Source: Marispirochaeta aestuarii
Lineage (GTDB): Bacteria > Spirochaetota > Spirochaetia > JC444 > Marispirochaetaceae
Assembly (NCBI RefSeq): GCF_002087085.1
Contig: NZ_MWQY01000010.1
Span: 62,001-126,000 of the forward strand
Length of the DNA: 64,000 nt
Direction of reading: 5' to 3'
The position numbers and the translations under genes were made by a program. Below, in pieces: positions 1 to 64,000 of this stretch (within the stretch, counting starts at the first letter, position 1; every line of letters begins with the position of its first letter). The notes beneath the pieces were generated by a model. That model saw nothing but the letters and a program-made list of their open reading frames with translations, was not told where the DNA came from and searched no databases.

Positions 1-74
1 GGCGGATAAAAAAACTCAATCCACCCCGGAACTAATCCCAGGGACCAGAGTCCCGGTCCCCGCTCTGCCCTCTT

Positions 75-1205
75 TTAAACCTGAATTGGATACCTGCCGT
101 ATTTCTCCCGCGCCTCCATCATGGCTGCATAGTTTTCCAGGGTGGTTCCGTTCTCCAGGCCGTTTCCGCTGGCCAGGACCAGACCTCCTCCAGGGGCTGC
201 ATTCTGGATGGCGTATTGTGCTTCCCGCTCCACATCCTCCGGACTTCCCTGGATGAGGGTCTCGCAGTTCACCCCTCCAAAAAAGCAGAGCCTGCCGCGG
301 TACTTCTCCTTCAGGAGCTTGAAGTCCATCCCGATACTCGACTGGATACCGTGCCAGCCATCAACCCCCGCCTCCACCAGGTCATCCAGAATATCCCAGG
401 TTCGTCCGTCGGTGTGTTTGATAAAATAGCCCCCCTTGGCGTGGGTGGCCTCAACCTGTTTTCTGATGCCCGGCAGAATAAACTCGGCGAACCGTTCATA
501 ACCCATCATCAGGCCCCGGTTATCCGCATAGTCATCCGTGGGCATAACGGCGTCGGCTCCGGCATCGAGAAAGGCGTTTATATAGGCGATACTGCGGTTA
601 ACATAAACCTCCGAGGCCTTCTTAACGAAATCCGGATCAAGGATCATCCGGACCATGTACTCCTCGATTCCCACGGTCTGCTTGTAGGCGAAGGTCCCGT
701 CCAGGGGCAGGCGGGCAATAATGAAATGGGTTTTCTTCATTTCAGCTATTACCCCCCGGATTACCTCCAGTTCGCTCTCATCAACCTTAAAGTCTTCATC
801 CGCATCCGGCAGCTCGTCAATGGTCATTTCGGTGTTGTAGACCTGGCTGACAAGCTGTCCGACCCCCGGATTGTAATGAAACTGCTGTCCGGAATCATCC
901 TCCCAGGAGTACTCCCCCAGCATTTTGGGCTTTTTATACTCCCTGTCCGCTGGGGAGGCGGGAATACGTATGTAGTCATGACCGAGGAGCTTCGGCAGCC
1001 CGGTCAGGGTGCTGATGGAATCCTGTATATAGTCGTCCCTGCGGCCGTCCCAGCAGGCCTTAAGTTCGGCGAAGCCGTTTCCGTACATGACCTCCCGCTT
1101 GAGGTATTTCTCCACCAGACTGTGGTGAATATGGTTTTCCCCCATGGGGACAAGATCCGGCTCCCGGTGCTGGAGCTGAGCGATTACCCGTTCTCGTGGC
1201 AACAA
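75..1205 (-). CDS. URO-D superfamily protein, paralog 1
   Basis: The 376-residue product has the pattern of the uroporphyrinogen decarboxylase / corrinoid methyltransferase superfamily: an opening RERVIAQLQHREPDLVP, a central barrel, then an H264-T-D266 motif followed by EAGVDGWHGIQ and a FFGGVN strand. In zinc-dependent methyltransferases of this superfamily the motif is HxC with a later Cys. Here the Cys is Asp, so a zinc-methyltransferase role is doubtful. No haem genes lie nearby, so it is probably not HemE. The frame opens with two consecutive TTG codons. The first lies 7 nt after a strong AGGAGG and is taken as the start. It stands alone downstream of the MFS gene, separated by 232 bp that carry a 19-bp palindrome. 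Substrate unknown. One of three divergent family members within 12 kb. Confidence 0.8.
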   Translation of the reverse strand: MLPRERVIAQLQHREPDLVPMGENHIHHSLVEKYLKREVMYGNGFAELKACWDGRRDDYIQDSISTLTGLPKLLGHDYIRIPASPADREYKKPKMLGEYSWEDDSGQQFHYNPGVGQLVSQVYNTEMTIDELPDADEDFKVDESELEVIRGVIAEMKKTHFIIARLPLDGTFAYKQTVGIEEYMVRMILDPDFVKKASEVYVNRSIAYINAFLDAGADAVMPTDDYADNRGLMMGYERFAEFILPGIRKQVEATHAKGGYFIKHTDGRTWDILDDLVEAGVDGWHGIQSSIGMDFKLLKEKYRGRLCFFGGVNCETLIQGSPEDVEREAQYAIQNAAPGGGLVLASGNGLENGTTLENYAAMMEAREKYGRYPIQV

Positions 1206-1396
1206 AATACAACCTCCTGGTACTGATGATCAGACTGTCTGCACGTCTTCTGCTTATAATGCAAAATACATGCCAAAAAAATCAAATGAAACAACTTAAT
1301 AAATGCATATACCACATGCACTTAAAAACCACAATACTCTGTATGCACCGAACCGCGTCTCGTGTGTCGCCAGGATGCGAAACACGGCTGCATCAT

Positions 1397-1415
1397 ATGT
1401 TGCACGGTGCAACAT
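1397..1415. promoter_or_regulatory. Perfect 19-bp palindrome, candidate operator
   Basis: ATGTTGCACGGTGCAACAT is a perfect inverted repeat about a central G. It lies in the 232-bp gap between the stop of the MFS gene and the TTG start of the URO-D gene, with no T-run on either side, so it does not look like a terminator. Dyads of this shape are typical of LacI- or GntR-type regulator sites; which regulator would bind is unknown. The rest of the gap is AT-rich, and I see no convincing promoter or small gene in it. Confidence 0.5.
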
Positions 1416-1437
1416 TACTATCGATCTGACGCTGGTT

Positions 1438-3687
1438 CTACAGGTCTTCGCCCATCACCATGGCATGCTGCGCCGACACGGGACTTTCGCAGGCAACCAT
1501 CTCTGCCGCGCAGAGATAACGTGCCTTGTCCGGCAGTTTTTCCCCGTCTCTCTCAGCATAATCCCTGATATAATTGAGAACTCTTATTCTTTTTTCATCG
1601 CCGGTTACAGCGGTCTTCTGAATGATGAAATCCAGAAGCAGGGGCGGGTACTCCGGTCCGTGCAGGTAAGCGATCAGCCTGGACAAAGATTCAGAATTAC
1701 CGGATTCCGGGATTTCCCCTCTCAAGGCATTCAGGCCTTCCTTCGAATCCTGCAGATACAGGGAAAAATGGGAATAAAACCATAAGCCTGTTTGCAGCAG
1801 TCCGGCGGCACTGAGAATCAGGTCGTCGATAATGTGGGGATGAGGACAGCCGGATATTTTTTCGAAAATCAACGGAAGGGCCTCAATCCGTTCCATGATT
1901 TCCAGCGCTTTAACAAGGTAAATTATTTCCCTGGGATTCATATTTTCCCTCAGACTATTGATGACTTTTTCCTCCAGTCCGTCGGAGCAAAAATATGCAA
2001 GCGCAAGGGCGGCCTTGCTTTTCAGCAGGTAGTCCTGTGAATCAAGGGCTTCCGTAAGAGCGTCCTCGGCTTCCTGTCTGATTCGCATGTCCGTGCATTT
2101 ACCGGATTTAGCCAGATCCCCCAGAATTCTGGCGGCGATGTGAGCCGTCGTAAAGGGGTTGTTTCTGACCTGATCGATAAGGAGTCCGAGGGTATTTTTA
2201 TCGGCCCCAAACTGTTCCAGTGACAGCAGGGTCTCGGTCCGCACAAAAATACTGGGAGACTTGAGGCGTTTATGCAGTTCCGAAATGGTAATCCTGTCTT
2301 TTGTTCCCCCCATGGCGAGAACAATACTGCGTTCCTCGTCTTCAGACCTAACCCGCTGAAGCTTGTTCATATAGTACATGGCCTTAAGTGCCCGAGCACT
2401 GAATACGGCGCGAATTGCAGCGGGAATCGCAATGCTTCTGGCGGCAGGCAGATATGCCAGTACGATAATATTGGCAATAAAAAACAGACTTGAACCGAGA
2501 AAATATACGCGAAACGAGATAAGGCTCTGGTTGAAATATCCCTGCAACCAGCCAAGCAGGAAGCCCCCGCCCAGCGACCCGATCATACCGAAAAAACCAC
2601 GGGCCATGTTTATAATTATGCCCAGATCAAGATGATCTTCCGGTTTCGTTGTGGACAGAAAGTAGATATCTGCAACAGCGTTAAATCCCCAGTAGGTCAT
2701 TTGTTCAAGAAAAAAAGCTGTACAGAGAAAGAAAATTGTAAGAAACCACGAAGAAAAAACCGGAGCCGCAATAACCAGTAACAGGAACAGCAAACGCAGG
2801 GCATTGAAAAAAAAGTATACCGGTCGCGGACCTATACGGTCCGAAAGAAATCGCAGTAATCCCGCCATGGTCAGCGCCCCAAGGGCACCAGAAACCGTAA
2901 AGTACACGACCATATTATCAGGCTGCGTGTACACATCCTTTGCATAAACAACGATGAAACCAAGGGACATTCCTATGCCTATGTTGCTGAACATGACAAG
3001 AAGAAACAAGCGTGAGAACTCGGGACGGGGAAACGCCTTAACCATGTTTCTGAACAATGATTGTGAAGAAGCTTTAGGTCCGTTCCATGGCTCGGGTATT
3101 TGAAGGGTGTAGTACGAGGCAAAAACCCCTGCGATAATCCCGAAAAATATGAATATCCCATACATGAACAGCGGGCTGTCTTTTCCCAGCAATACAGCCA
3201 TGAGCAGTCCCATGGCGATGTGGCCGGAGAAAAGAATGATATTGTTCATGGAGATAAATGCCGCTCGATCACTGTCTCTGGTTATAAAGCCCTGTATGGG
3301 TTTTTCCGCCGCCAGGGCGATACCCTTGAAAAGGTTAAACCCGAAAACACCAAGACTTATGGTACCCAATGCCAGAACAGGAGATTCTCTGACAGCGGGA
3401 ATAAGGGTTAACAGCACCGGGGCCATAACCAGATAACGGGCGAGCCAGAAAAAACCCTTTGTCTTTACCGCTCCCAAACGTCCGGCAATTCGTCGGCCAA
3501 ATATACTGAATACGAAAGTAACGGAAGTCAGGGCAGACAAAAAACCGATAAGATGAGTCCCGGCGCCCAGGCGGATTGCATACAGGAACAGAATATTCCC
3601 CGCAAGCAAGCTTATGGAGATAACATTAAAGGCCATGAAGAGGTAATAATTCCGTTGTGCCCGGCGAAGCTGCCTATACGTCAACAT
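1438..3687 (-). CDS. MFS transporter with C-terminal HEAT-like repeat region
   Basis: Residues 1 to about 425 contain roughly twelve hydrophobic helices of the major facilitator type, for example FNVISISLLAGNILFLYAI near the start. A conserved-looking loop GRRIAGRLGAVKTKG lies between early helices. The remaining ~320 residues are soluble and helical with recurring HEAT/ARM-like units such as RTETLLSLEQFG, IAARILGDLAKSG and KAALALAYFC. A normal MFS protein ends near 400-450 residues, so the tail is a true extension and probably cytosolic. Transport substrate cannot be predicted. ATG start with a weak AGGATG upstream. It follows the TctABC operon by 61 bp with no obvious terminator between, so co-transcription is possible. 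Confidence 0.8.
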   Translation of the reverse strand: MLTYRQLRRAQRNYYLFMAFNVISISLLAGNILFLYAIRLGAGTHLIGFLSALTSVTFVFSIFGRRIAGRLGAVKTKGFFWLARYLVMAPVLLTLIPAVRESPVLALGTISLGVFGFNLFKGIALAAEKPIQGFITRDSDRAAFISMNNIILFSGHIAMGLLMAVLLGKDSPLFMYGIFIFFGIIAGVFASYYTLQIPEPWNGPKASSQSLFRNMVKAFPRPEFSRLFLLVMFSNIGIGMSLGFIVVYAKDVYTQPDNMVVYFTVSGALGALTMAGLLRFLSDRIGPRPVYFFFNALRLLFLLLVIAAPVFSSWFLTIFFLCTAFFLEQMTYWGFNAVADIYFLSTTKPEDHLDLGIIINMARGFFGMIGSLGGGFLLGWLQGYFNQSLISFRVYFLGSSLFFIANIIVLAYLPAARSIAIPAAIRAVFSARALKAMYYMNKLQRVRSEDEERSIVLAMGGTKDRITISELHKRLKSPSIFVRTETLLSLEQFGADKNTLGLLIDQVRNNPFTTAHIAARILGDLAKSGKCTDMRIRQEAEDALTEALDSQDYLLKSKAALALAYFCSDGLEEKVINSLRENMNPREIIYLVKALEIMERIEALPLIFEKISGCPHPHIIDDLILSAAGLLQTGLWFYSHFSLYLQDSKEGLNALRGEIPESGNSESLSRLIAYLHGPEYPPLLLDFIIQKTAVTGDEKRIRVLNYIRDYAERDGEKLPDKARYLCAAEMVACESPVSAQHAMVMGEDL

Positions 3688-3748
3688 CTTTTACTGCATC
3701 CTGGTGCTTTTATGAGTCTGTTTTTTTGCTGTGTGGTAAGTACCTTCT

Positions 3749-4663
3749 TCAAATTACCCGCAAAAAAGGTTTCACCGATTCCATGATCCTGTCCAGCATG
3801 GCAAAGCTCAGTTCATCCATCTCCGGCCATCCCGCGGGCCTGCAGCCGGCGAAATCCAGTATTCCGCGCTTTTTGAGCATATGCTTGTAGGAGATTATCG
3901 GATAGGTTCCCCCAAACAGCAGGGCCGGCAGTACCTTGCTGTGCAGCTCAAAGGCCCCCGAGGCATCACCCTTCTCCAGAAGGTTCCAGACATCGACGAT
4001 CACATCGGTAAACTGGCTTGGCGGCATGGTTCCGCAGATACCGCGCTGATACTCTTCGATGATATTTCGTGCGCCGTTTCCGCCCATTATACCCTGCAAG
4101 CCGGAAGGGGTTTCGGAGTCGATTTCCAATATCGCCGATATCATGGCATTGGTACGGGGGCTCTCTTCCTTCAAGTAGCCTATATTGTCCAGTTCACGGA
4201 TGAGCCTCATTATGAACCGGGCACTCATAACCGTTCCCAGGGGCGGAAAGAGGTGCTGAATCATTATGGGGATGCTGACTGCGTCGTTGATCCGACGATA
4301 ATAATCATACAGTTCAGGTTCCGTTACCTTCATCAAGTGCGGCGGCGCGGCGATTATGCCGTCGGCGCCCACTGCCTGGGCATGCTGTGCAAGGTCGACA
4401 GCCCTACCGACATAGGCGGAAGTCACCCCCGCCAGGACAGGCGCCTTTCCATTGACTTCCCGTACAGTTACCTCGACGATCTTCTTCCGCTCCTCGTCGT
4501 CCAAAACAAAGTATTCCGTCGCGTAGACCGGAATTACGATTCCGTGGGCGCCGCAGTCCAGGCAGAAACGGACACAACGGCGAATGCCCTCGTAATCGAC
4601 ACTCAGATCCTGGTGATAGACCGCGGGGGGAATGGTAAAAACTCCACGAAACTGACCTTTCAT
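3749..4663 (-). CDS. DapA-family (dihydrodipicolinate synthase-like) aldolase/lyase
   Basis: This is a 304-residue TIM-barrel protein of the DHDPS/N-acetylneuraminate lyase family. The Schiff-base lysine is visible as K165 in IGYLKEES. The strand that carries the catalytic tyrosine in true DapA reads PIMIQHLFPPLG, with Gln136 near the Tyr position. This argues against lysine biosynthesis and for a catabolic aldolase or dehydratase acting on a 2-keto acid. AAGGAG lies just upstream of the ATG. It is the last gene of the TctCBA-URO-D-dehydrogenase operon, which fits cleavage of a 2-keto acid derived from the imported carboxylate (inference). Confidence 0.85.
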   Translation of the reverse strand: MKGQFRGVFTIPPAVYHQDLSVDYEGIRRCVRFCLDCGAHGIVIPVYATEYFVLDDEERKKIVEVTVREVNGKAPVLAGVTSAYVGRAVDLAQHAQAVGADGIIAAPPHLMKVTEPELYDYYRRINDAVSIPIMIQHLFPPLGTVMSARFIMRLIRELDNIGYLKEESPRTNAMISAILEIDSETPSGLQGIMGGNGARNIIEEYQRGICGTMPPSQFTDVIVDVWNLLEKGDASGAFELHSKVLPALLFGGTYPIISYKHMLKKRGILDFAGCRPAGWPEMDELSFAMLDRIMESVKPFLRVI

Positions 4664-4705
4664 GTATACTCCTTAACTGTGGCTCTCCGGACAGAATCAG
4701 GCCGC

Positions 4706-5551
4706 CTACTCCTTCTGCTGCAGTGCCTTCAGGACATCCTCCATGGAAGGACTGTCTCCGGCATCCTTGAACGTGGAAATCCTCTGGTAAATTATCGCCG
4801 CCGACCGGTGAAAACCTCCGGGAATATCCGCTTGCTCCAGGGTCTCTGCAATCTCCAGCATTTCCCCTTCAAAGCGCCAGGCCTTCGCGGTAACCGCCCG
4901 GATCCTGTCACTGATTTTCTGCGCTTTATCCGGAGCCTCCCGCTCCCACTGGGTCCGGAGTTCCTTCAGCACACCAAGCCTGTCGGCGGCGGCATTAACG
5001 GCGCACAGCAGGGCAAGGGTTCCCTTGGTATTGGCGGCGTAGCACATCTTCAGCGCAGAGGCCTTCCCGGCATCGGTTCCGATTACCTCTGTCAGAAGAG
5101 AAGTATCCCTGAAATATCCAGCGATCTGTGCAGCGCTTCTTCCCGACAGGTAGAGCCATGTACCGCCCCGCGTCCAGGCGGGGCCGCCGATAATGCCGCC
5201 GTCGACGAAATCCGCACCGGCACCATTAATCAGCGAAGCTATCTCCCGAGCATGGACCGGCGAGATGGCGTTAACATCGGCATACAGCCCCTTGTACGAC
5301 AGGGCCGCCACTTCGGCGGCTGTCTCCAGGGCGGTATGGGGAGGACATACGCTGATTATACACGAACAGGTTCCGCACATATCTTCAAGAGAGCTCAACG
5401 GAGTCAGGCCGTGTTTCTCCGCACGCTCCAGGGTTTCGCGGCTTCGACCTTCGGGAATCCAGCAGGCGTCATAGCCGTTTTCAATTACCGCCGCGGCCAG
5501 GGAAACCCCCATGTTGCCGGGATGCAGGAAACCGATACAATTGTCCTTCAC
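4706..5551 (-). CDS. NAD(P)-dependent oxidoreductase, 6PGDH-like with DUF1932-type C-terminus
   Basis: The 281-residue protein has an N-terminal Rossmann segment (IGFLHPGNMGVSLA), the central VDGGIIGGPAW strand typical of beta-hydroxyacid dehydrogenases, and KMCYAANTKGTLAL holding the helix with the catalytic lysine. The C-terminal helical part resembles the DUF1932 domain found with NAD-binding domain 2 proteins. It probably oxidises or reduces a 3-hydroxy acid. The start is GTG, preceded by AAAGGAGG. It sits between the D-2-hydroxyacid dehydrogenase and the DapA-like gene in one operon, so the three likely act in sequence on one substrate. Confidence 0.82.
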   Translation of the reverse strand: MKDNCIGFLHPGNMGVSLAAAVIENGYDACWIPEGRSRETLERAEKHGLTPLSSLEDMCGTCSCIISVCPPHTALETAAEVAALSYKGLYADVNAISPVHAREIASLINGAGADFVDGGIIGGPAWTRGGTWLYLSGRSAAQIAGYFRDTSLLTEVIGTDAGKASALKMCYAANTKGTLALLCAVNAAADRLGVLKELRTQWEREAPDKAQKISDRIRAVTAKAWRFEGEMLEIAETLEQADIPGGFHRSAAIIYQRISTFKDAGDSPSMEDVLKALQQKE

Positions 5552-5581
5552 CGGAAACCTCCTTTCCTAAACAGGAACCTG

Positions 5582-6544
5582 CTATCTGCGATCCGGCACA
5601 ACCACGGGGAATTTGGGCTGTACCCCTTTCATAACATCTTCAATTCCTCTGACAGCATCCATGGAAAGCCTCACCGCCGCCTCTTGAGTGAGCCCAGCGT
5701 TATGGGGAGACAGGATGACATTACCGAGAGAAAAGAGTGGATTGCCGTCAGCAGGAGGTTCGGGATTGAATACATCCAGGGCGGCCCCGGAAATCTCACC
5801 GGACCGAAGCGCTTCGACGAGCTCGGCTTCCCGGACAAGTTTTCCCCGGCCGCAGTTAATTAGATAAGCGCTCTGTTTCATGAGTTTGAACTCAGCGGCG
5901 CCTACGCCCTCCAGGGTCTCATCGGTAACAGGCACGTGCAGACTGACAAAGTCGGCCGTTCTGAACAGATCCTCCCGGCTCCCAAGCAGCTCGATACCTT
6001 CAGGAATGCGCCCCTTGTCGGCATAGGGATCATAGGCCGTTACCTTCATATCCAGTCCATGTATTGCCTTCCGGGCAACTTCCGAACCTATCTTTCCGAG
6101 CCCCAGAAGGCCCAGGGTTTTTCCAGCCAGATCAAAACCGATCTCCCGGTTGCGGAACTCGAAATCTCCGGTCCTGGTGGCCAGGTCCCCGCGGTAGAAG
6201 TTCCGGGCGCAGGCGATGATAAACCCGATGGTGTGTTCGGCCACCGTGGTAATATTCGCCACCGGTGAGTTGACTACCCAGATCCCGAGTTCCTTTGCTG
6301 CATCGAGGTCAACATTATCCACCCCGACTCCGTAACGGGCGATTACCTTCAGCTTTCCCGCAGCTTCGAGAACCTCCCGATCGATGACAGCCGTCCGGAG
6401 GTAGAGGGCTTCGCAATCCGCAATCTCCGCTTTCAGGGTATCCCTGTCTATTCCCGATCCCATCTTTATTTCACAGCCCAGCTCACGCAGATAATCGAGT
6501 CCTGATTTATCCAGCGTCTGCGGGACCAATATCTTGTATGCCAT
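5582..6544 (-). CDS. D-2-hydroxyacid dehydrogenase (phosphoglycerate dehydrogenase-like)
   Basis: The 320-residue protein carries the full set of family motifs: the dinucleotide loop [13 protein letters not shown], the catalytic arginine in NCGRGKLV, the acidic partner in FNPEPP, and the catalytic histidine in [12 protein letters not shown]. It lacks the ACT/regulatory domain of serine-biosynthetic SerA, so a catabolic 2-hydroxyacid role is more likely. ATG start with GGAG upstream. It lies 20 bp after the URO-D gene and 30 bp before the 6PGDH-like gene on the same strand. Confidence 0.88.
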
Positions 6545-6563
6545 TACTTCTCCATGTTTCAGT

Positions 6564-7757
6564 TTAGTTACTATCTCCGCCGAAATACTCCAGCGCCAGG
6601 GATTCCCACATTTTTATCTTCTCCAGCTGGTCCTCAAGGTCATCCCCCTGAGGCATCAGGGCGTCCGCCCGTACCGAGAAATTCCCATGGGGGCATTTTT
6701 GTACAATATCTTCCAGTTTCGCTCTCATCCGGGTTTCAGTTGCCATCACAACATCATTGACAGGGTGCAGGCATATCTCCAGGGCCGTTGAATCCCCAAA
6801 GATCAGGTCTGCTTCTTCGTAGGAGGTCCAGGGACCGATATGAACTACATCCAGGTTCGGCAGATTATTTATGGCGGGCAGGAAAGCCGTAATATTCCCG
6901 CAGCTATGCCAGTAGCGCACCCCTCCGTACTTATCGGCCAGCTCCTTCTCGTAGGGAAAAATCAGATCGTCATAAATTTTCGGACCGATGGAAGGACAGT
7001 CGATCTCGTCGTTGAAGAGTTTGATCCTGGAAGGCTCTTCCCCGGTAAACCTGCTGCGTTCCGCGGTCCAGGCCTTCTCCGCGTCCACGATAAAACGCAT
7101 CAGGCGGTGTACCGATTCGGGGTCCGTCAGCACTTCGCAGAACAGATCCGAGATTCCCCTGAGATGCACCGCCATGCAGAAAGGCCCCCGGGCCAGCTCG
7201 GGAAACATGACCTTCATGCGCCCGTCGGCTACTTCGTTCATGACTTCATAAAACTCGTGAACCCTGGGCATCAGGCCGCTGGTATAAAAATCCGGCGGCC
7301 TTAGTCTCTGGATATCATCAAGGGACTGCAGGACCGGACCTTTTATCCATCCCTCTTTATGCTCCTGCCATTCAACCTCGCTGCCGAAGAGGCTCAGCTC
7401 GGTAATGACTCCGAACCAGATATAGAGTTCATCGGTGTAGACATAGTTGTCCCGATACATCTCATGGTGCTTCAGATTTCGCAGCAACTGGAACTCCATG
7501 TGAGTATACGGATCACTATAATAGTCAATCAGATTAGTATTTCCTGTGAGCTTGCGCCACAGGGAAATATCCAGCTCCACGACAAAAGGAACAGTCTCAC
7601 CACTTCTTGAGGGCACAAAACCTCTTGGTTTGTCGCGGTTCCATCCGCCGTGTTCTTTCCACAAGGAAGCGTTCTGCAGGTTACGGGGACTGTTCACAAT
7701 CTCCAGATATCTGTCCATCAGATCCCGAATGGTACGGACCCTCTCTCCCGATATCAT
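6564..7757 (-). CDS. URO-D superfamily protein, paralog 2, with HxC...C metal motif
   Basis: This 397-residue member of the uroporphyrinogen decarboxylase superfamily differs from its two neighbours in keeping a zinc-type triad: H284-S-C286 in YWHSCGN and C329 in LEICLHP. That is the arrangement used by MtaA/MtbA-type cobamide methyltransferases. No corrinoid protein or reductive activase is visible in the window, so a methyltransferase role remains inference. GGAAGAG lies 8 nt before the ATG. It directly follows tctA in the transporter operon, which ties it to the imported compound. Confidence 0.82.
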   Translation of the reverse strand: MISGERVRTIRDLMDRYLEIVNSPRNLQNASLWKEHGGWNRDKPRGFVPSRSGETVPFVVELDISLWRKLTGNTNLIDYYSDPYTHMEFQLLRNLKHHEMYRDNYVYTDELYIWFGVITELSLFGSEVEWQEHKEGWIKGPVLQSLDDIQRLRPPDFYTSGLMPRVHEFYEVMNEVADGRMKVMFPELARGPFCMAVHLRGISDLFCEVLTDPESVHRLMRFIVDAEKAWTAERSRFTGEEPSRIKLFNDEIDCPSIGPKIYDDLIFPYEKELADKYGGVRYWHSCGNITAFLPAINNLPNLDVVHIGPWTSYEEADLIFGDSTALEICLHPVNDVVMATETRMRAKLEDIVQKCPHGNFSVRADALMPQGDDLEDQLEKIKMWESLALEYFGGDSN

Positions 7758-7784
7758 AAAACGCTCTTCCTTGTGTCCATACAG

Positions 7785-9296
7785 CTAATTCTTGATCTGT
7801 TTATTGAACTTGTTAAGGAAAATAACAAAGACCACTGCCAGCACCAGGAAAACGAGGCTGTCAATTTCCGTGAAAAAGATCAGCGGGTTGTTCTCTGAAA
7901 TGGAAAGGACCCGGCGAAAGTATTCCTCGAACAAGGGACCCAGCAGCACAGCCAGGATAAACGGTACAACAGGGTATTTCTGGGCTCGCAGAAAAAAGAC
8001 CAGCACCCCCACTCCAAGGGCCACGAACATCTGAAACACCGTATAGGTCGATGCAAATGCACCGGTCAGGGAAATGGCAGCGATGCTCGAATAGAGAACC
8101 AGGCGGTTAATCTTTACAATCTTGATATAGTAGGGCCCGAGCAGAAAGAGAGACAGAGGTATCAGAACGACCGCCGCGAACAGCAGCGCCGCGTACATGG
8201 GAGCCACCAGGTAGAGCTGCTTGGAGAGGATCTCCGGACCGGGAATAACACCGTAGACCATCAGTACACCGAGAACAATGGCGGTCACGCCGTCACCGGG
8301 AATACCGAAGGTAAGCATCGGCACCAGAGCTCCACCGCAGACCGCGTTATTGGCTGCTTCGGCGCAAGCGATTCCCTCGTAATGACCTGTACCATAGAGC
8401 TCCGGATGTTTGGAAGAACGTTTGCCCTCCGCATAGGAAACAAAGGCCCCCATGCTGCCGCCGGCCCCGGGAAGGACGCCGATAAAATAGCCGATTACTG
8501 CGCTTTTCAAGTAACGCCAGATTCCCACGGACTTAACCTGCTCCCAGGGAGGCAGGAAATCACGCCGCTTGATCTTCAGTCCCGAGGCCTCATCGGACAT
8601 ACGTTTAAAATCGGCGTTGCTGATGGTCGACTGGGTCAGAAGTTCTGCGATGGCGAAGGACCCGATTATTACCGGGACAAAATCAAAACCGTCCAAAAGG
8701 GCCACAGTACCGAAGGTAAAGCGCTGGGTGGGGCGGACGACACCCATGCCAAAGGTTGCCAGGGCCAGTCCCAGGATGATCATGAAGGCGGACTTGGGCC
8801 AGCGCTTTCCATCCAGGGAAGCTATTACAATAAAGGCGAACAGGATAAGCGAAGCCTTTCCGGGAGTACGGATCATCAGGGCAAGTTTCATTGCCAGAGG
8901 CGACACGGCAATCAGCAGCAGCACGCCGATGGTACCGCCGATGGCCGAGGCCAGGGTCGCGTGGCCCAGGGCCCGGGCCCCGAGGCCCTTCTTCATCATT
9001 TCGTGGCCGTCAAGTCCGGTCATGGCCGCAGAGGGCGCGCCGGGAATATTTATGGTTATCGCGGTTATACTGCCGGAGTACATTCCTGCCATGTAAATAC
9101 CCATGCACATAAAGAGCGCCGCGTTCATGGACATACTGTAGGTCATCGGCAGCAGCAGTACGATGGCCAGAGTGGCGGTCAAGCCGGGAATCGATCCGAA
9201 GATTACCCCCACGCCGAATCCTATCACAAGGGTGAACAGGAGTATGGGATCGGCCAGAAGGGTGAAGGACTGCAGAATTTGCGTAAAAGTTGACAT
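7785..9296 (-). CDS. tctA: Tripartite tricarboxylate transporter, large membrane subunit TctA
   Basis: The 503-residue polytopic protein shows the TctA hallmark GSIPGLTATLAIVLLLPMTY near residue 35 and a second family-typical stretch, GVLPGAGGSMGAFVSY. It forms the inner-membrane channel of a secondary transporter that works with the periplasmic protein TctC. ATG with GGGAGAAG upstream. It is encoded between tctB and the URO-D gene. Length and helix content are normal for the family. Confidence 0.95.
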   Translation of the reverse strand: MSTFTQILQSFTLLADPILLFTLVIGFGVGVIFGSIPGLTATLAIVLLLPMTYSMSMNAALFMCMGIYMAGMYSGSITAITINIPGAPSAAMTGLDGHEMMKKGLGARALGHATLASAIGGTIGVLLLIAVSPLAMKLALMIRTPGKASLILFAFIVIASLDGKRWPKSAFMIILGLALATFGMGVVRPTQRFTFGTVALLDGFDFVPVIIGSFAIAELLTQSTISNADFKRMSDEASGLKIKRRDFLPPWEQVKSVGIWRYLKSAVIGYFIGVLPGAGGSMGAFVSYAEGKRSSKHPELYGTGHYEGIACAEAANNAVCGGALVPMLTFGIPGDGVTAIVLGVLMVYGVIPGPEILSKQLYLVAPMYAALLFAAVVLIPLSLFLLGPYYIKIVKINRLVLYSSIAAISLTGAFASTYTVFQMFVALGVGVLVFFLRAQKYPVVPFILAVLLGPLFEEYFRRVLSISENNPLIFFTEIDSLVFLVLAVVFVIFLNKFNKQIKN

Positions 9297-9314
9297 TGTT
9301 TCTTCTCCCTTGTG

Positions 9315-9806
9315 CTACAGAATAAGACCAAAGAAGATCTTATCAAACTGGACTTTGAAGATTACCGCGTACAGCAGATAAATGACCGCGGTAACAATTA
9401 CCGAGTAGATGAATTTTCTGAGAAGCTGACGGACCTCATCGTCAAAAAAAACCATGAACAGGAAAACATATCCCAGCATGGCGGGAATGAGACCGATATA
9501 ATAGAAAGCAACAATATAGGCAAACGAGACAATCGAAAGAATGAACGGCGTCGAAACAACCTTGAAAGGTTTCTGTTCAGCTCCTCCGTGTTCCTCCCTG
9601 ACTTCCTGAACCGCGTCGAAAAGGATCTTCGCCCCCAGGGGAATGCCTAACAGCCCCAGGATGAGGGGAAAGAAGGCTTCTCCCGTCTTGTTCCCCACGA
9701 AGAACGTCCCCATTTCAATAGCCAAAGTCAGATAGCCCATCATGGCCAGCAGCATTACCGCCGGCACTACAACTTTCGCGCGCAGATACGGACTGCGGAT
9801 TTCCAT
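9315..9806 (-). CDS. tctB: Tripartite tricarboxylate transporter, small membrane subunit TctB
   Basis: This 163-residue protein has four predicted membrane helices (VVPAVMLLAMMGYLTLAI, FPLILGLLGIPLGAKILF, ILSIVSFAYIVAFYYIGLIP and a C-terminal helix), the TctB architecture. The identification also rests on its place between tctC and tctA. GAGGAAGG precedes the ATG. The sequence is poorly conserved in this family, so assignment depends partly on context. Confidence 0.88.
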   Translation of the reverse strand: MEIRSPYLRAKVVVPAVMLLAMMGYLTLAIEMGTFFVGNKTGEAFFPLILGLLGIPLGAKILFDAVQEVREEHGGAEQKPFKVVSTPFILSIVSFAYIVAFYYIGLIPAMLGYVFLFMVFFDDEVRQLLRKFIYSVIVTAVIYLLYAVIFKVQFDKIFFGLIL

Positions 9807-9899
9807 ATATGACCTTCCTCTGTTTCAGGATAATTATGCAGACAGCGCCCCATAAGGGGGCGCCGTTTTCTCTTATCTTTTACATACGATGCGGCAGGC

Positions 9900-10892
9900 T
9901 TATTCGATTATACCCTTGGCCCGCATACCGTCCAGAGTCTTGAAGTTTGATTCCATCAGGTTGCGTACAAAGTCGCCCGCCTTGTCCTGACCGTACCAGG
10001 TGGGGGTAACACCTACAGAAAGGGTCCAGTCCCGGAAATCCTTGGAATGCTGGGCGTCGTAGTAGTATTTTTCCAGGGTGTCAAGCACGTCCTGGGGAGT
10101 TCCTTTGGGAGCGACGATAGCGATAAAGCTGCCGATCTCCATTTCAGGATTGCCCTGAGAAGCGATGGTCGGAACATCAGGATAGGTTTCGTTCTGTTCC
10201 AGGGAGTATTCAACAAGGCCCTTGACGGCACCGGATTTGAGTACCGCCGCGAAATCCCCCAGGCTGGTAATGACAGCATCACATTCGCCGCTCAGCAGGG
10301 CTTCCCGCTGGGGTCCCGCGCCCTCAACGTATTCGATCTGCTGGAACTTGACACCGTAAACCTCTTCCATCTGGGTCGTTATCATCGAAGGCCGTCCGCC
10401 GATTGCGGTAATCCCGATTCGCAGCTTGCCGGGATTTGCCCTGGCAGCATCAATGAACTCCTTATAGCTTTTCCACGGAGCATCGGCTTTTACCATCAAT
10501 GCGTCGGCTTCCTGGGTTACGACGCAGATAATCTCAAGATTGTCTATGTCGTACTGGGGAATAAGCTTGTAGTATACCGCACCGACTACCGCACCATAGG
10601 TGAGGTTCCCGATGGTATATCCATCATTACGGGCGCGCATAACGTCGAAAGGACCTTCCGCCTCGCCTTTTCCGGGCTTGTTAATTACGGGAATGGTTAC
10701 ATCCACGGATTTCTCTATAATGGACGCCAGTTTACGGTTAATCGTATCCGTACCGCCACCGGCACCGCCGTTACAAATAAACTGGATATCCTTGCTGGGA
10801 TAGGCCTTCTCCTGTCCGCCCTCGGCAAAAAGAGCGACAACCAGAAGCATTGCCAGTCCGATAACCAGAAGCTTCACGACATTCTTGTTCAT
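9900..10892 (-). CDS. tctC: Tripartite tricarboxylate transporter, periplasmic binding protein TctC (Bug family)
   Basis: A 330-residue secreted binding protein. A signal segment (VVKLLVIGLAMLLVVALFA) is followed by a mature end rich in Gly and Gln (EGGQEK), then the Bug/TctC opening YPSKDIQFICNGGAGGGTD and a later APKGTPQDVLDTLEKYY. It captures a carboxylate in the periplasm and delivers it to TctAB; the ligand cannot be read from sequence. GGAG lies upstream of the ATG. It is first in the operon, behind a long leader with a large hairpin and an operator-like dyad. Confidence 0.93.
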   Translation of the reverse strand: MNKNVVKLLVIGLAMLLVVALFAEGGQEKAYPSKDIQFICNGGAGGGTDTINRKLASIIEKSVDVTIPVINKPGKGEAEGPFDVMRARNDGYTIGNLTYGAVVGAVYYKLIPQYDIDNLEIICVVTQEADALMVKADAPWKSYKEFIDAARANPGKLRIGITAIGGRPSMITTQMEEVYGVKFQQIEYVEGAGPQREALLSGECDAVITSLGDFAAVLKSGAVKGLVEYSLEQNETYPDVPTIASQGNPEMEIGSFIAIVAPKGTPQDVLDTLEKYYYDAQHSKDFRDWTLSVGVTPTWYGQDKAGDFVRNLMESNFKTLDGMRAKGIIE

Positions 10893-10935
10893 ACCAAAAT
10901 CTCCTTCGTTCCTAAATAACGGGCCGAAATGGTCC

Positions 10936-10980
10936 GTTTAAAAAAACTGTCCGATTATTCTCTGGACGGTTTTTTTAAAC
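10936..10980. terminator. Long inverted repeat: bidirectional terminator or leader attenuator
   Basis: GTTTAAAAAAAC and GTTTTTTTAAAC flank a GTCC/GGAC core, giving about 17 paired bases with one mismatch around an 11-nt loop. Read on the minus strand it ends in a run of seven T, as expected for rho-independent termination of the upstream URO-D gene (stop at 11085). It also lies between the operator-like dyad at 11002 and tctC, so it could sit in the tctC leader. Confidence 0.7.
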
Positions 10981-11001
10981 ACAAATCCCCTCTATAGTCC
11001 A

Positions 11002-11022
11002 TTTGTATTCAAATTGTATACC
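11002..11022. promoter_or_regulatory. Operator-like site, copy 1, upstream of tctC
   Basis: TTTGTATTCAAATTGTATAC is an imperfect dyad (GTAT...ATAC) about 110 bp before tctC. An almost identical sequence lies just before the URO-D gene at 12092, and nothing similar was noticed elsewhere in the window. TCTATA at 10991-10996 (TATAGA on the minus strand) could be the -10 box beside it. The shape resembles GntR-type operators; the regulator is not identified. Confidence 0.45.
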
Positions 11023-11084
11023 GACGTTTTTCAGCTGTCAATTAAAATTATTCAGTTATCTGAACAATATTCAAACCTGAGCCG

Positions 11085-12092
11085 TTACCAGCAGGTGCAC
11101 AGAGCCTCTATGTTCTCCAGCGAGACATCCACCCCCGCAACACTCTGTCCAATCAGCCCTCCGCCGTTTACCGTGAGAAGATCCTTCATCCTGGCGGCAC
11201 ACTTTCGGATTTCTGAGGGGCCCTGAAAGGCCAGGACATTCTGACGATCGATTTCGCCCCAGAAGCAGATCTTTCCTTTAAAGTTTCTGCCGATCTCTTC
11301 AAGGTCCATAATCCAGAGCTGGCTGTTGACAGCATCAACGCCAAGGTCGATCCATTCCTTGTATAAATCATATACATAGCCATCGCTGTGGAAGAACACG
11401 TATTTTCCCCTGGCTTTGATTTTTTCGATGAGGTCCTTGTAAACCGGTTTGAAAATCGAGACAAAATCCCGGGGAGAGATAAGCAGGCTGATCTGGGACC
11501 CCCAGTCCTCGGTAAAAAAGATCCCGTCCACATCCTTCTCAAGCCAGTAATCGAGATAGAAATCAAAATATTCGGAAATTTTATCCCGGAAAACAAACAA
11601 TTCCTGTTCCTTCATTCCTATATCCATGAACAGGTTTTCCGTGCCCCGGACAAACTGCATGCGCTGAAAAGGCTCGACCTTGCCGCCGACAACAAAACGC
11701 CTGTTATTCCGGGAGATTCTGATTTTCTCCTCCACAACGGCATCGTTGCGTCTCCATTCGGATTTCAGCCATTCATAGGGGGGAGAGAATTTTTTTACAT
11801 CCGTCAGGTCTTTCAGGACGGGTTCTTTGACCTCCCCGACCATGCCATCCGCCAGCACCAGCCATGAGCTTCCCCAGGTGTCGGTATAGCGTCCTGCCGT
11901 GGTGGAACGGCTGTAGAAGTTTCTGTCCCCGGGACCGGCGATAAGATCAATATCGTTCGGATATTTCCGGATGAGCCCGGCAAGCTGTTCACCATATCTT
12001 TGCCTGGTTGCCTGGTGAAACCAGAGGTTCAAAGGAATATGATCCGGATTGCCGAAATGTAATGCCGCAACTACCCTTTCTCTGCTTGTCAT
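11085..12092 (-). CDS. URO-D superfamily protein, paralog 3
   Basis: The 335-residue product opens with TSRERVVAALHFGNPDHIPLN, the classical URO-D superfamily start. It continues with FFTEDWGSQ and an H235-S-D237 motif (FFHSDGYVYDL) in place of the HxC of zinc methyltransferases, then WIDLGVDAVNSQLW and CFWGEID. It is thus of the same H-x-D subtype as paralog 1. I prefer the ATG at 12092 with a weak GGATG upstream; an in-frame TTG at 12104 has no ribosome site. It lies 96 bp after the transketolase-like gene with its own operator-like dyad, so it may be separately controlled. Function unknown. Confidence 0.8.
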   Translation of the reverse strand: MTSRERVVAALHFGNPDHIPLNLWFHQATRQRYGEQLAGLIRKYPNDIDLIAGPGDRNFYSRSTTAGRYTDTWGSSWLVLADGMVGEVKEPVLKDLTDVKKFSPPYEWLKSEWRRNDAVVEEKIRISRNNRRFVVGGKVEPFQRMQFVRGTENLFMDIGMKEQELFVFRDKISEYFDFYLDYWLEKDVDGIFFTEDWGSQISLLISPRDFVSIFKPVYKDLIEKIKARGKYVFFHSDGYVYDLYKEWIDLGVDAVNSQLWIMDLEEIGRNFKGKICFWGEIDRQNVLAFQGPSEIRKCAARMKDLLTVNGGGLIGQSVAGVDVSLENIEALCTCW

Positions 12093-12110
12093 AAACACAT
12101 CCAAATATTT

Positions 12111-12132
12111 TTTGTATTCAATATGTATACAG
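12111..12132. promoter_or_regulatory. Operator-like site, copy 2, upstream of URO-D paralog 3
   Basis: TTTGTATTCAATATGTATAC matches the site at 11002 in all but three positions and keeps the GTATTC...GTATAC arms. It begins 19 bp upstream of the chosen ATG, where a bound repressor would block transcription. Shared control with the tctC operon is inferred. Confidence 0.45.
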
Positions 12133-12188
12133 CTTAGGTGCGTATTGTTTATTCCGTATATAAAATAGTGTTGATTTCTGGTAATTTT

Positions 12189-13214
12189 TTACAGACAGGC
12201 GCTTATGTGTATCTCCCAGGGAACATCGAGATCCCACAAACTCCGGACAGTCTGCTCCGCCTCCCGGGCGCTGGAGGGACACTCAATCCGGCGCATGTGC
12301 CGTGCCTTCCGCAGGTTTCCGGAAAGAGAAAAACCGCTCCTGCTGCAACGTGCGACAAAAGAGGTGCCGCCGGCCTCTCCGACGCCCCTTGCCAGAGAAA
12401 AGGCCGTCGCGGCGGCGGGCCCGCAATCCACCACCTGGACTTTTTCGGTATTTCCGTATGCCCCGGGAAAGCTGCACAGCCGGCCTCCTTCGGTAACGGA
12501 AAAAATAACCTTCCGAGCCTCTCCCGGCACCTCCTCTATTCCCCGCAGGATTGCGGATATTTGTTCATGAAAAGCGGTCTCTGCAGAGCTGCTGTCTATA
12601 CCTGATCGCAGTGCTGAGAATTCCGGGTCATCTTCAAGCGCCTGGGTGATAATCACAGACGGAATATCCCCTGATTCAGGAGGTTTCAGCTGGCTGAACC
12701 CCTCAGCAATGGCAGCGGCATTCATGAAGCGCACATTCCATCCGCAGGCAGCATACTTGTCGGCGATGAATCCCGCACCGGGACCGGACTCTACAACAAA
12801 GGCGATGAGTTTTCCCAGGCGAAGTTTGACGCTCCTGATTGCGGCTTCCCAGACTCCTCCCAGGAACTGATCGGTATCGGACATACAGCAACAGGTACAG
12901 CTCTTCCCGCCTTGAAGAGAAGCTTCAAAGGCGACTCCCGCTGCAAATCCCAGAGCGCTGTGAGGGCGGCGCATGATTGGACTGCCGGGGGTCTTCCCCG
13001 GATCGCGCTCCCCGATTTCCCGATACAGGGCATGAAGTGCCGACCTGCTGAAGGAGCTGGACCAGATTACCCGTGCCGGATTCACTCTGAACAGAAGCGC
13101 GGCAATTTCAAGATGGCTGAGAGAGCGGTCAGGTCTGTTCTGTAAAACACAGCTGCGAACTTCGCCCGCAATTTTCTGCAGCTCAGAGAGGGACAATTCG
13201 CTCTTAGCTACCAT
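12189..13214 (-). CDS. Transketolase-like protein lacking the thiamine diphosphate motif (probable pseudoenzyme)
   Basis: The 341-residue protein aligns without gaps by eye to transketolase. Residues ~85-165 match the PP domain (HSALGFAAGVAFEASL, then MSDTDQFLGGVWEAAI). Residues ~255-295 match the Pyr domain (VVDCGPAAATAFSLARGVGEAGGTSF against the usual vGIAEQNmvgvAaGLA pattern). Every key cofactor residue is changed: the GDG start of the ThDP motif is S112-D-T114, its Asn end is Gly144, and the catalytic Glu of IAEQN is Ala268. The third transketolase domain is absent. GGGAGG lies upstream of the ATG. It follows dctM by 65 bp in the TRAP operon. It may be a binding or regulatory subunit rather than an enzyme. 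Confidence 0.7.
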   Translation of the reverse strand: MVAKSELSLSELQKIAGEVRSCVLQNRPDRSLSHLEIAALLFRVNPARVIWSSSFSRSALHALYREIGERDPGKTPGSPIMRRPHSALGFAAGVAFEASLQGGKSCTCCCMSDTDQFLGGVWEAAIRSVKLRLGKLIAFVVESGPGAGFIADKYAACGWNVRFMNAAAIAEGFSQLKPPESGDIPSVIITQALEDDPEFSALRSGIDSSSAETAFHEQISAILRGIEEVPGEARKVIFSVTEGGRLCSFPGAYGNTEKVQVVDCGPAAATAFSLARGVGEAGGTSFVARCSRSGFSLSGNLRKARHMRRIECPSSAREAEQTVRSLWDLDVPWEIHISACL

Positions 13215-13279
13215 GGCCCGCCCTCCCGGGAAGAAAGATGCTCCGACGGGGGAAATCCCGCCGGAGATTCATAAAGACT

Positions 13280-14620
13280 CTACATCGTACTGGGCAACCA
13301 GAGAGCAATCTGCGGATAGGCAATCATTAACAGGAGTACGACCATGACAATAAAGACGTAGGGTATCATGCCTCGTATGATGTCGTTGGTGCTTATACCC
13401 AGTTCCGGCTTTGCCGCTCCTTTCAGGAAAAACATGGCATAGGCAAAGGGAGGAGTAAGGAAGGACATCTGCAGGTTGACGATTACCATCATTGCAAACC
13501 AGAGAGGATCAAATCCAAGCTTGGGAATAATCGGCGCAAGAATCGGTACCATTACAAAGATAATACCAATCCAGTCGATGAATGCCCCCAGAATAAAACA
13601 GATGACCATGATCATCGTGAATACAACCCAGCGTCCCCCGGGGAAGCCGAGGATAAAATCTTCTACAACAGCCCCGCCGCCTGCACTCAGAAAAACGCTT
13701 ACGAAGGTTGTGGACGCACTGGCGATAAGCAAAACCATACCCGTCAGCTTGATCGTGGAAAGAGCCACATCCATCAGGACCGGAATCGTCAGCCTGCGAT
13801 AGGCTAGAGTCAGAAGGGTGGCGACTACGGCTCCTACGGCAGCTGCTTCAGTGGGTGCTGCGACACCGAAATAGATGGCCCCCAGCACCGAGAGAATAAG
13901 AATCGCCGTGGGAGCGACGGTCTGCAGAACGAGCATGCTTTTGTGGTAGAAGGAATCTCTCCGTTCCTCGACGGGTACAACCGGGGCAAGGGAGGGCTTC
14001 ATCAGGCAGCGTATGGTTATATAGACCATATACAGGCCGGAAAGCACCAGTCCCGGTACAAAGGCCGCCATAAAGAGCTTGCCCACGGAAATCCGGGCTA
14101 CCGGCCCATAGACTATCAGCATGATACTTGGAGGGATAAGGATACCCAGGGAGCCCCCCGCGCATATTGCCCCGGTGGCCAGGCCTTTGTCGTAACCGCG
14201 CTCGATCATGGCCGGAAGAGCCACCAGAGTCAGCATGGTTATCGATGCAGCAATAATACCTACACTGGCCGCCATTACCGTTCCAATTATTATACTGACA
14301 ATGGCCAGCCCCCCGCGGAACCCTCCGAACCAGAGGTAGAGGGCTTTATACATCCTCTCCGCGATACCCGACTTTTCCAGCATATTTCCCATGAATACGA
14401 AGAGAGGCACAGCCATCAGGCCATAATCTGTGACGATAGCGTATACCCGGCTGTAGATAAGATCGAAGGAGTTCGGCCCGAAGAGCAGGAAGCCGGTTAT
14501 GACCCCCACCCCGCCGATGGGAATGGCCAGGGGAAAGCCGGTCAATACCCCTACAAAAAGGGCTCCGAACATGATAATCGTTATTGTCTCAGGGCTTAAT
14601 TGTGCAAACGCGCCAATCAT
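13280..14620 (-). CDS. dctM: TRAP transporter large permease DctM
   Basis: The 446-residue membrane protein has the DctM-like pattern: FVGVLTGFPLAIPIGGVG at the N-terminus, VPLFVFMGNMLEKSGIAERMYK, ICAGGSLGILIPPSIMLIVYG in the middle, and PILAPIIPKLGFDPLWFAMM near the C-terminus. It is the sodium- or proton-coupled channel of a TRAP importer. Its ATG overlaps the dctQ stop (ATGA), showing translational coupling. Substrate is unknown; the neighbouring URO-D and transketolase-like genes suggest an unusual organic acid. Confidence 0.94.
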   Translation of the reverse strand: MIGAFAQLSPETITIIMFGALFVGVLTGFPLAIPIGGVGVITGFLLFGPNSFDLIYSRVYAIVTDYGLMAVPLFVFMGNMLEKSGIAERMYKALYLWFGGFRGGLAIVSIIIGTVMAASVGIIAASITMLTLVALPAMIERGYDKGLATGAICAGGSLGILIPPSIMLIVYGPVARISVGKLFMAAFVPGLVLSGLYMVYITIRCLMKPSLAPVVPVEERRDSFYHKSMLVLQTVAPTAILILSVLGAIYFGVAAPTEAAAVGAVVATLLTLAYRRLTIPVLMDVALSTIKLTGMVLLIASASTTFVSVFLSAGGGAVVEDFILGFPGGRWVVFTMIMVICFILGAFIDWIGIIFVMVPILAPIIPKLGFDPLWFAMMVIVNLQMSFLTPPFAYAMFFLKGAAKPELGISTNDIIRGMIPYVFIVMVVLLLMIAYPQIALWLPSTM

Positions 14621-15162
14621 ATCAGTTCCCTCTTTTTGATCAGGTAGTACAGATCACAGGAAAACTGGGCCAGACACTGCAGCCCGAAAAGGATGAACCC
14701 CAGCAGAAGGGCCGTGCGGAACGGGGCCGCCGGGGGCAGCCAGCTGCTCTCGATCATCTTTTCGCCGGTCTGCCAGGCGCGAATCGTCCATTTTGTCCCT
14801 ACCCCTATCAGCACGAATACCAGGGGAAACAGCATCAGCAGCGACATGATAACGTCGATCAAGGCCTGCCCCCTGCGGGGAACCAGGGCATAGATAACAT
14901 CCACCCGCACGTGCCCGCCCAGCTTGTGGGTATACCCCCAGCCGCAGGCGCCGATTGTTCCAAGCAGCATTTTTGAGGTTTCCAGCGCCCAGACAGTCGG
15001 GGAATTGAAAACATAGCGCATGGTTACCTCGGTAAACAGAACAAGAACCAGGGCCATTACCAGATACTTTATGAACTGTCCGGTTGCCTCGCTCAATGCA
15101 AAGACTGAACGGGCAAAACCGCGGACAATGGCCCAGTCATTTTCCAGGGCTTCTTTTCCCAT
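14617..15162 (-). CDS. dctQ: TRAP transporter small permease DctQ
   Basis: I place the start at the ATG at 15162 (MGKEALENDWAIV), preceded by AGGAG, rather than at the longer frame reaching 15252. This gives 181 residues with four helices: LVMALVLVLFTEVTMRYVF, the MLLGTIGACGWGYTHKLGGHVRVDVIY segment, SLLMLFPLVFVLIGV and LLLGFILFGLQCLAQF. The GGHVRVDV stretch is typical of DctQ. Its stop overlaps the dctM start. Confidence 0.9.
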   Translation of the reverse strand: MGKEALENDWAIVRGFARSVFALSEATGQFIKYLVMALVLVLFTEVTMRYVFNSPTVWALETSKMLLGTIGACGWGYTHKLGGHVRVDVIYALVPRRGQALIDVIMSLLMLFPLVFVLIGVGTKWTIRAWQTGEKMIESSWLPPAAPFRTALLLGFILFGLQCLAQFSCDLYYLIKKRELI

Positions 15163-15227
15163 CGGATAACTCCTGTAAGACTCCCTGCCGGCTCTGACTG
15201 ATCCGGCAGGGGTTATTTGGTTAAGTG

Positions 15228-16307
15228 CTACTTTATGTCGAAACGTTCGCAAACCTCTTTCCAGGCCATGGCACTGTCATAGATTCGCTTGTAATTGGGA
15301 TCCTTGGCAGACTCTTCCTGGAAATACTCCAGGGATTTCTCGTTCAAGAGATCGATAATGTCCTGGGGAACCGGTTCCACGATGGTTCCGGCGTCGATAT
15401 ATTTCTGCACTGCTTCCACATCACGGTTTACCGACTCGGTGTAGTACTCCCTGGCGATCTGGTCTGTCGCCATGGTAACAATTGTCTTGAGATTCTCCGG
15501 CAGTTTGTCCCAGGTATCCCCGTTGACATAGATACACTGGGTATCCGTAGGTGCCCGGGAAGGAGACAGGTACATATACTTCGCAACCTCGTGGAATCCC
15601 ATATCCCAGTTCAGCGAGGGGTTGATGTATTCGAACCCGTCAATAACGCCTCTTTTCGCAGATTCATAAATCTCTCCCCCGGGGAGAAAGACCGGGGTCG
15701 CTCCCATTTTCTGGAAAATTGCGTTCAGCGCTGTAGTCCCGAGCCGTACCTTCCATCCCTTGATATCCGCAACAGACCGGAGGGGTTTGGTGGAGTGGGC
15801 CCAGACCTCAGCAGGGCTGAGAGTCAGGATACCGACATAGTGAACCCCCAGATCATCGTAAAGGTCCTGGGCTATTTTACGACCCTCCAGCTTCATCCAC
15901 ATCTCGAGCTGATTCGAGGTCAGTCCTCCCGGATACTGGGTAAAGAACACGGCGCCGGGAAGGTAGCCGATTGTCCAGCCCGGAGGTCCGTGAACCGCTT
16001 CCACAGATCCCGACATGACCGAATCAAACTCTTTTCCACCGGGAATAACCGATCCGGCGGTATACGGTGTAATAAGGAGCTGCCCGTCGGAAGCAATTTC
16101 AACCACCTCCGCGAAACGCTGAGCCGCTTCGTAGGTCCTGTCTCCGGCGGGAGCCCAGGACTGCAGCCTCCAGCGTATAACCTCCTTTTTAGGAGCCGCC
16201 GCTTCAGCCGTTGCATCCTCCCCTGAGGAACCGCCGCAGGCGATCAGCATACCGAAGGTCAATACGATGAGTATCAGGAAAACTATACCCCTCTGTCCTC
16301 TGTTCAT
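15228..16307 (-). CDS. dctP: TRAP transporter periplasmic binding protein DctP
   Basis: The start is the ATG at 16307, which has AGGAGG 6 nt upstream; the open frame continues to 16337 without a ribosome site. The 359-residue product has a lipoprotein signal (VFLILIVLTFGMLIAC) followed by GGSSGEDATAEAAAPKKE. The mature body includes RWRLQSWAPAGDRTYEAAQRFAE and LKGWKVR-type features (IKGWKVRLGTTALNAIF) of DctP proteins. It binds the solute outside the membrane and passes it to DctQM. First gene of the TRAP operon. Confidence 0.93.
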   Translation of the reverse strand: MNRGQRGIVFLILIVLTFGMLIACGGSSGEDATAEAAAPKKEVIRWRLQSWAPAGDRTYEAAQRFAEVVEIASDGQLLITPYTAGSVIPGGKEFDSVMSGSVEAVHGPPGWTIGYLPGAVFFTQYPGGLTSNQLEMWMKLEGRKIAQDLYDDLGVHYVGILTLSPAEVWAHSTKPLRSVADIKGWKVRLGTTALNAIFQKMGATPVFLPGGEIYESAKRGVIDGFEYINPSLNWDMGFHEVAKYMYLSPSRAPTDTQCIYVNGDTWDKLPENLKTIVTMATDQIAREYYTESVNRDVEAVQKYIDAGTIVEPVPQDIIDLLNEKSLEYFQEESAKDPNYKRIYDSAMAWKEVCERFDIK

Positions 16308-16363
16308 TCCGTACCTCCTGGTCAATATAAAGCGCAAAGAAAATCTGCGCCTGAAGGTGGATA

Positions 16364-16379
16364 TTCAAGAAGCGTACCA
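16364..16379 (-). promoter_or_regulatory. Candidate sigma-54 (-24/-12) promoter for the TRAP operon
   Basis: On the minus strand TGGTACGCTTCTTGAA matches the consensus TGGCACGnnnnTTGCA at all but two informative positions, with exact GG to TTG spacing. It lies about 57 bp upstream of dctP, and a sigma-54 activator gene is divergent next door. The -12 GC is GA here, so strength is uncertain. Confidence 0.45.
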
Positions 16380-16508
16380 GCTGCAGCTCCACAGAAAGAG
16401 ATTCGGGGAAAAACATCTTAAATGTTCAGCATCTTCTATCTTATTGACGGGTAAGTATTTAATTACCTGATAAACAGGCTTGCCAGGGTTATCGGTGCAT
16501 ATGCGCCC

Positions 16509-16524
16509 GTATACCGGGATATAC
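16509..16524. promoter_or_regulatory. Inverted repeat, candidate activator site
   Basis: GTATACCGGGATATAC has perfect 5-bp arms (GTATA/TATAC) and lies about 130 bp upstream of the -24/-12 element, a usual distance for a sigma-54 enhancer site. It sits in the 320-bp divergent region between dctP and the activator gene. The rest of that region shows no gene; a looser GGTAA/TTACC dyad lies near 16450. Confidence 0.3.
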
Positions 16525-16627
16525 AAGAAAGTACATGCTGTAAAAAACTGCAGCCGGTGCGGTATTCTCCGGCACTGTGCTGCGTATTTTCTTGTCGATT
16601 TTCCGGGCCCGTGCAATAATAGGTATA

Positions 16628-18559
16628 ATGGATGCTTATGCGATCCTGCCGTACAAAGGCCTGGTGGAAATTGCTTCGGAAACCGGGAGAGAACTGAAAC
16701 TCGACCTGAAGATTTTCGAGGGTGAAACCGAAGAGGCAATACCCTTCGCCATGGATGCCCAGAAACGGGGGGCGGACTGCATCATCAGCCGGGGGGGAAC
16801 AGCCTCCATAATTGAACGGTATGTCAATGTTCCCATTGTACGGGTCCCGGTAAGTGAACTGGACCTCCTGCGAATTCTCTATCCTTTGAAAGGCCTGGAC
16901 AGAAAGATCCTGGTTGTGGGCTTCAGAAACGCTGTATTCCGGGCCAGGTCCGCCGCACGGGTTTTAGGTCTTCAAATCCAGGAACTCCCGATCCCCTATG
17001 AGGCTGCCGACTATAATTTTGACCATATCAGACGCAGCGCGGAACACCTTATCCGCCATCACGGAATCGATACAATTATCGGGGATCAGACCGCCTTTAT
17101 AAATCTCAGATCCTACTGCGAGAGTCAGTACCTGATAACATCCAGCAAGGATGATTTTCTCACAGCCCTCAGGAATTCACAGCTCCTGAACACGGATGGT
17201 CAGCGGGAACAGCAGGATCAGATCCAGGTCGTGTTGAATGCTGTGCAGGAGGGTATTATCTCTACCGACACCCATGGAAGAGTAACCAGCTTCAATATAA
17301 AGGCGGCGGAGATTTTCGGAATGGAACCGGGTATGGTGATAGGCGCCTCTCTGGATGAACTGGCCGGGTATTTCAGGGATTTCGAAGAACTGAAATCCAC
17401 AATCTCCCTTACCCTTCGCAATGGAAACCCGGAGAGCATACAACTCTCCCGCCCGAAGGGCCCCGAGGTCTACGAGATCAATTCCGCCCCCCTGGTATCA
17501 CAAAAGGGAATTCACGGGACAGTGACAACTATCATACGAAGCAGTCACGCTCATAGCGGTAAGAGCGCCGGGAATAAGCACCCATCTGCCGGAACATTCA
17601 ACACTCATTACAGTTTCAAGGATATCCTGGGCAGGGATGAAGCCTTTGTACGTGTGCTGGCCGTCGCCCGGGCCTATACCATGACGGATGCCACAATCCT
17701 GATTGAAGGGGAAAGCGGTGTGGGAAAGGAGATGTTCGCCCAGAGTATTCACGCCTCGGGGCCAAGAAAAGAGGGTCCTTTCGTGGCGGTAAACTGTGCC
17801 TCCATACCTGAACCGCTTTTGGAGAGTGAACTCTTCGGCTACGAGCAGGGAGCATTTACCGGAGCCTCCAGGGCGGGACAGAAAGGACTCTTCGAGCTGG
17901 CCGACGGAGGAACTCTTTTCCTGGACGAAATAAGCGAGATTGATCAGAAAATGCAGATGAATCTTCTGCGGGTCCTGGAAGAACGCCGGATTCGCCGCAT
18001 CGGATCAGACAGATTGCGGGATGTCGACGTTCGCGTAATAGCGGCTTCCAACAGGGACCTGCGTAAACTGATCGACGAGAACCATTTCCGCCCCGACCTT
18101 TTTTACCGTCTGAATCTGCTGAACCTTCATATTCCAGCCCTGAGGGAACGGAAAGCAGACATCCCCCTGCTGGCGGAACACTTTTTTACACAGTTCTGCA
18201 GACACTATGGCGGCAAGGAGGTGCGGCTTACCGAGGATATCCTCAACAGACTGCGCTGCTACCCCTGGCCGGGGAACATACGGGAACTGAAAAACATAAT
18301 GGAACGGACGGCTCTTACCATAGCCACCCGCTGCCTGGAGCTTTCCGATCTGGAAATCATCACCCGGGAGCTGAACAACAGTCTGAGTTCCCGAAGCTCC
18401 CGGATAAATGAACTGTCCTTCTGCGGAACCCTGAACACGATAAAACACCAGGCCGCCGAATCAGCACTGCAGGCGGCAGGATACAATAAAAGCCATGCCG
18501 CCCGGATGCTGGGTATAGACCGGTCAACCCTGGACCGGCTGCTGGATCCCAGGGACTGA
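16628..18559 (+). CDS. Sigma-54-dependent activator with PrpR-type sensor and PAS domains
   Basis: Starting at the ATG at 16628 (AGG just upstream) the protein has 643 residues. Residues 1 to ~170 resemble the PrpR_N/propionate-activator sensor domain (MDAYAILPYKGLVEIA, IISRGGTASIIERYVNVPIV). A PAS segment follows (LNAVQEGIISTDTHGRVTSFN). The AAA+ domain has Walker A G361ESGVGKE, the sigma-54 contact loop GAFTGA at 408-413, and Walker B GGTLFLDEI. A Fis-type helix-turn-helix closes the protein (NKSHAARMLGIDRSTLDRLL). It is divergent from the TRAP operon and very likely its activator, responding to a small organic acid (inference). Confidence 0.9.
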   Translation: MDAYAILPYKGLVEIASETGRELKLDLKIFEGETEEAIPFAMDAQKRGADCIISRGGTASIIERYVNVPIVRVPVSELDLLRILYPLKGLDRKILVVGFRNAVFRARSAARVLGLQIQELPIPYEAADYNFDHIRRSAEHLIRHHGIDTIIGDQTAFINLRSYCESQYLITSSKDDFLTALRNSQLLNTDGQREQQDQIQVVLNAVQEGIISTDTHGRVTSFNIKAAEIFGMEPGMVIGASLDELAGYFRDFEELKSTISLTLRNGNPESIQLSRPKGPEVYEINSAPLVSQKGIHGTVTTIIRSSHAHSGKSAGNKHPSAGTFNTHYSFKDILGRDEAFVRVLAVARAYTMTDATILIEGESGVGKEMFAQSIHASGPRKEGPFVAVNCASIPEPLLESELFGYEQGAFTGASRAGQKGLFELADGGTLFLDEISEIDQKMQMNLLRVLEERRIRRIGSDRLRDVDVRVIAASNRDLRKLIDENHFRPDLFYRLNLLNLHIPALRERKADIPLLAEHFFTQFCRHYGGKEVRLTEDILNRLRCYPWPGNIRELKNIMERTALTIATRCLELSDLEIITRELNNSLSSRSSRINELSFCGTLNTIKHQAAESALQAAGYNKSHAARMLGIDRSTLDRLLDPRD

Positions 18560-18580
18560 TTATCCGATCTCAGTCCCTGG
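18549..18580. terminator. Inverted repeat formed by the 3' ends of two convergent genes
   Basis: CCAGGGACTGA (18549-18559) and TCAGTCCCTGG (18570-18580) are perfect 11-bp arms around a 10-bp loop. The left arm includes the stop of the sigma-54 activator and the right arm the stop of ettA; both proteins end in Arg-Asp. No T-run follows, so it is a stem-loop rather than a textbook terminator. Confidence 0.6.
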
Positions 18581-20252
18581 TCAGACTGCGGTATTTGATT
18601 CTGTGGGGAATAAGGGCAGTCTCTCCAAGGCGTTCTATACGGTCGTTTTCGTATTCGCTGTAGTTGCCGTTAAAGAAGGTGACCCTGCTGTCGCCCTCGA
18701 AGGCCAGAATGTGGGTCGCGATACGGTCCAGAAACCAGCGGTCGTGGCTGATGACCATCACGCAGCCGGGAAAGAGCTCGATGGCGTCCTCCAGGGCCCG
18801 CATGGTGTTGACGTCCAGGTCGTTGGTGGGCTCATCCAGGAGCAGTACGTTTGCCTCCTCCTGAAGCATCAGGGCGAGCTGTACGCGATTTCTCTCTCCT
18901 CCCGAGAGGATCCCCACCTTTTTCTGCTGGTCGGCACCGGAAAAATTGAACTGGGCCACGTAGGAACGGCTGTTGATTTCCCGGTTCCCCAGTTTCATGT
19001 TCTCCCGCCCGCCGGTTACCATTTCGAATATCGTTTTGTCCGGGTCCAGCTTTTCCCGGGTCTGGTCCACGTAGGCAAGCTTCACGGTCTCCCCGAGGCG
19101 GATATCTCCGGAATCCGGGTTCTCCTGGCCGATAACCATGCGGAAAAGAGTGGTTTTTCCTGCTCCGTTGGGACCGATAATCCCCACCACCCCGCCGGGG
19201 GGAACGGAAAAGTTCATGTCGTCCACGATGATTCGTGAATCGTAGGATTTGCGTACCCCCTGGCATTCTATTACGATATCCCCCAGCCGAGGTCCCGGGG
19301 GAATAAAGAGCTGAAGCTCCTTCTGCCGTTCCCGGGTCTCCTGATTCAGCAGCTGCTCGTAATGGTTCACCCTGGCCTTGCTCTTGGCGGCCCGGCCCTT
19401 GGGGCTCATCCTGATCCATTCAAGTTCCCGCTGCAGGGTTTTCTGCCGGGCGGTCTCCTGTTTACTCTCGTTGGCCAGCCGGTTCTGCTTCTGTTCCAGC
19501 CAGGAGGAGTAGTTCCCCTTCCAGGGGATACCTTCCCCCCGGTCCAGCTCGAGGATCCAGCCCGCGACATTGTCCAGAAAGTAGCGGTCGTGGGTTACAG
19601 CGATTACGGTTCCCTGGTATTCATGCAGATGGTGCTCAAGCCAGGCGACGGTTTCAGCATCCAGATGGTTTGTCGGCTCGTCAAGCAGAAGGATATCGGG
19701 CTGCCGCAAAAGCAGGCGGCACAGAGCGACCCGGCGCTTCTCTCCCCCCGCCAGGGGTCCCACCTTCTGATCCGCCGGAGGACAGCGCAGGGCGTCCATG
19801 GCCATCTCCAGCCGGGAATCCAGGTCCCAGGCGTTACGGGTATCCAGAAGCTCCTGGACCTCCCCCTGCCGTTCAAGGAGCTGGTTCATCTCTTCGTCGC
19901 TCATCTCTTCGGCAAAGCGGGTATTTATCTCGTCATATTCCTTCAGAAGATCAACGGTCTCCTGTACTCCCTCTTCAACCACCTGGCGGACAGTCCTTTC
20001 CGGATCGAGCCGGGGTTCCTGTTCCAGATACCCGATGGTATAGCCGGGGGAAAGCATAGCCTCACCGTTAAAATCCTTGTCCACTCCGGCCATGATCTTC
20101 AGCAGGGTACTTTTTCCCGAACCGTTCAGCCCCAGAACACCGATCTTGGCGCCGTAGAAATAGGAGAGGGATATATCCTTGAGGATCGGCTTTTTATTAA
20201 AGCTTTTACTGACCCGGACCATCGAATAGATTATCTTGTTCTCTTCTGCCAT
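18570..20252 (-). CDS. ettA: ABC-F protein EttA, energy-dependent translational throttle
   Basis: The 560-residue cytosolic protein has two ABC domains and no membrane segments. Walker A motifs are GLNGSGKS and GPNGAGKT. Signatures are LAGGEKRRVALC and LSGGERNRVQLA, and both D-loop regions read LLLDEPTNHLD/LLLDEPTNDLD. The linker contains the arm and the KQNRLANESKQETARQKTLQRELEW helix typical of EttA, and length matches the family. EttA binds the ribosomal E site and gates the first steps of elongation according to ATP/ADP. No strong ribosome site is seen before the ATG. Convergent with the activator gene. Confidence 0.93.
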   Translation of the reverse strand: MAEENKIIYSMVRVSKSFNKKPILKDISLSYFYGAKIGVLGLNGSGKSTLLKIMAGVDKDFNGEAMLSPGYTIGYLEQEPRLDPERTVRQVVEEGVQETVDLLKEYDEINTRFAEEMSDEEMNQLLERQGEVQELLDTRNAWDLDSRLEMAMDALRCPPADQKVGPLAGGEKRRVALCRLLLRQPDILLLDEPTNHLDAETVAWLEHHLHEYQGTVIAVTHDRYFLDNVAGWILELDRGEGIPWKGNYSSWLEQKQNRLANESKQETARQKTLQRELEWIRMSPKGRAAKSKARVNHYEQLLNQETRERQKELQLFIPPGPRLGDIVIECQGVRKSYDSRIIVDDMNFSVPPGGVVGIIGPNGAGKTTLFRMVIGQENPDSGDIRLGETVKLAYVDQTREKLDPDKTIFEMVTGGRENMKLGNREINSRSYVAQFNFSGADQQKKVGILSGGERNRVQLALMLQEEANVLLLDEPTNDLDVNTMRALEDAIELFPGCVMVISHDRWFLDRIATHILAFEGDSRVTFFNGNYSEYENDRIERLGETALIPHRIKYRSLTRD

Positions 20253-20331
20253 GGGTATATTCTACCCCATGAGGGAATTGTGTTCAATGAGACTCAGGGC
20301 TGCTCCCGGAAACACCACGCATAAAAAAGCA

Positions 20332-20361
20332 TTGACATATAATGAATGATTCATTTACAAT
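20332..20361 (+). promoter_or_regulatory. Sigma-70-type promoter of the TetR gene with embedded operator
   Basis: TTGACA (20332-20337) and TACAAT (20356-20361) are separated by 18 bp. The spacer is filled by AATGAATGATTCATT (20341-20355), a perfect 15-bp palindrome about a central G. A nearly identical 15-mer lies before the next gene at 21073, so autorepression by the TetR protein is likely. Confidence 0.75.
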
Positions 20362-20379
20362 CTCTATAAGATAGAGCCT

Positions 20380-21051
20380 ATGAATGCACGATTAAAAGCT
20401 ATATATGAATCAGCAAGCACATTGTTCATCAGGCAGGGATACTCACGCACACAAATCAGCCACATAGCACAAGCAGTCGGCGTATCAGTGGGAACGATAT
20501 ATCATGACTTTTCCGGTAAAAAAGAGATTATGCAATTTGTGCTGAAATGTACAATAGAGCCGGATTTCATGGAGAAAAATCTGAAACGGCCCATAAACGA
20601 AGAAGCGTTTGAAGGTTTGGAAAGGGAAATAGAAGAGACCTTTACTACTGTACTGCGGGATTTTTCGGAACGATCTGCACGGCCGGAGACATCTTTTTCA
20701 GCATTCATTTCTGACGCATTTGACCTGGTTGCCCGGTATGCAGCAGGTCTTCTGTTCATCGAGAAGAACCAGTATGAATTTGAAAAACTGGCCGGATACT
20801 ACAGAGATTTTCGAAATCGTTTTTTTGAGACCATGACATTTTATTTTAACCGGTATATTGAAAGAGGAGTTATTAGAAAACCGCATTTCCCTCAATATGC
20901 AGTAACCCATATTATCGAAACTATAACGTGGTGGGGAATGGATATCCGGTACTCTGCGTTCAACCAGCTTGATATATCGAAAGAACAGGCCAGGGAGGTT
21001 GTTTTAGACAACCTGGTTCCTGCGTATGCACGTACACACGCGGGAAAATAA
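20380..21051 (+). CDS. TetR/AcrR-family transcriptional regulator
   Basis: The 223-residue protein has an N-terminal TetR helix-turn-helix: IYESASTLFIRQGYSRTQISHIAQAVGVSVGTIYHDFSGKKEIMQFVL. The divergent C-terminal ligand domain is rich in aromatic residues. It probably represses itself and the adjacent membrane gene through the AATGAAT...ATTCATT sites at 20341 and 21073. Base composition is visibly more AT-rich than the flanking ettA and SDR genes, a feature shared with the next gene and suggesting joint acquisition. Confidence 0.9.
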   Translation: MNARLKAIYESASTLFIRQGYSRTQISHIAQAVGVSVGTIYHDFSGKKEIMQFVLKCTIEPDFMEKNLKRPINEEAFEGLEREIEETFTTVLRDFSERSARPETSFSAFISDAFDLVARYAAGLLFIEKNQYEFEKLAGYYRDFRNRFFETMTFYFNRYIERGVIRKPHFPQYAVTHIIETITWWGMDIRYSAFNQLDISKEQAREVVLDNLVPAYARTHAGK

Positions 21052-21072
21052 ACAATTTTTCATCGGCAAATG

Positions 21073-21087
21073 AATGAATAGTTCATT
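21073..21087. promoter_or_regulatory. Second TetR operator, before the VTT/ATP-grasp gene
   Basis: AATGAATAGTTCATT differs from the 20341 site at two central positions only and is followed, as there, by TACAA. It lies in the 53-bp gap between the TetR stop and the next ATG, 18 bp before that start. Confidence 0.65.
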
Positions 21088-21104
21088 TACAAAAGAGAGG
21101 AAAT

Positions 21105-23015
21105 ATGATTGGGAGTCTTCAGAAAAGCAGGGTACTAAAAATAGGTATTACCGTGTTTGCCGTTCTGTCTGTTGTTGCTGTTTCGTTTTTTGGTGTTTCA
21201 TGGATATCAGAACCTGCTAATCAGCTTGTTTTCAGAAAATGGATAGAGAAGATAGGGCCGATAGGCTGGGTCGTCGTTGCGCTTATGCAGTTTATGCACA
21301 TAGTAATTGCTCCTGTACCGGCAGAGCCTGTCCAGATACTCTCCGGTACACTGTACGGAGCATGGGGGGGGTATAGTCCTTAATATTCTGGGCTCAATCC
21401 CGGCTTCAATGCTGGTGTTCTGGATAGGGAAAAGGTATGGAAAACATTTCTTATACAAGCTGTTTGGAAAAGAAAAGATTGAACGCATACACGTTCTTCA
21501 CCAGCCGGATAAACTGGAAATAGCAACGGTTATTATTATGCTGTACCTGCTGCTCCAAAGGATATCATCTCCTATGTCTGTGGTGTAAGCGGTATGAAAA
21601 TGTCCCGATTTGTTGTAATTGCGACATTGGCACGAATTCCTGCCAACCTGATGTGCACAATGGCAGGTGCCTCGCTCCAGGAAGGAAAATGGAAGCTGGC
21701 TACTGCGATTTCCGTATTAATGGTAGTGATCGCGTTTATTGGTATAAAAATGAAGGATAAAATCCTCAGCGGACAAAAGAATAAACAATATGGAGACGCG
21801 AGAACTCAAAAGAAGGTTCTGCTTTCGGAAGGCTCGAGCTTGACATCACGTGAAACGCTTACATCCTTGTGCAACAGCGGGTATATCATTGATATCTTGA
21901 CATCGGCAAAAAGACCCATGACTTTGTTCAGCAAATGGAAGAACAAACTTATTTTTACATATAATGTCAATGAGAACCCTCATGAATATCTTACTCATGT
22001 ATCAAAACTCATAAATTCCGGGGCATATGAAGCTCTCATTCCCACTCATGAAACGGCATGGCTTTTTTCAGAGGGACGCCGTTATTTTTCATCAGAAAAT
22101 GTATTGCCCGTCGCAGCACCAGCTTCATTTCACATGGTACAGAGCAAAATTTCATTTGCTGAACTTGCAGATTCCTTATGTATACCGCATCCCCGCTGGA
22201 ATATAGTACATGCAAATATGGCGGTTGAGGTATCATGTCCCTATTGGATAAAGGATGAGTATGGAACTGCCGGGTGTTCTGTATATAAAGTATCAAATGC
22301 AAGGGACAAGAAAAAAATAGCAGACATGCTCCTGGCCGGTAAAAACCGATTAATGGCTCAGGAGCACATTGAGGGTAGATACGGACAGGTACAGGCTGTA
22401 TTTAATAAGGGAAAAATGCTTGCGGTGCACACATCCATGCAGCGTGGTTCCGGGGCAGGCGGTTCCGCCGCGGCACGGATCAGTGTGCAGTATCCTGAAG
22501 CACAAAAATATATGGAAGTTCTCGGTACTCACCTTGCATGGCATGGAAGCATAACCCTCGATTTTATTGAAAAAAACGGCGTACCCTATTTTATTGAATG
22601 TAATCCGCGAATGATTGAGCCGGCAAATGCAACGCAGGCAGGCATAAATTTCCCTGAACTCCTGATAAAGATTTCTTCAGGAGGAGAGCTGCCGCAAACA
22701 ATACTGACAGGTCGTTCGGGGGTGAAAACACATAGTATAATGGCTCTTTTATTAGGCTCCGCAGAAAAACGGAACAGTAGAAAACACCTGATGAAATTGC
22801 TTTTTTTAAGCGTTATGCGGAAAGATTTTTTTGCAGAAAGTACAGAAGTCTTGACTCCTGTCGGCAAGGACCCACAGAGTATCATTCCGTTGTTGGCCGT
22901 ATTTGTACGGCTTCTTATACATCCCCAAAATGTATATTCAATTAAACAAAATACTATTGATAATTACTGCGTGTTTCCTGAAACTGTCAACGCGATAAGG
23001 AGAATTAATACTTAA
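21105..23015 (+). pseudogene. VTT/DedA membrane domain joined to ATP-grasp ligase domain, interrupted by two compensating frameshifts
   Basis: Read through, this is one ~636-residue protein. The first ~210 residues are a VTT/TVP38-type membrane domain (APVPAEPVQILSGTLYGAWGG, LNILGSIPASMLVFWIGKRYG, then PAAPKDIISYVCGVSGM). The rest is an ATP-grasp domain (WIKDEYGTAGCSV, MAQEHIEGRYGQVQAVF, GSGAGGSAAARI, ITLDFIEKNGVPYFIECNPRMIEPA). The frame is lost at an 8-G run (21364-21371; seven G would keep frame) and restored about 21541-21546 by a missing base before CCTGCTGCT. Both breaks lie in the membrane domain. Causes could be real decay, slipped-strand phase variation, or sequencing error. GAGAGGAAAT precedes the ATG. 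It is regulated with the TetR gene. Possible role: ATP-dependent ligation to a membrane-borne or transported substrate (inference). Confidence 0.7.
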
Positions 23016-23065
23016 TTGCCCTGGGTCTTTAATTTTCCGCCTGCGAAAGACTTCGTTTGCTTCTG

Positions 23066-23440
23066 TTACAACAGAAACCCGAAATACCCGAAAAGGAGGC
23101 CGAGGCAGATCAGAAGCACGCCCCAGAGGGGGGAATGACGATAGTATTTACCCATCAAAACCAGGGACTTGGGGAATATGACCACCGACAGACCGCCGAG
23201 AAGCATGAGCCATCCGAAAATCGTAACCAGGACAGTCCAATCCCCTACCCAGAGATTATGGTACCCCACGAGTACCAGCCCGGTAATGACCCCCAGGGAT
23301 CCGGCAATGAAAGTCAAAGCCGGGGATTCACGAAAATCCTCTGCAATTTCGGAAAAATCCAGCCGCCCGATGAGCACAGCAGAGCCCCCCGCAGCAAAGA
23401 TCACCGCAAGTATCCTCGCAACAAGTATCGAGAGTTCCAT
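23066..23440 (-). CDS. Small four-helix membrane protein of unknown function
   Basis: The start is the ATG at 23440 (MELSILVARIL), preceded by GGAGGAGG; the frame is open further upstream without a ribosome site. The 124-residue product has four hydrophobic segments: ILVARILAVIFAAGGSAVLI, PALTFIAGSLGVITGLVLVG, WTVLVTIFGWLMLLGGLSVVIF and LWGVLLICLGLLFGYFGFLL. Short charged loops separate them. I do not recognise a named family. It is monocistronic and convergent with the ATP-grasp gene. Confidence 0.7.
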   Translation of the reverse strand: MELSILVARILAVIFAAGGSAVLIGRLDFSEIAEDFRESPALTFIAGSLGVITGLVLVGYHNLWVGDWTVLVTIFGWLMLLGGLSVVIFPKSLVLMGKYYRHSPLWGVLLICLGLLFGYFGFLL

Positions 23441-23523
23441 AAACAGCCTCCTCCGGGTGATTACGCAACCCGGGTATATATCCAAAATAGCGGTAATCCG
23501 GGTACCGGTCAAATAATCACCTG

Positions 23524-23667
23524 GTGTTCAGAACCGTGGGGATGAATATCCAGTAAACACCGAACAGGCAAACATTTATTCATAACATAGTAATTTTTAC
23601 AGGTATTTTTCGGGTTTCCCGGCATTCATCGACTCTCGGTCTGGCGCATCCCCACGATCCTGAACAC
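23524..23667. repeat. MITE-like intergenic element, copy A (144 bp)
   Basis: The ends are inverted copies of a 21-bp motif: GTGTTCAGAACCGTGGGGAT at 23524 and, inverted, GTGTTCAGGATCGTGGGGAT ending at 23667. The same terminal motif in the same inverted arrangement bounds a 146-bp element at 51983. The interiors of the two copies look unrelated, and no ORF is present. The element fills half of the 289-bp gap between two divergent genes. A small internal dyad CGGGTTTCCCG lies at 23611. Confidence 0.65.
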
Positions 23668-23729
23668 TGACCTTCACTTACACAGCCCGAGGCCGTATAT
23701 TATGAGTAAGTCAATTCTGGGAGAGTAGC

Positions 23730-24500
23730 ATGGATTTAGGTTTGAAAAACAAAAAAGCCCTGGTAACAGGTGCAAGTTCCGGGCTCGGGTTCGCCGCTGC
23801 TTCGGTTCTTGCGAAAGAAGGTGCGGAACTCAGCATTGTCTCCCGCAGCGAAGAACGGATTCAAAAGGCCGCCCGATCAATTGTGGCAGATTCAGGTGCA
23901 AAGGTCGCCGCTTTGACGGCGGACCTTCGAAACGCCGGAGACATTGAAAAACTTAAAGAAACTGTGGGAGAAACGGACATCCTGGTGGTCAGTACCGGAG
24001 GTCCTCCCGGAGGATCCCTGGATTCCTTTGGGCCCGGGGAGTGGAAAAAGCAGTACGAGGGACTCTTCGAGAGTGTTCTGCGCCTTTCATCGGCCTTTGC
24101 CCCCGGGATGCGTCGTCGCGGCTGGGGAAGAATGGTCTATATCACCTCGGCGACTATTCTCAATCCCAAGCTGAACATGGCTTTCAGCAACGCGATTCGG
24201 GCCGGGATAGCAGGCCTCGCCAAAAGCCAGGCCCTTGAATGGGGAAAGGACGGAGTCACCATCAACTGCGTTGCCCCGGGACTCTTTGCCACCGACAGGC
24301 TGCGGGAGCTTTTCGAGCCCATGGCCAGAGAGGCGGGAATGGAGCTTGAAGAGTACCTCAGGAAAAAGGGCGATGCCCTGCCTGTACGGCGGATCGGACG
24401 CCCGGAAGAGATGGGAAGCCTTATCGCCTACCTGGCCTCGGAACTCTCCGGGTACATGAACGGCCTTGTACTGCCCATCGACGGCGGTCAGCATCTTTAG
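23730..24500 (+). CDS. SDR-family protein of the BKR-like type without canonical catalytic Tyr-Lys
   Basis: The 256-residue protein has the SDR cofactor site TGASSGLGFAAA and the later NCVAPGLFATDR and LPIDGGQHL. Where classical SDRs carry YxxxK it reads SNAIRAGIAGLAKSQALEW, so Tyr becomes Ser and Lys becomes Arg. The catalytic Ser strand (YITSATIL) is present. This matches the known BKR-like subgroup of SDRs that lack a perfect catalytic tetrad. It is followed 10 bp later by the NTPase-like gene and probably forms an operon with it. Substrate unknown. Confidence 0.8.
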   Translation: MDLGLKNKKALVTGASSGLGFAAASVLAKEGAELSIVSRSEERIQKAARSIVADSGAKVAALTADLRNAGDIEKLKETVGETDILVVSTGGPPGGSLDSFGPGEWKKQYEGLFESVLRLSSAFAPGMRRRGWGRMVYITSATILNPKLNMAFSNAIRAGIAGLAKSQALEWGKDGVTINCVAPGLFATDRLRELFEPMAREAGMELEEYLRKKGDALPVRRIGRPEEMGSLIAYLASELSGYMNGLVLPIDGGQHL

Positions 24501-24510
24501 GGAGCCTGAG

Positions 24511-24963
24511 GTGGTACGTTTTATTACGAAGACCCGGGAAAAAAGCCGCGAAGAGGCTGTTGTTGACGTCTTCAACGAAACCCCCGGAGGGTCCGGTTTC
24601 TGCAGCCGCGGGGTGCAGGACGGCGGCAGTACCGTGGGATACGAGCTTGTGGACCTGCAGAGCCGCACAACGGTTCCCTTCGCATGGCTCTCTGATAAGC
24701 TCCCCCCCAACTGGAACGAGGAACTTCGTCACGGAAAATTCAGTTTTTCCAGGGAGGGTTTCGCCTTCGCCGGAGACATAATCGAAGGGGCCATCCGGGA
24801 GGGGGCGAAGGTGCTGCTCCTGGACGAAATCGGCAAACTGGAGCTGAAGGGAAGCGGCTTCGCGCCTCTTCTGCGACAAGCTCTCGATTCCGGATCCGAT
24901 CTGGTAATAGGATGCAGGAAAGTCAATATCGAACCCATCAAGTCGGAATTCGGGATATCCTGA
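24511..24963 (+). CDS. THEP1-like nucleoside-triphosphatase family protein with degenerate P-loop
   Basis: The start is a GTG at 24511, 6 nt after AGGGAG. The 150-residue protein shows family elements GGSGFCSRGVQDGGSTVGYELVDL and the Walker B strand KVLLLDEIGKLEL, and it ends with the DLVIGCRK strand. The N-terminal stretch where THEP1/NTPase proteins have ITGxxGxGKTT reads FITKTREKSREEAV, losing all glycines and the Lys-Thr pair. ATP hydrolysis is therefore doubtful. It is convergent with the chemoreceptor gene. Confidence 0.65.
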   Translation: MVRFITKTREKSREEAVVDVFNETPGGSGFCSRGVQDGGSTVGYELVDLQSRTTVPFAWLSDKLPPNWNEELRHGKFSFSREGFAFAGDIIEGAIREGAKVLLLDEIGKLELKGSGFAPLLRQALDSGSDLVIGCRKVNIEPIKSEFGIS

Positions 24964-25017
24964 CCCCGCATGTATCGGGTACCTGTCCCGCAGGTTAAAC
25001 CGGGTCTTTTCAGGCGC

Positions 25018-27030
25018 TCAGAACTCTTCGAATTCGTCGTCGGAAATATCCGGCATCTCCTTTGATTGGGGGTCCCCATGAAAAAGGGTGATTCCTGATT
25101 CTCCCGAAACAGGCTCGAAGTCCGGAACCGTCCGGGAACTCTTTTTTGCCGTATTTGACTCCTTCGCTCTGGAAGGCTTCGGCTCTTCCTTGCCTGAGGG
25201 CGAAACCGCCGGTGGCGGGGCGATCCTTTTCTGGTCCCGAATCTCTTTTTTCCCCCGGAGCCTGAAAAAGCTGAGGACCTGCTGCAGCTCTTCCGCATGA
25301 CCTGAGAGAACCTCTGAGGTCGCAGCCAGCTCTTCCGACGCTGAGGCATTCTGCTGAACCACGTTTTCCAGCTGCATCAGGGCATTGTTGATCTGCTCAG
25401 CCCCTGAACTCTGCTCCGCGCTGGAAGCGCTGATCTCCTGCACAAGGTCTGCGGTCTTCCTGATTTTCGGCACCATCTTTTCGAACATATTCCCGGCCTT
25501 TTCCGCCACCGCGACACTGTGCCGGGAGAGGTCCTCGATTTCACCCGCCGCCTTCTGACTCCGCTCCGCCAGTTTGCGGACCTCCGTCGCGACAACCGCG
25601 AAACCCTTGCCCTGCGCCCCGGCCCTGGCAGCTTCGATAGCGGCATTGAGGGCCAGCAGGTTGGTATTCCTGGCGATCTCCTGAATTATCGATATCTTCT
25701 CGGCGATGGACTTCATGGCACTAACCGTCTCCTGCATCGCTCTCCCCCCCTCTTCCGCATCCAGGGCGGAGGATTTTGCTATGCTCTCGGTCTGGGATGC
25801 GTTATCGCTGTTGTGACGGATACTGGCGCTCATCTCTTCCATGGATGCCGATACTTCTTCCGTCGAGGCAGCCTGCTCCGTAGACCCCTGGGAGAGAGAC
25901 TGGGCCGCATCGTTCACCTCCTGGCTTCCCGAGGAGACCGAATCCGCCGCCCGGTAAATCCTTCCTGCAATCTCCGTAAACTGCCCGGCCAGAGTGTTGA
26001 AGGCCCGGGAGAGGGTACCGATTTCATCCTTTCTGGAAAGATCGCGCTTTGGAAGCCTTCCGGTCAGGTCTCCCCGGGCGAGGACACGGGCGTGCCCGGT
26101 CAGGGTGCCCAGGGGCTTGAGGGTGGTACCGGTTACAACACTCAGGAGTACGGCGAGGATAACTGTTCCCACGAGCCCCAGAATAAGCCCGATTCTGCTT
26201 AAGTCCCCGGCTTTCGCAGTGATGATCCCTTCATCGATCTCGATAAATACTGTCCAGCCGTTCTCGGCGCTCCCGTGAAGACTGATTATGCGGCGCCCCT
26301 TGTTCTCGTAGCTGAACGCCTCACTGTCGCCGTTTTCAAAAAAATCCCGTACCGGTGGATAGCCGGAATAGTCGACAAGCTCAGTACCCTGCACCTTCCC
26401 GGGGTCTATGTGGGCAATCAGGTTCCCTTCCTGATCGATTATAAAGGCATTACTGTTCTCCGGAGCATTCTCCAGCACAATCCGGGAGAGTTCGGCCAGG
26501 GTTGAGGCAAGGAGCAGAACGCCGGAAACGGAGTTTCCTCCGTCGGGATGAAATATGGGAAATCCGTATGCCACCGCAGGAACCGGAGGTACCAGGGACC
26601 TCCCCATGAGGACCTGCCGGCTGACCTCCTTGCCGGCCATGGCTTCCTTGAAGTAGAGCCTGTCCGCGCGGCTGCCGCTGCCCCGCTCTCCGGTCTCCGT
26701 GATAAAGACATCACCCTTCGCATCGATTGAGTATAGAGTGTATATATAGTCTTTCAGAGCGGTGAAGGTTCCGGCGAAGGCTTCGGCATGCCCCTTCTCC
26801 TCCATTCGGCGTACAGCCATATTACCCGCCGTGGCCCGGGCAGAGCGTATGATCATCTCCTCCCAGCGCCGGGTGTCCCGTACCGTGGCGGATACAGCCA
26901 TGCGTATTTCCTGCAAGGCCCCGTCCAGAAGCATTGCACGCGCCCGGAAGGTTACCACCCCCACAAGAATGCCGATGATAAGCACCGCCGTAACGGCGGT
27001 CAGCAGTGTGAGGCGGGTCCGTATCTTCAT
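25018..27030 (-). CDS. Methyl-accepting chemotaxis protein
   Basis: I place the start at the ATG at 27030 ([17 protein letters not shown]), with GAGGAAA upstream, giving 670 residues. Layout: first membrane helix (~8-28); periplasmic dCache-like sensor (~30-275) with [15 protein letters not shown] and [15 protein letters not shown]; second helix ([23 protein letters not shown]); HAMP domain ([23 protein letters not shown]); cytoplasmic signalling hairpin containing [30 protein letters not shown]. It has an extra acidic tail ending DDEFEEF. It signals through CheW/CheA to the flagellar motor. Ligand not predictable. Confidence 0.95.
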
Positions 27031-27092
27031 ATTTTCCTCTCCTCGCGAATATCCCCAGACGTTTAAACAGCGTGTCTTTGGGGACAATCTTA

Positions 27093-27121
27093 ACTGTAGT
27101 AGAGCTGTCTCATGCTGTCAA
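27093..27121 (-). promoter_or_regulatory. Promoter of the chemoreceptor gene
   Basis: On the minus strand TTGACA and TACAGT are separated by 17 bp, about 60 bp upstream of the MCP start. The -35 box is perfect. Confidence 0.55.
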
Positions 27122-27132
27122 ATTTCAGTCCC

Positions 27133-27161
27133 TTGACTACCCTACCCGGGTATAGTATATT
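27133..27161 (+). promoter_or_regulatory. Promoter of the copper operon with CsoR-type operator in the spacer
   Basis: TTGACT (27133-27138) and TATATT (27156-27161) are 17 bp apart. The spacer holds TACCCTACCCGGGTA, whose TACCCGGGTA core (27143-27152) is a perfect palindrome. CsoR operators are known to be TACCC/GGGTA dyads overlapping the promoter, so copper-released autorepression is expected. Confidence 0.75.
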
Positions 27162-27167
27162 CATGAC

Positions 27168-27452
27168 ATGATGAATCAGAAACAAAAAGAGGATGTTCAG
27201 CGGCGGCTCGGCAAAATCGAGGGTCAGATCCGCGGAATATCCAAAATGGTCGAAACCGATCGCTACTGCATGGATATCCTGTCCCAGGTGCGGGCTGTAG
27301 TTTCGGCAATACGAAAAGTGGAAGATCTTATCATGGATCAGCATCTGCACACCTGCGTGGCCGACAGCATGCGCCACGGGGACGAGGCGGACCAGAATGA
27401 AAAAATCGCCGAAATTATGGATATGCTCTCCAGATTCCGGCGCATCGGCTAA
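27168..27452 (+). CDS. csoR: Copper-sensing repressor CsoR (DUF156 family)
   Basis: The 94-residue all-helical protein carries the copper triad Cys34 (DRYCMDIL), His59 and Cys63 (QHLHTCV). Spacings of 25 and 4 residues are the same as in the founding CsoR protein. The opening RRLGKIEGQIRGISKMVE is the family signature. As a tetramer it represses its own operon until Cu(I) binds. Two in-frame ATGs start the gene; the second would only remove one residue. Followed by copZ and copA. Confidence 0.94.
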   Translation: MMNQKQKEDVQRRLGKIEGQIRGISKMVETDRYCMDILSQVRAVVSAIRKVEDLIMDQHLHTCVADSMRHGDEADQNEKIAEIMDMLSRFRRIG

Positions 27453-27470
27453 ACTCAGGAGGAGGAAATT

Positions 27471-27683
27471 ATGGCCAAAAAGATCGAACTGAACATCGAA
27501 GGAATGAGCTGCGGACACTGTGTAATGGCTGTTACCACCGCCCTTGAACAGGGGGAGGGGGTCAAAAAGGCCAAGGTGAATCTGAAAAAGAAGAGGGCCA
27601 CGGTTACCGGGGAAGATACCCTTGATCCCGAAGTGCTGGTTAATCTGGTCAAGGAAACGGGATACGAGGCATCCCTGGCCTGA
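27471..27683 (+). CDS. copZ: Copper chaperone CopZ
   Basis: This 70-residue heavy-metal-associated domain has the copper motif GMSCGHC (Cys14, Cys17) after the first strand and a beta-alpha-beta-beta-alpha-beta pattern ending [10 protein letters not shown]. It carries Cu(I) in the cytoplasm to CopA. AGGAGGAGG precedes the ATG, 18 bp after csoR. Confidence 0.95.
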
Positions 27684-27715
27684 GGTCGGGGACAGGAAAG
27701 ATAAAGAGAGGAATT

Positions 27716-29935
27716 ATGTCGGAGCGAGCTGAATACGCCGTTGAAGGAATGACTTGTGCAAGCTGCGTATTGAACGTGGAGAAGGCGCTTAAGAAGGTTC
27801 CGGGGGTTGAGACGGTCAGTGTCAACCTCTCGGACAAGAAGGCGGTAATCACCTACAAAGAAGGTGATGAGGCATCCTTCAAGAAAGCGGTTGCAAACGC
27901 GGGCTATAAACTCAACACCATGGAAGAGGCGGAAGAGAAGGAGCTGGAGCACCTCAAGAGGGAAAAACGTCGTCTTGTGATCGCCTGGGCCATTACCCTG
28001 CCTTTGAGCATCAAGATGCTGGCCCACATGCTCTTTGGAATTACCATCGGTGATCATACCGTATCTTTCGTAATCGACCTGGCCGCCGCCTTTCCGGTGG
28101 TATTCATAATCGGCTGGCCGGTTATCCGCACCACCCTGCTCTCCCTGAAAACCTTCAACTTCAACATGGACTCCCTGATCGGCATCGGAACCGTGGCGGC
28201 CTATTCCACAGGCATTCTGAAGCTCTTCGGCATCCAGATTGAAAACTTCGCCGTTGTCGGCGCAATGATCATGAGCATCAACTTTATCGGCAACTACCTC
28301 AAGGAGATGGCCACGGGAAGGGCCTCCCAGGCAATCAAACAGCTCCTGGAACTGGGGGCAAAAAGCGCTCACCGGCTGAACGAATCGGGGACCATCGAAG
28401 ATGTACCGGTGGAGGAGCTGGAGATCGGGGATATTGTCCTTGTGCGCCCCGGGGAGAAGGTCCCGGTGGATGGAGAGATCATCGACGGAGAAAGCTCCCT
28501 GGATGAATCCATCGCCACGGGAGAATCAATTCCGGTGGACAAGAAAACCGGAGACAAGGTTATCGGCGCCACGGTAAACCAGCAGGGGGCGATCAAGGTC
28601 CGCATAGAAAAGGTGGGTAAAGAGACCTTCCTGGCCCGGATCATCAAGATGGTGGAGGATGCCCAGGGCACCAAGGTCCCCATTCAGGCTTTCGCCGACA
28701 GGGTGACCGCCATCTTTGTTCCCATCGTTCTGGCCCTCTCCCTGGGGACCTTCCTCTTCTGGTTTTTTCTGCCGGAAACAGGGAACCAGATTCTCAGGAC
28801 CTTTCAGGATCTTATTCCCTGGATCAATCCCGGCCGGGGTATGCTATCCGCGGCCCTATTTGCGGCCATCGCCACCCTGGTAATCGCCTGTCCCTGCGCC
28901 CTTGGTCTGGCAACCCCCACCGCCCTGATGGTAGGTATGGGAAAGGGAGCCGTAAACGGGGTCCTGATACGGAACGGAGAAGCAATACAGACAGCCCAGA
29001 AGATCGATACGGTGGTATTTGACAAGACCGGTACCATCACCGTGGGAAAACCCGGCGTAAGGGTAATCAAAAGCGATCTGCCCGAAGATGAGTTCCTGCG
29101 CCTGGTGGCCTCAGTGGAGAACCTTTCGGAGCATCCCCTGGCCCGGGCGGTAGTTCAAGCCGCAGAGGAACGAAAGATAAGCCTCGCAGACTGCGACAGC
29201 TTCGAGTCCCTTACCGGCAGGGGAATCCGGGCTGAATTGGATACGCAGCGTGTTGAAGTGGGAAGCCTGAAGTTCTTTCAGGAGTCAGGTATCGAAACAT
29301 CCGCCTATGAAGGAAACATTCACGCCCTTCAGGCCGAGGGTTCAACGGTGATCCTGGCCGCCAGGGAGGGAACCCTGATCGGTATAGTCGGCATAGCCGA
29401 TGCCATAAAGCACGACTCCCGCCAGGCCCTGGCGGAGCTGCACAACATGGACATTACAACCGTCATGCTTACCGGGGACAACCGCAGGGCCGCCAGGGCC
29501 ATCGCCGGAGAGGTGGGCATAGACCGGGTGGAGGCGGAGCTTCTGCCGGAGGACAAGATAGAGATCGTCAGAAAACTCCAGGCTGAGGGAAAAACCGTCG
29601 CCATGGTGGGAGACGGCATCAACGACGCCCCGGCCCTGAAGCAGGCTGACGTGGGAATCGCCATAGGAACAGGGACTGACATCGCCATCGAATCGGCGGA
29701 CATAACCCTGGTCTCAGGCAGCCTGATGGGAGTGGTCAAGGCCATCCGGCTTTCCAGGGCCACCTTCCGGAAGATCATGCAGAACCTTTTCTGGGCCTTC
29801 TTCTACAATGTCATCGCCATTCCCCTGGCAGTTCTGGGGCTGCTCCACCCGGTTATAGCTGAGACCGCCATGGCCTTCAGCTCCATAAACGTGGTGGGAA
29901 ACTCCCTGCGGCTCAAAAGGGTTTCACTGGAATAG
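27716..29935 (+). CDS. copA: Cu(I)-exporting P1B-type ATPase CopA
   Basis: The 739-residue ATPase has one N-terminal metal domain (GMTCASC, Cys14/Cys17), the transmembrane metal site [10 protein letters not shown] around residue 392, the phosphorylated Asp436 in DKTGT, the SEHPLARA nucleotide-binding motif, and [10 protein letters not shown]. Together these identify a P1B-1 copper exporter. It pumps Cu(I) out across the inner membrane. GAGAGGAA lies upstream of the ATG. It closes the csoR-copZ-copA operon. Confidence 0.96.
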
Positions 29936-29966
29936 CGCATACCGAATCGGAACAAAGCTGCCGTCT

Positions 29967-31403
29967 TCAGGCGGGGGTAAAGGTCTCGATATCTCCCCCC
30001 GCCCCGATGAGATCGCGCCCTTCCTGCAGATTCTTCAGATCCCCCGATGCAATAGCCTGAAGCATGATGTTTCCCAGAGCTGTCGCCTCCACCGGCCCGG
30101 CGCTTACCGGGATTCCGGCGACGTCCGCCGTCAGCTGATTCAAAAAGCGATTCTGGCAGCCCCCGCCGATGATGTGCAGGGTATGAATGTCTCTGCCCGA
30201 GACTCCGGAGATCTCTTCCAGGCTCCGGCCATAGGCGGCCGCGAGGCCCCGGAAGATTCCCCGGGCGAATTCGGCGGGGGTTTGAGGAGCGGGCTGTCCG
30301 GTCTCGGCGCAGTACTCGAGGATTCTTCCCGGCATGGTATCATCCGCTCGACCGGGCTTCAGAAAGCGAGGATCATTCACGTTCAGCTCGTATTCACGGT
30401 TCTTTGCTTCCGCGGCCTCCCGGGCCAGGACGCTGTAATCAATACCAGCGCCCTCAGCTTCCCAGCTTCGCCGGCACTCCTGCAGAATCCAGAGCCCCAT
30501 GATATTCTTCAGGAACCTGATTCCCCCATCGGCGGCACCTTCGTTGGTTATATTCGCTCCAAGGCTACGGGGACTGATTATCGCCTCCGGGCTTTCTATT
30601 CCGAGGAGCGACCAGGTTCCGGAACTCAAATAGGCGCTCTCCTCCCCGGGTCGGGAGGGAACCGCCGCCACCGCGGAGGCTGTATCATGGCAGGCCACGG
30701 CGGTGACGAGGATCTGGTGCTCCGCGCCGATCTCCCTTGCAAGGTCCGGCCGCAGGGGACCCAGTACGGTGCCGGGCATTACAACATCTGTAAAGAGGGA
30801 AGGTTGAAGCTTCAGAGCCTCAAAAATTGGACGGGACCAGCAGCGCTTAACCGGGTTGTAAAGTTGACTGGTGGTGGCGATGGAGTATTCGTTGGCCATG
30901 ATGCCGGAGAGCCAGTAGTTGAGGAGGTCCGGTATCATAAGTACCCGTTCTGCCCTCTCAAGACCTTCCCGGTTCTGTTCCACCTCCGCGGCAAGCTGGA
31001 AAAGGGTATTGATCTGCATGAACTGGATGCCCGTTTCGGAGTAGATCTTCTCTCTGCTTATACGGGAAAAGACCTCATCCATCATGCCGTCTGTCCGGTC
31101 GTCCCGGTAATGAACGGGATTGGCCATCAGCCTGCCCCGGGAATCGATGAGCCCGTAATCCACCCCCCAGGTATCCACCCCGATGCTGACAATCTCCCTG
31201 CCATAGCTGGACAACGCCTTTGCAAGGCCCTGCTTGATCTGCTCGAAGATGTAGAGAATATCCCAGTAGAGGGTCCCCTGAATCCGTGTGTTCCGGCTTG
31301 GAAAACGGCTGATCACCTCAAAATCCAGCCCATTATCAAGTTGACCTACAATGACCCTGCCGCTTTCCGCCCCCAGATCAACAGCCACATATCGTCGCAT
31401 CAT
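29967..31403 (-). CDS. rhaB: Rhamnulokinase RhaB
   Basis: The 478-residue FGGY-family kinase starts RYVAVDLGAESGRVIVG, has IGVDTWGVDYGLIDSRG and AYLSSGTWSLLGIE, and the ATP-site GGGCQNRFLNQLTADVAG near the C-terminus, all characteristic of rhamnulokinase. It phosphorylates L-rhamnulose at C1. Two adjacent ATG codons open the frame. It is the last gene of the rhamnose operon, 11 bp after the aldolase gene, and convergent with copA. Confidence 0.93.
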   Translation of the reverse strand: MMRRYVAVDLGAESGRVIVGQLDNGLDFEVISRFPSRNTRIQGTLYWDILYIFEQIKQGLAKALSSYGREIVSIGVDTWGVDYGLIDSRGRLMANPVHYRDDRTDGMMDEVFSRISREKIYSETGIQFMQINTLFQLAAEVEQNREGLERAERVLMIPDLLNYWLSGIMANEYSIATTSQLYNPVKRCWSRPIFEALKLQPSLFTDVVMPGTVLGPLRPDLAREIGAEHQILVTAVACHDTASAVAAVPSRPGEESAYLSSGTWSLLGIESPEAIISPRSLGANITNEGAADGGIRFLKNIMGLWILQECRRSWEAEGAGIDYSVLAREAAEAKNREYELNVNDPRFLKPGRADDTMPGRILEYCAETGQPAPQTPAEFARGIFRGLAAAYGRSLEEISGVSGRDIHTLHIIGGGCQNRFLNQLTADVAGIPVSAGPVEATALGNIMLQAIASGDLKNLQEGRDLIGAGGDIETFTPA

Positions 31404-31414
31404 ACCTGCCCCCT

Positions 31415-32512
31415 TTAGCCGCCGCTCACGCTGCTGCGGTACTGTTCGACCTCCCAGTTGCGGATAAAATCTATCTTGTCCCGGGGCATGAACCTGTGTC
31501 CGCCGAAGCTCTCCGTATAGACGGCGATCTTTACTCCGTCCAGAAAAACCTCCCTCGCAAGTTCCGCGGCTCTGGCCGTGGATCCCAGGCCGAAGATTCC
31601 TGCCCCTCTGACCGCGAGAATCTTTGCCGGGGCGCCGAAAGTTGCAGCATGTTCCCTGTAGGCATCCGCTATTTCCTCGGCCCCTTCACAGTAGAGCGGC
31701 TTGAAACCGCAGTAGACTATGTGGTCAGGGGTAAAGGAGAGGGAGAGGGGTTCAAAGGATTCGGAATCCTGAAGATAGGCCTCCAGGTCCGCATTCAGCG
31801 CCCCGGCGGCCTTCAATTCAGCATCCCCGGATACCATGTCCGCGACAGCATCTTCGCTCAAGGCGGAGGGTACGGTAAAGTCCCTGACGGGAAAACGCTT
31901 CAAGCGACTCGTCAGAGCGGAAACTACCTTATCGTAAACAGCGTCGATCGCTGCCAGGGTATCAGCCTGGATAAAGACCCCGTGATTCTGCAGGAAAATA
32001 ATACTGTCTCCGCCGCCCCCGGCCCGGTGCTTTTCCAGCATATCGTTGATGGTTCGGGCAAGAATGTAGCCGGGATTTACCACCGGAACCCAGAGGGCTT
32101 CGGTTCCGAAGAGTTCTTCTGCGATCTCCGGGCCCAGAACCGAACAGGTAAGACCGTTCACCAGGGCGGGATGGGTATGCACGACGTATTTATAGGGAAG
32201 GAGGGCATGAAGCAGCGTCTCAACGCTGGGACGCCGGGACTCCCCGGGCACCCGGGCGTTCATGAGGTCTTCCAGGGCCATGGCCTCCCTGGCCGCGCTC
32301 TGTTCGGGGTACTGACGCTTCATTATTTCTTTGAGCCCTGGAAGGTCCATTTTGACGAAGTCCCCGGGGCCGATGTCCGCCATACTTGTTCCGGAGGGCT
32401 TAACGAACATCACTTCTCCGTCCTTGAAAGAGGTGTTCCCTCCCCCGGCCAGGACAAAATCCTTGTCGCCCCCGTAACGGTTCGTAATTTCTGTCAGATC
32501 CTTTATACCCAC
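31415..32512 (-). CDS. Class II aldolase, probable rhamnulose-1-phosphate aldolase of the RhaE (COG3347) type
   Basis: The 365-residue zinc aldolase has LAGGGNTSFK, VHTHPALVNG (metal histidines) and LQNHGVFIQ. The C-terminal RGAGIFGLGSTARAAEL and FGGHRFMPRDKIDFIRNWEVEQYR resemble the aldolase half of bifunctional RhaEW-type proteins rather than the shorter E. coli RhaD. The usual fused dehydrogenase half is missing; an SDR gene with a similar linker remnant lies at 43396. Start is GTG with a distant GGGGG. Position between rhaA and rhaB supports the assignment. Confidence 0.82.
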   Translation of the reverse strand: MGIKDLTEITNRYGGDKDFVLAGGGNTSFKDGEVMFVKPSGTSMADIGPGDFVKMDLPGLKEIMKRQYPEQSAAREAMALEDLMNARVPGESRRPSVETLLHALLPYKYVVHTHPALVNGLTCSVLGPEIAEELFGTEALWVPVVNPGYILARTINDMLEKHRAGGGGDSIIFLQNHGVFIQADTLAAIDAVYDKVVSALTSRLKRFPVRDFTVPSALSEDAVADMVSGDAELKAAGALNADLEAYLQDSESFEPLSLSFTPDHIVYCGFKPLYCEGAEEIADAYREHAATFGAPAKILAVRGAGIFGLGSTARAAELAREVFLDGVKIAVYTESFGGHRFMPRDKIDFIRNWEVEQYRSSVSGG

Positions 32513-32517
32513 CTGGC

Positions 32518-33771
32518 TTACCCCCGTCTGCTCAGGACATCGCGTTCGTAATCTGCAACCTGCTTCATGTAGTCCGCCTCAAGGGGAACATCGTTCATTT
32601 CGCAGAAACGGTCCCAGACATCCCCCAGGGGCATGGTTTTCAGCCGTTCCGACAGGGCCATGCGCCCGATGAAATTTCCCGCCTCCTCCAGACGGACAAG
32701 CTCCTCAGCAGGCTCCAGGTAGGCCGCGAGCCAGGCTTTCAGAGCGCTCCTGGCACCCACGGCGTATGCCCCGATACGGTTAACCGAGGCATCGAAAAAG
32801 TCCAGGCCCACGTAAATACTCTTTCCCGCCGCGGCCCGGGCGACTTCGTGGGCCATGAAATAGAGATCATCGTTCAATACCACGATGTGATCGGAATCCC
32901 AGCGCATGGGCCGGGAGACATGAAGCAGCAGGGTATCCTTGAACTGCAGGATTGCGGAAACCTTGTCGGCCACAAGCTCCGTGGGATGGAAATGGCCCAT
33001 GTCGAGACAGATCATCTTGTCCCTGCTCATGGCATAGGCCAGATAGAAATCATGGGATCCGACGACAAAGGCCTCGCTGCCGATTCCGAAAAGCTTCGAT
33101 TCCAGGGCATCCAGGACCTCGGATTCCGGATAACCTGTCTCGAAGATCCTGTCCAAAGAGCGGGTAAGAATGCCTCGGTAGCCGAAGCGGTCCGCCGGGT
33201 AGTCCTTCATTCCGTCGGGAATCCATATGTTGTGCACCGCGGGGCTGCCCTGTTCCCGTCCCATGTAGGCGGAGATTTCCCGGCACCGCTGGACATGGGC
33301 GATCCAGAAATCCCGGATTCCCTTGTCCTTGCTGGAGAGGGTAAACCCGTCATCCGCCAGCCTGTGGGAGAACATGGTGCAGTTGAAATCGAGCTGGAGG
33401 CCCTGCTCTTTGGCCCAGGAGACCCAGGAGCTGAAATACTCAGGTTCGATGCTGTCCCGGTCCACGGCCCTTCCGCCGAAATCACCGTAGCTGGCGTGCA
33501 GGTTGAGACGCTTTTTTCCCGGGATCAGCTTCATTGCGGTCTCGATATCGGCCCTGAGTTCCGAAAGGTTACGGGCTTTTCCGGGGTAATTTCCCGTGGC
33601 CTGGATACCCCCGCCGGAGAGTTCTCCCCCCGCCGACTCGAAACCGCCCACATCATCGGCCTGCCAGCAGTGAAGACTCAAGGAAAAATCAGCGAGCCGC
33701 TTAAGGGCTGCTTCAGTGTCAACGCCGATCTCGGCGTACCTGGTTTTTGCATCAGTGTATCTGTCCGCCAT
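32518..33771 (-). CDS. rhaA: L-rhamnose isomerase RhaA
   Basis: The 417-residue protein contains FSLSLHCWQADDVGGFE, IWIPDGMKDYPADR, ICLDMGHFHPTE and RWDSDHIVVLND, hallmarks of L-rhamnose isomerase and its metal-binding barrel. It converts L-rhamnose to L-rhamnulose. TAGGAG lies upstream of the ATG. It is flanked by rhaM upstream and the aldolase downstream (5 bp gap). Confidence 0.95.
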   Translation of the reverse strand: MADRYTDAKTRYAEIGVDTEAALKRLADFSLSLHCWQADDVGGFESAGGELSGGGIQATGNYPGKARNLSELRADIETAMKLIPGKKRLNLHASYGDFGGRAVDRDSIEPEYFSSWVSWAKEQGLQLDFNCTMFSHRLADDGFTLSSKDKGIRDFWIAHVQRCREISAYMGREQGSPAVHNIWIPDGMKDYPADRFGYRGILTRSLDRIFETGYPESEVLDALESKLFGIGSEAFVVGSHDFYLAYAMSRDKMICLDMGHFHPTELVADKVSAILQFKDTLLLHVSRPMRWDSDHIVVLNDDLYFMAHEVARAAAGKSIYVGLDFFDASVNRIGAYAVGARSALKAWLAAYLEPAEELVRLEEAGNFIGRMALSERLKTMPLGDVWDRFCEMNDVPLEADYMKQVADYERDVLSRRG

Positions 33772-33852
33772 ATTGACTCCTAACTCATCAGATCCCGCTC
33801 TGCTGCGGTATTCTTTATGGTATGCCGCGGAAGAACCGCAGACTTTGTGTAT

Positions 33853-34170
33853 CTAAGGAAGATGAAACATCTCCTCCAGAGGAACGGAGACCGGGGATTC
33901 GTCGGGGTTGACCTCCATAAGCTCCGCCATGTAGTGCCACCACTTACGGACCACAGGCATATCGCCAAGGGACTGGGAGCCCCCTCCTTCCCGCACCTTC
34001 TGTACCGCAAAGAGGATATTCGTCTCTTCATCCAGGAAGATGTAATAGTCGTAGACCCCGTTCTCCTTCAGGAGCGCCGTAAGTTCGGGCCATAGTTCTT
34101 TATGCCGCCTTCGGTACTCCTCTTTTTTGCCGGGTTTCAGTTTCATCTTGAAAGCTATTGTTTTGTCCAT
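33853..34170 (-). CDS. rhaM: L-rhamnose mutarotase RhaM
   Basis: This 105-residue ferredoxin-fold protein has IAFKMKLKPGKKEEYRRRHKELWPEL (active-site His in RRRH), YYIFLDEETNILFA and the WWHYMAELM motif of rhamnose mutarotases. It interconverts the anomers so that the isomerase receives its preferred form. GGGAG precedes the ATG. Encoded between the ABC permease and rhaA. Confidence 0.95.
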   Translation of the reverse strand: MDKTIAFKMKLKPGKKEEYRRRHKELWPELTALLKENGVYDYYIFLDEETNILFAVQKVREGGGSQSLGDMPVVRKWWHYMAELMEVNPDESPVSVPLEEMFHLP

Positions 34171-34189
34171 TCAAACTCCCAGGGCGCCA

Positions 34190-35215
34190 TTAATAATTCA
34201 GTTTTCGCCGCGCCCGGAACTGTTCCAGCAGCATGGGTAGCAGTACCGCAACAACCAGCAGAAGTCCCGTGGTAATGATCATGATCTTGCCGGAAATATT
34301 CAGAAGCCCCATTCCGAACTTGAGGTAGCCCAGCAGAAAGATGGAAACGATAACGCCGAAGATATTCCCCTTGCCGCCGCTTATGGAGACACCACCGAGA
34401 ACAACCAGGGTTATCACCTCCATGTCCCATCCGAAGGCTATGTTGGGGCGGGTTGAGCCGATTCTGGAGGTCAGCATTACCGCCGCGATGCCGCAAAACA
34501 GGCCGTTCAAAACAAAGTTGATAAAGCGTATCCGCTGCACGTTGACTCCGCTGAATCTGGCCGCGCTTTTGGAGTTCCCCAGGGCGTATACCTTCCGCCC
34601 ATAGGAGCTTTGGTGGAGTACGAACCACATAATCAGGGCCAGAAAAAGGAAGAGCACCAGTTCGAAGGGTATGATTGTGTCCCCCACAAAGCCCTGTCCG
34701 AAATACCCGAAGGATTCAGGATAACTGGTGTAGGCCTGATCTCCCAGAAATGCCTGGGGGATGCCTCGAAAAAGGGACTGGGTGGCCAGGGTAACCGCAA
34801 TGGCCGGCATTCCCACATAGGAGACGAAGAAGCCGTTAAAGGCCCCGGCCAGGACTCCGACCAGGATACCGGTAAGTATCAGCTGAGGTACGGAAGCACC
34901 CGCTTCACTGGCTGCTCCCAGGGCAAAAGAGGACAGGGCAATAATGGAAGCCACGGAAATATCGATATCGCCGCTCATGATCACCAGAATCATGGGAAGA
35001 GCTACAACGGCCTTCTCCATGAAGGTAAAGTTGGCGTTCATCAGGTTAAAGGAGTCAAGGAAATAGGGAGTCAAACTGGAAAAGAGGACTCCCTGGAACA
35101 GGAAAATCACACACAGGAGTACTTCCCACTTTGTAAAGAAAATAATCAGTTTCTCCTTGAGGGGCCGGGTGTCGTTCAGCCGGGAAGCGGCTTGACCTGA
35201 GTTCCTGGGATTCAT
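34190..35215 (-). CDS. rhaQ: Rhamnose ABC transporter permease RhaQ
   Basis: The 341-residue inner-membrane permease of the ribose/rhamnose (RbsC-like) class has MILVIMSGDIDISVASIIALSSFALGA-type sequence and the coupling segment GRKVYALGNSKSAARFSGVNV, then VLGGVSISGGKGNIFG. It pairs with RhaP to form the channel. GGAGAC precedes the ATG, which overlaps the rhaP stop region by one base. Confidence 0.9.
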   Translation of the reverse strand: MNPRNSGQAASRLNDTRPLKEKLIIFFTKWEVLLCVIFLFQGVLFSSLTPYFLDSFNLMNANFTFMEKAVVALPMILVIMSGDIDISVASIIALSSFALGAASEAGASVPQLILTGILVGVLAGAFNGFFVSYVGMPAIAVTLATQSLFRGIPQAFLGDQAYTSYPESFGYFGQGFVGDTIIPFELVLFLFLALIMWFVLHQSSYGRKVYALGNSKSAARFSGVNVQRIRFINFVLNGLFCGIAAVMLTSRIGSTRPNIAFGWDMEVITLVVLGGVSISGGKGNIFGVIVSIFLLGYLKFGMGLLNISGKIMIITTGLLLVVAVLLPMLLEQFRARRKLNY

Positions 35216-36189
35216 TATTGGCGTCTCCTGTTGAGAAGCAGTTTTTGATTTCGTTTATCCATCAGCGTGTTGATAAACATGGCCGTCAGTACGACAAAGC
35301 CCTGGATAAACATCTGAAAGAAGGGAGAGAGGTTTATGACCGGCAGGGCGTTGTTGATTATCCCCAGGAAAAGCGCCCCCAGAATAACCCCTGGTATTGC
35401 GCCGGAACCTCCGGCGATGCTGACTCCCCCCAGGACACAGGCGGCCACGGTCTGTAGTTCGAATCCGGTAGCGGTCTCGTTAACGGCGGCGGCATACCTG
35501 GCTGTCCACATGACACCCGCAAGACCGCAGAGGAGTCCGCTGATGGAAAAAATGCTGAAGTTTATTTTTTCTTCCTTGACCCCGACAAACCGGGCTGCCG
35601 TTTTATTGCCCCCGATGGCATAAACCTCCCGTCCGGTCCGGGTATAGCGGCTGAAATAGTAAGTTGCCATGGAGACAAGCAGGGCCCACCAGATCAGGTT
35701 GGTTATCCCGAGGAAGTCGCCGTGGGGAAGATCCATATAACTTTGCGTCATTTCATGGGCGGTTACCCACTGGCCCTTACTCAGAACAAAGGTAAAACCC
35801 CGAAATACGCTCATGGTTCCGAGGGTAGTAATGATGGGCGGCACCTTTCCAAAGGCCACGATGGCACCGTTGATCATACCCAGGATGAGTCCGATGAGGA
35901 CTCCAATGAGCAGGACAAGACCCACGGGGAGACCGGGATAGTACTGGTTGAGCATTCCTGTGGCCATGCCGGAGAAGGCGATTATGGACCCCACGGACAG
36001 ATCGATGCCTCCGGAGAGGATTACGAAGAACTGTCCGATGGCGACGATAATCAGAATGGAGGTGTCATTTATGATGCGCTGAATATTATCGCCTCCGATA
36101 AAACCCGGCGAGCGCAGGGTTACGACAAACATAAGCAGGGCGATAAAAACAATAAGATTAAACTCCCGGGTACGCAGGAAACGTTTCAT
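35215..36189 (-). CDS. rhaP: Rhamnose ABC transporter permease RhaP
   Basis: The 324-residue permease has FVILSGGIDLSVGSIIAFSGM, GREVYAIGGNKTAARFVGV and VLGGVSIAGGSGAIPGV, the same family pattern as rhaQ, with about nine hydrophobic helices. The start overlaps the rhaT stop as ATGA, showing coupling. The order S-T-P-Q-M is the same as in well-studied rhamnose transport operons. Confidence 0.9.
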   Translation of the reverse strand: MKRFLRTREFNLIVFIALLMFVVTLRSPGFIGGDNIQRIINDTSILIIVAIGQFFVILSGGIDLSVGSIIAFSGMATGMLNQYYPGLPVGLVLLIGVLIGLILGMINGAIVAFGKVPPIITTLGTMSVFRGFTFVLSKGQWVTAHEMTQSYMDLPHGDFLGITNLIWWALLVSMATYYFSRYTRTGREVYAIGGNKTAARFVGVKEEKINFSIFSISGLLCGLAGVMWTARYAAAVNETATGFELQTVAACVLGGVSIAGGSGAIPGVILGALFLGIINNALPVINLSPFFQMFIQGFVVLTAMFINTLMDKRNQKLLLNRRRQ

Positions 36190-37706
36190 GATGCAGCACC
36201 TCCGGCACCGGTAACAACGGCGGTTGCGGCCCGGATAATCTTTTCCGAGTCTGCCTCGTCCCTAGTAAATTCCTGCGTAATGCGTCCTTCATGCATGACG
36301 ATAATCCGATCGGCCATACCAAGCACCTCCGGCAGTTCTGAGGAGACGAGGATAACCCCCAGCCCCTCCGCGGCCAGATCGGAAACGAATTTGTGTACCG
36401 CAGCCTTGGTTCCCACGTCGATTCCCTTGGTCGGTTCATCCAGGATGAGAATGGCCGGCCGGGTGGCAAGCCACTTGGCAAGCACGACTTTCTGCTGGTT
36501 TCCACCGGAGAGGGTGTTTGCGTTTACATTCCAGCCGGAGGAACGGATTTCCATCATACTGCCGTACTCCTGGGCAATGGAACGCTCTCTCCTTCGGTCG
36601 ATCCGTCCCCAGGGGCTTATGCTGTCGAGCTGCGGCAGGGTGATGTTCTTACTCAGATCCATATCCAGGATGACTCCCTGGGTCTGGCGGTCCTCGGGAA
36701 CATAGGCGATGCCCAGATTGATCGCGTCCTTCGGGTTCCGTATGTGAACAGGCCTGCCGTTCACGCTTACCGATCCCTTATGCAGGTGTTCAATTCCGAA
36801 TATGCTGCGCATAACCTCCGTCCGTCCCGATCCGATCAGTCCGAAGAACCCCAGGATCTCACCTTTATGCAGATCGAAGGAGATATCCTTGAAAAAACCG
36901 GGTTGAGAGATATTCCGCACTTCCAGTATCTTTTCACCGATTTCCGCCTGGCTTTTCGGAAACATCTGATCCAGACTGCGGCCCACCATCATGGTAACGA
37001 TCCTGTCCACGGAGGTTTCGCTGACTTTTCCTTCGCCGATATACCTGCCATCCCGGAGAACTGTAAAGTAATCGGCGATCTCGGTAATCTCATCGAATTT
37101 GTGGCTGATAAAGATGATCGCCTTTCCCTCTTCCCGCAGCCTGCGGATTATTTTATACAGGTCCTCAACCTCCCGCAGGGTCAAAGCTGAGGTCGGTTCG
37201 TCCATGATTACAACCCGGGCATCGATGGAGAGGGCCTTTGCAATCTCCACCATGTGGCGCTGGGCAACACCCAGATTCCTGATCAGCGTGTCCGGATGAA
37301 GGTCCAGGTCTATCTGTTCCAGCAGGACCGATGTCTTTTTCCGCATACCCCGCCAGTCGAGGTTTCTCAACCCGCCGCCGGCTTTTAGATGGTGGCCCAT
37401 GAAGATGTTTTCCGCGATGCTCAGTTCGGGAAACATCGAGGCTTCCTGATGAATGGCGGTTATTCCCGCCGCCTGGGCCTCGAGGGCGTTTCTTAACTGC
37501 ATCTCCCGGCCCTGGTAGAGTATCTGTCCGGCCGTGGGTTCATGCACACCGGTAAGAATCTTTACCAGGGTGGATTTACCCGCGCCGTTCTCTCCGATCA
37601 GTGCGTGTACCTCTCCGGGACGAATGTTCAAATCCACGCCGTCAAGGGCCTTTATTCCGGGAAAGTACTTTGTGATTCCCCGGAGTTCCAGAATTGTTTC
37701 CGTCAT
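36186..37706 (-). CDS. rhaT: Rhamnose ABC transporter ATPase RhaT (double ABC domain)
   Basis: The 506-residue protein contains two ABC domains: the first with Walker A GENGAGKS and DEPTSALT, the second with the degenerate GLIGSGRTEVMRSIFG, signature LSGGNQQKVVLAKWL and LDEPTKGIDVGTK. This is the RbsA/RhaT class that powers monosaccharide uptake. AGGAG precedes the ATG. The 154-bp gap from rhaS holds a stem-loop. Confidence 0.93.
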   Translation of the reverse strand: MTETILELRGITKYFPGIKALDGVDLNIRPGEVHALIGENGAGKSTLVKILTGVHEPTAGQILYQGREMQLRNALEAQAAGITAIHQEASMFPELSIAENIFMGHHLKAGGGLRNLDWRGMRKKTSVLLEQIDLDLHPDTLIRNLGVAQRHMVEIAKALSIDARVVIMDEPTSALTLREVEDLYKIIRRLREEGKAIIFISHKFDEITEIADYFTVLRDGRYIGEGKVSETSVDRIVTMMVGRSLDQMFPKSQAEIGEKILEVRNISQPGFFKDISFDLHKGEILGFFGLIGSGRTEVMRSIFGIEHLHKGSVSVNGRPVHIRNPKDAINLGIAYVPEDRQTQGVILDMDLSKNITLPQLDSISPWGRIDRRRERSIAQEYGSMMEIRSSGWNVNANTLSGGNQQKVVLAKWLATRPAILILDEPTKGIDVGTKAAVHKFVSDLAAEGLGVILVSSELPEVLGMADRIIVMHEGRITQEFTRDEADSEKIIRAATAVVTGAGGAAS

Positions 37707-37785
37707 AAGCTCATTCTCCTCTGACAGCTCAGCGGCGGAAAGTCTTTTGCCTTCATCTCTGGTCCTTTTTTGAAGATACGGAGAC

Positions 37786-37812
37786 CGGTATTCCCTGTAC
37801 CGGAGAATACCG
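37786..37812. other. Intercistronic stem-loop between rhaS and rhaT
   Basis: CGGTATTC and GAATACCG form a perfect 8-bp stem around an 11-nt loop, with no T-run. Such structures after a binding-protein gene often stabilise its mRNA and give it higher expression than the permease genes. The remaining gap shows nothing else. Confidence 0.5.
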
Positions 37813-37860
37813 ATCCCGTATCACCTTGTATTTCTGAAAGATTATCAGCAGTGGTATTGA

Positions 37861-38877
37861 TCAGAACATTGCAGCGTAGGCGGCAATATTGTCCTTGTTG
37901 AAGACGAAGGGTTCACCCATGATGGTGTTTCCGTCTTTACCGATGGTGATATTGCCCATTCTGCCGGCAACGAGCTCATCGCCTGCTTTTCCCTCTATCT
38001 TGCCGCTTACCAGGGCTTCAAGAATGTAGGTTGAGGTGTAGCCAAGGTCTACAGGATTCCAGAGAGCCATCTGTCCGCAGGTGCCGTTTTCCACATAGTG
38101 CTGCATCTCCGAGGGGAGACCGAGACCGGTCAGCTGAACCGTTCCCTTCTTGCCTTCATCCTCAATGGCCTTGGCAGCGGAAAGAACGCCCACGGTGGTG
38201 GGAGAAATGATACCGGCCAGGTTCGGGTATTTCTGCATAAGGCCCACGGCCTCACGGTAGCTCTTGTCTGCCTGGTCGTCGCCATAAACCACCTCCACAA
38301 GATCCATGTTCTTGTATTCGGGCAGCTTGATCTCTTCCTTCATCCACTCGATCCAGGTGTTCTGGTTGGTAGCCTGGCTGGTGGCGGACAGAACGGCGAC
38401 CTGACCTTCATAATCACAGAGCTGGGCAATCAGCTTGACCTGCTGGCGTCCGATGAGTTCAGCTTCCGAGGGTGCGAGATCGACCATCCGTCCCCCTGCG
38501 GCGATACCGGAATCGAAGGATATAACCTTGATGCCGGCTTTCATTGCCTTTTTGCAGACAGGGACAAGGGCATCCCTGTCGTTGGCGGAAATCGCGATAC
38601 CGTCGACCTTCTGGGCAATCAGGGTCTCAATGATTTCAATCTGTCCTTCCGCTGTGGGGTTCGAAGGTCCCATGTAAATGGATTCAACGTTGCCAAGCTC
38701 ATTGGCAGCTTCCTTTCCGCCGTCGGCGCAGGCTTCAAAGAAGCCGTTTCCAAGGCTCTTGACCAGCAGAACAAGCTTGAGGTTTCCGGAATCCTCTGTT
38801 TCGCCCTGTCCGCCGGCAAAAACCGTAACGGAAGCGAGGAACAGCAGTGCTAAGGTAAGAATCAATCCTTTTTTCAT
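37861..38877 (-). CDS. rhaS: Rhamnose ABC transporter substrate-binding protein RhaS
   Basis: The 338-residue periplasmic protein has a signal peptide (LILTLALLFLASVTVFA) followed by GGQGETED, then a type I sugar-binding fold: LVLLVKSLGNGFFEACADGGKEAA, DGIAISANDRDALVPVCKKAM, GIISPTTVGVLSAAKAIE. Adjacent rhamnose genes give the ligand. AGGAGG precedes the ATG. It is the first gene of the operon, divergent from the histidine kinase; the 121-bp divergent region shows a weak TTAAAATT but no clear -35 box. Confidence 0.92.
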   Translation of the reverse strand: MKKGLILTLALLFLASVTVFAGGQGETEDSGNLKLVLLVKSLGNGFFEACADGGKEAANELGNVESIYMGPSNPTAEGQIEIIETLIAQKVDGIAISANDRDALVPVCKKAMKAGIKVISFDSGIAAGGRMVDLAPSEAELIGRQQVKLIAQLCDYEGQVAVLSATSQATNQNTWIEWMKEEIKLPEYKNMDLVEVVYGDDQADKSYREAVGLMQKYPNLAGIISPTTVGVLSAAKAIEDEGKKGTVQLTGLGLPSEMQHYVENGTCGQMALWNPVDLGYTSTYILEALVSGKIEGKAGDELVAGRMGNITIGKDGNTIMGEPFVFNKDNIAAYAAMF

Positions 38878-38998
38878 TTCTTCCTCCTGTTTTGTTTGAT
38901 TCTGATGAATTTTAACACCCTTCCCGGCAGACCAGTTAGGACGCGATTCTACAAAGATGTACCATTTTCTATACTTCCGGTTTACCTGAAAAGAAAAA

Positions 38999-40978
38999 AT
39001 GAGAAAATCACCGGTGTATTTTCAGGCAGCGGAGGCGGACTTTTTGATTGAGGGAAAAGGGAAATGGCTTTACCATATTCCTATGAAATTCCGGCACAAG
39101 CTGCTTTCTCTCATGATGATCTATATAACGGGAATCGTCTTCGTTACCGGGCTGACGGTCTACGGCTGGACGAAAACTTCGGAGATTCAGAACTCCGTCG
39201 CCCTGGGTACAGCTCTGCAGGTCAAGTCCCGGGAAGTACAGAGCCTGATGAAGGATATCGTATTCGATCTGTTCGCCCCCAAGATTTACGGGCAACTGAG
39301 GTCTCTGACCTACTCGCCCCGATCCGCGGTCACCCTGCGCCAGTGGCAGAACGCCGTATTCGAATATAAAAAGATCTTCCGGGAGTTCATGGAAATGAAC
39401 TTTTTCCTGAACAGCGAAGACGAGTTCATCCAGGACCAGTACCTGACCGCCCTGACCATGAACGACCAGGCCATGAACATGCTGACCCGTATGGAGGAAA
39501 TCCTGGTAATAATGCGGGAGGAGTACCGTTCCGCGGAAAATCCCTACAACGAAATGCAGAAGAACGACGCCCTGACCCCCTTTTTCAGGGAGTTCCAGGA
39601 GACATCCTATTACTTCAGCAACAGCTTCGAAGGTTTCATGAACTACTTTATACGGACCCTCGAAGAGGCGGCGGTCAGGTTCAGGACCAGGATGTATCTT
39701 CTTTTCATGGTAATCGACATCGGTATAATTGCGGGCTACCTGCTTCTCAGCCTTTTTCTGGCCCGGGATGTAAACACAAAACTCCTGAAGGTGGAACAGG
39801 CCTTCCGCGCCGTTACCCACGGTGATTTCAGCGCCAGGATGGACATATTCTCCAGGGACGAGTTCGGGGATATGTCCCGGCGTTTTGACATCCTGGTGGA
39901 TGACCTGAAAACCAACGTCAACAGCATTCTGAACCTTACCCGGGATGTGGGGTCTTCCCTTACCCATGCCTCCCAGCTGGAGGATCTGCTCTCCATCTTT
40001 ACCCAGGCCATCGTCCAGGATACCGCCGCGGACGCAGCCCTGGTTATCAGGAATACCGAGAATAACGGGGGAGAAATTTCCGCCGTCGCCGGCAGTAACC
40101 TGGAAAAGGAGGATATGGACAAGCTCCTCAAATTCCTGGAACGGAGGATCATGCGTCCGGGCAGCCATCTGCTGATACAGAATACTCGCACAGAAGAGCA
40201 GCTTCCATCTTCCATCACTTCGCTGCTGGCAGCTCCTCTGGCCCTGGATGATTCCCATTTCGGGGTCATAGTATCGCTGAAAATGGAGCCGGAAGAGAGC
40301 TTCTCCGATCTTGGCGCGACCCGCTTCATGACCTTTGCAGAGTTCGCCTCCCTCACCCTGGACAACCACGTTAAATACCGCGCCCTCATCGAGAACCAGG
40401 AAGCCAGGTTTCAGGCCCTCCAGTCCCAGGTGAAACCCCACTTTCTGTACAACATCCTGAGCGGTATCATCGGGCTCAACCGGCAGGGGGATTCGGAAAG
40501 TCTCGAAAAGACGGTGCTGGCCCTGAAGGAGATGCTGCGCTACATTCAATCCTCATCCCGCTGGGCCTCTCTGGAAGCGGAGTTCGACTGCATTGAGAAA
40601 TACTGCTCCCTGCAGCAGATACGTTTCGGCAGCAGGCTCAACTTCTCCCTGGAGCTTGATCCGGAGGCCAGATACCTACAGGTCCCCCGGCTCCTGCTGC
40701 AGCCTCTTGTGGAGAATGCCGTGCTCCACGGCATAGAACCTCTTGAACGCCCCGGAACCCTGAGCATTCGCGCCCGGGCCCGCCGCCATGGAGGAGAAGA
40801 GGGAGCAATAATCGAAATCATCGACGACGGTGCCGGCTTTGATACCTCCCTGCTGGAGAAGGAGTCGAATATCGGGATTCGGAATGTAATGGGAAGATTG
40901 CACATGACCTGGCCACAATGCCATTTTGAAATCAGCAGTGAACCTGGAAAAGGTACCAGGGTGCTTATTGAAGTATGA
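38999..40978 (+). CDS. Sensor histidine kinase, YesM/LytS-type
   Basis: With the ATG at 38999 the protein has 659 residues; an alternative ATG at 39083 begins MKFRHKLLSLMM just before the first helix, and neither has a good ribosome site. Layout: TM1 (MMIYITGIVFVTGLTVYGW), a ~170-residue extracytoplasmic helical sensor, TM2 (LLFMVIDIGIIAGYLLLSLFL), HAMP (LKVEQAFRAVTHGDFSARMDIF), a GAF-like domain (~330-460), then His481 in KPHFLYNILSG and the ATPase motifs LLLQPLVENAVLHG and IDDGAGFD. Divergent from the rhamnose importer and overlapping its response regulator by 4 bp, it probably senses L-rhamnose or RhaS (inference). Confidence 0.9.
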   Translation: MRKSPVYFQAAEADFLIEGKGKWLYHIPMKFRHKLLSLMMIYITGIVFVTGLTVYGWTKTSEIQNSVALGTALQVKSREVQSLMKDIVFDLFAPKIYGQLRSLTYSPRSAVTLRQWQNAVFEYKKIFREFMEMNFFLNSEDEFIQDQYLTALTMNDQAMNMLTRMEEILVIMREEYRSAENPYNEMQKNDALTPFFREFQETSYYFSNSFEGFMNYFIRTLEEAAVRFRTRMYLLFMVIDIGIIAGYLLLSLFLARDVNTKLLKVEQAFRAVTHGDFSARMDIFSRDEFGDMSRRFDILVDDLKTNVNSILNLTRDVGSSLTHASQLEDLLSIFTQAIVQDTAADAALVIRNTENNGGEISAVAGSNLEKEDMDKLLKFLERRIMRPGSHLLIQNTRTEEQLPSSITSLLAAPLALDDSHFGVIVSLKMEPEESFSDLGATRFMTFAEFASLTLDNHVKYRALIENQEARFQALQSQVKPHFLYNILSGIIGLNRQGDSESLEKTVLALKEMLRYIQSSSRWASLEAEFDCIEKYCSLQQIRFGSRLNFSLELDPEARYLQVPRLLLQPLVENAVLHGIEPLERPGTLSIRARARRHGGEEGAIIEIIDDGAGFDTSLLEKESNIGIRNVMGRLHMTWPQCHFEISSEPGKGTRVLIEV

Positions 40979-41721
40979 AATTACTGATCGCCGACGATGA
41001 ACAGCTGGTTCGCTTTTCCATTCGCGATATCCTGGGCGAAATACCCATCGTCTTTGATATAGCCGAAGTGGGAAGCGGTACCGGGCTGGTGGAACAGGTC
41101 AAAAAATGCGTTCCCGACATAGCCCTGGTGGATATCCGCATGCCCGGCATGAGCGGACTGCAGGCAATAGAACAGCTATCGAGGATTGCATCGAACACGA
41201 AATGGATAATCCTTTCCGGTTATTCGGAATTCGAATACAGCAGAAGCGCTCTGAGGCTGGGAGTCATTGACTATTTGCTGAAGCCGGTGGATCCGGAGGA
41301 ACTGAAGAAAACCCTGGGGCGCGCCCTGGACATAATTGCATCGGAAACCAGAGGAGAACCCGGGGCTCTGGAGCTGGACAGGCATAGAGACCAGCCGCGG
41401 GACATGCCCGAACTCCTGGTGCGGCATGCACAGATTGTGGCAGGCAGGCGTTTCTGCGAAGCCCTGGGTGTTGCCCAGATCGCGGAGGAACTGAAGGTGA
41501 CCCCGAATTATCTGAGCTCCATGTTCAAGAAGTACACCGGGGAGTCCCTGACCAGCTATCTTACCGGTCTGCGCCTGGAAGAGGCCCGCAGGCGTCTCAT
41601 GGAACCCGGAATCTGCGTAAAGGAGGTGGCTGTAAGTCTGGGATACACCAGCAGCCGGCATTTCGCCCGTCTTTTCCGGGAAAAATACGGTCTTTCTCCC
41701 TCGGATTACCAGTTGGGATAA
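40975..41721 (+). CDS. Response regulator with AraC-type DNA-binding domain (YesN-like)
   Basis: The 248-residue protein has a receiver domain (MKLLIADDEQ, phospho-acceptor Asp53 in VDIRMPG, Lys103 in LLKPVD) and a C-terminal double helix-turn-helix of the AraC type (VAQIAEELKVTPNYLSSMFKKY, VKEVAVSLGYTSSRHFARLF). The start overlaps the kinase stop. It most likely activates the divergent rhaSTPQ-rhaMA operon. Confidence 0.92.
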   Translation: MKLLIADDEQLVRFSIRDILGEIPIVFDIAEVGSGTGLVEQVKKCVPDIALVDIRMPGMSGLQAIEQLSRIASNTKWIILSGYSEFEYSRSALRLGVIDYLLKPVDPEELKKTLGRALDIIASETRGEPGALELDRHRDQPRDMPELLVRHAQIVAGRRFCEALGVAQIAEELKVTPNYLSSMFKKYTGESLTSYLTGLRLEEARRRLMEPGICVKEVAVSLGYTSSRHFARLFREKYGLSPSDYQLG

Positions 41722-41745
41722 GGGGAGAAAGACCGCAGCCTTTTT
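41688..41745. terminator. Terminator between convergent genes, overlapping the regulator's 3' end
   Basis: CGGTCTTTCTCCC (41688-41700) and GGGAGAAAGACCG (41723-41735) are perfect 13-bp arms. A T-run (41741-41745) follows on the plus strand, and an A-run (41681-41685) lies on the other side, so it can end transcription from both directions. Confidence 0.75.
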
Positions 41746-43019
41746 CAGATGGATGCTGCGTTGGCCAGCAGGTAGTCCTCAGCCTCCCGGCACCAGAGTC
41801 CTCCGGCCCGGGCAGTTATCTCCGCCAGCTTCGCGCACACCGGATCGGTCCTGCCCTTCTCTGCCAGATCGCTGATTGCGGTGAGGGGCATGGAAATACC
41901 GGTGTAGATAAGCTTCTTGCCCCCGGGAATCTCCGGAAGATGCAGGGTAGTATCCACCACCGCATCCAGGCCGCCCACGTGGGTAACCATGGTGGCCGGA
42001 TTGATTCTTCCGGCGGCCATCATTTTCAGGGATTCCTTCAAATCCTCGGTATTGCCGCCGGAGGTTCCCACAACGTGGGTCGCCCCGTAATGGACATTGT
42101 AGAAGTTCATATTCGCCGAGAAGGAGGGGTCCGAGGGACCGGCAAAGAAATTGAGACAGCCGTCTATCCCCAGGAGCGCATCCCCCTGCTCCACCACCGG
42201 CTTGACCGGGGCAAAGACTATCACGTCGTCATAGCCCTTTCCGCCGTTCAGCTGCTTTATGCCGGCAACAGGGTCCTTCATGTCTTTTGTGTTGACATAG
42301 TGAAGCTCGACACCGTTCTTCTTCGCCTCTTCCACGGTGTAAATTGCAGCGGCACGTTCAAGGCGGAAGTCGTCGATGTCAGTCACCACCAGCAGCCGGG
42401 GTTTGCGGTCCCGGTGAATCGCATAATCGATAGCCCCCAGTCCCATGGGTCCCACCCCTGCAAGAAGGGCCATGGAACCGCCCTCTTTAATATCCATCTG
42501 ATGGACATAGGAGCCCTGCCGGGTATGGTACATGGCGTAGAAAGTCCCCACAATGCATGAAACTGGTTCCGCCAGGGACCCGTAAAAGAAGGAATCCCCT
42601 TCATAGGGGAGCAGACAGCCCTGCTCCATGACCTCCCTGGGAATGATTATGTAGGTTGCGTCCCCGCCGATGGTGGTATAGCTGTAGCCGGGGGCGGAAA
42701 GGATTCCCACCGGCCCGTCTTCGTAATTCAATGCAGGCTGGATGGAGAATTTCTGCCCCTCCGTGAACTGCCCCTTCCACCTTGAACCGATCCGGACCAG
42801 TTCCCCGCAGAACTCATGCCCGATCATAACCGGATCGGTGGCGATATTGTCGGGCACCCGCTTATGGCCGCTCCCCTGGCTTGCAGCCTTGTAGCTGGAC
42901 ATGCAGATGGAATCCGACACGACCCTGGCAAGAATCTGATCCTCCGTGATCTCAGGAAGTTCAAACTCCTCGAGCCGAAGGTCCTTTACACCGTACATTC
43001 GTACAGCTTTTGTTTTCAT
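41745..43019 (-). CDS. Zinc-type medium-chain alcohol/polyol-phosphate dehydrogenase
   Basis: The start is the ATG at 43019 (MKTKAVRMYG), with GAGGAGAAG upstream; the longer open frame runs into the repeat array. The 424-residue protein has IGHEFCGELVRIGSRW, GSLAEPVSCIVGTF and the Rossmann GVGPMGLGAIDYA. Ser37 (DSICMSS) rather than the usual Cys near the catalytic site and the long length resemble the L-sorbose-1-phosphate reductase branch of the MDR family. It probably interconverts a keto-sugar (phosphate) and a polyol. It is last in the DeoR-headed operon. Confidence 0.82.
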   Translation of the reverse strand: MKTKAVRMYGVKDLRLEEFELPEITEDQILARVVSDSICMSSYKAASQGSGHKRVPDNIATDPVMIGHEFCGELVRIGSRWKGQFTEGQKFSIQPALNYEDGPVGILSAPGYSYTTIGGDATYIIIPREVMEQGCLLPYEGDSFFYGSLAEPVSCIVGTFYAMYHTRQGSYVHQMDIKEGGSMALLAGVGPMGLGAIDYAIHRDRKPRLLVVTDIDDFRLERAAAIYTVEEAKKNGVELHYVNTKDMKDPVAGIKQLNGGKGYDDVIVFAPVKPVVEQGDALLGIDGCLNFFAGPSDPSFSANMNFYNVHYGATHVVGTSGGNTEDLKESLKMMAAGRINPATMVTHVGGLDAVVDTTLHLPEIPGGKKLIYTGISMPLTAISDLAEKGRTDPVCAKLAEITARAGGLWCREAEDYLLANAASI

Positions 43020-43030
43020 AACTTCTCCTC

Positions 43031-43386
43031 TTTTTCGGTCGCCATCGGCATTCCGCCTCCGGCTCCGCTCTGCCTCGTTCAGGACCGGCAAAGCCGCTCC
43101 TTTACTCTTTTTCGGTCGCCGTCGGCATTCCGCCTCCGACTCCGCTCTGCCTCGTTCAGGACCGGCAAAGCCGCTCCTTTACTCTTTTACGGTCGCCATC
43201 GGCATCCTGCCTCCGACTCCCTTTTGCCTCTCGCAAAAGCCCGGGGAACCCGTCCTTCCGCTCTTTTACGGTCGCCATCGGCATTCTGCCTCCGACTCCG
43301 CTCTGCCTCGTTCAGGACCAGCAAAGCCGCTCCTTTTCTCTTTTTTCGGTCGCCGTCGGCAGACTGCCTCCGGCTCCGCTCTGCCT
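43031..43386. repeat. Tandem array of a 77-bp repeat (4.6 copies)
   Basis: Units begin at 43031, 43108, 43185, 43264 and 43341 with TTTTTCGGTCGCC or TTTTACGGTCGCC. Three are 77 bp, one is 79 bp with a diverged second half, and the last is truncated. Each full unit contains CTCTGCC and GGCAAAG arms around a 12-nt loop (GTTCAGGA core), a REP-like hairpin. A single related copy lies at 54911. The array nearly fills the 376-bp gap between two genes of one operon, so it should be transcribed. No spacer variation, hence not CRISPR. Confidence 0.9.
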
Positions 43387-43395
43387 GTTATCCTT

Positions 43396-44508
43396 CTATT
43401 TCAGCATTACCTGTCCGCCGGTGACGGGCAGGGCCTGGCCGGTTTCGTATTTCTGTTCCACCAGGTAAAATACGGCCTTCAGGACATCGTCGCCTTCGCA
43501 TCCCCGTCCCATGGGGATTTTGGCCTCGTAAAATTTACGTACATCTTCCAGGGTCTTTGCCCCCGGGACTTTCCCGGTATTCAGGTACTGCACAAACAAT
43601 CCTCTATCCGGATCGGACCAGAGGGGTCCGTCGAAAAAGTTGCCCGGACAGATGGAGTTGACCTTGATTTTATCCGCCACCAGTTCCAGGGCAAAACTCT
43701 GGGTAAGTCCTATGCCGCCGAATTTTCCTCCCGCATAGGCTCCGTTGCGGTTAGATCCTTCCAGGCCGGACTTGGAATTGATCTGGATGATATCCGAGAA
43801 GTACCTTCCTTCGGAGGCCTCATTCTGCAGCGCCATAACAGGGGCGGCGTGTTTGACGCAGAGGAAGTATCCGATGTAGTTCACATCCGTCACGAAGCGG
43901 AAATCCCTGAGGCTGAACTCCCGCACCCCGCCGGCCTTTAGAACCCCCGCATTGCTCAGGAACAGGTCGATGCCTCCGAGAGTTTTAACTACCTCAGAGA
44001 TCATCTGTTCCACGGACTCCTCCTCCGCCACGTTGACGGAAACGGCAAAGGCACGGGTTTGTCCGGCTGTCCGGTTCAATTCCGCCGCAAGCTCCCTGGC
44101 CCCCGACAGGTTCATATCCGCAATCACCACCAGCGCCCCGGCTGCAAAGAGCCCCCGCACGAGGGTTTCCCCGAAGCCCTGGGCACCGCCGGTTACGACA
44201 GCGATTTTGCCCGCCACGACATTTTCCCGCCTCGCTTGTGCGGATTCCTGTTTTACTGGAGCCGTTCCCAGATTGTCGGGGTCTTTTCCCATGAAAAAGA
44301 AACCAGTTCCGGGTATTTTTATTACAGGATGAACCTTCCCCTCATCATCAAAGAGTGCTGTCTTCAGTGTCTCCAGTGCATTGTCTGTACGGGGAATATC
44401 AACCACAGGACAGTCTCCGTCAAAGTCTTCACGGAACTGAACCGTCAGTCCCTTCTCCCCGTCGAAGGTCAGGCCCCTGATGGCCGGGCTTACATTCATA
44501 AAATCCAT
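43396..44508 (-). CDS. SDR-family sugar-phosphate dehydrogenase with ~105-residue N-terminal extension
   Basis: The start is the ATG at 44508, 8 nt after AGGAGA, giving 370 residues. Residues ~112-370 form an SDR domain (KIAVVTGGAQGFGETL, LFLSNAGVLKAGG, INSKSGLEGSNRNGAYAGGKFGG with catalytic Ser-Tyr-Lys, SICPGNFFDGPLW). The N-terminal extension ends with PVIKIPGTGFFFMGKD, which resembles the interdomain linker of bifunctional RhaEW-type aldolase/dehydrogenases. It probably oxidises a hydroxyl of a sugar (phosphate) or aldehyde product. It follows the PHP gene with no gap. Confidence 0.85.
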   Translation of the reverse strand: MDFMNVSPAIRGLTFDGEKGLTVQFREDFDGDCPVVDIPRTDNALETLKTALFDDEGKVHPVIKIPGTGFFFMGKDPDNLGTAPVKQESAQARRENVVAGKIAVVTGGAQGFGETLVRGLFAAGALVVIADMNLSGARELAAELNRTAGQTRAFAVSVNVAEEESVEQMISEVVKTLGGIDLFLSNAGVLKAGGVREFSLRDFRFVTDVNYIGYFLCVKHAAPVMALQNEASEGRYFSDIIQINSKSGLEGSNRNGAYAGGKFGGIGLTQSFALELVADKIKVNSICPGNFFDGPLWSDPDRGLFVQYLNTGKVPGAKTLEDVRKFYEAKIPMGRGCEGDDVLKAVFYLVEQKYETGQALPVTGGQVMLK

Positions 44509-44509
44509 T

Positions 44510-45865
44510 TTACTTGTCTCCTGCAGGATATGTTTCGAGCATATCGATAATCGACTCCGGATTGCGGGGGTCCATCCCTCTTCCGTACCCGGCATAGCGC
44601 TCAATTCTTGCTGTGAGAGGGTCCGCCGCCCAGGGATTTCTTTCATTGAAGAGGGAATAACACCTGTCGGCGGAAGCCAGCCGTTCATGGGCCACCAGTG
44701 CCCAGGTGGCCTCGATAAGATGCTCGAAAGCCGGGTCCATTACCTCCGGACAGTTGAAACTCTGCCGGGATGAGTTGATATCCACCCCGCTTATCTCCAT
44801 AAGGCCCGCCCGACGGCACAGGCTGCTGAGACGTTCGAGCTGGACCCTGGTATTCCGGGGCGGCATGTAGGTTACGGCGCAAAAACCGAGACGCCTGAGT
44901 TCGGGAATCAGATCATCAAGATAATCGTCTTCGAACTTCTCCTCCTTCTTGTCTCCCGTGGGAGACTCACCCACATCCCCCAGATAAGCATAGGCCGGTA
45001 TGGCTCCGATGGAGCGGGCGAACTCGACAACCTGCTCTACCGGAAGGCACTCCTTTTCGTCGGGCTGTATAAAAAAACGGGGAAGAAATACGCTTTTCAG
45101 GATACCTAAAAGATCATAGAGATAGTGGGGATTATTCGAATCATTCAGACGTGAGTAGATCTGCCCGGGCAGGGAGATACCGAGCTGCTTGTCCAGAAAG
45201 CTGCAGACCCCCTCGCCCTTTCCTGAAATCCCGCTTATTCGTCCGGCCAGGGCATACAGGATATGCCTCTCCGTCACGCTTCCGCCTTCCGCGGCCCTGC
45301 TTATGGCCAGCACATCGGTATCGAAATCCAGGGGAGGTATACCAGAATCCCGGAGAAGGGAGTTCAGGGCCTCTGTCTGAGCCCTGTTCCGCTGATTACG
45401 CCGCCGGTTAATGGGTGCAAGAAAGGCCTGTGCTTCAGGCAGACCGGGAGAGGGAACCCCGTGAACGGCTATGTAGGCGATATTTGGTGAGTCAGGATTG
45501 TTGATCTTCCGCCCTTCGACGGCGGTTCCGCTCATGCTGACCCTGAGCTCAAAGCCCGCGGTCGTCGCTATCCCCAGGGCTCTGCCTGCTTTGGACATCT
45601 CCGCTGCACCGGCAACGGAGTCATGGTCCATTATTCCCACGGCTGACAGACCTGCCTGCCAGGCCCTGAAGGCGGCGAGACTGGGTGAATAAGGAGAGAA
45701 GGAGTAAAAGGTATGCACATGGTTGTTCACCTCACCCCGGGGCGCCTTATCCGCCTGTATTTTACCCGCCCGGATGAGTTGTCCCATCTCCCCCGCCGCT
45801 TTCAGACGACGGGAAAGATCGGGATCACCCAGAGCATGGCACAGTTCGTCAAAACCGTTGTTCAT
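44510..45865 (-). CDS. PHP-domain metallohydrolase
   Basis: From the ATG at 45865, which follows the E1 stop by one base (translational coupling), the protein has 451 residues. PHP signature motifs are visible: NHVHTFYSFSPYSP (H-x-H), VGIMDHDSVAGAAEM, and later acidic and His-containing strands such as GFELRVSM and SGVDINSSRQSF. PHP proteins are trinuclear-metal phosphoesterases, for example phosphatases of sugar phosphates or histidinol phosphate. It may dephosphorylate an intermediate of the operon's pathway (inference). Confidence 0.8.
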   Translation of the reverse strand: MNNGFDELCHALGDPDLSRRLKAAGEMGQLIRAGKIQADKAPRGEVNNHVHTFYSFSPYSPSLAAFRAWQAGLSAVGIMDHDSVAGAAEMSKAGRALGIATTAGFELRVSMSGTAVEGRKINNPDSPNIAYIAVHGVPSPGLPEAQAFLAPINRRRNQRNRAQTEALNSLLRDSGIPPLDFDTDVLAISRAAEGGSVTERHILYALAGRISGISGKGEGVCSFLDKQLGISLPGQIYSRLNDSNNPHYLYDLLGILKSVFLPRFFIQPDEKECLPVEQVVEFARSIGAIPAYAYLGDVGESPTGDKKEEKFEDDYLDDLIPELRRLGFCAVTYMPPRNTRVQLERLSSLCRRAGLMEISGVDINSSRQSFNCPEVMDPAFEHLIEATWALVAHERLASADRCYSLFNERNPWAADPLTARIERYAGYGRGMDPRNPESIIDMLETYPAGDK

Positions 45866-45866
45866 A

Positions 45867-48323
45867 CTATACGCCCAGCCTGTTCCTCCGGAGGATCTCG
45901 CCGGCGGTTGCGACGGTACGGGGTTGGTGTCCCGCCAGAGGCAGGATTCTCTCATGGATGGCGTCGATGAGCCACTCTTTCTGGGGGAAGAAGAGTTCTT
46001 CCATCTCCGCGGCGGGACTTATCCAGTTGCGGCTCCCCACGATCGCCGGCGGAGCATCCAGGTAGTCGAAGGAGAGGGCCGTCAGGTTGCTCGCAACGGT
46101 ATGCAGGAAGCTTCCCCGCTCGCAGGCATCGCTGGCAAGGAGCAGCTTACCCGTCTTTTTGACAGACTCCACCAGGGGTTCGTAGTTCAGGGGATTGATG
46201 AAGCGCAGGTCCCAGACCTCCACAGAGAGTCCGTACTTCTCTTCCAGCTCCGCCGCCGCTTCCATGGCCGGGTAGAGGGTGGCGCCGATGGTGCAGATGG
46301 TCAGGTCCGTTCCGCTTTTCCGCAGGGCCGGCTCTCCTTCCGTGACCTCGTAGTAGCCCTCGGGAACTCCTTCGGCGACAAACTCTTCGCCGATGCCGTA
46401 GAGCTTCTGGCTTTCGAAAAAGATCACCGGATCGCTGCCCCTCAGGGCCAGGTTCAGCATGCCCTTGGCATCATAGGGAGTGGCGGGGAACATGGCCTTG
46501 AGGCCGGGAATATGGGCCACCAGACTGGTCCAGTCCTGGGAGTGCTGGGCTCCATATTTGGCTCCAACGGAAACCCGCACCGTAAGAGGCATCTTCAGGA
46601 TTCCGGCACTCATGGACTGCCATTTGGCAGCCTGGTTGAATATTTCGTCCCCGGCGCGTCCCATAAAGTCGCAGTACATCAGTTCCACAACGGCTCGTCC
46701 GCCGGCAAGGGCGTATCCTACACCGGAACCGACAATGGCGCCTTCGGAAATGGGGGAGTTGAACAGACGATGGTACGGGAGGGCCTCGGTAAGTCCGCGG
46801 TATACGGCAAAGGCTCCGCCCCAGTCCCGGTTCTCCTCGCCCCAGGCCGCCATGGTGGGGTCGATACTGAAACGGTGCAGCATCGCCTCAAAAAGGGCGT
46901 CCCGGTAGGCAAAGATCTTTGCCGCGGACAAACGCTTGCCGTTCTCGTCGAAACCGTAGCGGCTCTTTCTGGCAAAAGACTGGATACGGGGGTTTTCGTC
47001 ATAGGAGAGCAGCATTTCCGGTTCACGGTCGTCGAACTTCTCGATCTTTTCATCGGAGAACATTACCGATTCGATGAACTGTCCGCCCACCCGGGGACTC
47101 TTTTCCATATCCACCGCGAGCTCCACGATCTGCCTTATCTTCTGTTGGGTCTCCCCGGAAATCGCGTCCAGGTAGCCCTGGTCCGCAGCCCCGTTTTCTA
47201 TGAGATAGGATCCGTAGCCGGCGATACAGTCGTTGGCTTCCCAGAGTTCCACCTCTTCTTTAGTGCGATAGCTGGAGGCATCCGAGGGGCTGTGGCCGGA
47301 AATCCGGTAGGTAATGGTATCCAGCAGTACCGGACCCTTGCCTTCCGTAAGGATCTTCTTTTTCCGTTCAATGGCATCAGCTACGGCCAGGGGATTGTAG
47401 CCGTCCACCCGCTCTGAGTGCATGTTTTCGGGATTAACCCCGGCACCTACCCGGGCCAGGATCTCGTAGCCCATGGTTTCACCGGAGGTCTGGCCGCCCA
47501 TACCGTAGAAGTTGTTGAAGAAATTAATGAGTACGGGAGGGGCTCCGCCGATCTCTTTATCCCAGAGGGTCCGGTACTGGTCCATGGCGGCCATCATCAT
47601 GCCCTCCCACACGGGACCGCAGCCCATGGAAGCATCGCCGATGTTGGCGATTACGATGCCGGATTTGCGGTTGATCCTCTTGAAGAGGGCCGCCCCCACA
47701 CTGATGTCCCCGGAGCCGCCTACAATGGCGTTGTTGGGCATGGAACCGAAGGGGGTAAAAAAGGTGTGCATGGAACCGCCGAGGCCCTTGTTGAAGCCCG
47801 TCTCCTTGGCAAATATCTCCGCCAGGGTACCGTAGAGAACGAATTTTTCAGCCAGTTCACGGACCGATCCGGTATGGCCGGCTTCAACCACCTTCAGGGT
47901 GGCGCCGCCCATAAAGCTCTCCATGATGTTCATGAGCTCCTTTTCCGGCAGCTTATGAACAGCGGAAAAGCACTTGGCGAGAATCTCGCCGTGGCTGCGG
48001 TGGGAACCGAAGAGCTGATCCGCAACATCGAGATTGTAGCACTGTCCCACCGCCGCGGACTCCTGTCCGATGGAAAGGTGGGCCGGACCCTTATGGTTGT
48101 ATTCGATACCCTGGTAGCTGCCCATCTTCTTGATCTGGTCCAGCATGGTCTCGAACTCGCGAATGTAGGCCATGTCGCGGTAGATTGTCTTGAGGCCGTC
48201 CACCCCGTATTTTTTCTTCTCTTTTTCAAAATTCCCTTCGTAGGCGTTTACGGGAATATCCTTGATCTTGATCTTGCCGGGTTTCCGCACCCTGGCAGGA
48301 TCGACCAGTATTGATTTTGGCAT
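45867..48323 (-). CDS. 2-oxoacid dehydrogenase E1, alpha and beta subunits fused in one chain
   Basis: The 818-residue protein joins an E1-alpha half (about 1-410) and an E1-beta half (about 465-818). The alpha half has the thiamine diphosphate motif from [14 protein letters not shown] to [10 protein letters not shown], plus GGSMHTFF and [18 protein letters not shown]. The beta half has [42 protein letters not shown] and [10 protein letters not shown]. The catalytic residues appear intact. Such E1 fusions are known for some branched-chain or acetoin-type complexes. With E2 and E3 from the same operon it decarboxylates a 2-oxo acid to an acyl-CoA. AAGGAG precedes the ATG. Confidence 0.92.
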
Positions 48324-48366
48324 CTGTGCGTCTCCTTACCTGTATTTGTTCTTTCTCTCTATCTCT

Positions 48367-49707
48367 CTATTCTATTTCCCAGACCGCATCCCGGAGGACT
48401 TCCGCCACCGCCGGGTGGGGGAAAATGATCTCCCTGATTTCATCGGTCCTGAGTTCCGCCTCGATCATAGCGGCAGCGGCGGGAATAATCTCCGAAGCCG
48501 TTGCGCCCATAATATGGACACCTAACAGGGTGTTCTTCTTGGCATGCACCAGGACCTTGCACATTCCGGGTTCCCGTTTACCGTGTTCCGCCAGGAAGCG
48601 GCCGTTGGCCCGCATCTGCACGGTGGCGGTCTTTACGGGGATTCCCTTATCAGCGGCTTCCTTTTCGGTAAGCCCGCATCCGGCGGCTTCAGGCAGCGTA
48701 TAAACCGCCCAGGGAATGGCGTGATAGCGCATGCGGTCTTCTTTGCCCAGAATGGTATTCACGGCCACCTCGCCCATACGACTTGCCGAGTGGGCCAGCA
48801 GGGAAGTTCCGGTAACATCGCCGACGGCGAAGACCCCGGGCAGGTTGGTCCGCATCTTTTCATCCACCCTGATTCCCGTCCGGCTTATATCCAGGCCGGC
48901 CTCGGTAAAGCCTTCAAGATTGGGTCTGCGCCCGACGCTCATGAGCACCAGGTCCGCCTCGACGGATTCGGTTTTTCCGGCCTTTTCGTAGTCCACGCCT
49001 TTGGGGGTGATCTTTGTCACCTTCGCGGAGGTGGCAAAGTTAATGCCCTTGAGGGCTTTACGCATGGCCCGGGCAAAGTCCCCGTCCATCAGGGGGAGAA
49101 TCTCATCCATCATCTCGATCACCGTCACCTCGACACCGACGGCGGAAAAGTAGGAGGCGAACTCGACACCGATTACTCCACCGCCGATGACCGCCAGCTT
49201 CCTGGGAAGCGCCTCGATGGAGAGAATTCCCCGGTTGGTGACCACGTTCTTGCCGTCGGCACCGGGAATAGGCGGAACCGCCGCGGAGGATCCGGAAGCG
49301 ATGATGATATTCTTTGCACTGTAGAGAACGTCATTCACCCTGACACTGCGGTCCGGGTTCAGCACCGCGGTACCCTTTACCACCTCGACCTTGTTTTTCT
49401 TCATCAGAAAGGCTATTCCCGCCCGCAGGGTTTCGATGGTCTCCTGTTTCCAGGCCATGGCCGTCTTAAGGTCATATTTGGCACCGGAAACAGTGACTCC
49501 GAAGCGTTCGGATTCCCTGGCGTGGACGTAGTGCTTGGCTCCCGCCAGGAGACTCTTGGTGGGGATACAGCCCCAGTTGGTGCATTCTCCCCCCATCTCC
49601 TCTTTTTCTATCAGCAGGACCTTTTTCCCTGCCCCGCCGGCCCGTTCGGCGGCAATGTAGCCTCCGGGACCGGCACCAATAACGATCAGATCAAACTCGC
49701 TGCTCAT
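48367..49707 (-). CDS. lpdA: Dihydrolipoyl dehydrogenase (E3)
   Basis: The 446-residue flavoprotein has the FAD motif LIVIGAGPGGYIAAERA, the redox-active pair Cys42 and Cys47 in GGECTNWGCIPTKSLL, the NAD motif AVIGGGVIGVEFASYFSAVG, FAVGDVTG and the C-terminal HPAVAEVLRDA (His of the active site). It reoxidises the lipoyl group of E2 with NAD. AAGGAG precedes the ATG. Lies between E2 and E1. Confidence 0.95.
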   Translation of the reverse strand: MSSEFDLIVIGAGPGGYIAAERAGGAGKKVLLIEKEEMGGECTNWGCIPTKSLLAGAKHYVHARESERFGVTVSGAKYDLKTAMAWKQETIETLRAGIAFLMKKNKVEVVKGTAVLNPDRSVRVNDVLYSAKNIIIASGSSAAVPPIPGADGKNVVTNRGILSIEALPRKLAVIGGGVIGVEFASYFSAVGVEVTVIEMMDEILPLMDGDFARAMRKALKGINFATSAKVTKITPKGVDYEKAGKTESVEADLVLMSVGRRPNLEGFTEAGLDISRTGIRVDEKMRTNLPGVFAVGDVTGTSLLAHSASRMGEVAVNTILGKEDRMRYHAIPWAVYTLPEAAGCGLTEKEAADKGIPVKTATVQMRANGRFLAEHGKREPGMCKVLVHAKKNTLLGVHIMGATASEIIPAAAAMIEAELRTDEIREIIFPHPAVAEVLRDAVWEIE

Positions 49708-49720
49708 TGTCTAACTCCTT

Positions 49721-51061
49721 CTAGTCCGCCAGGGCAAGCCGGAAATTCGCCAGTTCTTTGGCAACAGCCTGCAGAAAGCGTGCCCCCGGCGCTCCGTCCA
49801 CAGCCCGGTGATCGATGGTCAGGGAGAGCCCCATGTGGGGCACGAATTCCACCCCTTCCTTGCCCTGTACGGGTTTGAGTTCGATTCCGTTGACTCCCAG
49901 GATTCCCACCTGGGGGGCATTCAGTACCGGCGTAAAGGACTCGACTCCCAGAGCGCCAAGATTGGTTATGGTAAAGGTTCCGCCGGCAAGTTCATCGGGA
50001 TTGATGTTTCCGTCGATGCAGGCCTTTCCAAGCCGTTTTGCTTCCGCAGAGATGGCCTTGAGGGAGAGCCGGTCGGCGTTGCGGATCACCGGAACCATCA
50101 GGCCCCGCTCGGTGTCCACGGCAAATCCCAGGTTGACGCTGCCGTACTCGACAATCTTATCGGGGTGCATTTCCGCATTCATATAGGGATAGCGAAGCAG
50201 GACCCGGCTTACGACAAAAAGGACCATGTCGTTCAGCGTGATGCCGGCCATTCCCATCTCTTCGGGGGCGGCCTTGCACTGGGCCCGGTAGGCCTGAAGT
50301 TCCCTGGCATCCGCGGAGGAGTTCATGGTCAGCTGAGCGGTATTCTGCAGGGAGGCGTGCATCCGCTCCGCTATGAGCTTGCGCACTCCCTTGACCGGAA
50401 TCTCCCGGGTCTCCTCTGCCGCTACAGTCCGGGGTGCCGCGGAAGCTGCCAGATCGGCGGAGAGTATCCGGCCTCCGATACCGCTGCCCCTTGCCGGCGC
50501 GACCATTCCCGCAACCATTGCTGCCCGTGCGGCTGGGCTCACGGATACCGAGGGCTCCGCGGCCAGAACGTCCCGTTCAATTACCCGACCGCCGGGGCCG
50601 GAGCCAGTGAGTCCGTCGAGATTCACTCCCTTTTCCGCGGCGGTCTTCCTCGCCCGGGGGGAAACCCCTGCCCGGCCTTCCGCCGAAACGGTCCCGGCCG
50701 CGGGGGCGGATGATGCGGGAGTCTCGTCTTTCTTCTCCTGCTTCTCCGTCTTCGCTGCAGCAGGAGCTTCCTTCTTTTCCGCGGAGGCTCCTCCGCCGGG
50801 AGCCATGGCGGAGACGTCCTCGCCGGCCTCTCCAACCGCCGCTATGACGGTGAGGACTGGCACATCGTCCCCTTCCTCAAAGAAGCGCTTCAGCAGCACC
50901 CCGTCGGCGGGGGACTCGATCTCGAAGGTCGCTTTATCGGTCTCTACTTCACATACGATTTCACCGGTTTTTACCTGATCGCCCTCGTTTTTGCGCCATT
51001 CGAGAATTACGCAGGATTCCACGCTGTTTCCCTGGCGGGGCATTAAAATTTCCGTTGCCAT
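49721..51061 (-). CDS. Dihydrolipoamide acyltransferase (E2)
   Basis: The start is the ATG at 51061 with AAGGAGAGG upstream; 446 residues. One lipoyl domain (lipoyl lysine Lys43 in VETDKATFEI), an Ala/Pro/Lys-rich linker, a peripheral-subunit-binding domain (GVSPRARKTAAEKGVNLDGL), a second, degenerate copy of it (VSPAARAAMVAGM...GSGIGGRILSADL), and the catalytic domain with TITNLGALGVESFTPVLN and the HRAVDGAPGARF active-site motif. It transfers the acyl group to CoA and is the core of the complex. First structural gene after the DeoR regulator. Confidence 0.93.
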   Translation of the reverse strand: MATEILMPRQGNSVESCVILEWRKNEGDQVKTGEIVCEVETDKATFEIESPADGVLLKRFFEEGDDVPVLTVIAAVGEAGEDVSAMAPGGGASAEKKEAPAAAKTEKQEKKDETPASSAPAAGTVSAEGRAGVSPRARKTAAEKGVNLDGLTGSGPGGRVIERDVLAAEPSVSVSPAARAAMVAGMVAPARGSGIGGRILSADLAASAAPRTVAAEETREIPVKGVRKLIAERMHASLQNTAQLTMNSSADARELQAYRAQCKAAPEEMGMAGITLNDMVLFVVSRVLLRYPYMNAEMHPDKIVEYGSVNLGFAVDTERGLMVPVIRNADRLSLKAISAEAKRLGKACIDGNINPDELAGGTFTITNLGALGVESFTPVLNAPQVGILGVNGIELKPVQGKEGVEFVPHMGLSLTIDHRAVDGAPGARFLQAVAKELANFRLALAD

Positions 51062-51091
51062 TAGCCTCTCCTTCAAATAAACATATATAAT

Positions 51092-51109
51092 ATCCTCAAC
51101 CGTGAGGAT
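51092..51109. other. Stem-loop between the DeoR gene and the E2 gene
   Basis: ATCCTCA and TGAGGAT pair perfectly around a 4-nt loop, 30 bp before the E2 start and 9 bp after the regulator stop. A similar arrangement is seen after the other DeoR gene at 62922, suggesting a shared device to separate regulator and enzyme expression. Confidence 0.45.
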
Positions 51110-51117
51110 GAATCGGT

Positions 51118-51873
51118 CTAAACCCGCTCTATATCGAGCCCGGCGGAAATAAGCTGTTCAACAACCTCGTCGCTCATTCGGTCGTCGGTAATTATCTTTG
51201 TATATCTTTCCAGGGGCAGCATACGCACGAAGCCGGCACGACCGTATTTTGAGGAATCCGCGACCAGGAAACGCTCATCCGCCTGCCGGGCGATCTGCTT
51301 GTTGACCTCCGCCCCCTCCACAAGATGGGTACTGGACCCGTTTTCCAGACTGAAACCGTCGGTTCCCAGGAAGGCCTTGCGGACATGAAACTCCTCCAGT
51401 TCCCTCAGGGCGATGGGTCCCACCAGGGACTCGGTGGCGGGGCGGAACTCTCCGCCGACCACGGTCAGGTGCAGCTGGGGATTCATCCTGGCATAGGGAA
51501 CCAGGAGCATTGAATTCGTGACAACATGAAGGTCCCGCTTGCCCAGCAGATATTTGACAATGAGAGCAGTGGTGGTTCCCGCCTCGATCATGATGGTATC
51601 CCCATCCTGAACATACCGTGCCGCCGCTTTTGCGATGCGGGCCTTCTCATCGGGACAGGTGCGGTTGCGTTCAAGAATGCTGGAATGAAAAGCCGGCATG
51701 GCGCCGCCGTGAGTCCGTACGAGAAAACCCTTCTCTTCCAATGAGGAGAGATCGCTCCTGACGGTGACCCTGGAGACAGCCAGGGCATCGCTGATGGCGG
51801 AGACGGAGATAGAGGCATCATCCGCCAGAAGAGTAAGAATCTGTCGTTCCCGCTCGCTTAAACCCGAATCCAT
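51118..51873 (-). CDS. DeoR/GlpR-family transcriptional regulator, first of two
   Basis: The 251-residue protein has an N-terminal DeoR helix-turn-helix (RERQILTLLADDASISVSAISDALAVSRVTVRSDLSSLEEKGFLVRTHGGA) and a sugar-phosphate-binding C-terminal domain (GDTIMIEAGTTTALIVKYL, VVTNSMLL, AFLGTDGFSLENGSST, VADSSKYGRAGF). It heads the operon of the 2-oxoacid dehydrogenase complex and presumably represses it until a phosphorylated sugar accumulates. AAGGAAA precedes the ATG. Its operon therefore probably degrades a sugar or polyol phosphate. Confidence 0.93.
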   Translation of the reverse strand: MDSGLSERERQILTLLADDASISVSAISDALAVSRVTVRSDLSSLEEKGFLVRTHGGAMPAFHSSILERNRTCPDEKARIAKAAARYVQDGDTIMIEAGTTTALIVKYLLGKRDLHVVTNSMLLVPYARMNPQLHLTVVGGEFRPATESLVGPIALRELEEFHVRKAFLGTDGFSLENGSSTHLVEGAEVNKQIARQADERFLVADSSKYGRAGFVRMLPLERYTKIITDDRMSDEVVEQLISAGLDIERV

Positions 51874-51933
51874 CTTCGTTTCATTTCCTTTTTACTGCAT
51901 TATTACTTATTTATTGTTTTCGTATTGCTTTTG

Positions 51934-51962
51934 ATTATATTACCAAATGCTTTCTAATGCAA
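51934..51962 (-). promoter_or_regulatory. Promoter of the DeoR / 2-oxoacid dehydrogenase operon
   Basis: On the minus strand TTGCAT and a perfect TATAAT are exactly 17 bp apart, about 60 bp before the DeoR start. Downstream lie AACGAAA-type repeats (ACGAAAACAA, GAAACGAAG) that recur before the other DeoR gene and may be operator half-sites. Confidence 0.7.
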
Positions 51963-51982
51963 GAGGGGATTACACAAAAGTA

Positions 51983-52128
51983 CTGTTCAGAAACGTGGGG
52001 ATAAGGATAATCCGGATGCGGCGAATATCGGGAAAAGATAAAAAAACCCCGGGTGCATTACCCGGGGATGTATATGCTGTTGCTGTTACTGATTTTATGG
52101 GCTTTGTATCCCCACGTTTCTGAACACT
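51983..52128. repeat. MITE-like intergenic element, copy B (146 bp)
   Basis: Terminal inverted repeats CTGTTCAGAAACGTGGGGAT (left, 51983) and GTGTTCAGAAACGTGGGGAT (right, inverted, ending 52128) differ only in the first base and also match the ends of the element at 23524. TA lies immediately outside both ends. The interior carries a minus-strand terminator and no ORF. It occupies most of the gap between the DeoR gene and the HAD gene. Confidence 0.7.
52040..52067 (-). terminator. Rho-independent terminator of the HAD-like gene
   Basis: CCCCGGGT and ACCCGGGG form a perfect 8-bp GC-rich stem with a 5-nt loop, followed on the minus strand by seven T. It lies about 70 bp past the HAD stop and inside the MITE-like element. 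Confidence 0.85.
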
Positions 52129-52137
52129 ACCCGGGAA

Positions 52138-52884
52138 TCACATTACCCCATCCACCAGCCGTACCATCTCCTGCTGATCGATCACCGGAAAATCCTTCTG
52201 CCTGAGCCACTCGGGTTTTACGTATCCCCAGGATGCAAGAAAACCCTTTACCCGGGGGTCGTTTATCCGGTAGAGATGGTCCACCTGGTCCTCGAAGAGA
52301 AGCCCCCCGTCGGCTCCGGTCTCCGCCAGGACCTCCCTGATTATATCGATCTTGCGCCGTTTCCCGGAGCAGATGATCCGCTCCAGGGGCCAGTCGATGT
52401 CCTTGTGTACCAGGATTTCCCGGATAAAGGGCGCCTCCTTGGTGGAAAGGACGTAACAGTTTTCCGATTTCGCCCACTGTTTCGCGGCTTCAGCCAGTCC
52501 ATCAAAGACATGGTTGAGGGAGATCCAGAACTCCTTGTCCTCCGCGAGGAGCTCCCGCCGGGCCCGGTAGAAGAGCTCGTGAAACTCATCGGCGGTGTCT
52601 CCCAGTTCGGCCTCCAAGCGATCGAAATCCTCCTGCTTCGCAAGCTCAATCCCCTCGCTGACGCAGTGCTGCAGGATCACATAGTCCCCTCCCCGGCGGA
52701 TAAAGGGCCGGTAGACATCATAGAGTCTGCGGTCGGCGACGCTTACGAAGTCAGGATTATCCTTTGTATGGAATTTATGATACGCAATCCAGGAGCTTAC
52801 GAAACACTCGGTAAGGGAGTCACAGAAAACACCGTCAAAATCGATAAAAGCCAGGGTACGGCCTTCAGCTTGCAAATTCTTCAT
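52138..52884 (-). CDS. HAD-superfamily hydrolase
   Basis: I prefer the ATG at 52884 (MKNLQAEGRTLAFIDFDGVFCDS), giving 248 residues; a GTG at 52929 would add 15 residues, and neither has a clear ribosome site. A TATAAT lies only 7 bp before the ATG. The nucleophile motif is FIDFDGVFCDS; LSTKEAPFIRE likely supplies motif II, and ILLFEDQVDHLYR-like GGLLFEDQVDHL the C-terminal acidic motif. Probably a phosphatase or phosphomutase; substrate unknown. Divergent from glucokinase by 84 bp. The truncated gene at 63912 has a similar opening and also neighbours a DeoR operon. Confidence 0.75.
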   Translation of the reverse strand: MKNLQAEGRTLAFIDFDGVFCDSLTECFVSSWIAYHKFHTKDNPDFVSVADRRLYDVYRPFIRRGGDYVILQHCVSEGIELAKQEDFDRLEAELGDTADEFHELFYRARRELLAEDKEFWISLNHVFDGLAEAAKQWAKSENCYVLSTKEAPFIREILVHKDIDWPLERIICSGKRRKIDIIREVLAETGADGGLLFEDQVDHLYRINDPRVKGFLASWGYVKPEWLRQKDFPVIDQQEMVRLVDGVM

Positions 52885-52968
52885 GGCCGTATTATAAGAA
52901 GAGAAGCCCGGGCTTACCAGCACCCGCACGCAGCAATTTTAATCACAGAATCAAGGAGCTCGTATAAA

Positions 52969-54015
52969 ATGAGCGTGGAACTGCACTCCAGGGACGAAAT
53001 CATTCTTGCAGGCGATATCGGCGGAACCAACTCCAACCTGGCGGCTGTCCTCAGACGCGGGGACAGCTTCAGCATCGTCAGAAAGCTGACCCGGGAATCA
53101 AAGAAGGTAATCGACTTTGTAGAGCTGGTACGAGAGGTTGTCGCCGAATTCGAGCTCCCGGCTAAACCCCGGTACTGCTGCATAAGCGCAGCGGGTATCG
53201 TGGAGAACAACCGCTGCCAACCTACTAACCTCTCCTGGGTAATCGACGGAGACAGACTTCAGCAGGAACTGGGAATACCAACGGTAATTATCAACGATTT
53301 TATGGCTCTGAGTTACTCCCTGCCCCTTCTTGATCTGAAGAATCCCGAGGAGGTACTCCCTCTTCCCCATCCCGACGGTTCCTTCCCCGAGCCCAGGGGC
53401 GGCAGTTACGCAATAATCGGCGCGGGAACAGGCCTTGGCGTCGGCGTCCTCAGCAGAATCGGGAGTCGCTACGTCGCCTTCCCTTCGGAAGGGGGGCATA
53501 CCGATTTCCCCGCCTTCGACAGGGAAACCCAGAAACTGGGGAATTTCCTCAAGACCCGCTACGACAGCTGGCCCGGAACCGAGTGCGTCCTCTCCGGCCA
53601 GGGCATTGCCAATATCTACGCTTATGTGCGGGACAGCATGGCCGGTCCCGGAGACGATATTATCCAGGAGATCGATTCCCTGCCGGAATCCCAGCGGCCC
53701 GCCCTGATATCCCGGCACGGACGGACCAACCCGGTCTGCAGCCGTGTAATGGAGCTCTTTACCCGTATCTACGGAAAATTCGCCGGGAATGCCGCCCTGA
53801 ACTTCCTGCCCGAAGCGGGGCTCTTTCTTGCCGGCGGCATAGCCCAGAAAAACATCGAGTACCTGCTTCATGAGCAGCGTTTCATGCGTTATTTCGAGAG
53901 CAACTATAACCTCAAGATGCGGGCCCTGCAGCAGCGGGTTCCGGTTTTCCTAATTAAGGAATACAGTGTCTCCCTCCTGGGTGCCGCCCATGCCGCGACG
54001 CTGCTTGTAGACTGA
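52969..54015 (+). CDS. glk: Glucokinase (Glk family)
   Basis: The start is the ATG at 52969, preceded by AAGGAG; the open frame upstream is antisense to the HAD gene. The 348-residue product has the ATP motif LAGDIGGTNSNLAAV, VIINDFMALSYSLP (catalytic Asp), IIGAGTGLGVGVL and SEGGHTDFPAFD, then GGIAQKNIEYLL, fitting the Glk-type hexokinase family rather than ROK (no ROK zinc Cys cluster). It phosphorylates glucose in the cytoplasm. nudC follows 14 bp later. Confidence 0.9.
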   Translation: MSVELHSRDEIILAGDIGGTNSNLAAVLRRGDSFSIVRKLTRESKKVIDFVELVREVVAEFELPAKPRYCCISAAGIVENNRCQPTNLSWVIDGDRLQQELGIPTVIINDFMALSYSLPLLDLKNPEEVLPLPHPDGSFPEPRGGSYAIIGAGTGLGVGVLSRIGSRYVAFPSEGGHTDFPAFDRETQKLGNFLKTRYDSWPGTECVLSGQGIANIYAYVRDSMAGPGDDIIQEIDSLPESQRPALISRHGRTNPVCSRVMELFTRIYGKFAGNAALNFLPEAGLFLAGGIAQKNIEYLLHEQRFMRYFESNYNLKMRALQQRVPVFLIKEYSVSLLGAAHAATLLVD

Positions 54016-54029
54016 TCAAGGAGTTTTCC

Positions 54030-54857
54030 ATGTTTATTCCCGACTGGAACTGGACCGACGCCGAGGATATTCCGGCGGAGGGCTGGACAATGATTGTCAG
54101 CAAGCGAAACTTCTGTTACAACGCCAAGGACGATTCCGCAGCCTCCCTGGCCGGAGGGACGCCCCTGGTGCCCCTGGACGATCTGCCTTCAAGCTACCTC
54201 GCTGCAGGAATGATACGCCTGGGAATCTACCGCGAACGGCCCCTGTTCATCATGGATCGGGAGACTCCTCCGGACAGCCTGCTCTCAATACCCTTTCGAC
54301 CGGTTCTGGGGCATCTGAATCCTGATCTTCTGCGGGCCGCCATGCTGGGATACCATCTTGTACAATGGATTGCGAACTCACGCTTCTGCGGACGCTGCGG
54401 AAAGGAAAACACCTTTCATCACCGGGAAAAGGCCCGGGTTTGTCCGGACTGCGGCCTGGTAACCTTTCCACGGATCTCCCCGGCGGTGATAACCGCGGTC
54501 CAAAAGGAGGACAGGATCCTTCTTGCCCATAACAAGAATTTTGCAGCCCCGGTCTACAGCCTGATAGCCGGCTTTGTAGAGCCCGGAGAAAGTCTGGAAG
54601 AGGCGGTGGCACGGGAGATATCCGAAGAAGTGGGAATCCAGGTTACGAATATCTCCTACGTCTCGTCTCAGCCCTGGCCCTTTCCCGACTCCCTGATGCT
54701 GGGCTTCACCGCGGAATGGAGCTCCGGGGAACTCAGCCCGGACGGAATCGAGATAACAGATGCCGGCTGGTTCAACCGCGACGATCACCCTCAGCTTCCC
54801 CTGAAAGGGAGTATTGCCCTGGCCATTATCGAGAAAATCTTCGCCGGCCTCTGCTGA
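54030..54857 (+). CDS. nudC: NAD(+) diphosphatase / Nudix decapping enzyme NudC
   Basis: The 275-residue protein has a four-Cys zinc ribbon (CGRCGKE and CPDCG), the Nudix box GFVEPGESLEEAVAREISEEVGI, and the NudC-specific SQPWPFPDSLMLGF. It hydrolyses NAD(H) and removes NAD caps from RNA. AAGGAG precedes the ATG. It is probably in one transcript with glk. Confidence 0.95.
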   Translation: MFIPDWNWTDAEDIPAEGWTMIVSKRNFCYNAKDDSAASLAGGTPLVPLDDLPSSYLAAGMIRLGIYRERPLFIMDRETPPDSLLSIPFRPVLGHLNPDLLRAAMLGYHLVQWIANSRFCGRCGKENTFHHREKARVCPDCGLVTFPRISPAVITAVQKEDRILLAHNKNFAAPVYSLIAGFVEPGESLEEAVAREISEEVGIQVTNISYVSSQPWPFPDSLMLGFTAEWSSGELSPDGIEITDAGWFNRDDHPQLPLKGSIALAIIEKIFAGLC

Positions 54858-54910
54858 TCCGGGATGGCGGTTCTTCGTCCCCTGGTTTACAATGAGAACA
54901 GAAACAACAA

Positions 54911-54958
54911 GCCGGGGGGGCTTTGCCGACGCTGAACAAGGCAGAGCGACGCCCCGGG
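54911..54958 (+). repeat. Solitary REP-like hairpin related to the 77-bp repeat array
   Basis: CTTTGCC (54921) and GGCAGAG (54940) pair around GACGCTGAACAA, flanked by outer CCGGGG/CCCCGG arms. The minus strand of the 43031 array has the same CTTTGCC and GGCAGAG arms around GGTCCTGAACGA. About 28 of 34 core bases agree. It lies 42 bp before the uridylyltransferase start. Confidence 0.75.
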
Positions 54959-54999
54959 ACATAAGTCCGATGATAACCGAGAAAGAGGAGGAGAAGGAA

Positions 55000-56577
55000 A
55001 TGGACAAACCCGCCGTTACAGCTCTCTTGAAGAATGCCGGAATTGATGCGGAACTGACCTTTGAGATCCTGGATCGCTATAATGCCGGGGAATTTGACAA
55101 TCAACCCGCCGTGGAAATGGATGAAATTCCCGGGATCGATGGTACCAGCGTCATAGACATGCAGGATGCCCGCTGGGAGATGGACAAAAACGCAGCTGTA
55201 TCCAGACTGAAGGCCCTGGGTGTTACCAAACCCCTGAAACTCCTTGCTCAAACAGAGGGAAACAGAGCGGTATTTACCCGCAGGGGATTGACGGCCCTGG
55301 GCTATCTGCTCTACCCCAAAACGGCCTATGGGGTACTGAACGGCGGCTCTGCTACAAGTTATGTGGATGAAAAGAAAAACAGCTCATTCAATGAGAAGCT
55401 TATGGAGCTCTACCGCGAACCCTTTGAGGAGATCGCCGGTATGGCCAGGGGCCGGGCAAAGGGGATTACCCCGGCATGCATTCACCCCGATGGAAGCCCC
55501 GGACCGAGTTATATGGAACTCAAGATGCGGGGACTCCTGATCAGGGAACTGATCTACCGGGAGATCTCCGGAGACAACAGCTCCCAGGGGCCCATCATGT
55601 TCCAGATGACCAGCGTCAATAACGATGAGGAGGTGGCCGCAGCCTACCGGGAGTACCGGAACAGCCCCTTTCTCAAGGATCTCATCGAAAAGCTCGGCAC
55701 CGACATGACCCGCTGTCGCTCCGGCGCCCAGCCCATGATAGGAGCCTATACCCACTCCGATCTGGGACGGCCCAGACAGGTATTCCTCGGCAGGGACGGT
55801 AAAAGCCCCCTCCCCCTGCCCGGGGGCCACGGCCAGAACTTCGCTGTTCTTCAGGACATCTACCGGGAACTGCACGCGGAAGGACGGCTTTTCGCCTACC
55901 TGGGTAACGTGGATAACCTTGCGAATCTGCCGTATCCCGCGGGGGTAGGACTCATGGCACTGAGCGGCAGAGAAGCGGGCTTCGAATTCTCTTTCAAGAC
56001 CCCGGTGGATATCAAGGGAGGCATCCTGATCCGGGATACCCGGGGACGCCTGAACTGCGGCGACATAGGGCCGGCGATCAGCAAGGAGCAGGTGGCCCGT
56101 GCAGAGAATGCCGGGAAACCGATCCTCTTTAACTGCGCCACCGGCCTCTTCAACCTGGACTACCTGACAAGGGAACTTTCCGGGATTATCCGCAACCTGC
56201 CGACCCGTTTCTCGGACCAGGACAAGGATGCCGGCCGCTACTCCCAGGCCGAGCAGGTGACCTGGGAGGTTATCGGAATGCTGGAGGATTTCTTCATCTT
56301 CGGAGTGGACAAATACGAGCGCTTTATCGCCGCCAAGCTGCTTCTGGAGAGCTTTCTTGCCAACGGTCTCCACCTTGAACACCCGCAGTTCCCCGGCGAT
56401 CCGGATCCTGCAAAGGATCTGCAGACGGTGGGCAGAAAACTGAACCGTGGACTCGAGAAACTATTTCTTGAGGAGTACGGGCTCCGTCAGGAGGGAAAGC
56501 AGTGGATTCCCAAGAGTTTTGAGGAGCTTCAGGAAGAAGCCCGCCTCCTGGGAAGGAATCTGGGGGTAATGGAATAA
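55000..56577 (+). CDS. UDPGP-type nucleotidyltransferase, probable UTP-glucose-1-phosphate uridylyltransferase
   Basis: The ATG at 55000 follows GAGGAGAAGGAA; 525 residues. The segment [18 protein letters not shown] corresponds to the nucleotide-binding loop of UDPGP enzymes (usual form LxGGxGTR, here altered to GGSATSY). [13 protein letters not shown] gives the NxDN strand, and [17 protein letters not shown] the lysine-containing sugar-phosphate strand. It probably makes UDP-glucose or another UDP-sugar. The altered loop leaves the exact specificity open. Its stop overlaps the hisI start by one base. Confidence 0.6.
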
Positions 56578-56978
56578 TGGCGGACAGGGAAATGACCACG
56601 CACATCGATCTGGATTTCAGCAAGGGAAACGGGCTGGTAAGCGCCATAGCCCAGGATGCGAACTCAAAGGAAGTTCTGATGTGCGCCTTTATGAACAGGG
56701 AAGCCTTCGAAACCACCCTGGCAACCGGCTACGCCCATTATTACAGCCGAAGTCGGGACAGTCTCTGGAAAAAGGGGGAAAGCTCCGGTCACCTGCAGAA
56801 AATCCGGGAAATTCGCGTGGATTGCGATCAGGACTGCGTACTCATGCTGGTGGAACAGACGGGAGTTGCCTGTCATACCGGCAGGCGCAGCTGTTTTTAC
56901 CGGCGAGCAGTAAATACTGAGGAACTTGATTTCCTTGACCAGGATAAAACCCCGGGAGATACATCCGAAAAGGCTTGA
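56577..56978 (+). CDS. hisI: Phosphoribosyl-AMP cyclohydrolase HisI
   Basis: The 133-residue enzyme contains [18 protein letters not shown], the metal-binding [13 protein letters not shown], and [12 protein letters not shown], all diagnostic of HisI (third step of histidine synthesis). It lacks the HisE domain often fused to it. No other his gene is in the window, so it is separated from the main pathway genes. Translation is coupled to the upstream stop (TAATG). Confidence 0.96.
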
Positions 56979-57003
56979 AAAATACGATCTTTCCGGTTAT
57001 AGT
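56975..57003 (+). promoter_or_regulatory. Promoter of the ferredoxin gene
   Basis: TTGAAA and TATAGT are exactly 17 bp apart; the start codon of the ferredoxin lies 32 bp downstream. The -35 box overlaps the 3' end of hisI. Confidence 0.65.
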
Positions 57004-57031
57004 ATTGGTCATACCAAATCTCTGGAGGTGA

Positions 57032-57205
<174 letters not shown>

Positions 57206-57243
57206 GGTAATTGCCCTTTCGTGAATGAGGGGGAATCGGTATC

Positions 57244-57270
57244 AAAACCCGGCGGAAAGCCGGGTTTTTT
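57244..57270. terminator. Terminator between ferredoxin and racemase genes
   Basis: AACCCGGC and GCCGGGTT form a strong stem with a GGAAA loop, preceded by A and followed by six T on the plus strand. It serves the ferredoxin gene and can also act on the convergent racemase transcript. Confidence 0.9.
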
Positions 57271-57294
57271 CATGCCCTCGTCCCGGATCAGGCC

Positions 57295-57990
57295 CTAGGG
57301 GGTCACAGCCAGTGTAAAAGCCATCCCGGCATGGAGTTCCATGGTATCCAGCACGGGTACCGGCAGATCGGAATCCTGCACTACCAGGGGCAGTTCAGTG
57401 CATCCCAGAATAACCCCTTCGGCACCCCGATCGATCAGTTTCCCTGCCTCCGTAATAAGAAAATCCCGGGAGGAATCCTCGAAAATTCCGGCACAGAGCT
57501 CATCAAAGATAATGGTGTCTATCCTCGTCCTCCCTTCCTTTTCCGGGATCAGGACCTCGAGCCCGTAGTTCTTCTCCAGCTTTTCCGTATAGAAGCCCAT
57601 CTCCATGGTGAACTGCGTCCCCATCAGGGCTACACGCTTCAGCTTCCCGGCGACACAGGCTTCTCCTGCAGCATCGGCTATATGGACAAGGGGGACGCTG
57701 ATGCTTGCGGCAATATCATCCGCCAGCAGGTGCATGGTATTGGTGGCTATCAGCACCAGCTCTGCCCCTGCCCGCTCCAGGGCCCGGGCTTTATCTGTCA
57801 GAAGCTCCCGTATGGGCTCCCATTCGTTCCGGTGCATCCACTGCGCCAGGGGAGCGAAGTCCACGGAGGCAATAATGCACTCCGCCGAGTGCAGCCCTCC
57901 GAACTCCCGGGCAGCCATCTGGTTGAGTATCCGGTAATATTCCTTTGTGGACTCCCAGCTCATTCCGCCAATCAGACCAATTTGCTTCAT
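57295..57990 (-). CDS. Aspartate/glutamate racemase, YgeA-like L-specific subtype
   Basis: The 231-residue protein begins IGLIGGMSWESTKEYYRILN and carries the two catalytic positions of the Asp/Glu racemase family as Thr83 (IATNTMH) and Cys197 (GCTEL). The usual first cysteine is replaced by threonine, at the same residue numbers as in the E. coli L-Asp/Glu-specific racemase. One-sided catalysis that favours L substrates is therefore expected. The ATG has a GGAAGGA-type site upstream. Confidence 0.88.
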   Translation of the reverse strand: MKQIGLIGGMSWESTKEYYRILNQMAAREFGGLHSAECIIASVDFAPLAQWMHRNEWEPIRELLTDKARALERAGAELVLIATNTMHLLADDIAASISVPLVHIADAAGEACVAGKLKRVALMGTQFTMEMGFYTEKLEKNYGLEVLIPEKEGRTRIDTIIFDELCAGIFEDSSRDFLITEAGKLIDRGAEGVILGCTELPLVVQDSDLPVPVLDTMELHAGMAFTLAVTP

Positions 57991-58064
57991 TCCTTCCTCA
58001 CTTTCAGTCTTTTACTCAGTCTATATCAAAAAACGGGATTACGGAAAAGCACCGAAAGCCGCAT

Positions 58065-58093
58065 TTGCAGGACCCGGGCATATCTGTTATTCT
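58065..58093 (+). promoter_or_regulatory. Candidate promoter of the aldo/keto reductase gene
   Basis: TTGCAG and TATTCT are separated by 17 bp, about 38 bp before the start codon. Moderate match. Confidence 0.35.
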
Positions 58094-58130
58094 GAATATA
58101 CCATAAGATAATTCTTTACATGAGGTTAGT

Positions 58131-59273
58131 ATGAACAAAAAGATGCTCTACCGTTCCTTTCCAGGTAGAAACGAGATGTTGTCGATTCTCGGCTTCGGCT
58201 GCATGCGACTCCCCCAGACCAGCGACGATCCCCGGGACATAGATACCCCTCTGGCAACACAGATGCTCCGATCTGCCATTGACCGGGGAGTCAACTATGT
58301 CGATACCGCCTGGCCCTATCACGGGGGAGAGAGTGAGAATTTTCTGGCCGGAGCCCTGGCCGACGGATACCGGGAGAAAGTCTACCTTGCCACAAAACTT
58401 CCCAGCTGGGAGGTCAGCAGTCATGAGGATATGGACCGGCTCCTGAACAAACAGCTTGAGAAACTCAACACCGGACATATCGACTATTACCTGATCCACG
58501 CCCTGAATACCCAGCGCTGGGAAAACCTGACCAGCCTGGGCCTCTTCGATTTTATTGAGAGGGCACTTGCAGACGGCAGAATACAGCACATCGGCTTCTC
58601 CTTTCATGATGAACTGCCCCTGTTCAAGACGATCATCGACGCCTACCCCTGGGAGTTCTGCCAGATCCAGTACAACCTGCTGGATACGGATTTCCAGGCC
58701 GGTACCGAGGGACTTTCCTACGCCCATGAGAAGGGTGTGGGTATCATTGTAATGGAACCCCTGCGGGGCGGTTACTTTACCCGGAACATTCCCCCCCAGG
58801 TCTCCGCTCTCTGGAAGAGGAACGGATTTAGCCGGGATGCGGCAGACTGGGCCCTGCGCTGGGTCTGGAACGATCCGAGGGTAACGATCATTCTCAGCGG
58901 TATGAGCCTGCCGGAACAGGTCGAGCAGAACCTGATGAGTGCAGCAGCAGGGGAGCCTGATTCCCTTGGACCTGATGAGCTGGAGACGGTTATACAGGTG
59001 CGGGACTTTTACACAAGCCGCATCAAGGTGCCCTGTACATCCTGCCAGTACTGCATGCCTTGTCCCAACGGAGTCGATATTCCCAGGTCTTTCAAGTTCT
59101 ACAACGACGCCCACATGTTCAATAATCCGGAGGAGCAGCGCCTTCAGTACGGCAAGTTTCTCGCCGGGATGGGTGCCGACCAGTGCATAGCCTGCGGAGA
59201 GTGCGAACCGAAATGTCCTCAGAAAATCCCCATCATTGAAGAGCTGGAAAAGGTGGACGCCCTGCTGGGCTGA
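58131..59273 (+). CDS. Aldo/keto reductase with C-terminal iron-sulfur domain
   Basis: The 380-residue protein has an AKR barrel with catalytic Asp-Tyr-Lys-His elements (YVDTAWPYHGG, LATKLPSW, YYLIHAL) and a C-terminal ferredoxin-like region with CTSCQYCMPCPNG and CIACGECEPKCP. This arrangement is common in anaerobes; the second motif is a full 4Fe-4S site. It likely reduces carbonyl compounds using Fe-S electrons or NAD(P)H. GAGG precedes the ATG. Monocistronic. Confidence 0.9.
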   Translation: MNKKMLYRSFPGRNEMLSILGFGCMRLPQTSDDPRDIDTPLATQMLRSAIDRGVNYVDTAWPYHGGESENFLAGALADGYREKVYLATKLPSWEVSSHEDMDRLLNKQLEKLNTGHIDYYLIHALNTQRWENLTSLGLFDFIERALADGRIQHIGFSFHDELPLFKTIIDAYPWEFCQIQYNLLDTDFQAGTEGLSYAHEKGVGIIVMEPLRGGYFTRNIPPQVSALWKRNGFSRDAADWALRWVWNDPRVTIILSGMSLPEQVEQNLMSAAAGEPDSLGPDELETVIQVRDFYTSRIKVPCTSCQYCMPCPNGVDIPRSFKFYNDAHMFNNPEEQRLQYGKFLAGMGADQCIACGECEPKCPQKIPIIEELEKVDALLG

Positions 59274-59292
59274 AGATACCTCACGCTCAATA

Positions 59293-59345
59293 AAAAATGG
59301 CTGTCCGTATCCGAGGTTAACCCTCAATAATGGACAGCCATTTTT
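59293..59345. terminator. Bidirectional terminator
   Basis: AAAAATGGCTGTCC (59293-59306) and GGACAGCCATTTTT (59332-59345) are perfect 14-bp arms with a 25-nt loop. A-run and T-run flanks allow termination of both convergent genes (reductase and uxaE). Confidence 0.92.
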
Positions 59346-59361
59346 ATCGGTCTGAATATTT

Positions 59362-60606
59362 TTAGAAAAATACCCGCTTTATATGGCGTTCCAGCAGGTT
59401 TTCCCTGACCTGGTCGGCGACGACATCCTCATAGCGTTCCAGGGCGTCGGTCCAGCGGCTTCCCATCTGGGAGGCGACCTTGTATCCAACGTGCAGAAGC
59501 TGCCGCACGTGCATGTTGTAGAGCTTTTCCGACTGATCGTGGCGCAGGACCTTCGCAAAGAAGGGACCTGACCAGCCGTCCACCTCATCGGGACTGGGCA
59601 GCCTGTTCTTGTCGATGTCGATGACCGCGGCGTAGGGTGCGCAGAGCTCGTCGAACTTTTTCAGTCCCGTACGGTAGACCTCTCTGGCGATCTCGAGTCC
59701 TTCTCCGCCGGCCTCCGCCAGGCCGATAATCTCCTCCAGCCAGGTTGTTCCTGCAGTCTTCAGGTGAAGTCCCGCACCATGTTTGCGCATGGCGGCCTGC
59801 ATCCCCGGATAGATGGAAAACTTGTCGCTACCGGAATGAATGGAAAGCTTCAGGTTCTCCGGAAGGCCGAATTCCCTGACGGCGAAGGCGATTACGCAGA
59901 CATCCTCGTCAAACTCCTTGTTGAACTGCTCAACGTTGCCCACGTAGTCGACACCCTTGTTGAAACGGCCGGTAAACTTGGGGGCGATGGTCTGGGCGGG
60001 GATGCCTTCGTCGGCAATGGCAGCCAGGATGAAGAGCAGCTCATCGGGAGTCTGGGGAAGATCGGTCTCGTCCATGGAGACCTCGGGGACAAAGTTACCC
60101 TCTCCCTTCTTCTCGAGGACATGACGATAGATCTTTCCTGCTTCCTGTACAGCCAGCAGGTATTTTTCTGCGATACTCCGGAGCTTTGCCTCAGTTATCT
60201 CCAGCTTTTCATCAATTCCGGGAACATCGATACTGCCGATGTAGGAGGAGTACTTCTTTACGAAGGCTTCGATGGAGTCCTTGTCTGCAGCCTTGCCGGT
60301 AAAATCGGCAACGTCCAGGGTGTAGAAGTCCGATGCTTCGATAAAAAGATCCACGTTTCCAAGACCGATGTGGTCGGCATCCACGTAGTAGGAGTTCTTC
60401 CAGTTCAGGGCCTTGACCGCCTCATCGGCCTCTTTGCGGGCAGACATGGGATCGGTTCCGACGATGCTGTGCTCCCGGTAACTCTTGTTCCAGACAGGGA
60501 CAATATCGATCCCCATATCCTTGGCGGCAATAATCGCCTCCAGCTGAGGTCTTCCCTGATGGAAAAAGCGGTCGCCGCAGCCGAATGAATATTTCTCCAG
60601 TTTCAT
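59362..60606 (-). CDS. uxaE: Tagaturonate epimerase UxaE
   Basis: The 414-residue protein begins KLEKYSFGCGDRFFHQGRPQLEAI and contains APKFTGRFNKGVDYVGNVEQF, LSIHSGSDKFSIYP and LHLKTAGTTWLEEI, the pattern of the tagaturonate/fructuronate epimerase family first described in Thermotoga. It converts D-tagaturonate to D-fructuronate, letting galacturonate enter the glucuronate branch. AAGGAG precedes the ATG. Third enzyme of the uronate operon, 27 bp after uxaC. Confidence 0.88.
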   Translation of the reverse strand: MKLEKYSFGCGDRFFHQGRPQLEAIIAAKDMGIDIVPVWNKSYREHSIVGTDPMSARKEADEAVKALNWKNSYYVDADHIGLGNVDLFIEASDFYTLDVADFTGKAADKDSIEAFVKKYSSYIGSIDVPGIDEKLEITEAKLRSIAEKYLLAVQEAGKIYRHVLEKKGEGNFVPEVSMDETDLPQTPDELLFILAAIADEGIPAQTIAPKFTGRFNKGVDYVGNVEQFNKEFDEDVCVIAFAVREFGLPENLKLSIHSGSDKFSIYPGMQAAMRKHGAGLHLKTAGTTWLEEIIGLAEAGGEGLEIAREVYRTGLKKFDELCAPYAAVIDIDKNRLPSPDEVDGWSGPFFAKVLRHDQSEKLYNMHVRQLLHVGYKVASQMGSRWTDALERYEDVVADQVRENLLERHIKRVFF

Positions 60607-60633
60607 GTTTAATCTCCTTACACTAATCTGTGC

Positions 60634-62055
60634 TTAATCAATTTCCATCCCGAAGTAGTTCCGGGCGTTGTTGTAGCTGATATCCGCGATCATGCCTCCC
60701 AGAAGGTCCATGTCCCGAGGGGCTTCACCTTCTTCTACCCAGGTTCCGACCATGTTGCACAGGATGCGCCTGAAATAGTCGTGCCGGGGATAGGAGAGAA
60801 AACTCCGGGAGTCGGTTATCATTCCGACAAAGCGGCTCAACAGGCCGATGTTCGCCAGGGCGCTCATCTGGCTCAACATGCCCTCCTTCTGATCGTTGTA
60901 CCACCAGGCGGTACCCAGCTGGATCTTGCCGGGGGTACTTCCGTCCTGGAAACTTCCGCCGATGGAGGCCAGAAGCTCGTTATCCCGGGGATTCAGGGTG
61001 TAGAGGATGGTCTTCGGCAGCATCTCTTCCATATCCAGGGCATCGAGGAAATTGCGGAGGGGTACTGCGATCTGCCCGTCCGCCATACCGTCCAGTCCCG
61101 TATCGGGTCCCAGTTTCCTGAAAAGCCGTGTGTTGTTGTTCCGCAGACAATTCAGGTGAAGCTGCATTACCCAGCCCCGCTTCGCGTTCATCCGTCCGAA
61201 GTGGAGCATCAGGGCGGTACGGAATTTGTCCGCCTCTCCGGGGCTGACCTCTCCCCCGCTCTTCGCCTTTTTAAAGATAGCCTCCAGCTCCGCGTCGGAG
61301 GCGGGAGCATACACCGGCAGGGTCAGGGCATGGTCGGAGAGACGCCCCCCCATGGAATGGAAAAACTCGTGCCGTTTGTCCAGGGCTGAGAGCAGATCCC
61401 CGAAGGAGTCGATGCTCATGGAAGCGGCCGCCCCCAGCCTGGCAAGATATTCGATCCAGGCCTCGCCGGTATCAACCGCCATGGACTTGTCCGGCCGGAA
61501 GGCGGGGTACATCTTTGATTTGAAGCTTGCGTCCGCCGCCACAGAGGCGTGGTGCTCAAGGCTGTCCGCTGGATCATCCGTAGTACAGACCGCCTTGACG
61601 TTGAAATGTTCCATGATTCCCCGGGCCCGGAACTCATCGCCGGAGACAAGCTTTGCATTGATATCCTCGTAGATGCTTTTGGCAGTCTGAGGATTCAGCA
61701 GCTTGCCGCTGATTCCGAAGGGATCCTTCATTTCCATATGGGTCCAGTGGTACAGGGGGTTTCCGATGGTTTTGGGAACCGTCTCCGCCCAGGCGGCGAA
61801 CTTGTCCCAGTCCGAGGCGTCCCCGGTACAGTTGCGTTCAGCCACACCGTTGGCCCGCATGGCCCGCCACTTGTAATGGTCGCCGTATAGCCAGATTTCA
61901 GTCAGGTTCCTGAACTGCTTGTTCTCCGCCACCTGCACAGGGGGCAGATGGCAGTGATAATCGAATATGGGCATATCCGCCGCGTACTGGTGGTATAAAG
62001 TACGGGCCGCATCGTTCTGCAGCATGAAATCGTCATCGAGAAACTGTTTTGCCAT
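60634..62055 (-). CDS. uxaC: Uronate isomerase UxaC
   Basis: The 473-residue amidohydrolase-like enzyme has MPIFDYHCHLPP (metal His-x-His), CTTDDPADSLEHH, and IGGSFQDGSTPGKIQLGTAWWYNDQKEGM, typical of UxaC. It isomerises D-glucuronate to D-fructuronate and D-galacturonate to D-tagaturonate. AAGGAG precedes the ATG. Middle of the operon. Confidence 0.96.
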   Translation of the reverse strand: MAKQFLDDDFMLQNDAARTLYHQYAADMPIFDYHCHLPPVQVAENKQFRNLTEIWLYGDHYKWRAMRANGVAERNCTGDASDWDKFAAWAETVPKTIGNPLYHWTHMEMKDPFGISGKLLNPQTAKSIYEDINAKLVSGDEFRARGIMEHFNVKAVCTTDDPADSLEHHASVAADASFKSKMYPAFRPDKSMAVDTGEAWIEYLARLGAAASMSIDSFGDLLSALDKRHEFFHSMGGRLSDHALTLPVYAPASDAELEAIFKKAKSGGEVSPGEADKFRTALMLHFGRMNAKRGWVMQLHLNCLRNNNTRLFRKLGPDTGLDGMADGQIAVPLRNFLDALDMEEMLPKTILYTLNPRDNELLASIGGSFQDGSTPGKIQLGTAWWYNDQKEGMLSQMSALANIGLLSRFVGMITDSRSFLSYPRHDYFRRILCNMVGTWVEEGEAPRDMDLLGGMIADISYNNARNYFGMEID

Positions 62056-62078
62056 AGTATACTCCTTTTTTTACTGCC

Positions 62079-62894
62079 TCAGATATTGTGAACCAGGTAA
62101 CCGCCGTCCACCGGAATGGAAACGCCCGTTACAAAGCCGGATGCTTTTTCGCTGCACAGAAAGAGCAGAGCCCCGGCAAGCTCCTGGACCTCGCCGAAAC
62201 GGCCGAAGGGAGTATGGTCGATGATGGCCTGCCCTCTGGCGGTCAGATTTCCCGTGGCTTCGTCCATCAGGAGGGCCTTGTTCTGCTTGCCCACAAAGAA
62301 ACCCGGTGCAATGGCGTTGACCCGGATACCGTCGGGGGCGAACTCCCGGGCACCGGCCATGGTAAGGTTCAGGACCGCCATCTTGGCGGCGCCATAGGCG
62401 TGGGTTCCGGAAAGGGGAATGTAGCTGGTCATGGAAGTCAGGTTGATTATGCTCCCCTTGATCTTCTTCTCTTTCCACTTCTTTACAAAAACCTTGGTGG
62501 GAACCATAAGACCGGCTACCAGATTGAGGTGAAGGACCTCTTCGAAGGTCTTCATGTCGACGTCCACCCAGTCGGATTTTCCCCGGTTGCCTCCCGCGGC
62601 GTTAATCAGTACATCCACGGAACCGAACTGTTTCTCCGTCTCTTCATAGGCTTCAGCTACAGCTGCCTCGTCGCCCGCATCGGCCTTGACCCGCTGCAGC
62701 TGGTCCTTCAAACCCGTAGCCCTGGCAAGCTTATCCAGGTTCTCGTCGATGGAGGGATACCGGTGACCCCAGAGTGAAACATTGGCCCCCGCCTGAAGCA
62801 GGGCTTCACCCATGGCGTAGGCGATGTTTCCGCCGCCGCCGGTAATTACGGCGGTTTTTCCTTTTAAACTGAACATCTCTTCCAAATAATTCAT
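62079..62894 (-). CDS. SDR-type D-mannonate oxidoreductase (fructuronate reductase)
   Basis: The 271-residue SDR has TAVITGGGGNIAYAMGEAL, LINAAGGNRGKSDWVDVD, LTSMTSYIPLSGTHAYGAAKMAV (catalytic Ser, Tyr, Lys) and VTGVSIPVDGGYLVHNI. The length and the GGNRG segment match the SDR form of mannonate oxidoreductase that replaces UxuB in many bacteria. With uxaC and uxaE it would reduce D-fructuronate to D-mannonate. The mannonate dehydratase gene is not in this window. Confidence 0.82.
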   Translation of the reverse strand: MNYLEEMFSLKGKTAVITGGGGNIAYAMGEALLQAGANVSLWGHRYPSIDENLDKLARATGLKDQLQRVKADAGDEAAVAEAYEETEKQFGSVDVLINAAGGNRGKSDWVDVDMKTFEEVLHLNLVAGLMVPTKVFVKKWKEKKIKGSIINLTSMTSYIPLSGTHAYGAAKMAVLNLTMAGAREFAPDGIRVNAIAPGFFVGKQNKALLMDEATGNLTARGQAIIDHTPFGRFGEVQELAGALLFLCSEKASGFVTGVSIPVDGGYLVHNI

Positions 62895-62921
62895 AATCCG
62901 TTCCTTAAAGTTAATTTTATC

Positions 62922-62942
62922 CCCCGGACTTCACGTCCGGGG
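62922..62942. other. Stem-loop between the DeoR gene and the SDR gene
   Basis: CCCCGGAC and GTCCGGGG pair perfectly around TTCAC, 28 bp before the SDR start. On the minus strand it is followed by GGATAAAATT rather than a T-run, so it may be an mRNA-processing or partial attenuation structure. Confidence 0.5.
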
Positions 62943-62955
62943 TCGGTATCCGGGC

Positions 62956-63732
62956 TTAAGCGCTGTTTTCAGCCGGGTAGTCGGCAATCAGAACATCGAT
63001 TTCCGCCGCCCGCATATTTTCCTCTCCGGAGAAATCCCTGTCGGTAATCAGTACATCCACCCCGTCGGCCCGGGCAAAGACCGAAAACGCGGTGTACTCG
63101 AACTTCGACGAATCCGCCAGGATTACCCGCCGTTCGGAAACCTCCAGGGCACGCTGCTTGAGCTGGGCCTCCAGGATATTCTGGGACGAAAATACCCCCG
63201 CGGCGGAAAAGCCGGTGGCCCCCATAAAACAGGTCCCGATCTGAAAGTCCCGCAGGTTCTCTATGGCTGTCGGCCCGAGAAAACTGCCGGCCTCCTTGTG
63301 ATAGGCTCCCCCCACGGCGATCAGGCTTATTCCCGGTCTGTCCGCCAGGCGGTTCATCACGTCGATGGAGTTGGTGACTACCCGCAGGGCAATATCCGCC
63401 ACCGCCTCGGCAAAGAGCATGCAGGTGGACCCGGAATCTATGTAGATGGTGTCCCCTTCCCTGACCAGTTCCGCCGCCCTGGCGGCTATGGCGAGTTTCT
63501 TTTCCCGGTTCTCGTTGCGCCGCATGTTCAGGGTCCGCCGAAATCTGCGGTCCTCCGCCAGCTCTGCTCCCCCGTGGGTGCGGATCAGAAAGCCCATCTC
63601 CTCCAGGGTTGTCAGATCCTTGCGGATGGTAACCTCGGAAACCTTCAGCCTCGCGGTAAGATCTCCCACGCTGACGGAGCGTAATCGGGAGAGGATGGTA
63701 AGTATTTCATCGTGCCGTCTGTTGGCTGGCAT
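62956..63732 (-). CDS. DeoR/GlpR-family transcriptional regulator, second of two
   Basis: The 258-residue protein has the DeoR helix-turn-helix (RHDEILTILSRLRSVSVGDLTARLKVSEVTIRKDLTTLEEMGFLIRTHGGAEL) and a sugar-phosphate sensor domain (GDTIYIDSGSTCMLFAEAV, VVTNSIDVMNRL, CFMGATGFSAAGVFSS, LADSSKFEYTAFSV). It heads the uronate operon and presumably controls it. AAGGAAA lies before the ATG, within a TTTCGTTTC/TTTCGGTTTC repeat resembling that before the other DeoR gene. Confidence 0.93.
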   Translation of the reverse strand: MPANRRHDEILTILSRLRSVSVGDLTARLKVSEVTIRKDLTTLEEMGFLIRTHGGAELAEDRRFRRTLNMRRNENREKKLAIAARAAELVREGDTIYIDSGSTCMLFAEAVADIALRVVTNSIDVMNRLADRPGISLIAVGGAYHKEAGSFLGPTAIENLRDFQIGTCFMGATGFSAAGVFSSQNILEAQLKQRALEVSERRVILADSSKFEYTAFSVFARADGVDVLITDRDFSGEENMRAAEIDVLIADYPAENSA

Positions 63733-63752
63733 TTCGTTTCCTTTCGGTTTCT

Positions 63753-63781
63753 ACAGTAGTACGCAATACGGTGGGTGTCAA
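63753..63781 (-). promoter_or_regulatory. Promoter of the DeoR-uronate operon
   Basis: On the minus strand a perfect TTGACA and TACTGT are 17 bp apart, 20 bp before the start codon. Confidence 0.65.
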
Positions 63782-63807
63782 TGAGAAAATGTAAGGGTTT
63801 ACAAAAC

Positions 63808-63836
63808 TTGACACAGCCCCGTTGACATAGTACAAG
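63808..63836 (+). promoter_or_regulatory. Candidate promoter of the rightmost HAD-like gene
   Basis: TTGACA (63808) and TACAAG (63831) are 17 bp apart. A second TTGACA lies at 63822 without a good -10 box. The region also holds recurring GTACAA words that could be regulator sites. Confidence 0.45.
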
Positions 63837-63911
63837 TTTCATTACAGACTGATAAACGTAAGCGTACAAAACTATCGTATCCCGCCGGTCTTGTACCGTC
63901 AAGGAGGAATA

Positions 63912-64000
63912 ATGAGCGACCCAGTACAGGAATTAAAGGATTTCAAACCCCGGAAGGAGTTCTTCGTCGGTATCGATTCCGATGGCTGCGCCTTCGACTC
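63912..64000 (+). CDS. HAD-like hydrolase, N-terminal fragment cut by the window edge
   Basis: The ATG at 63912 follows AAGGAGG. The 29 visible complete codons read MSDPVQELKDF then KEFFVGIDSDGCAFDS, a HAD nucleophile strand (DxDG, here D-S-D-G). It is divergent from the DeoR-uronate operon. The motif parallels FIDFDGVFCDS of the HAD gene at 52138. Only the first part is seen, so function is open. Confidence 0.7.
   Translation, partial: MSDPVQELKDFKPRKEFFVGIDSDGCAFD

Follow-up and report, generated by a model that had tools for sequence, protein, structure and literature searches.

Split transketolases, in which the N-subunit (TkN) carries the PP domain and a separate chain (TkC) the Pyr and C-terminal domains, are among the closest described relatives of the protein analysed here. 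Cofactor binding by a split transketolase requires both chains (PMC7661550). Human TKTL1 is a transketolase paralogue which is highly similar to TKT and has lost part of the active site through a PP-domain deletion; a human TKT variant carrying a deletion modelled on that of TKTL1 folds and does not bind thiamin diphosphate (PMC3485151). The activity of TKTL1 itself is disputed (PMC6334435). Transketolase-family pseudoenzymes seem hardly described in bacteria: in the literature searched, the papers that contain both words include none on a bacterial case, as judged by titles and abstract openings. A search for reports of spirochaete TRAP operons with a transketolase gene found none.

The protein, P0001, is encoded in a window of 64,000 nucleotides (the whole stretch of DNA that was analysed) from Marispirochaeta aestuarii. 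Its residues ~5-194 can be aligned, as a PP fold, with ChTK-N from Carboxydothermus hydrogenoformans (6yak chain AAA) and with the TkN whose genes adjoin TkC genes in this genome and in related ones. Unlike ChTK-N, it has substituted or lost the ThDP/Mg and substrate motifs, has no adjacent C-subunit gene, and carries ~146 extra residues at its C end instead of pairing with a separate Pyr and C chain. Like TKTL1 it lacks part of the PP domain, but it is far more diverged and has no C-terminal domain. We consider P0001 to be a lineage-specific, fast-evolving, non-catalytic TkN derivative which acts, if at all, by contact, and give this reading as a whole a probability of about 45 %.

Homology and predicted fold of the two halves

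The features of the open reading frame are:
12189-13214, minus strand: open reading frame (as called) of P0001, a degenerate and very probably transketolase-derived protein of 341 aa
12633-13202, minus strand: PP-domain (transketolase N-subunit) part, residues ~5-194, in which the ThDP and substrate motifs have suffered in-frame deletions (hhalign, HMM, AlphaFold2, structural Z)
12192-12629, minus strand: C-terminal part, residues ~196-341, of unproven origin; the order of its elements fits a shortened Pyr domain, sequence homology is not significant

The frame runs from an ATG through 341 codons with no stop, and a plausible Shine-Dalgarno-like GGGAGGG lies ~6 nt 5' of the start. Both the intact frame and the good translation signals claimed in the original prediction are therefore found.

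The N half (~5-194) is homologous to transketolase N-subunits, with scores far beyond the level of chance. P0001 has no Pfam match at E 1 and no phmmer match among PDB sequences, and only the transketolase model of NCBIfam detects it, weakly (E=0.034). Its blastp matches include many TkN of related genomes (E 1e-7 to 1e-11), hhalign from the single sequence gives 98.2 % to the transketolase N-subunit for residues 5-194, and a TkN HMM scores 41.9 bits, compared to at most 4.4 for shuffled sequences. The best single blastp match is a fused transketolase (L123; 28 %, residues 68-246), which belongs to a group of fused enzymes of the same class (with L002, L125, L127 and L128; ~665-700 aa). P0001, at 341 aa against ~670 for these, has neither a detectable C-terminal domain nor a significant Pyr part. 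Its ancestor, judged by sequence, is a transketolase N-subunit or the N part of a fused transketolase, and that P0001 is a non-catalytic TkN derivative appears highly probable. In a tree it sits on an extremely long branch, so long that its placement is useless. Descent from one of the split transketolases of the genome itself was considered, and no candidate stands out.

AlphaFold2 predicts the PP core confidently (pLDDT about 80-97 in blocks between residues 81 and 190). Foldseek ranks the split transketolase 6yak first among matches of the model (E=1.5e-9), and VIA-align gives a Z of 20.1 over 215 residues. As the input alignment (A1) contains transketolases and biases the model, the fold is support and no independent proof; a single-sequence model was poor. 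The predicted transketolase fold thus finds support in the N half; in the C half, AlphaFold2 confidence is low.

In none of the sequence tests is the C half significantly similar to the Pyr domain. The HMM score falls inside the shuffle range, the mean pairwise alignment has a z of 2.3 (8 of 300 shuffles score as high), and a PSSM gives a z of -1.0 in a test which penalises long deletions. In the single-sequence model, whose confidence is low, the predicted elements are a helix at 209-227, a strand at 234-242, a helix at 267-282, a strand at 287-290, a strand at 306-310, a helix at 316-327 and a strand at 333-337. Only the order of these predicted elements supports a Pyr domain shortened in its middle, with which it is compatible. 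The same data bear on an explanation that overlaps with ours and differs on the C half, namely that a degenerate PP domain has been fused to an unrelated C-terminal domain which bears the present function. The lack of significant Pyr similarity in 196-341 by all three methods and the low AlphaFold2 confidence would fit such a fusion; the element order argues against it, and we regard it as unlikely. For the alignment to PP and Pyr domains from which this work started, it is thus the PP part that stands, while the Pyr part finds no support in the sequence tests.

Cofactor and substrate motifs

Alignment A1 has 32 rows (P0001 and 31 TkN/TK sequences) and supports one further feature:
12873-12881, minus strand: codons 112-114, SDT replacing GDG, with Asp113 kept

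The alignment had been described as free of gaps. On the contrary, about seven in-frame indels separate the PP part from the 31 TkN/TK sequences. Their lengths include 7 aa (GHxGG region), 8 aa (PxxRD), 19 aa (preceding the GSLGxG segment) and 10 aa (ThDP loop). Among 64 columns conserved at ≥85 %, P0001 keeps 26, substitutes 29 and has deleted 9. The lost columns include GHxGG, SxGH, GSLGxG, the glycines of GDG, and DxN: after the 7-aa gap, NRPDR (residues 26-30) occupies the position of GHxGG, and SxGH is SSSF. Asp113, Glu123 and His216 are among the invariant columns that are retained.

The replacement of GDG by SDT, as originally proposed, is anchored by W122-E123-A124-A125, which is kept in register; since Asp113 and this following W-E-A-A are retained, SDT is not an alignment error. 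Two residue assignments do not hold. The Asn of the ThDP motif had been equated with Gly144, and falls within the 10-aa deletion after residue ~140. Ala268 stands at the position of the catalytic Glu only if residues 196-341 are aligned to Pyr, an alignment which is not significant by HMM, pairwise comparison or PSSM. The broader claim that the ThDP motif is lost is borne out: nearly every ThDP-contacting motif is gone, partly through in-frame deletions. P0001 does not match the GDG-X(~25-30)-N motif of TkN, having SDT and a deleted Asn region; the GDGE...DxN signature is present in almost all of 42 homologs.

Taken together, the loss of these motifs, the behaviour of the TKT variant (PMC3485151) and the need for both chains in the split enzyme (PMC7661550) argue strongly that P0001 is incapable of binding Mg-ThDP in the transketolase manner, so that it would not perform ketol transfer either.

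Gene neighbourhood and distribution

The surrounding features are:
13280-14620, minus strand: dctM, TRAP large permease (DctM, E=2.6e-78)
14617-15252, minus strand: dctQ, TRAP small permease; open reading frame as called, true start probably downstream
15228-16337, minus strand: dctP, TRAP solute-binding protein; open reading frame as called, true start probably downstream
13241-13266, minus strand: 10-bp GC-rich hairpin with a short T-rich tail in the gap between dctM and P0001, terminator- or attenuator-like and also present in the minimum-energy structure
1219-18563: block missing from the corresponding site of a congener (G002), where the ABC-F gene adjoins the URO-D gene of 75-1205

The gene lies 65 nt downstream of dctM in the same direction, with dctP and dctQ further upstream, and is followed by a URO-D/MtaA-like gene (11085-12104). 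The structure z-score of the hairpin region is not unusual. Because this terminator-like hairpin (13266-13241) stands between them, co-transcription of dctM and P0001 is likely, not certain. The 19-bp sequence GTATACAwwTTGAATACAA, a candidate operator or promoter element, occurs exactly twice in the window (chance expectation 0.03), at 12112-12130 before the URO-D gene and at 11003-11021 before tctC (minus strand), where it overlaps a near-consensus promoter. It is not found in front of P0001, which, if it belongs to any unit, would therefore probably close the TRAP unit rather than be part of the URO-D/tct one.

The ten closest dctPQM operons (DctM 69-82 %; L070-L077, L100, L110), which come from Spirochaetales MAGs, have lactate-racemase-like (LarA), RidA or unrelated genes after dctM and never a transketolase. 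As P0001 is also absent from congeners, the proposed association with a TRAP operon does not appear to be a meaningful one.

A C-subunit partner is absent alongside P0001, whose neighbours are dctM and the URO-D gene. Elsewhere in the genome there are fused transketolases and several TkN/TkC pairs with both subunits present, and no unpaired transketolase C-subunit. The genome's sole Pyr chain of subunit size without an adjacent TkN is PDH E1-beta, which lies with its own E1-alpha, E2 and E3, so there is no dedicated orphan C-subunit for P0001. P0001 might instead dock onto a C-subunit that belongs to another pair.

In G002, 298 bp separate the ABC-F gene (95 %) from the URO-D gene of 75-1205 (92 %). 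Since these flanking genes adjoin there, window positions ~1219-18563 correspond to a block of ~17.3 kb that G002 lacks at this site; in two other genomes of the same genus or family, the block is not beside the ABC-F gene either. It contains dctPQM, tctABC, two URO-D-like genes and genes for a 2-hydroxyacid dehydrogenase, a DapA-type aldolase and a DUF1932-type dehydrogenase. Acquisition from outside would be the simplest reading. The block has no tRNA and no obvious terminal repeats. No close relative of its DUF1932-type gene turned up in the phylum sample, and tracing a donor through its 37 % matches on Streptomyces plasmids was not informative.

Two observations concern other genes of the block. 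The DapA-type (3749-4663), DUF1932/HIBADH-like (4706-5551) and phosphoglycerate-dehydrogenase-like (5582-6544) genes are consecutive on the minus strand, and this row (3749-6544) looks like a hydroxy-acid catabolic set. The URO-D/MtaA-like genes 6564-7757 and 11085-12104 have 75 % and 77 % paralogs side by side at G000:C9:85460-87982 (L061), adjoining a different tctABC with MR/MLE and RraA-like genes.

No ortholog of P0001 was found in relatives. Searches of 393 genomes of the phylum and 395 of the class (overlapping samples, the latter with two genomes of the same genus and one of the same family) returned only ordinary transketolases (1e-4 to 1e-8). Genome and viral contigs scanned for near matches yielded no ortholog either; these scans need near-exact 8-residue stretches and miss distant orthologs, which may exist in other phyla. 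Among plasmids, tblastn gave two transketolase-like matches (27 %). The best reading is that P0001 is so far unique and would be lineage-specific.

Selection, decay and possible role

Neutral decay was simulated by letting real TkN genes drift until they had lost as many conserved residues as P0001 (300 runs, 226 codons compared). The simulated genes acquired a mean of 4.9 stops per 226 codons and none of the 300 runs remained free of stops, compared to 0 stops in P0001, whose indels are all in frame. The hydrophobic pattern is kept in 51 of 63 columns; the neutral mean is 0.70, and 9 of 300 runs are as high.

The constraint is nevertheless clearly relaxed, as indicated by the composition, the excess of Ser and Cys and the lack of any detected ortholog. 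Indeed, P0001 has a composition score of -0.004, with window genes at 0.124 ± 0.036 and the random-codon expectation at -0.131, so that its amino acid composition is about halfway between the two. Its GC2 is the highest among the genes compared, and both Cys (z=6.1) and Ser (z=4.2) exceed those of all other window proteins examined. The view that the gene is under selection and not decaying is thus right for the frame, which is guarded beyond neutral expectation, and wrong if it implies undiminished constraint. Long-term retention is read from one sequence, since no searched set contained an ortholog.

These data also bear on the proposal that P0001 is a relic near loss, a former transketolase subunit which came in with the block, has lost its use and has a frame that is still open by chance. 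The lack of orthologs in congeners and in the sampled phylum and class, the extremely long branch, the drifted composition with raised GC2 and excess Ser and Cys, the unrecognisable C half and the terminator-like hairpin upstream all fit such a relic. Against it stand a frame that has only in-frame indels and no stop, where about 5 are expected neutrally in the N part and no simulated run matched it, a hydrophobic pattern kept somewhat better than neutral, and a plausible Shine-Dalgarno sequence. The simulation leaves room for a gene that diverged mostly under earlier selection and began to decay recently. We hold the relic, the chief alternative to our reading, to be a tenable, if less than probable, explanation, and place a non-catalytic working protein slightly ahead of it.

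Alternatively, P0001 might still be an enzyme with another cofactor or substrate, using the retained Asp113, Glu123 and His216 in a new site. The catabolic enzymes of the block (the 2-hydroxyacid dehydrogenase, the DapA-type aldolase, the DUF1932-type dehydrogenase and the URO-D/MtaA-type proteins) would fit this, as would the retention of the three residues. The loss of nearly all other active-site motifs, partly by deletion, and the relaxed constraint across the whole protein make this very improbable.

As a non-catalytic TkN derivative, P0001 may still fold as a PP domain. If it acts, it could do so through the PP-fold surfaces which normally form the alpha2beta2 assembly, touching itself, transketolase C-subunits or other proteins made by the block; this contact mechanism, taken on its own, is doubtful. 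The suggestion of a cofactor-free transketolase fold with a binding or regulatory role, here within an acquired block for organic-acid uptake, is equally speculative. Such a role, for example occupying transketolase C-subunits or sensing a hydroxy acid, is possible, and there is no positive pointer to it. If our reading is true, a PP domain stripped of its motifs and kept in frame shows a scaffold outliving its chemistry; with a single known copy, the P0001 gene might just as well be on the verge of breaking.

Two antisense open reading frames on the plus strand (12138-12605 and 12205-12570) have codon usage scores below that of the P0001 frame; the antisense frames are all interrupted by stops across the region and were dismissed.
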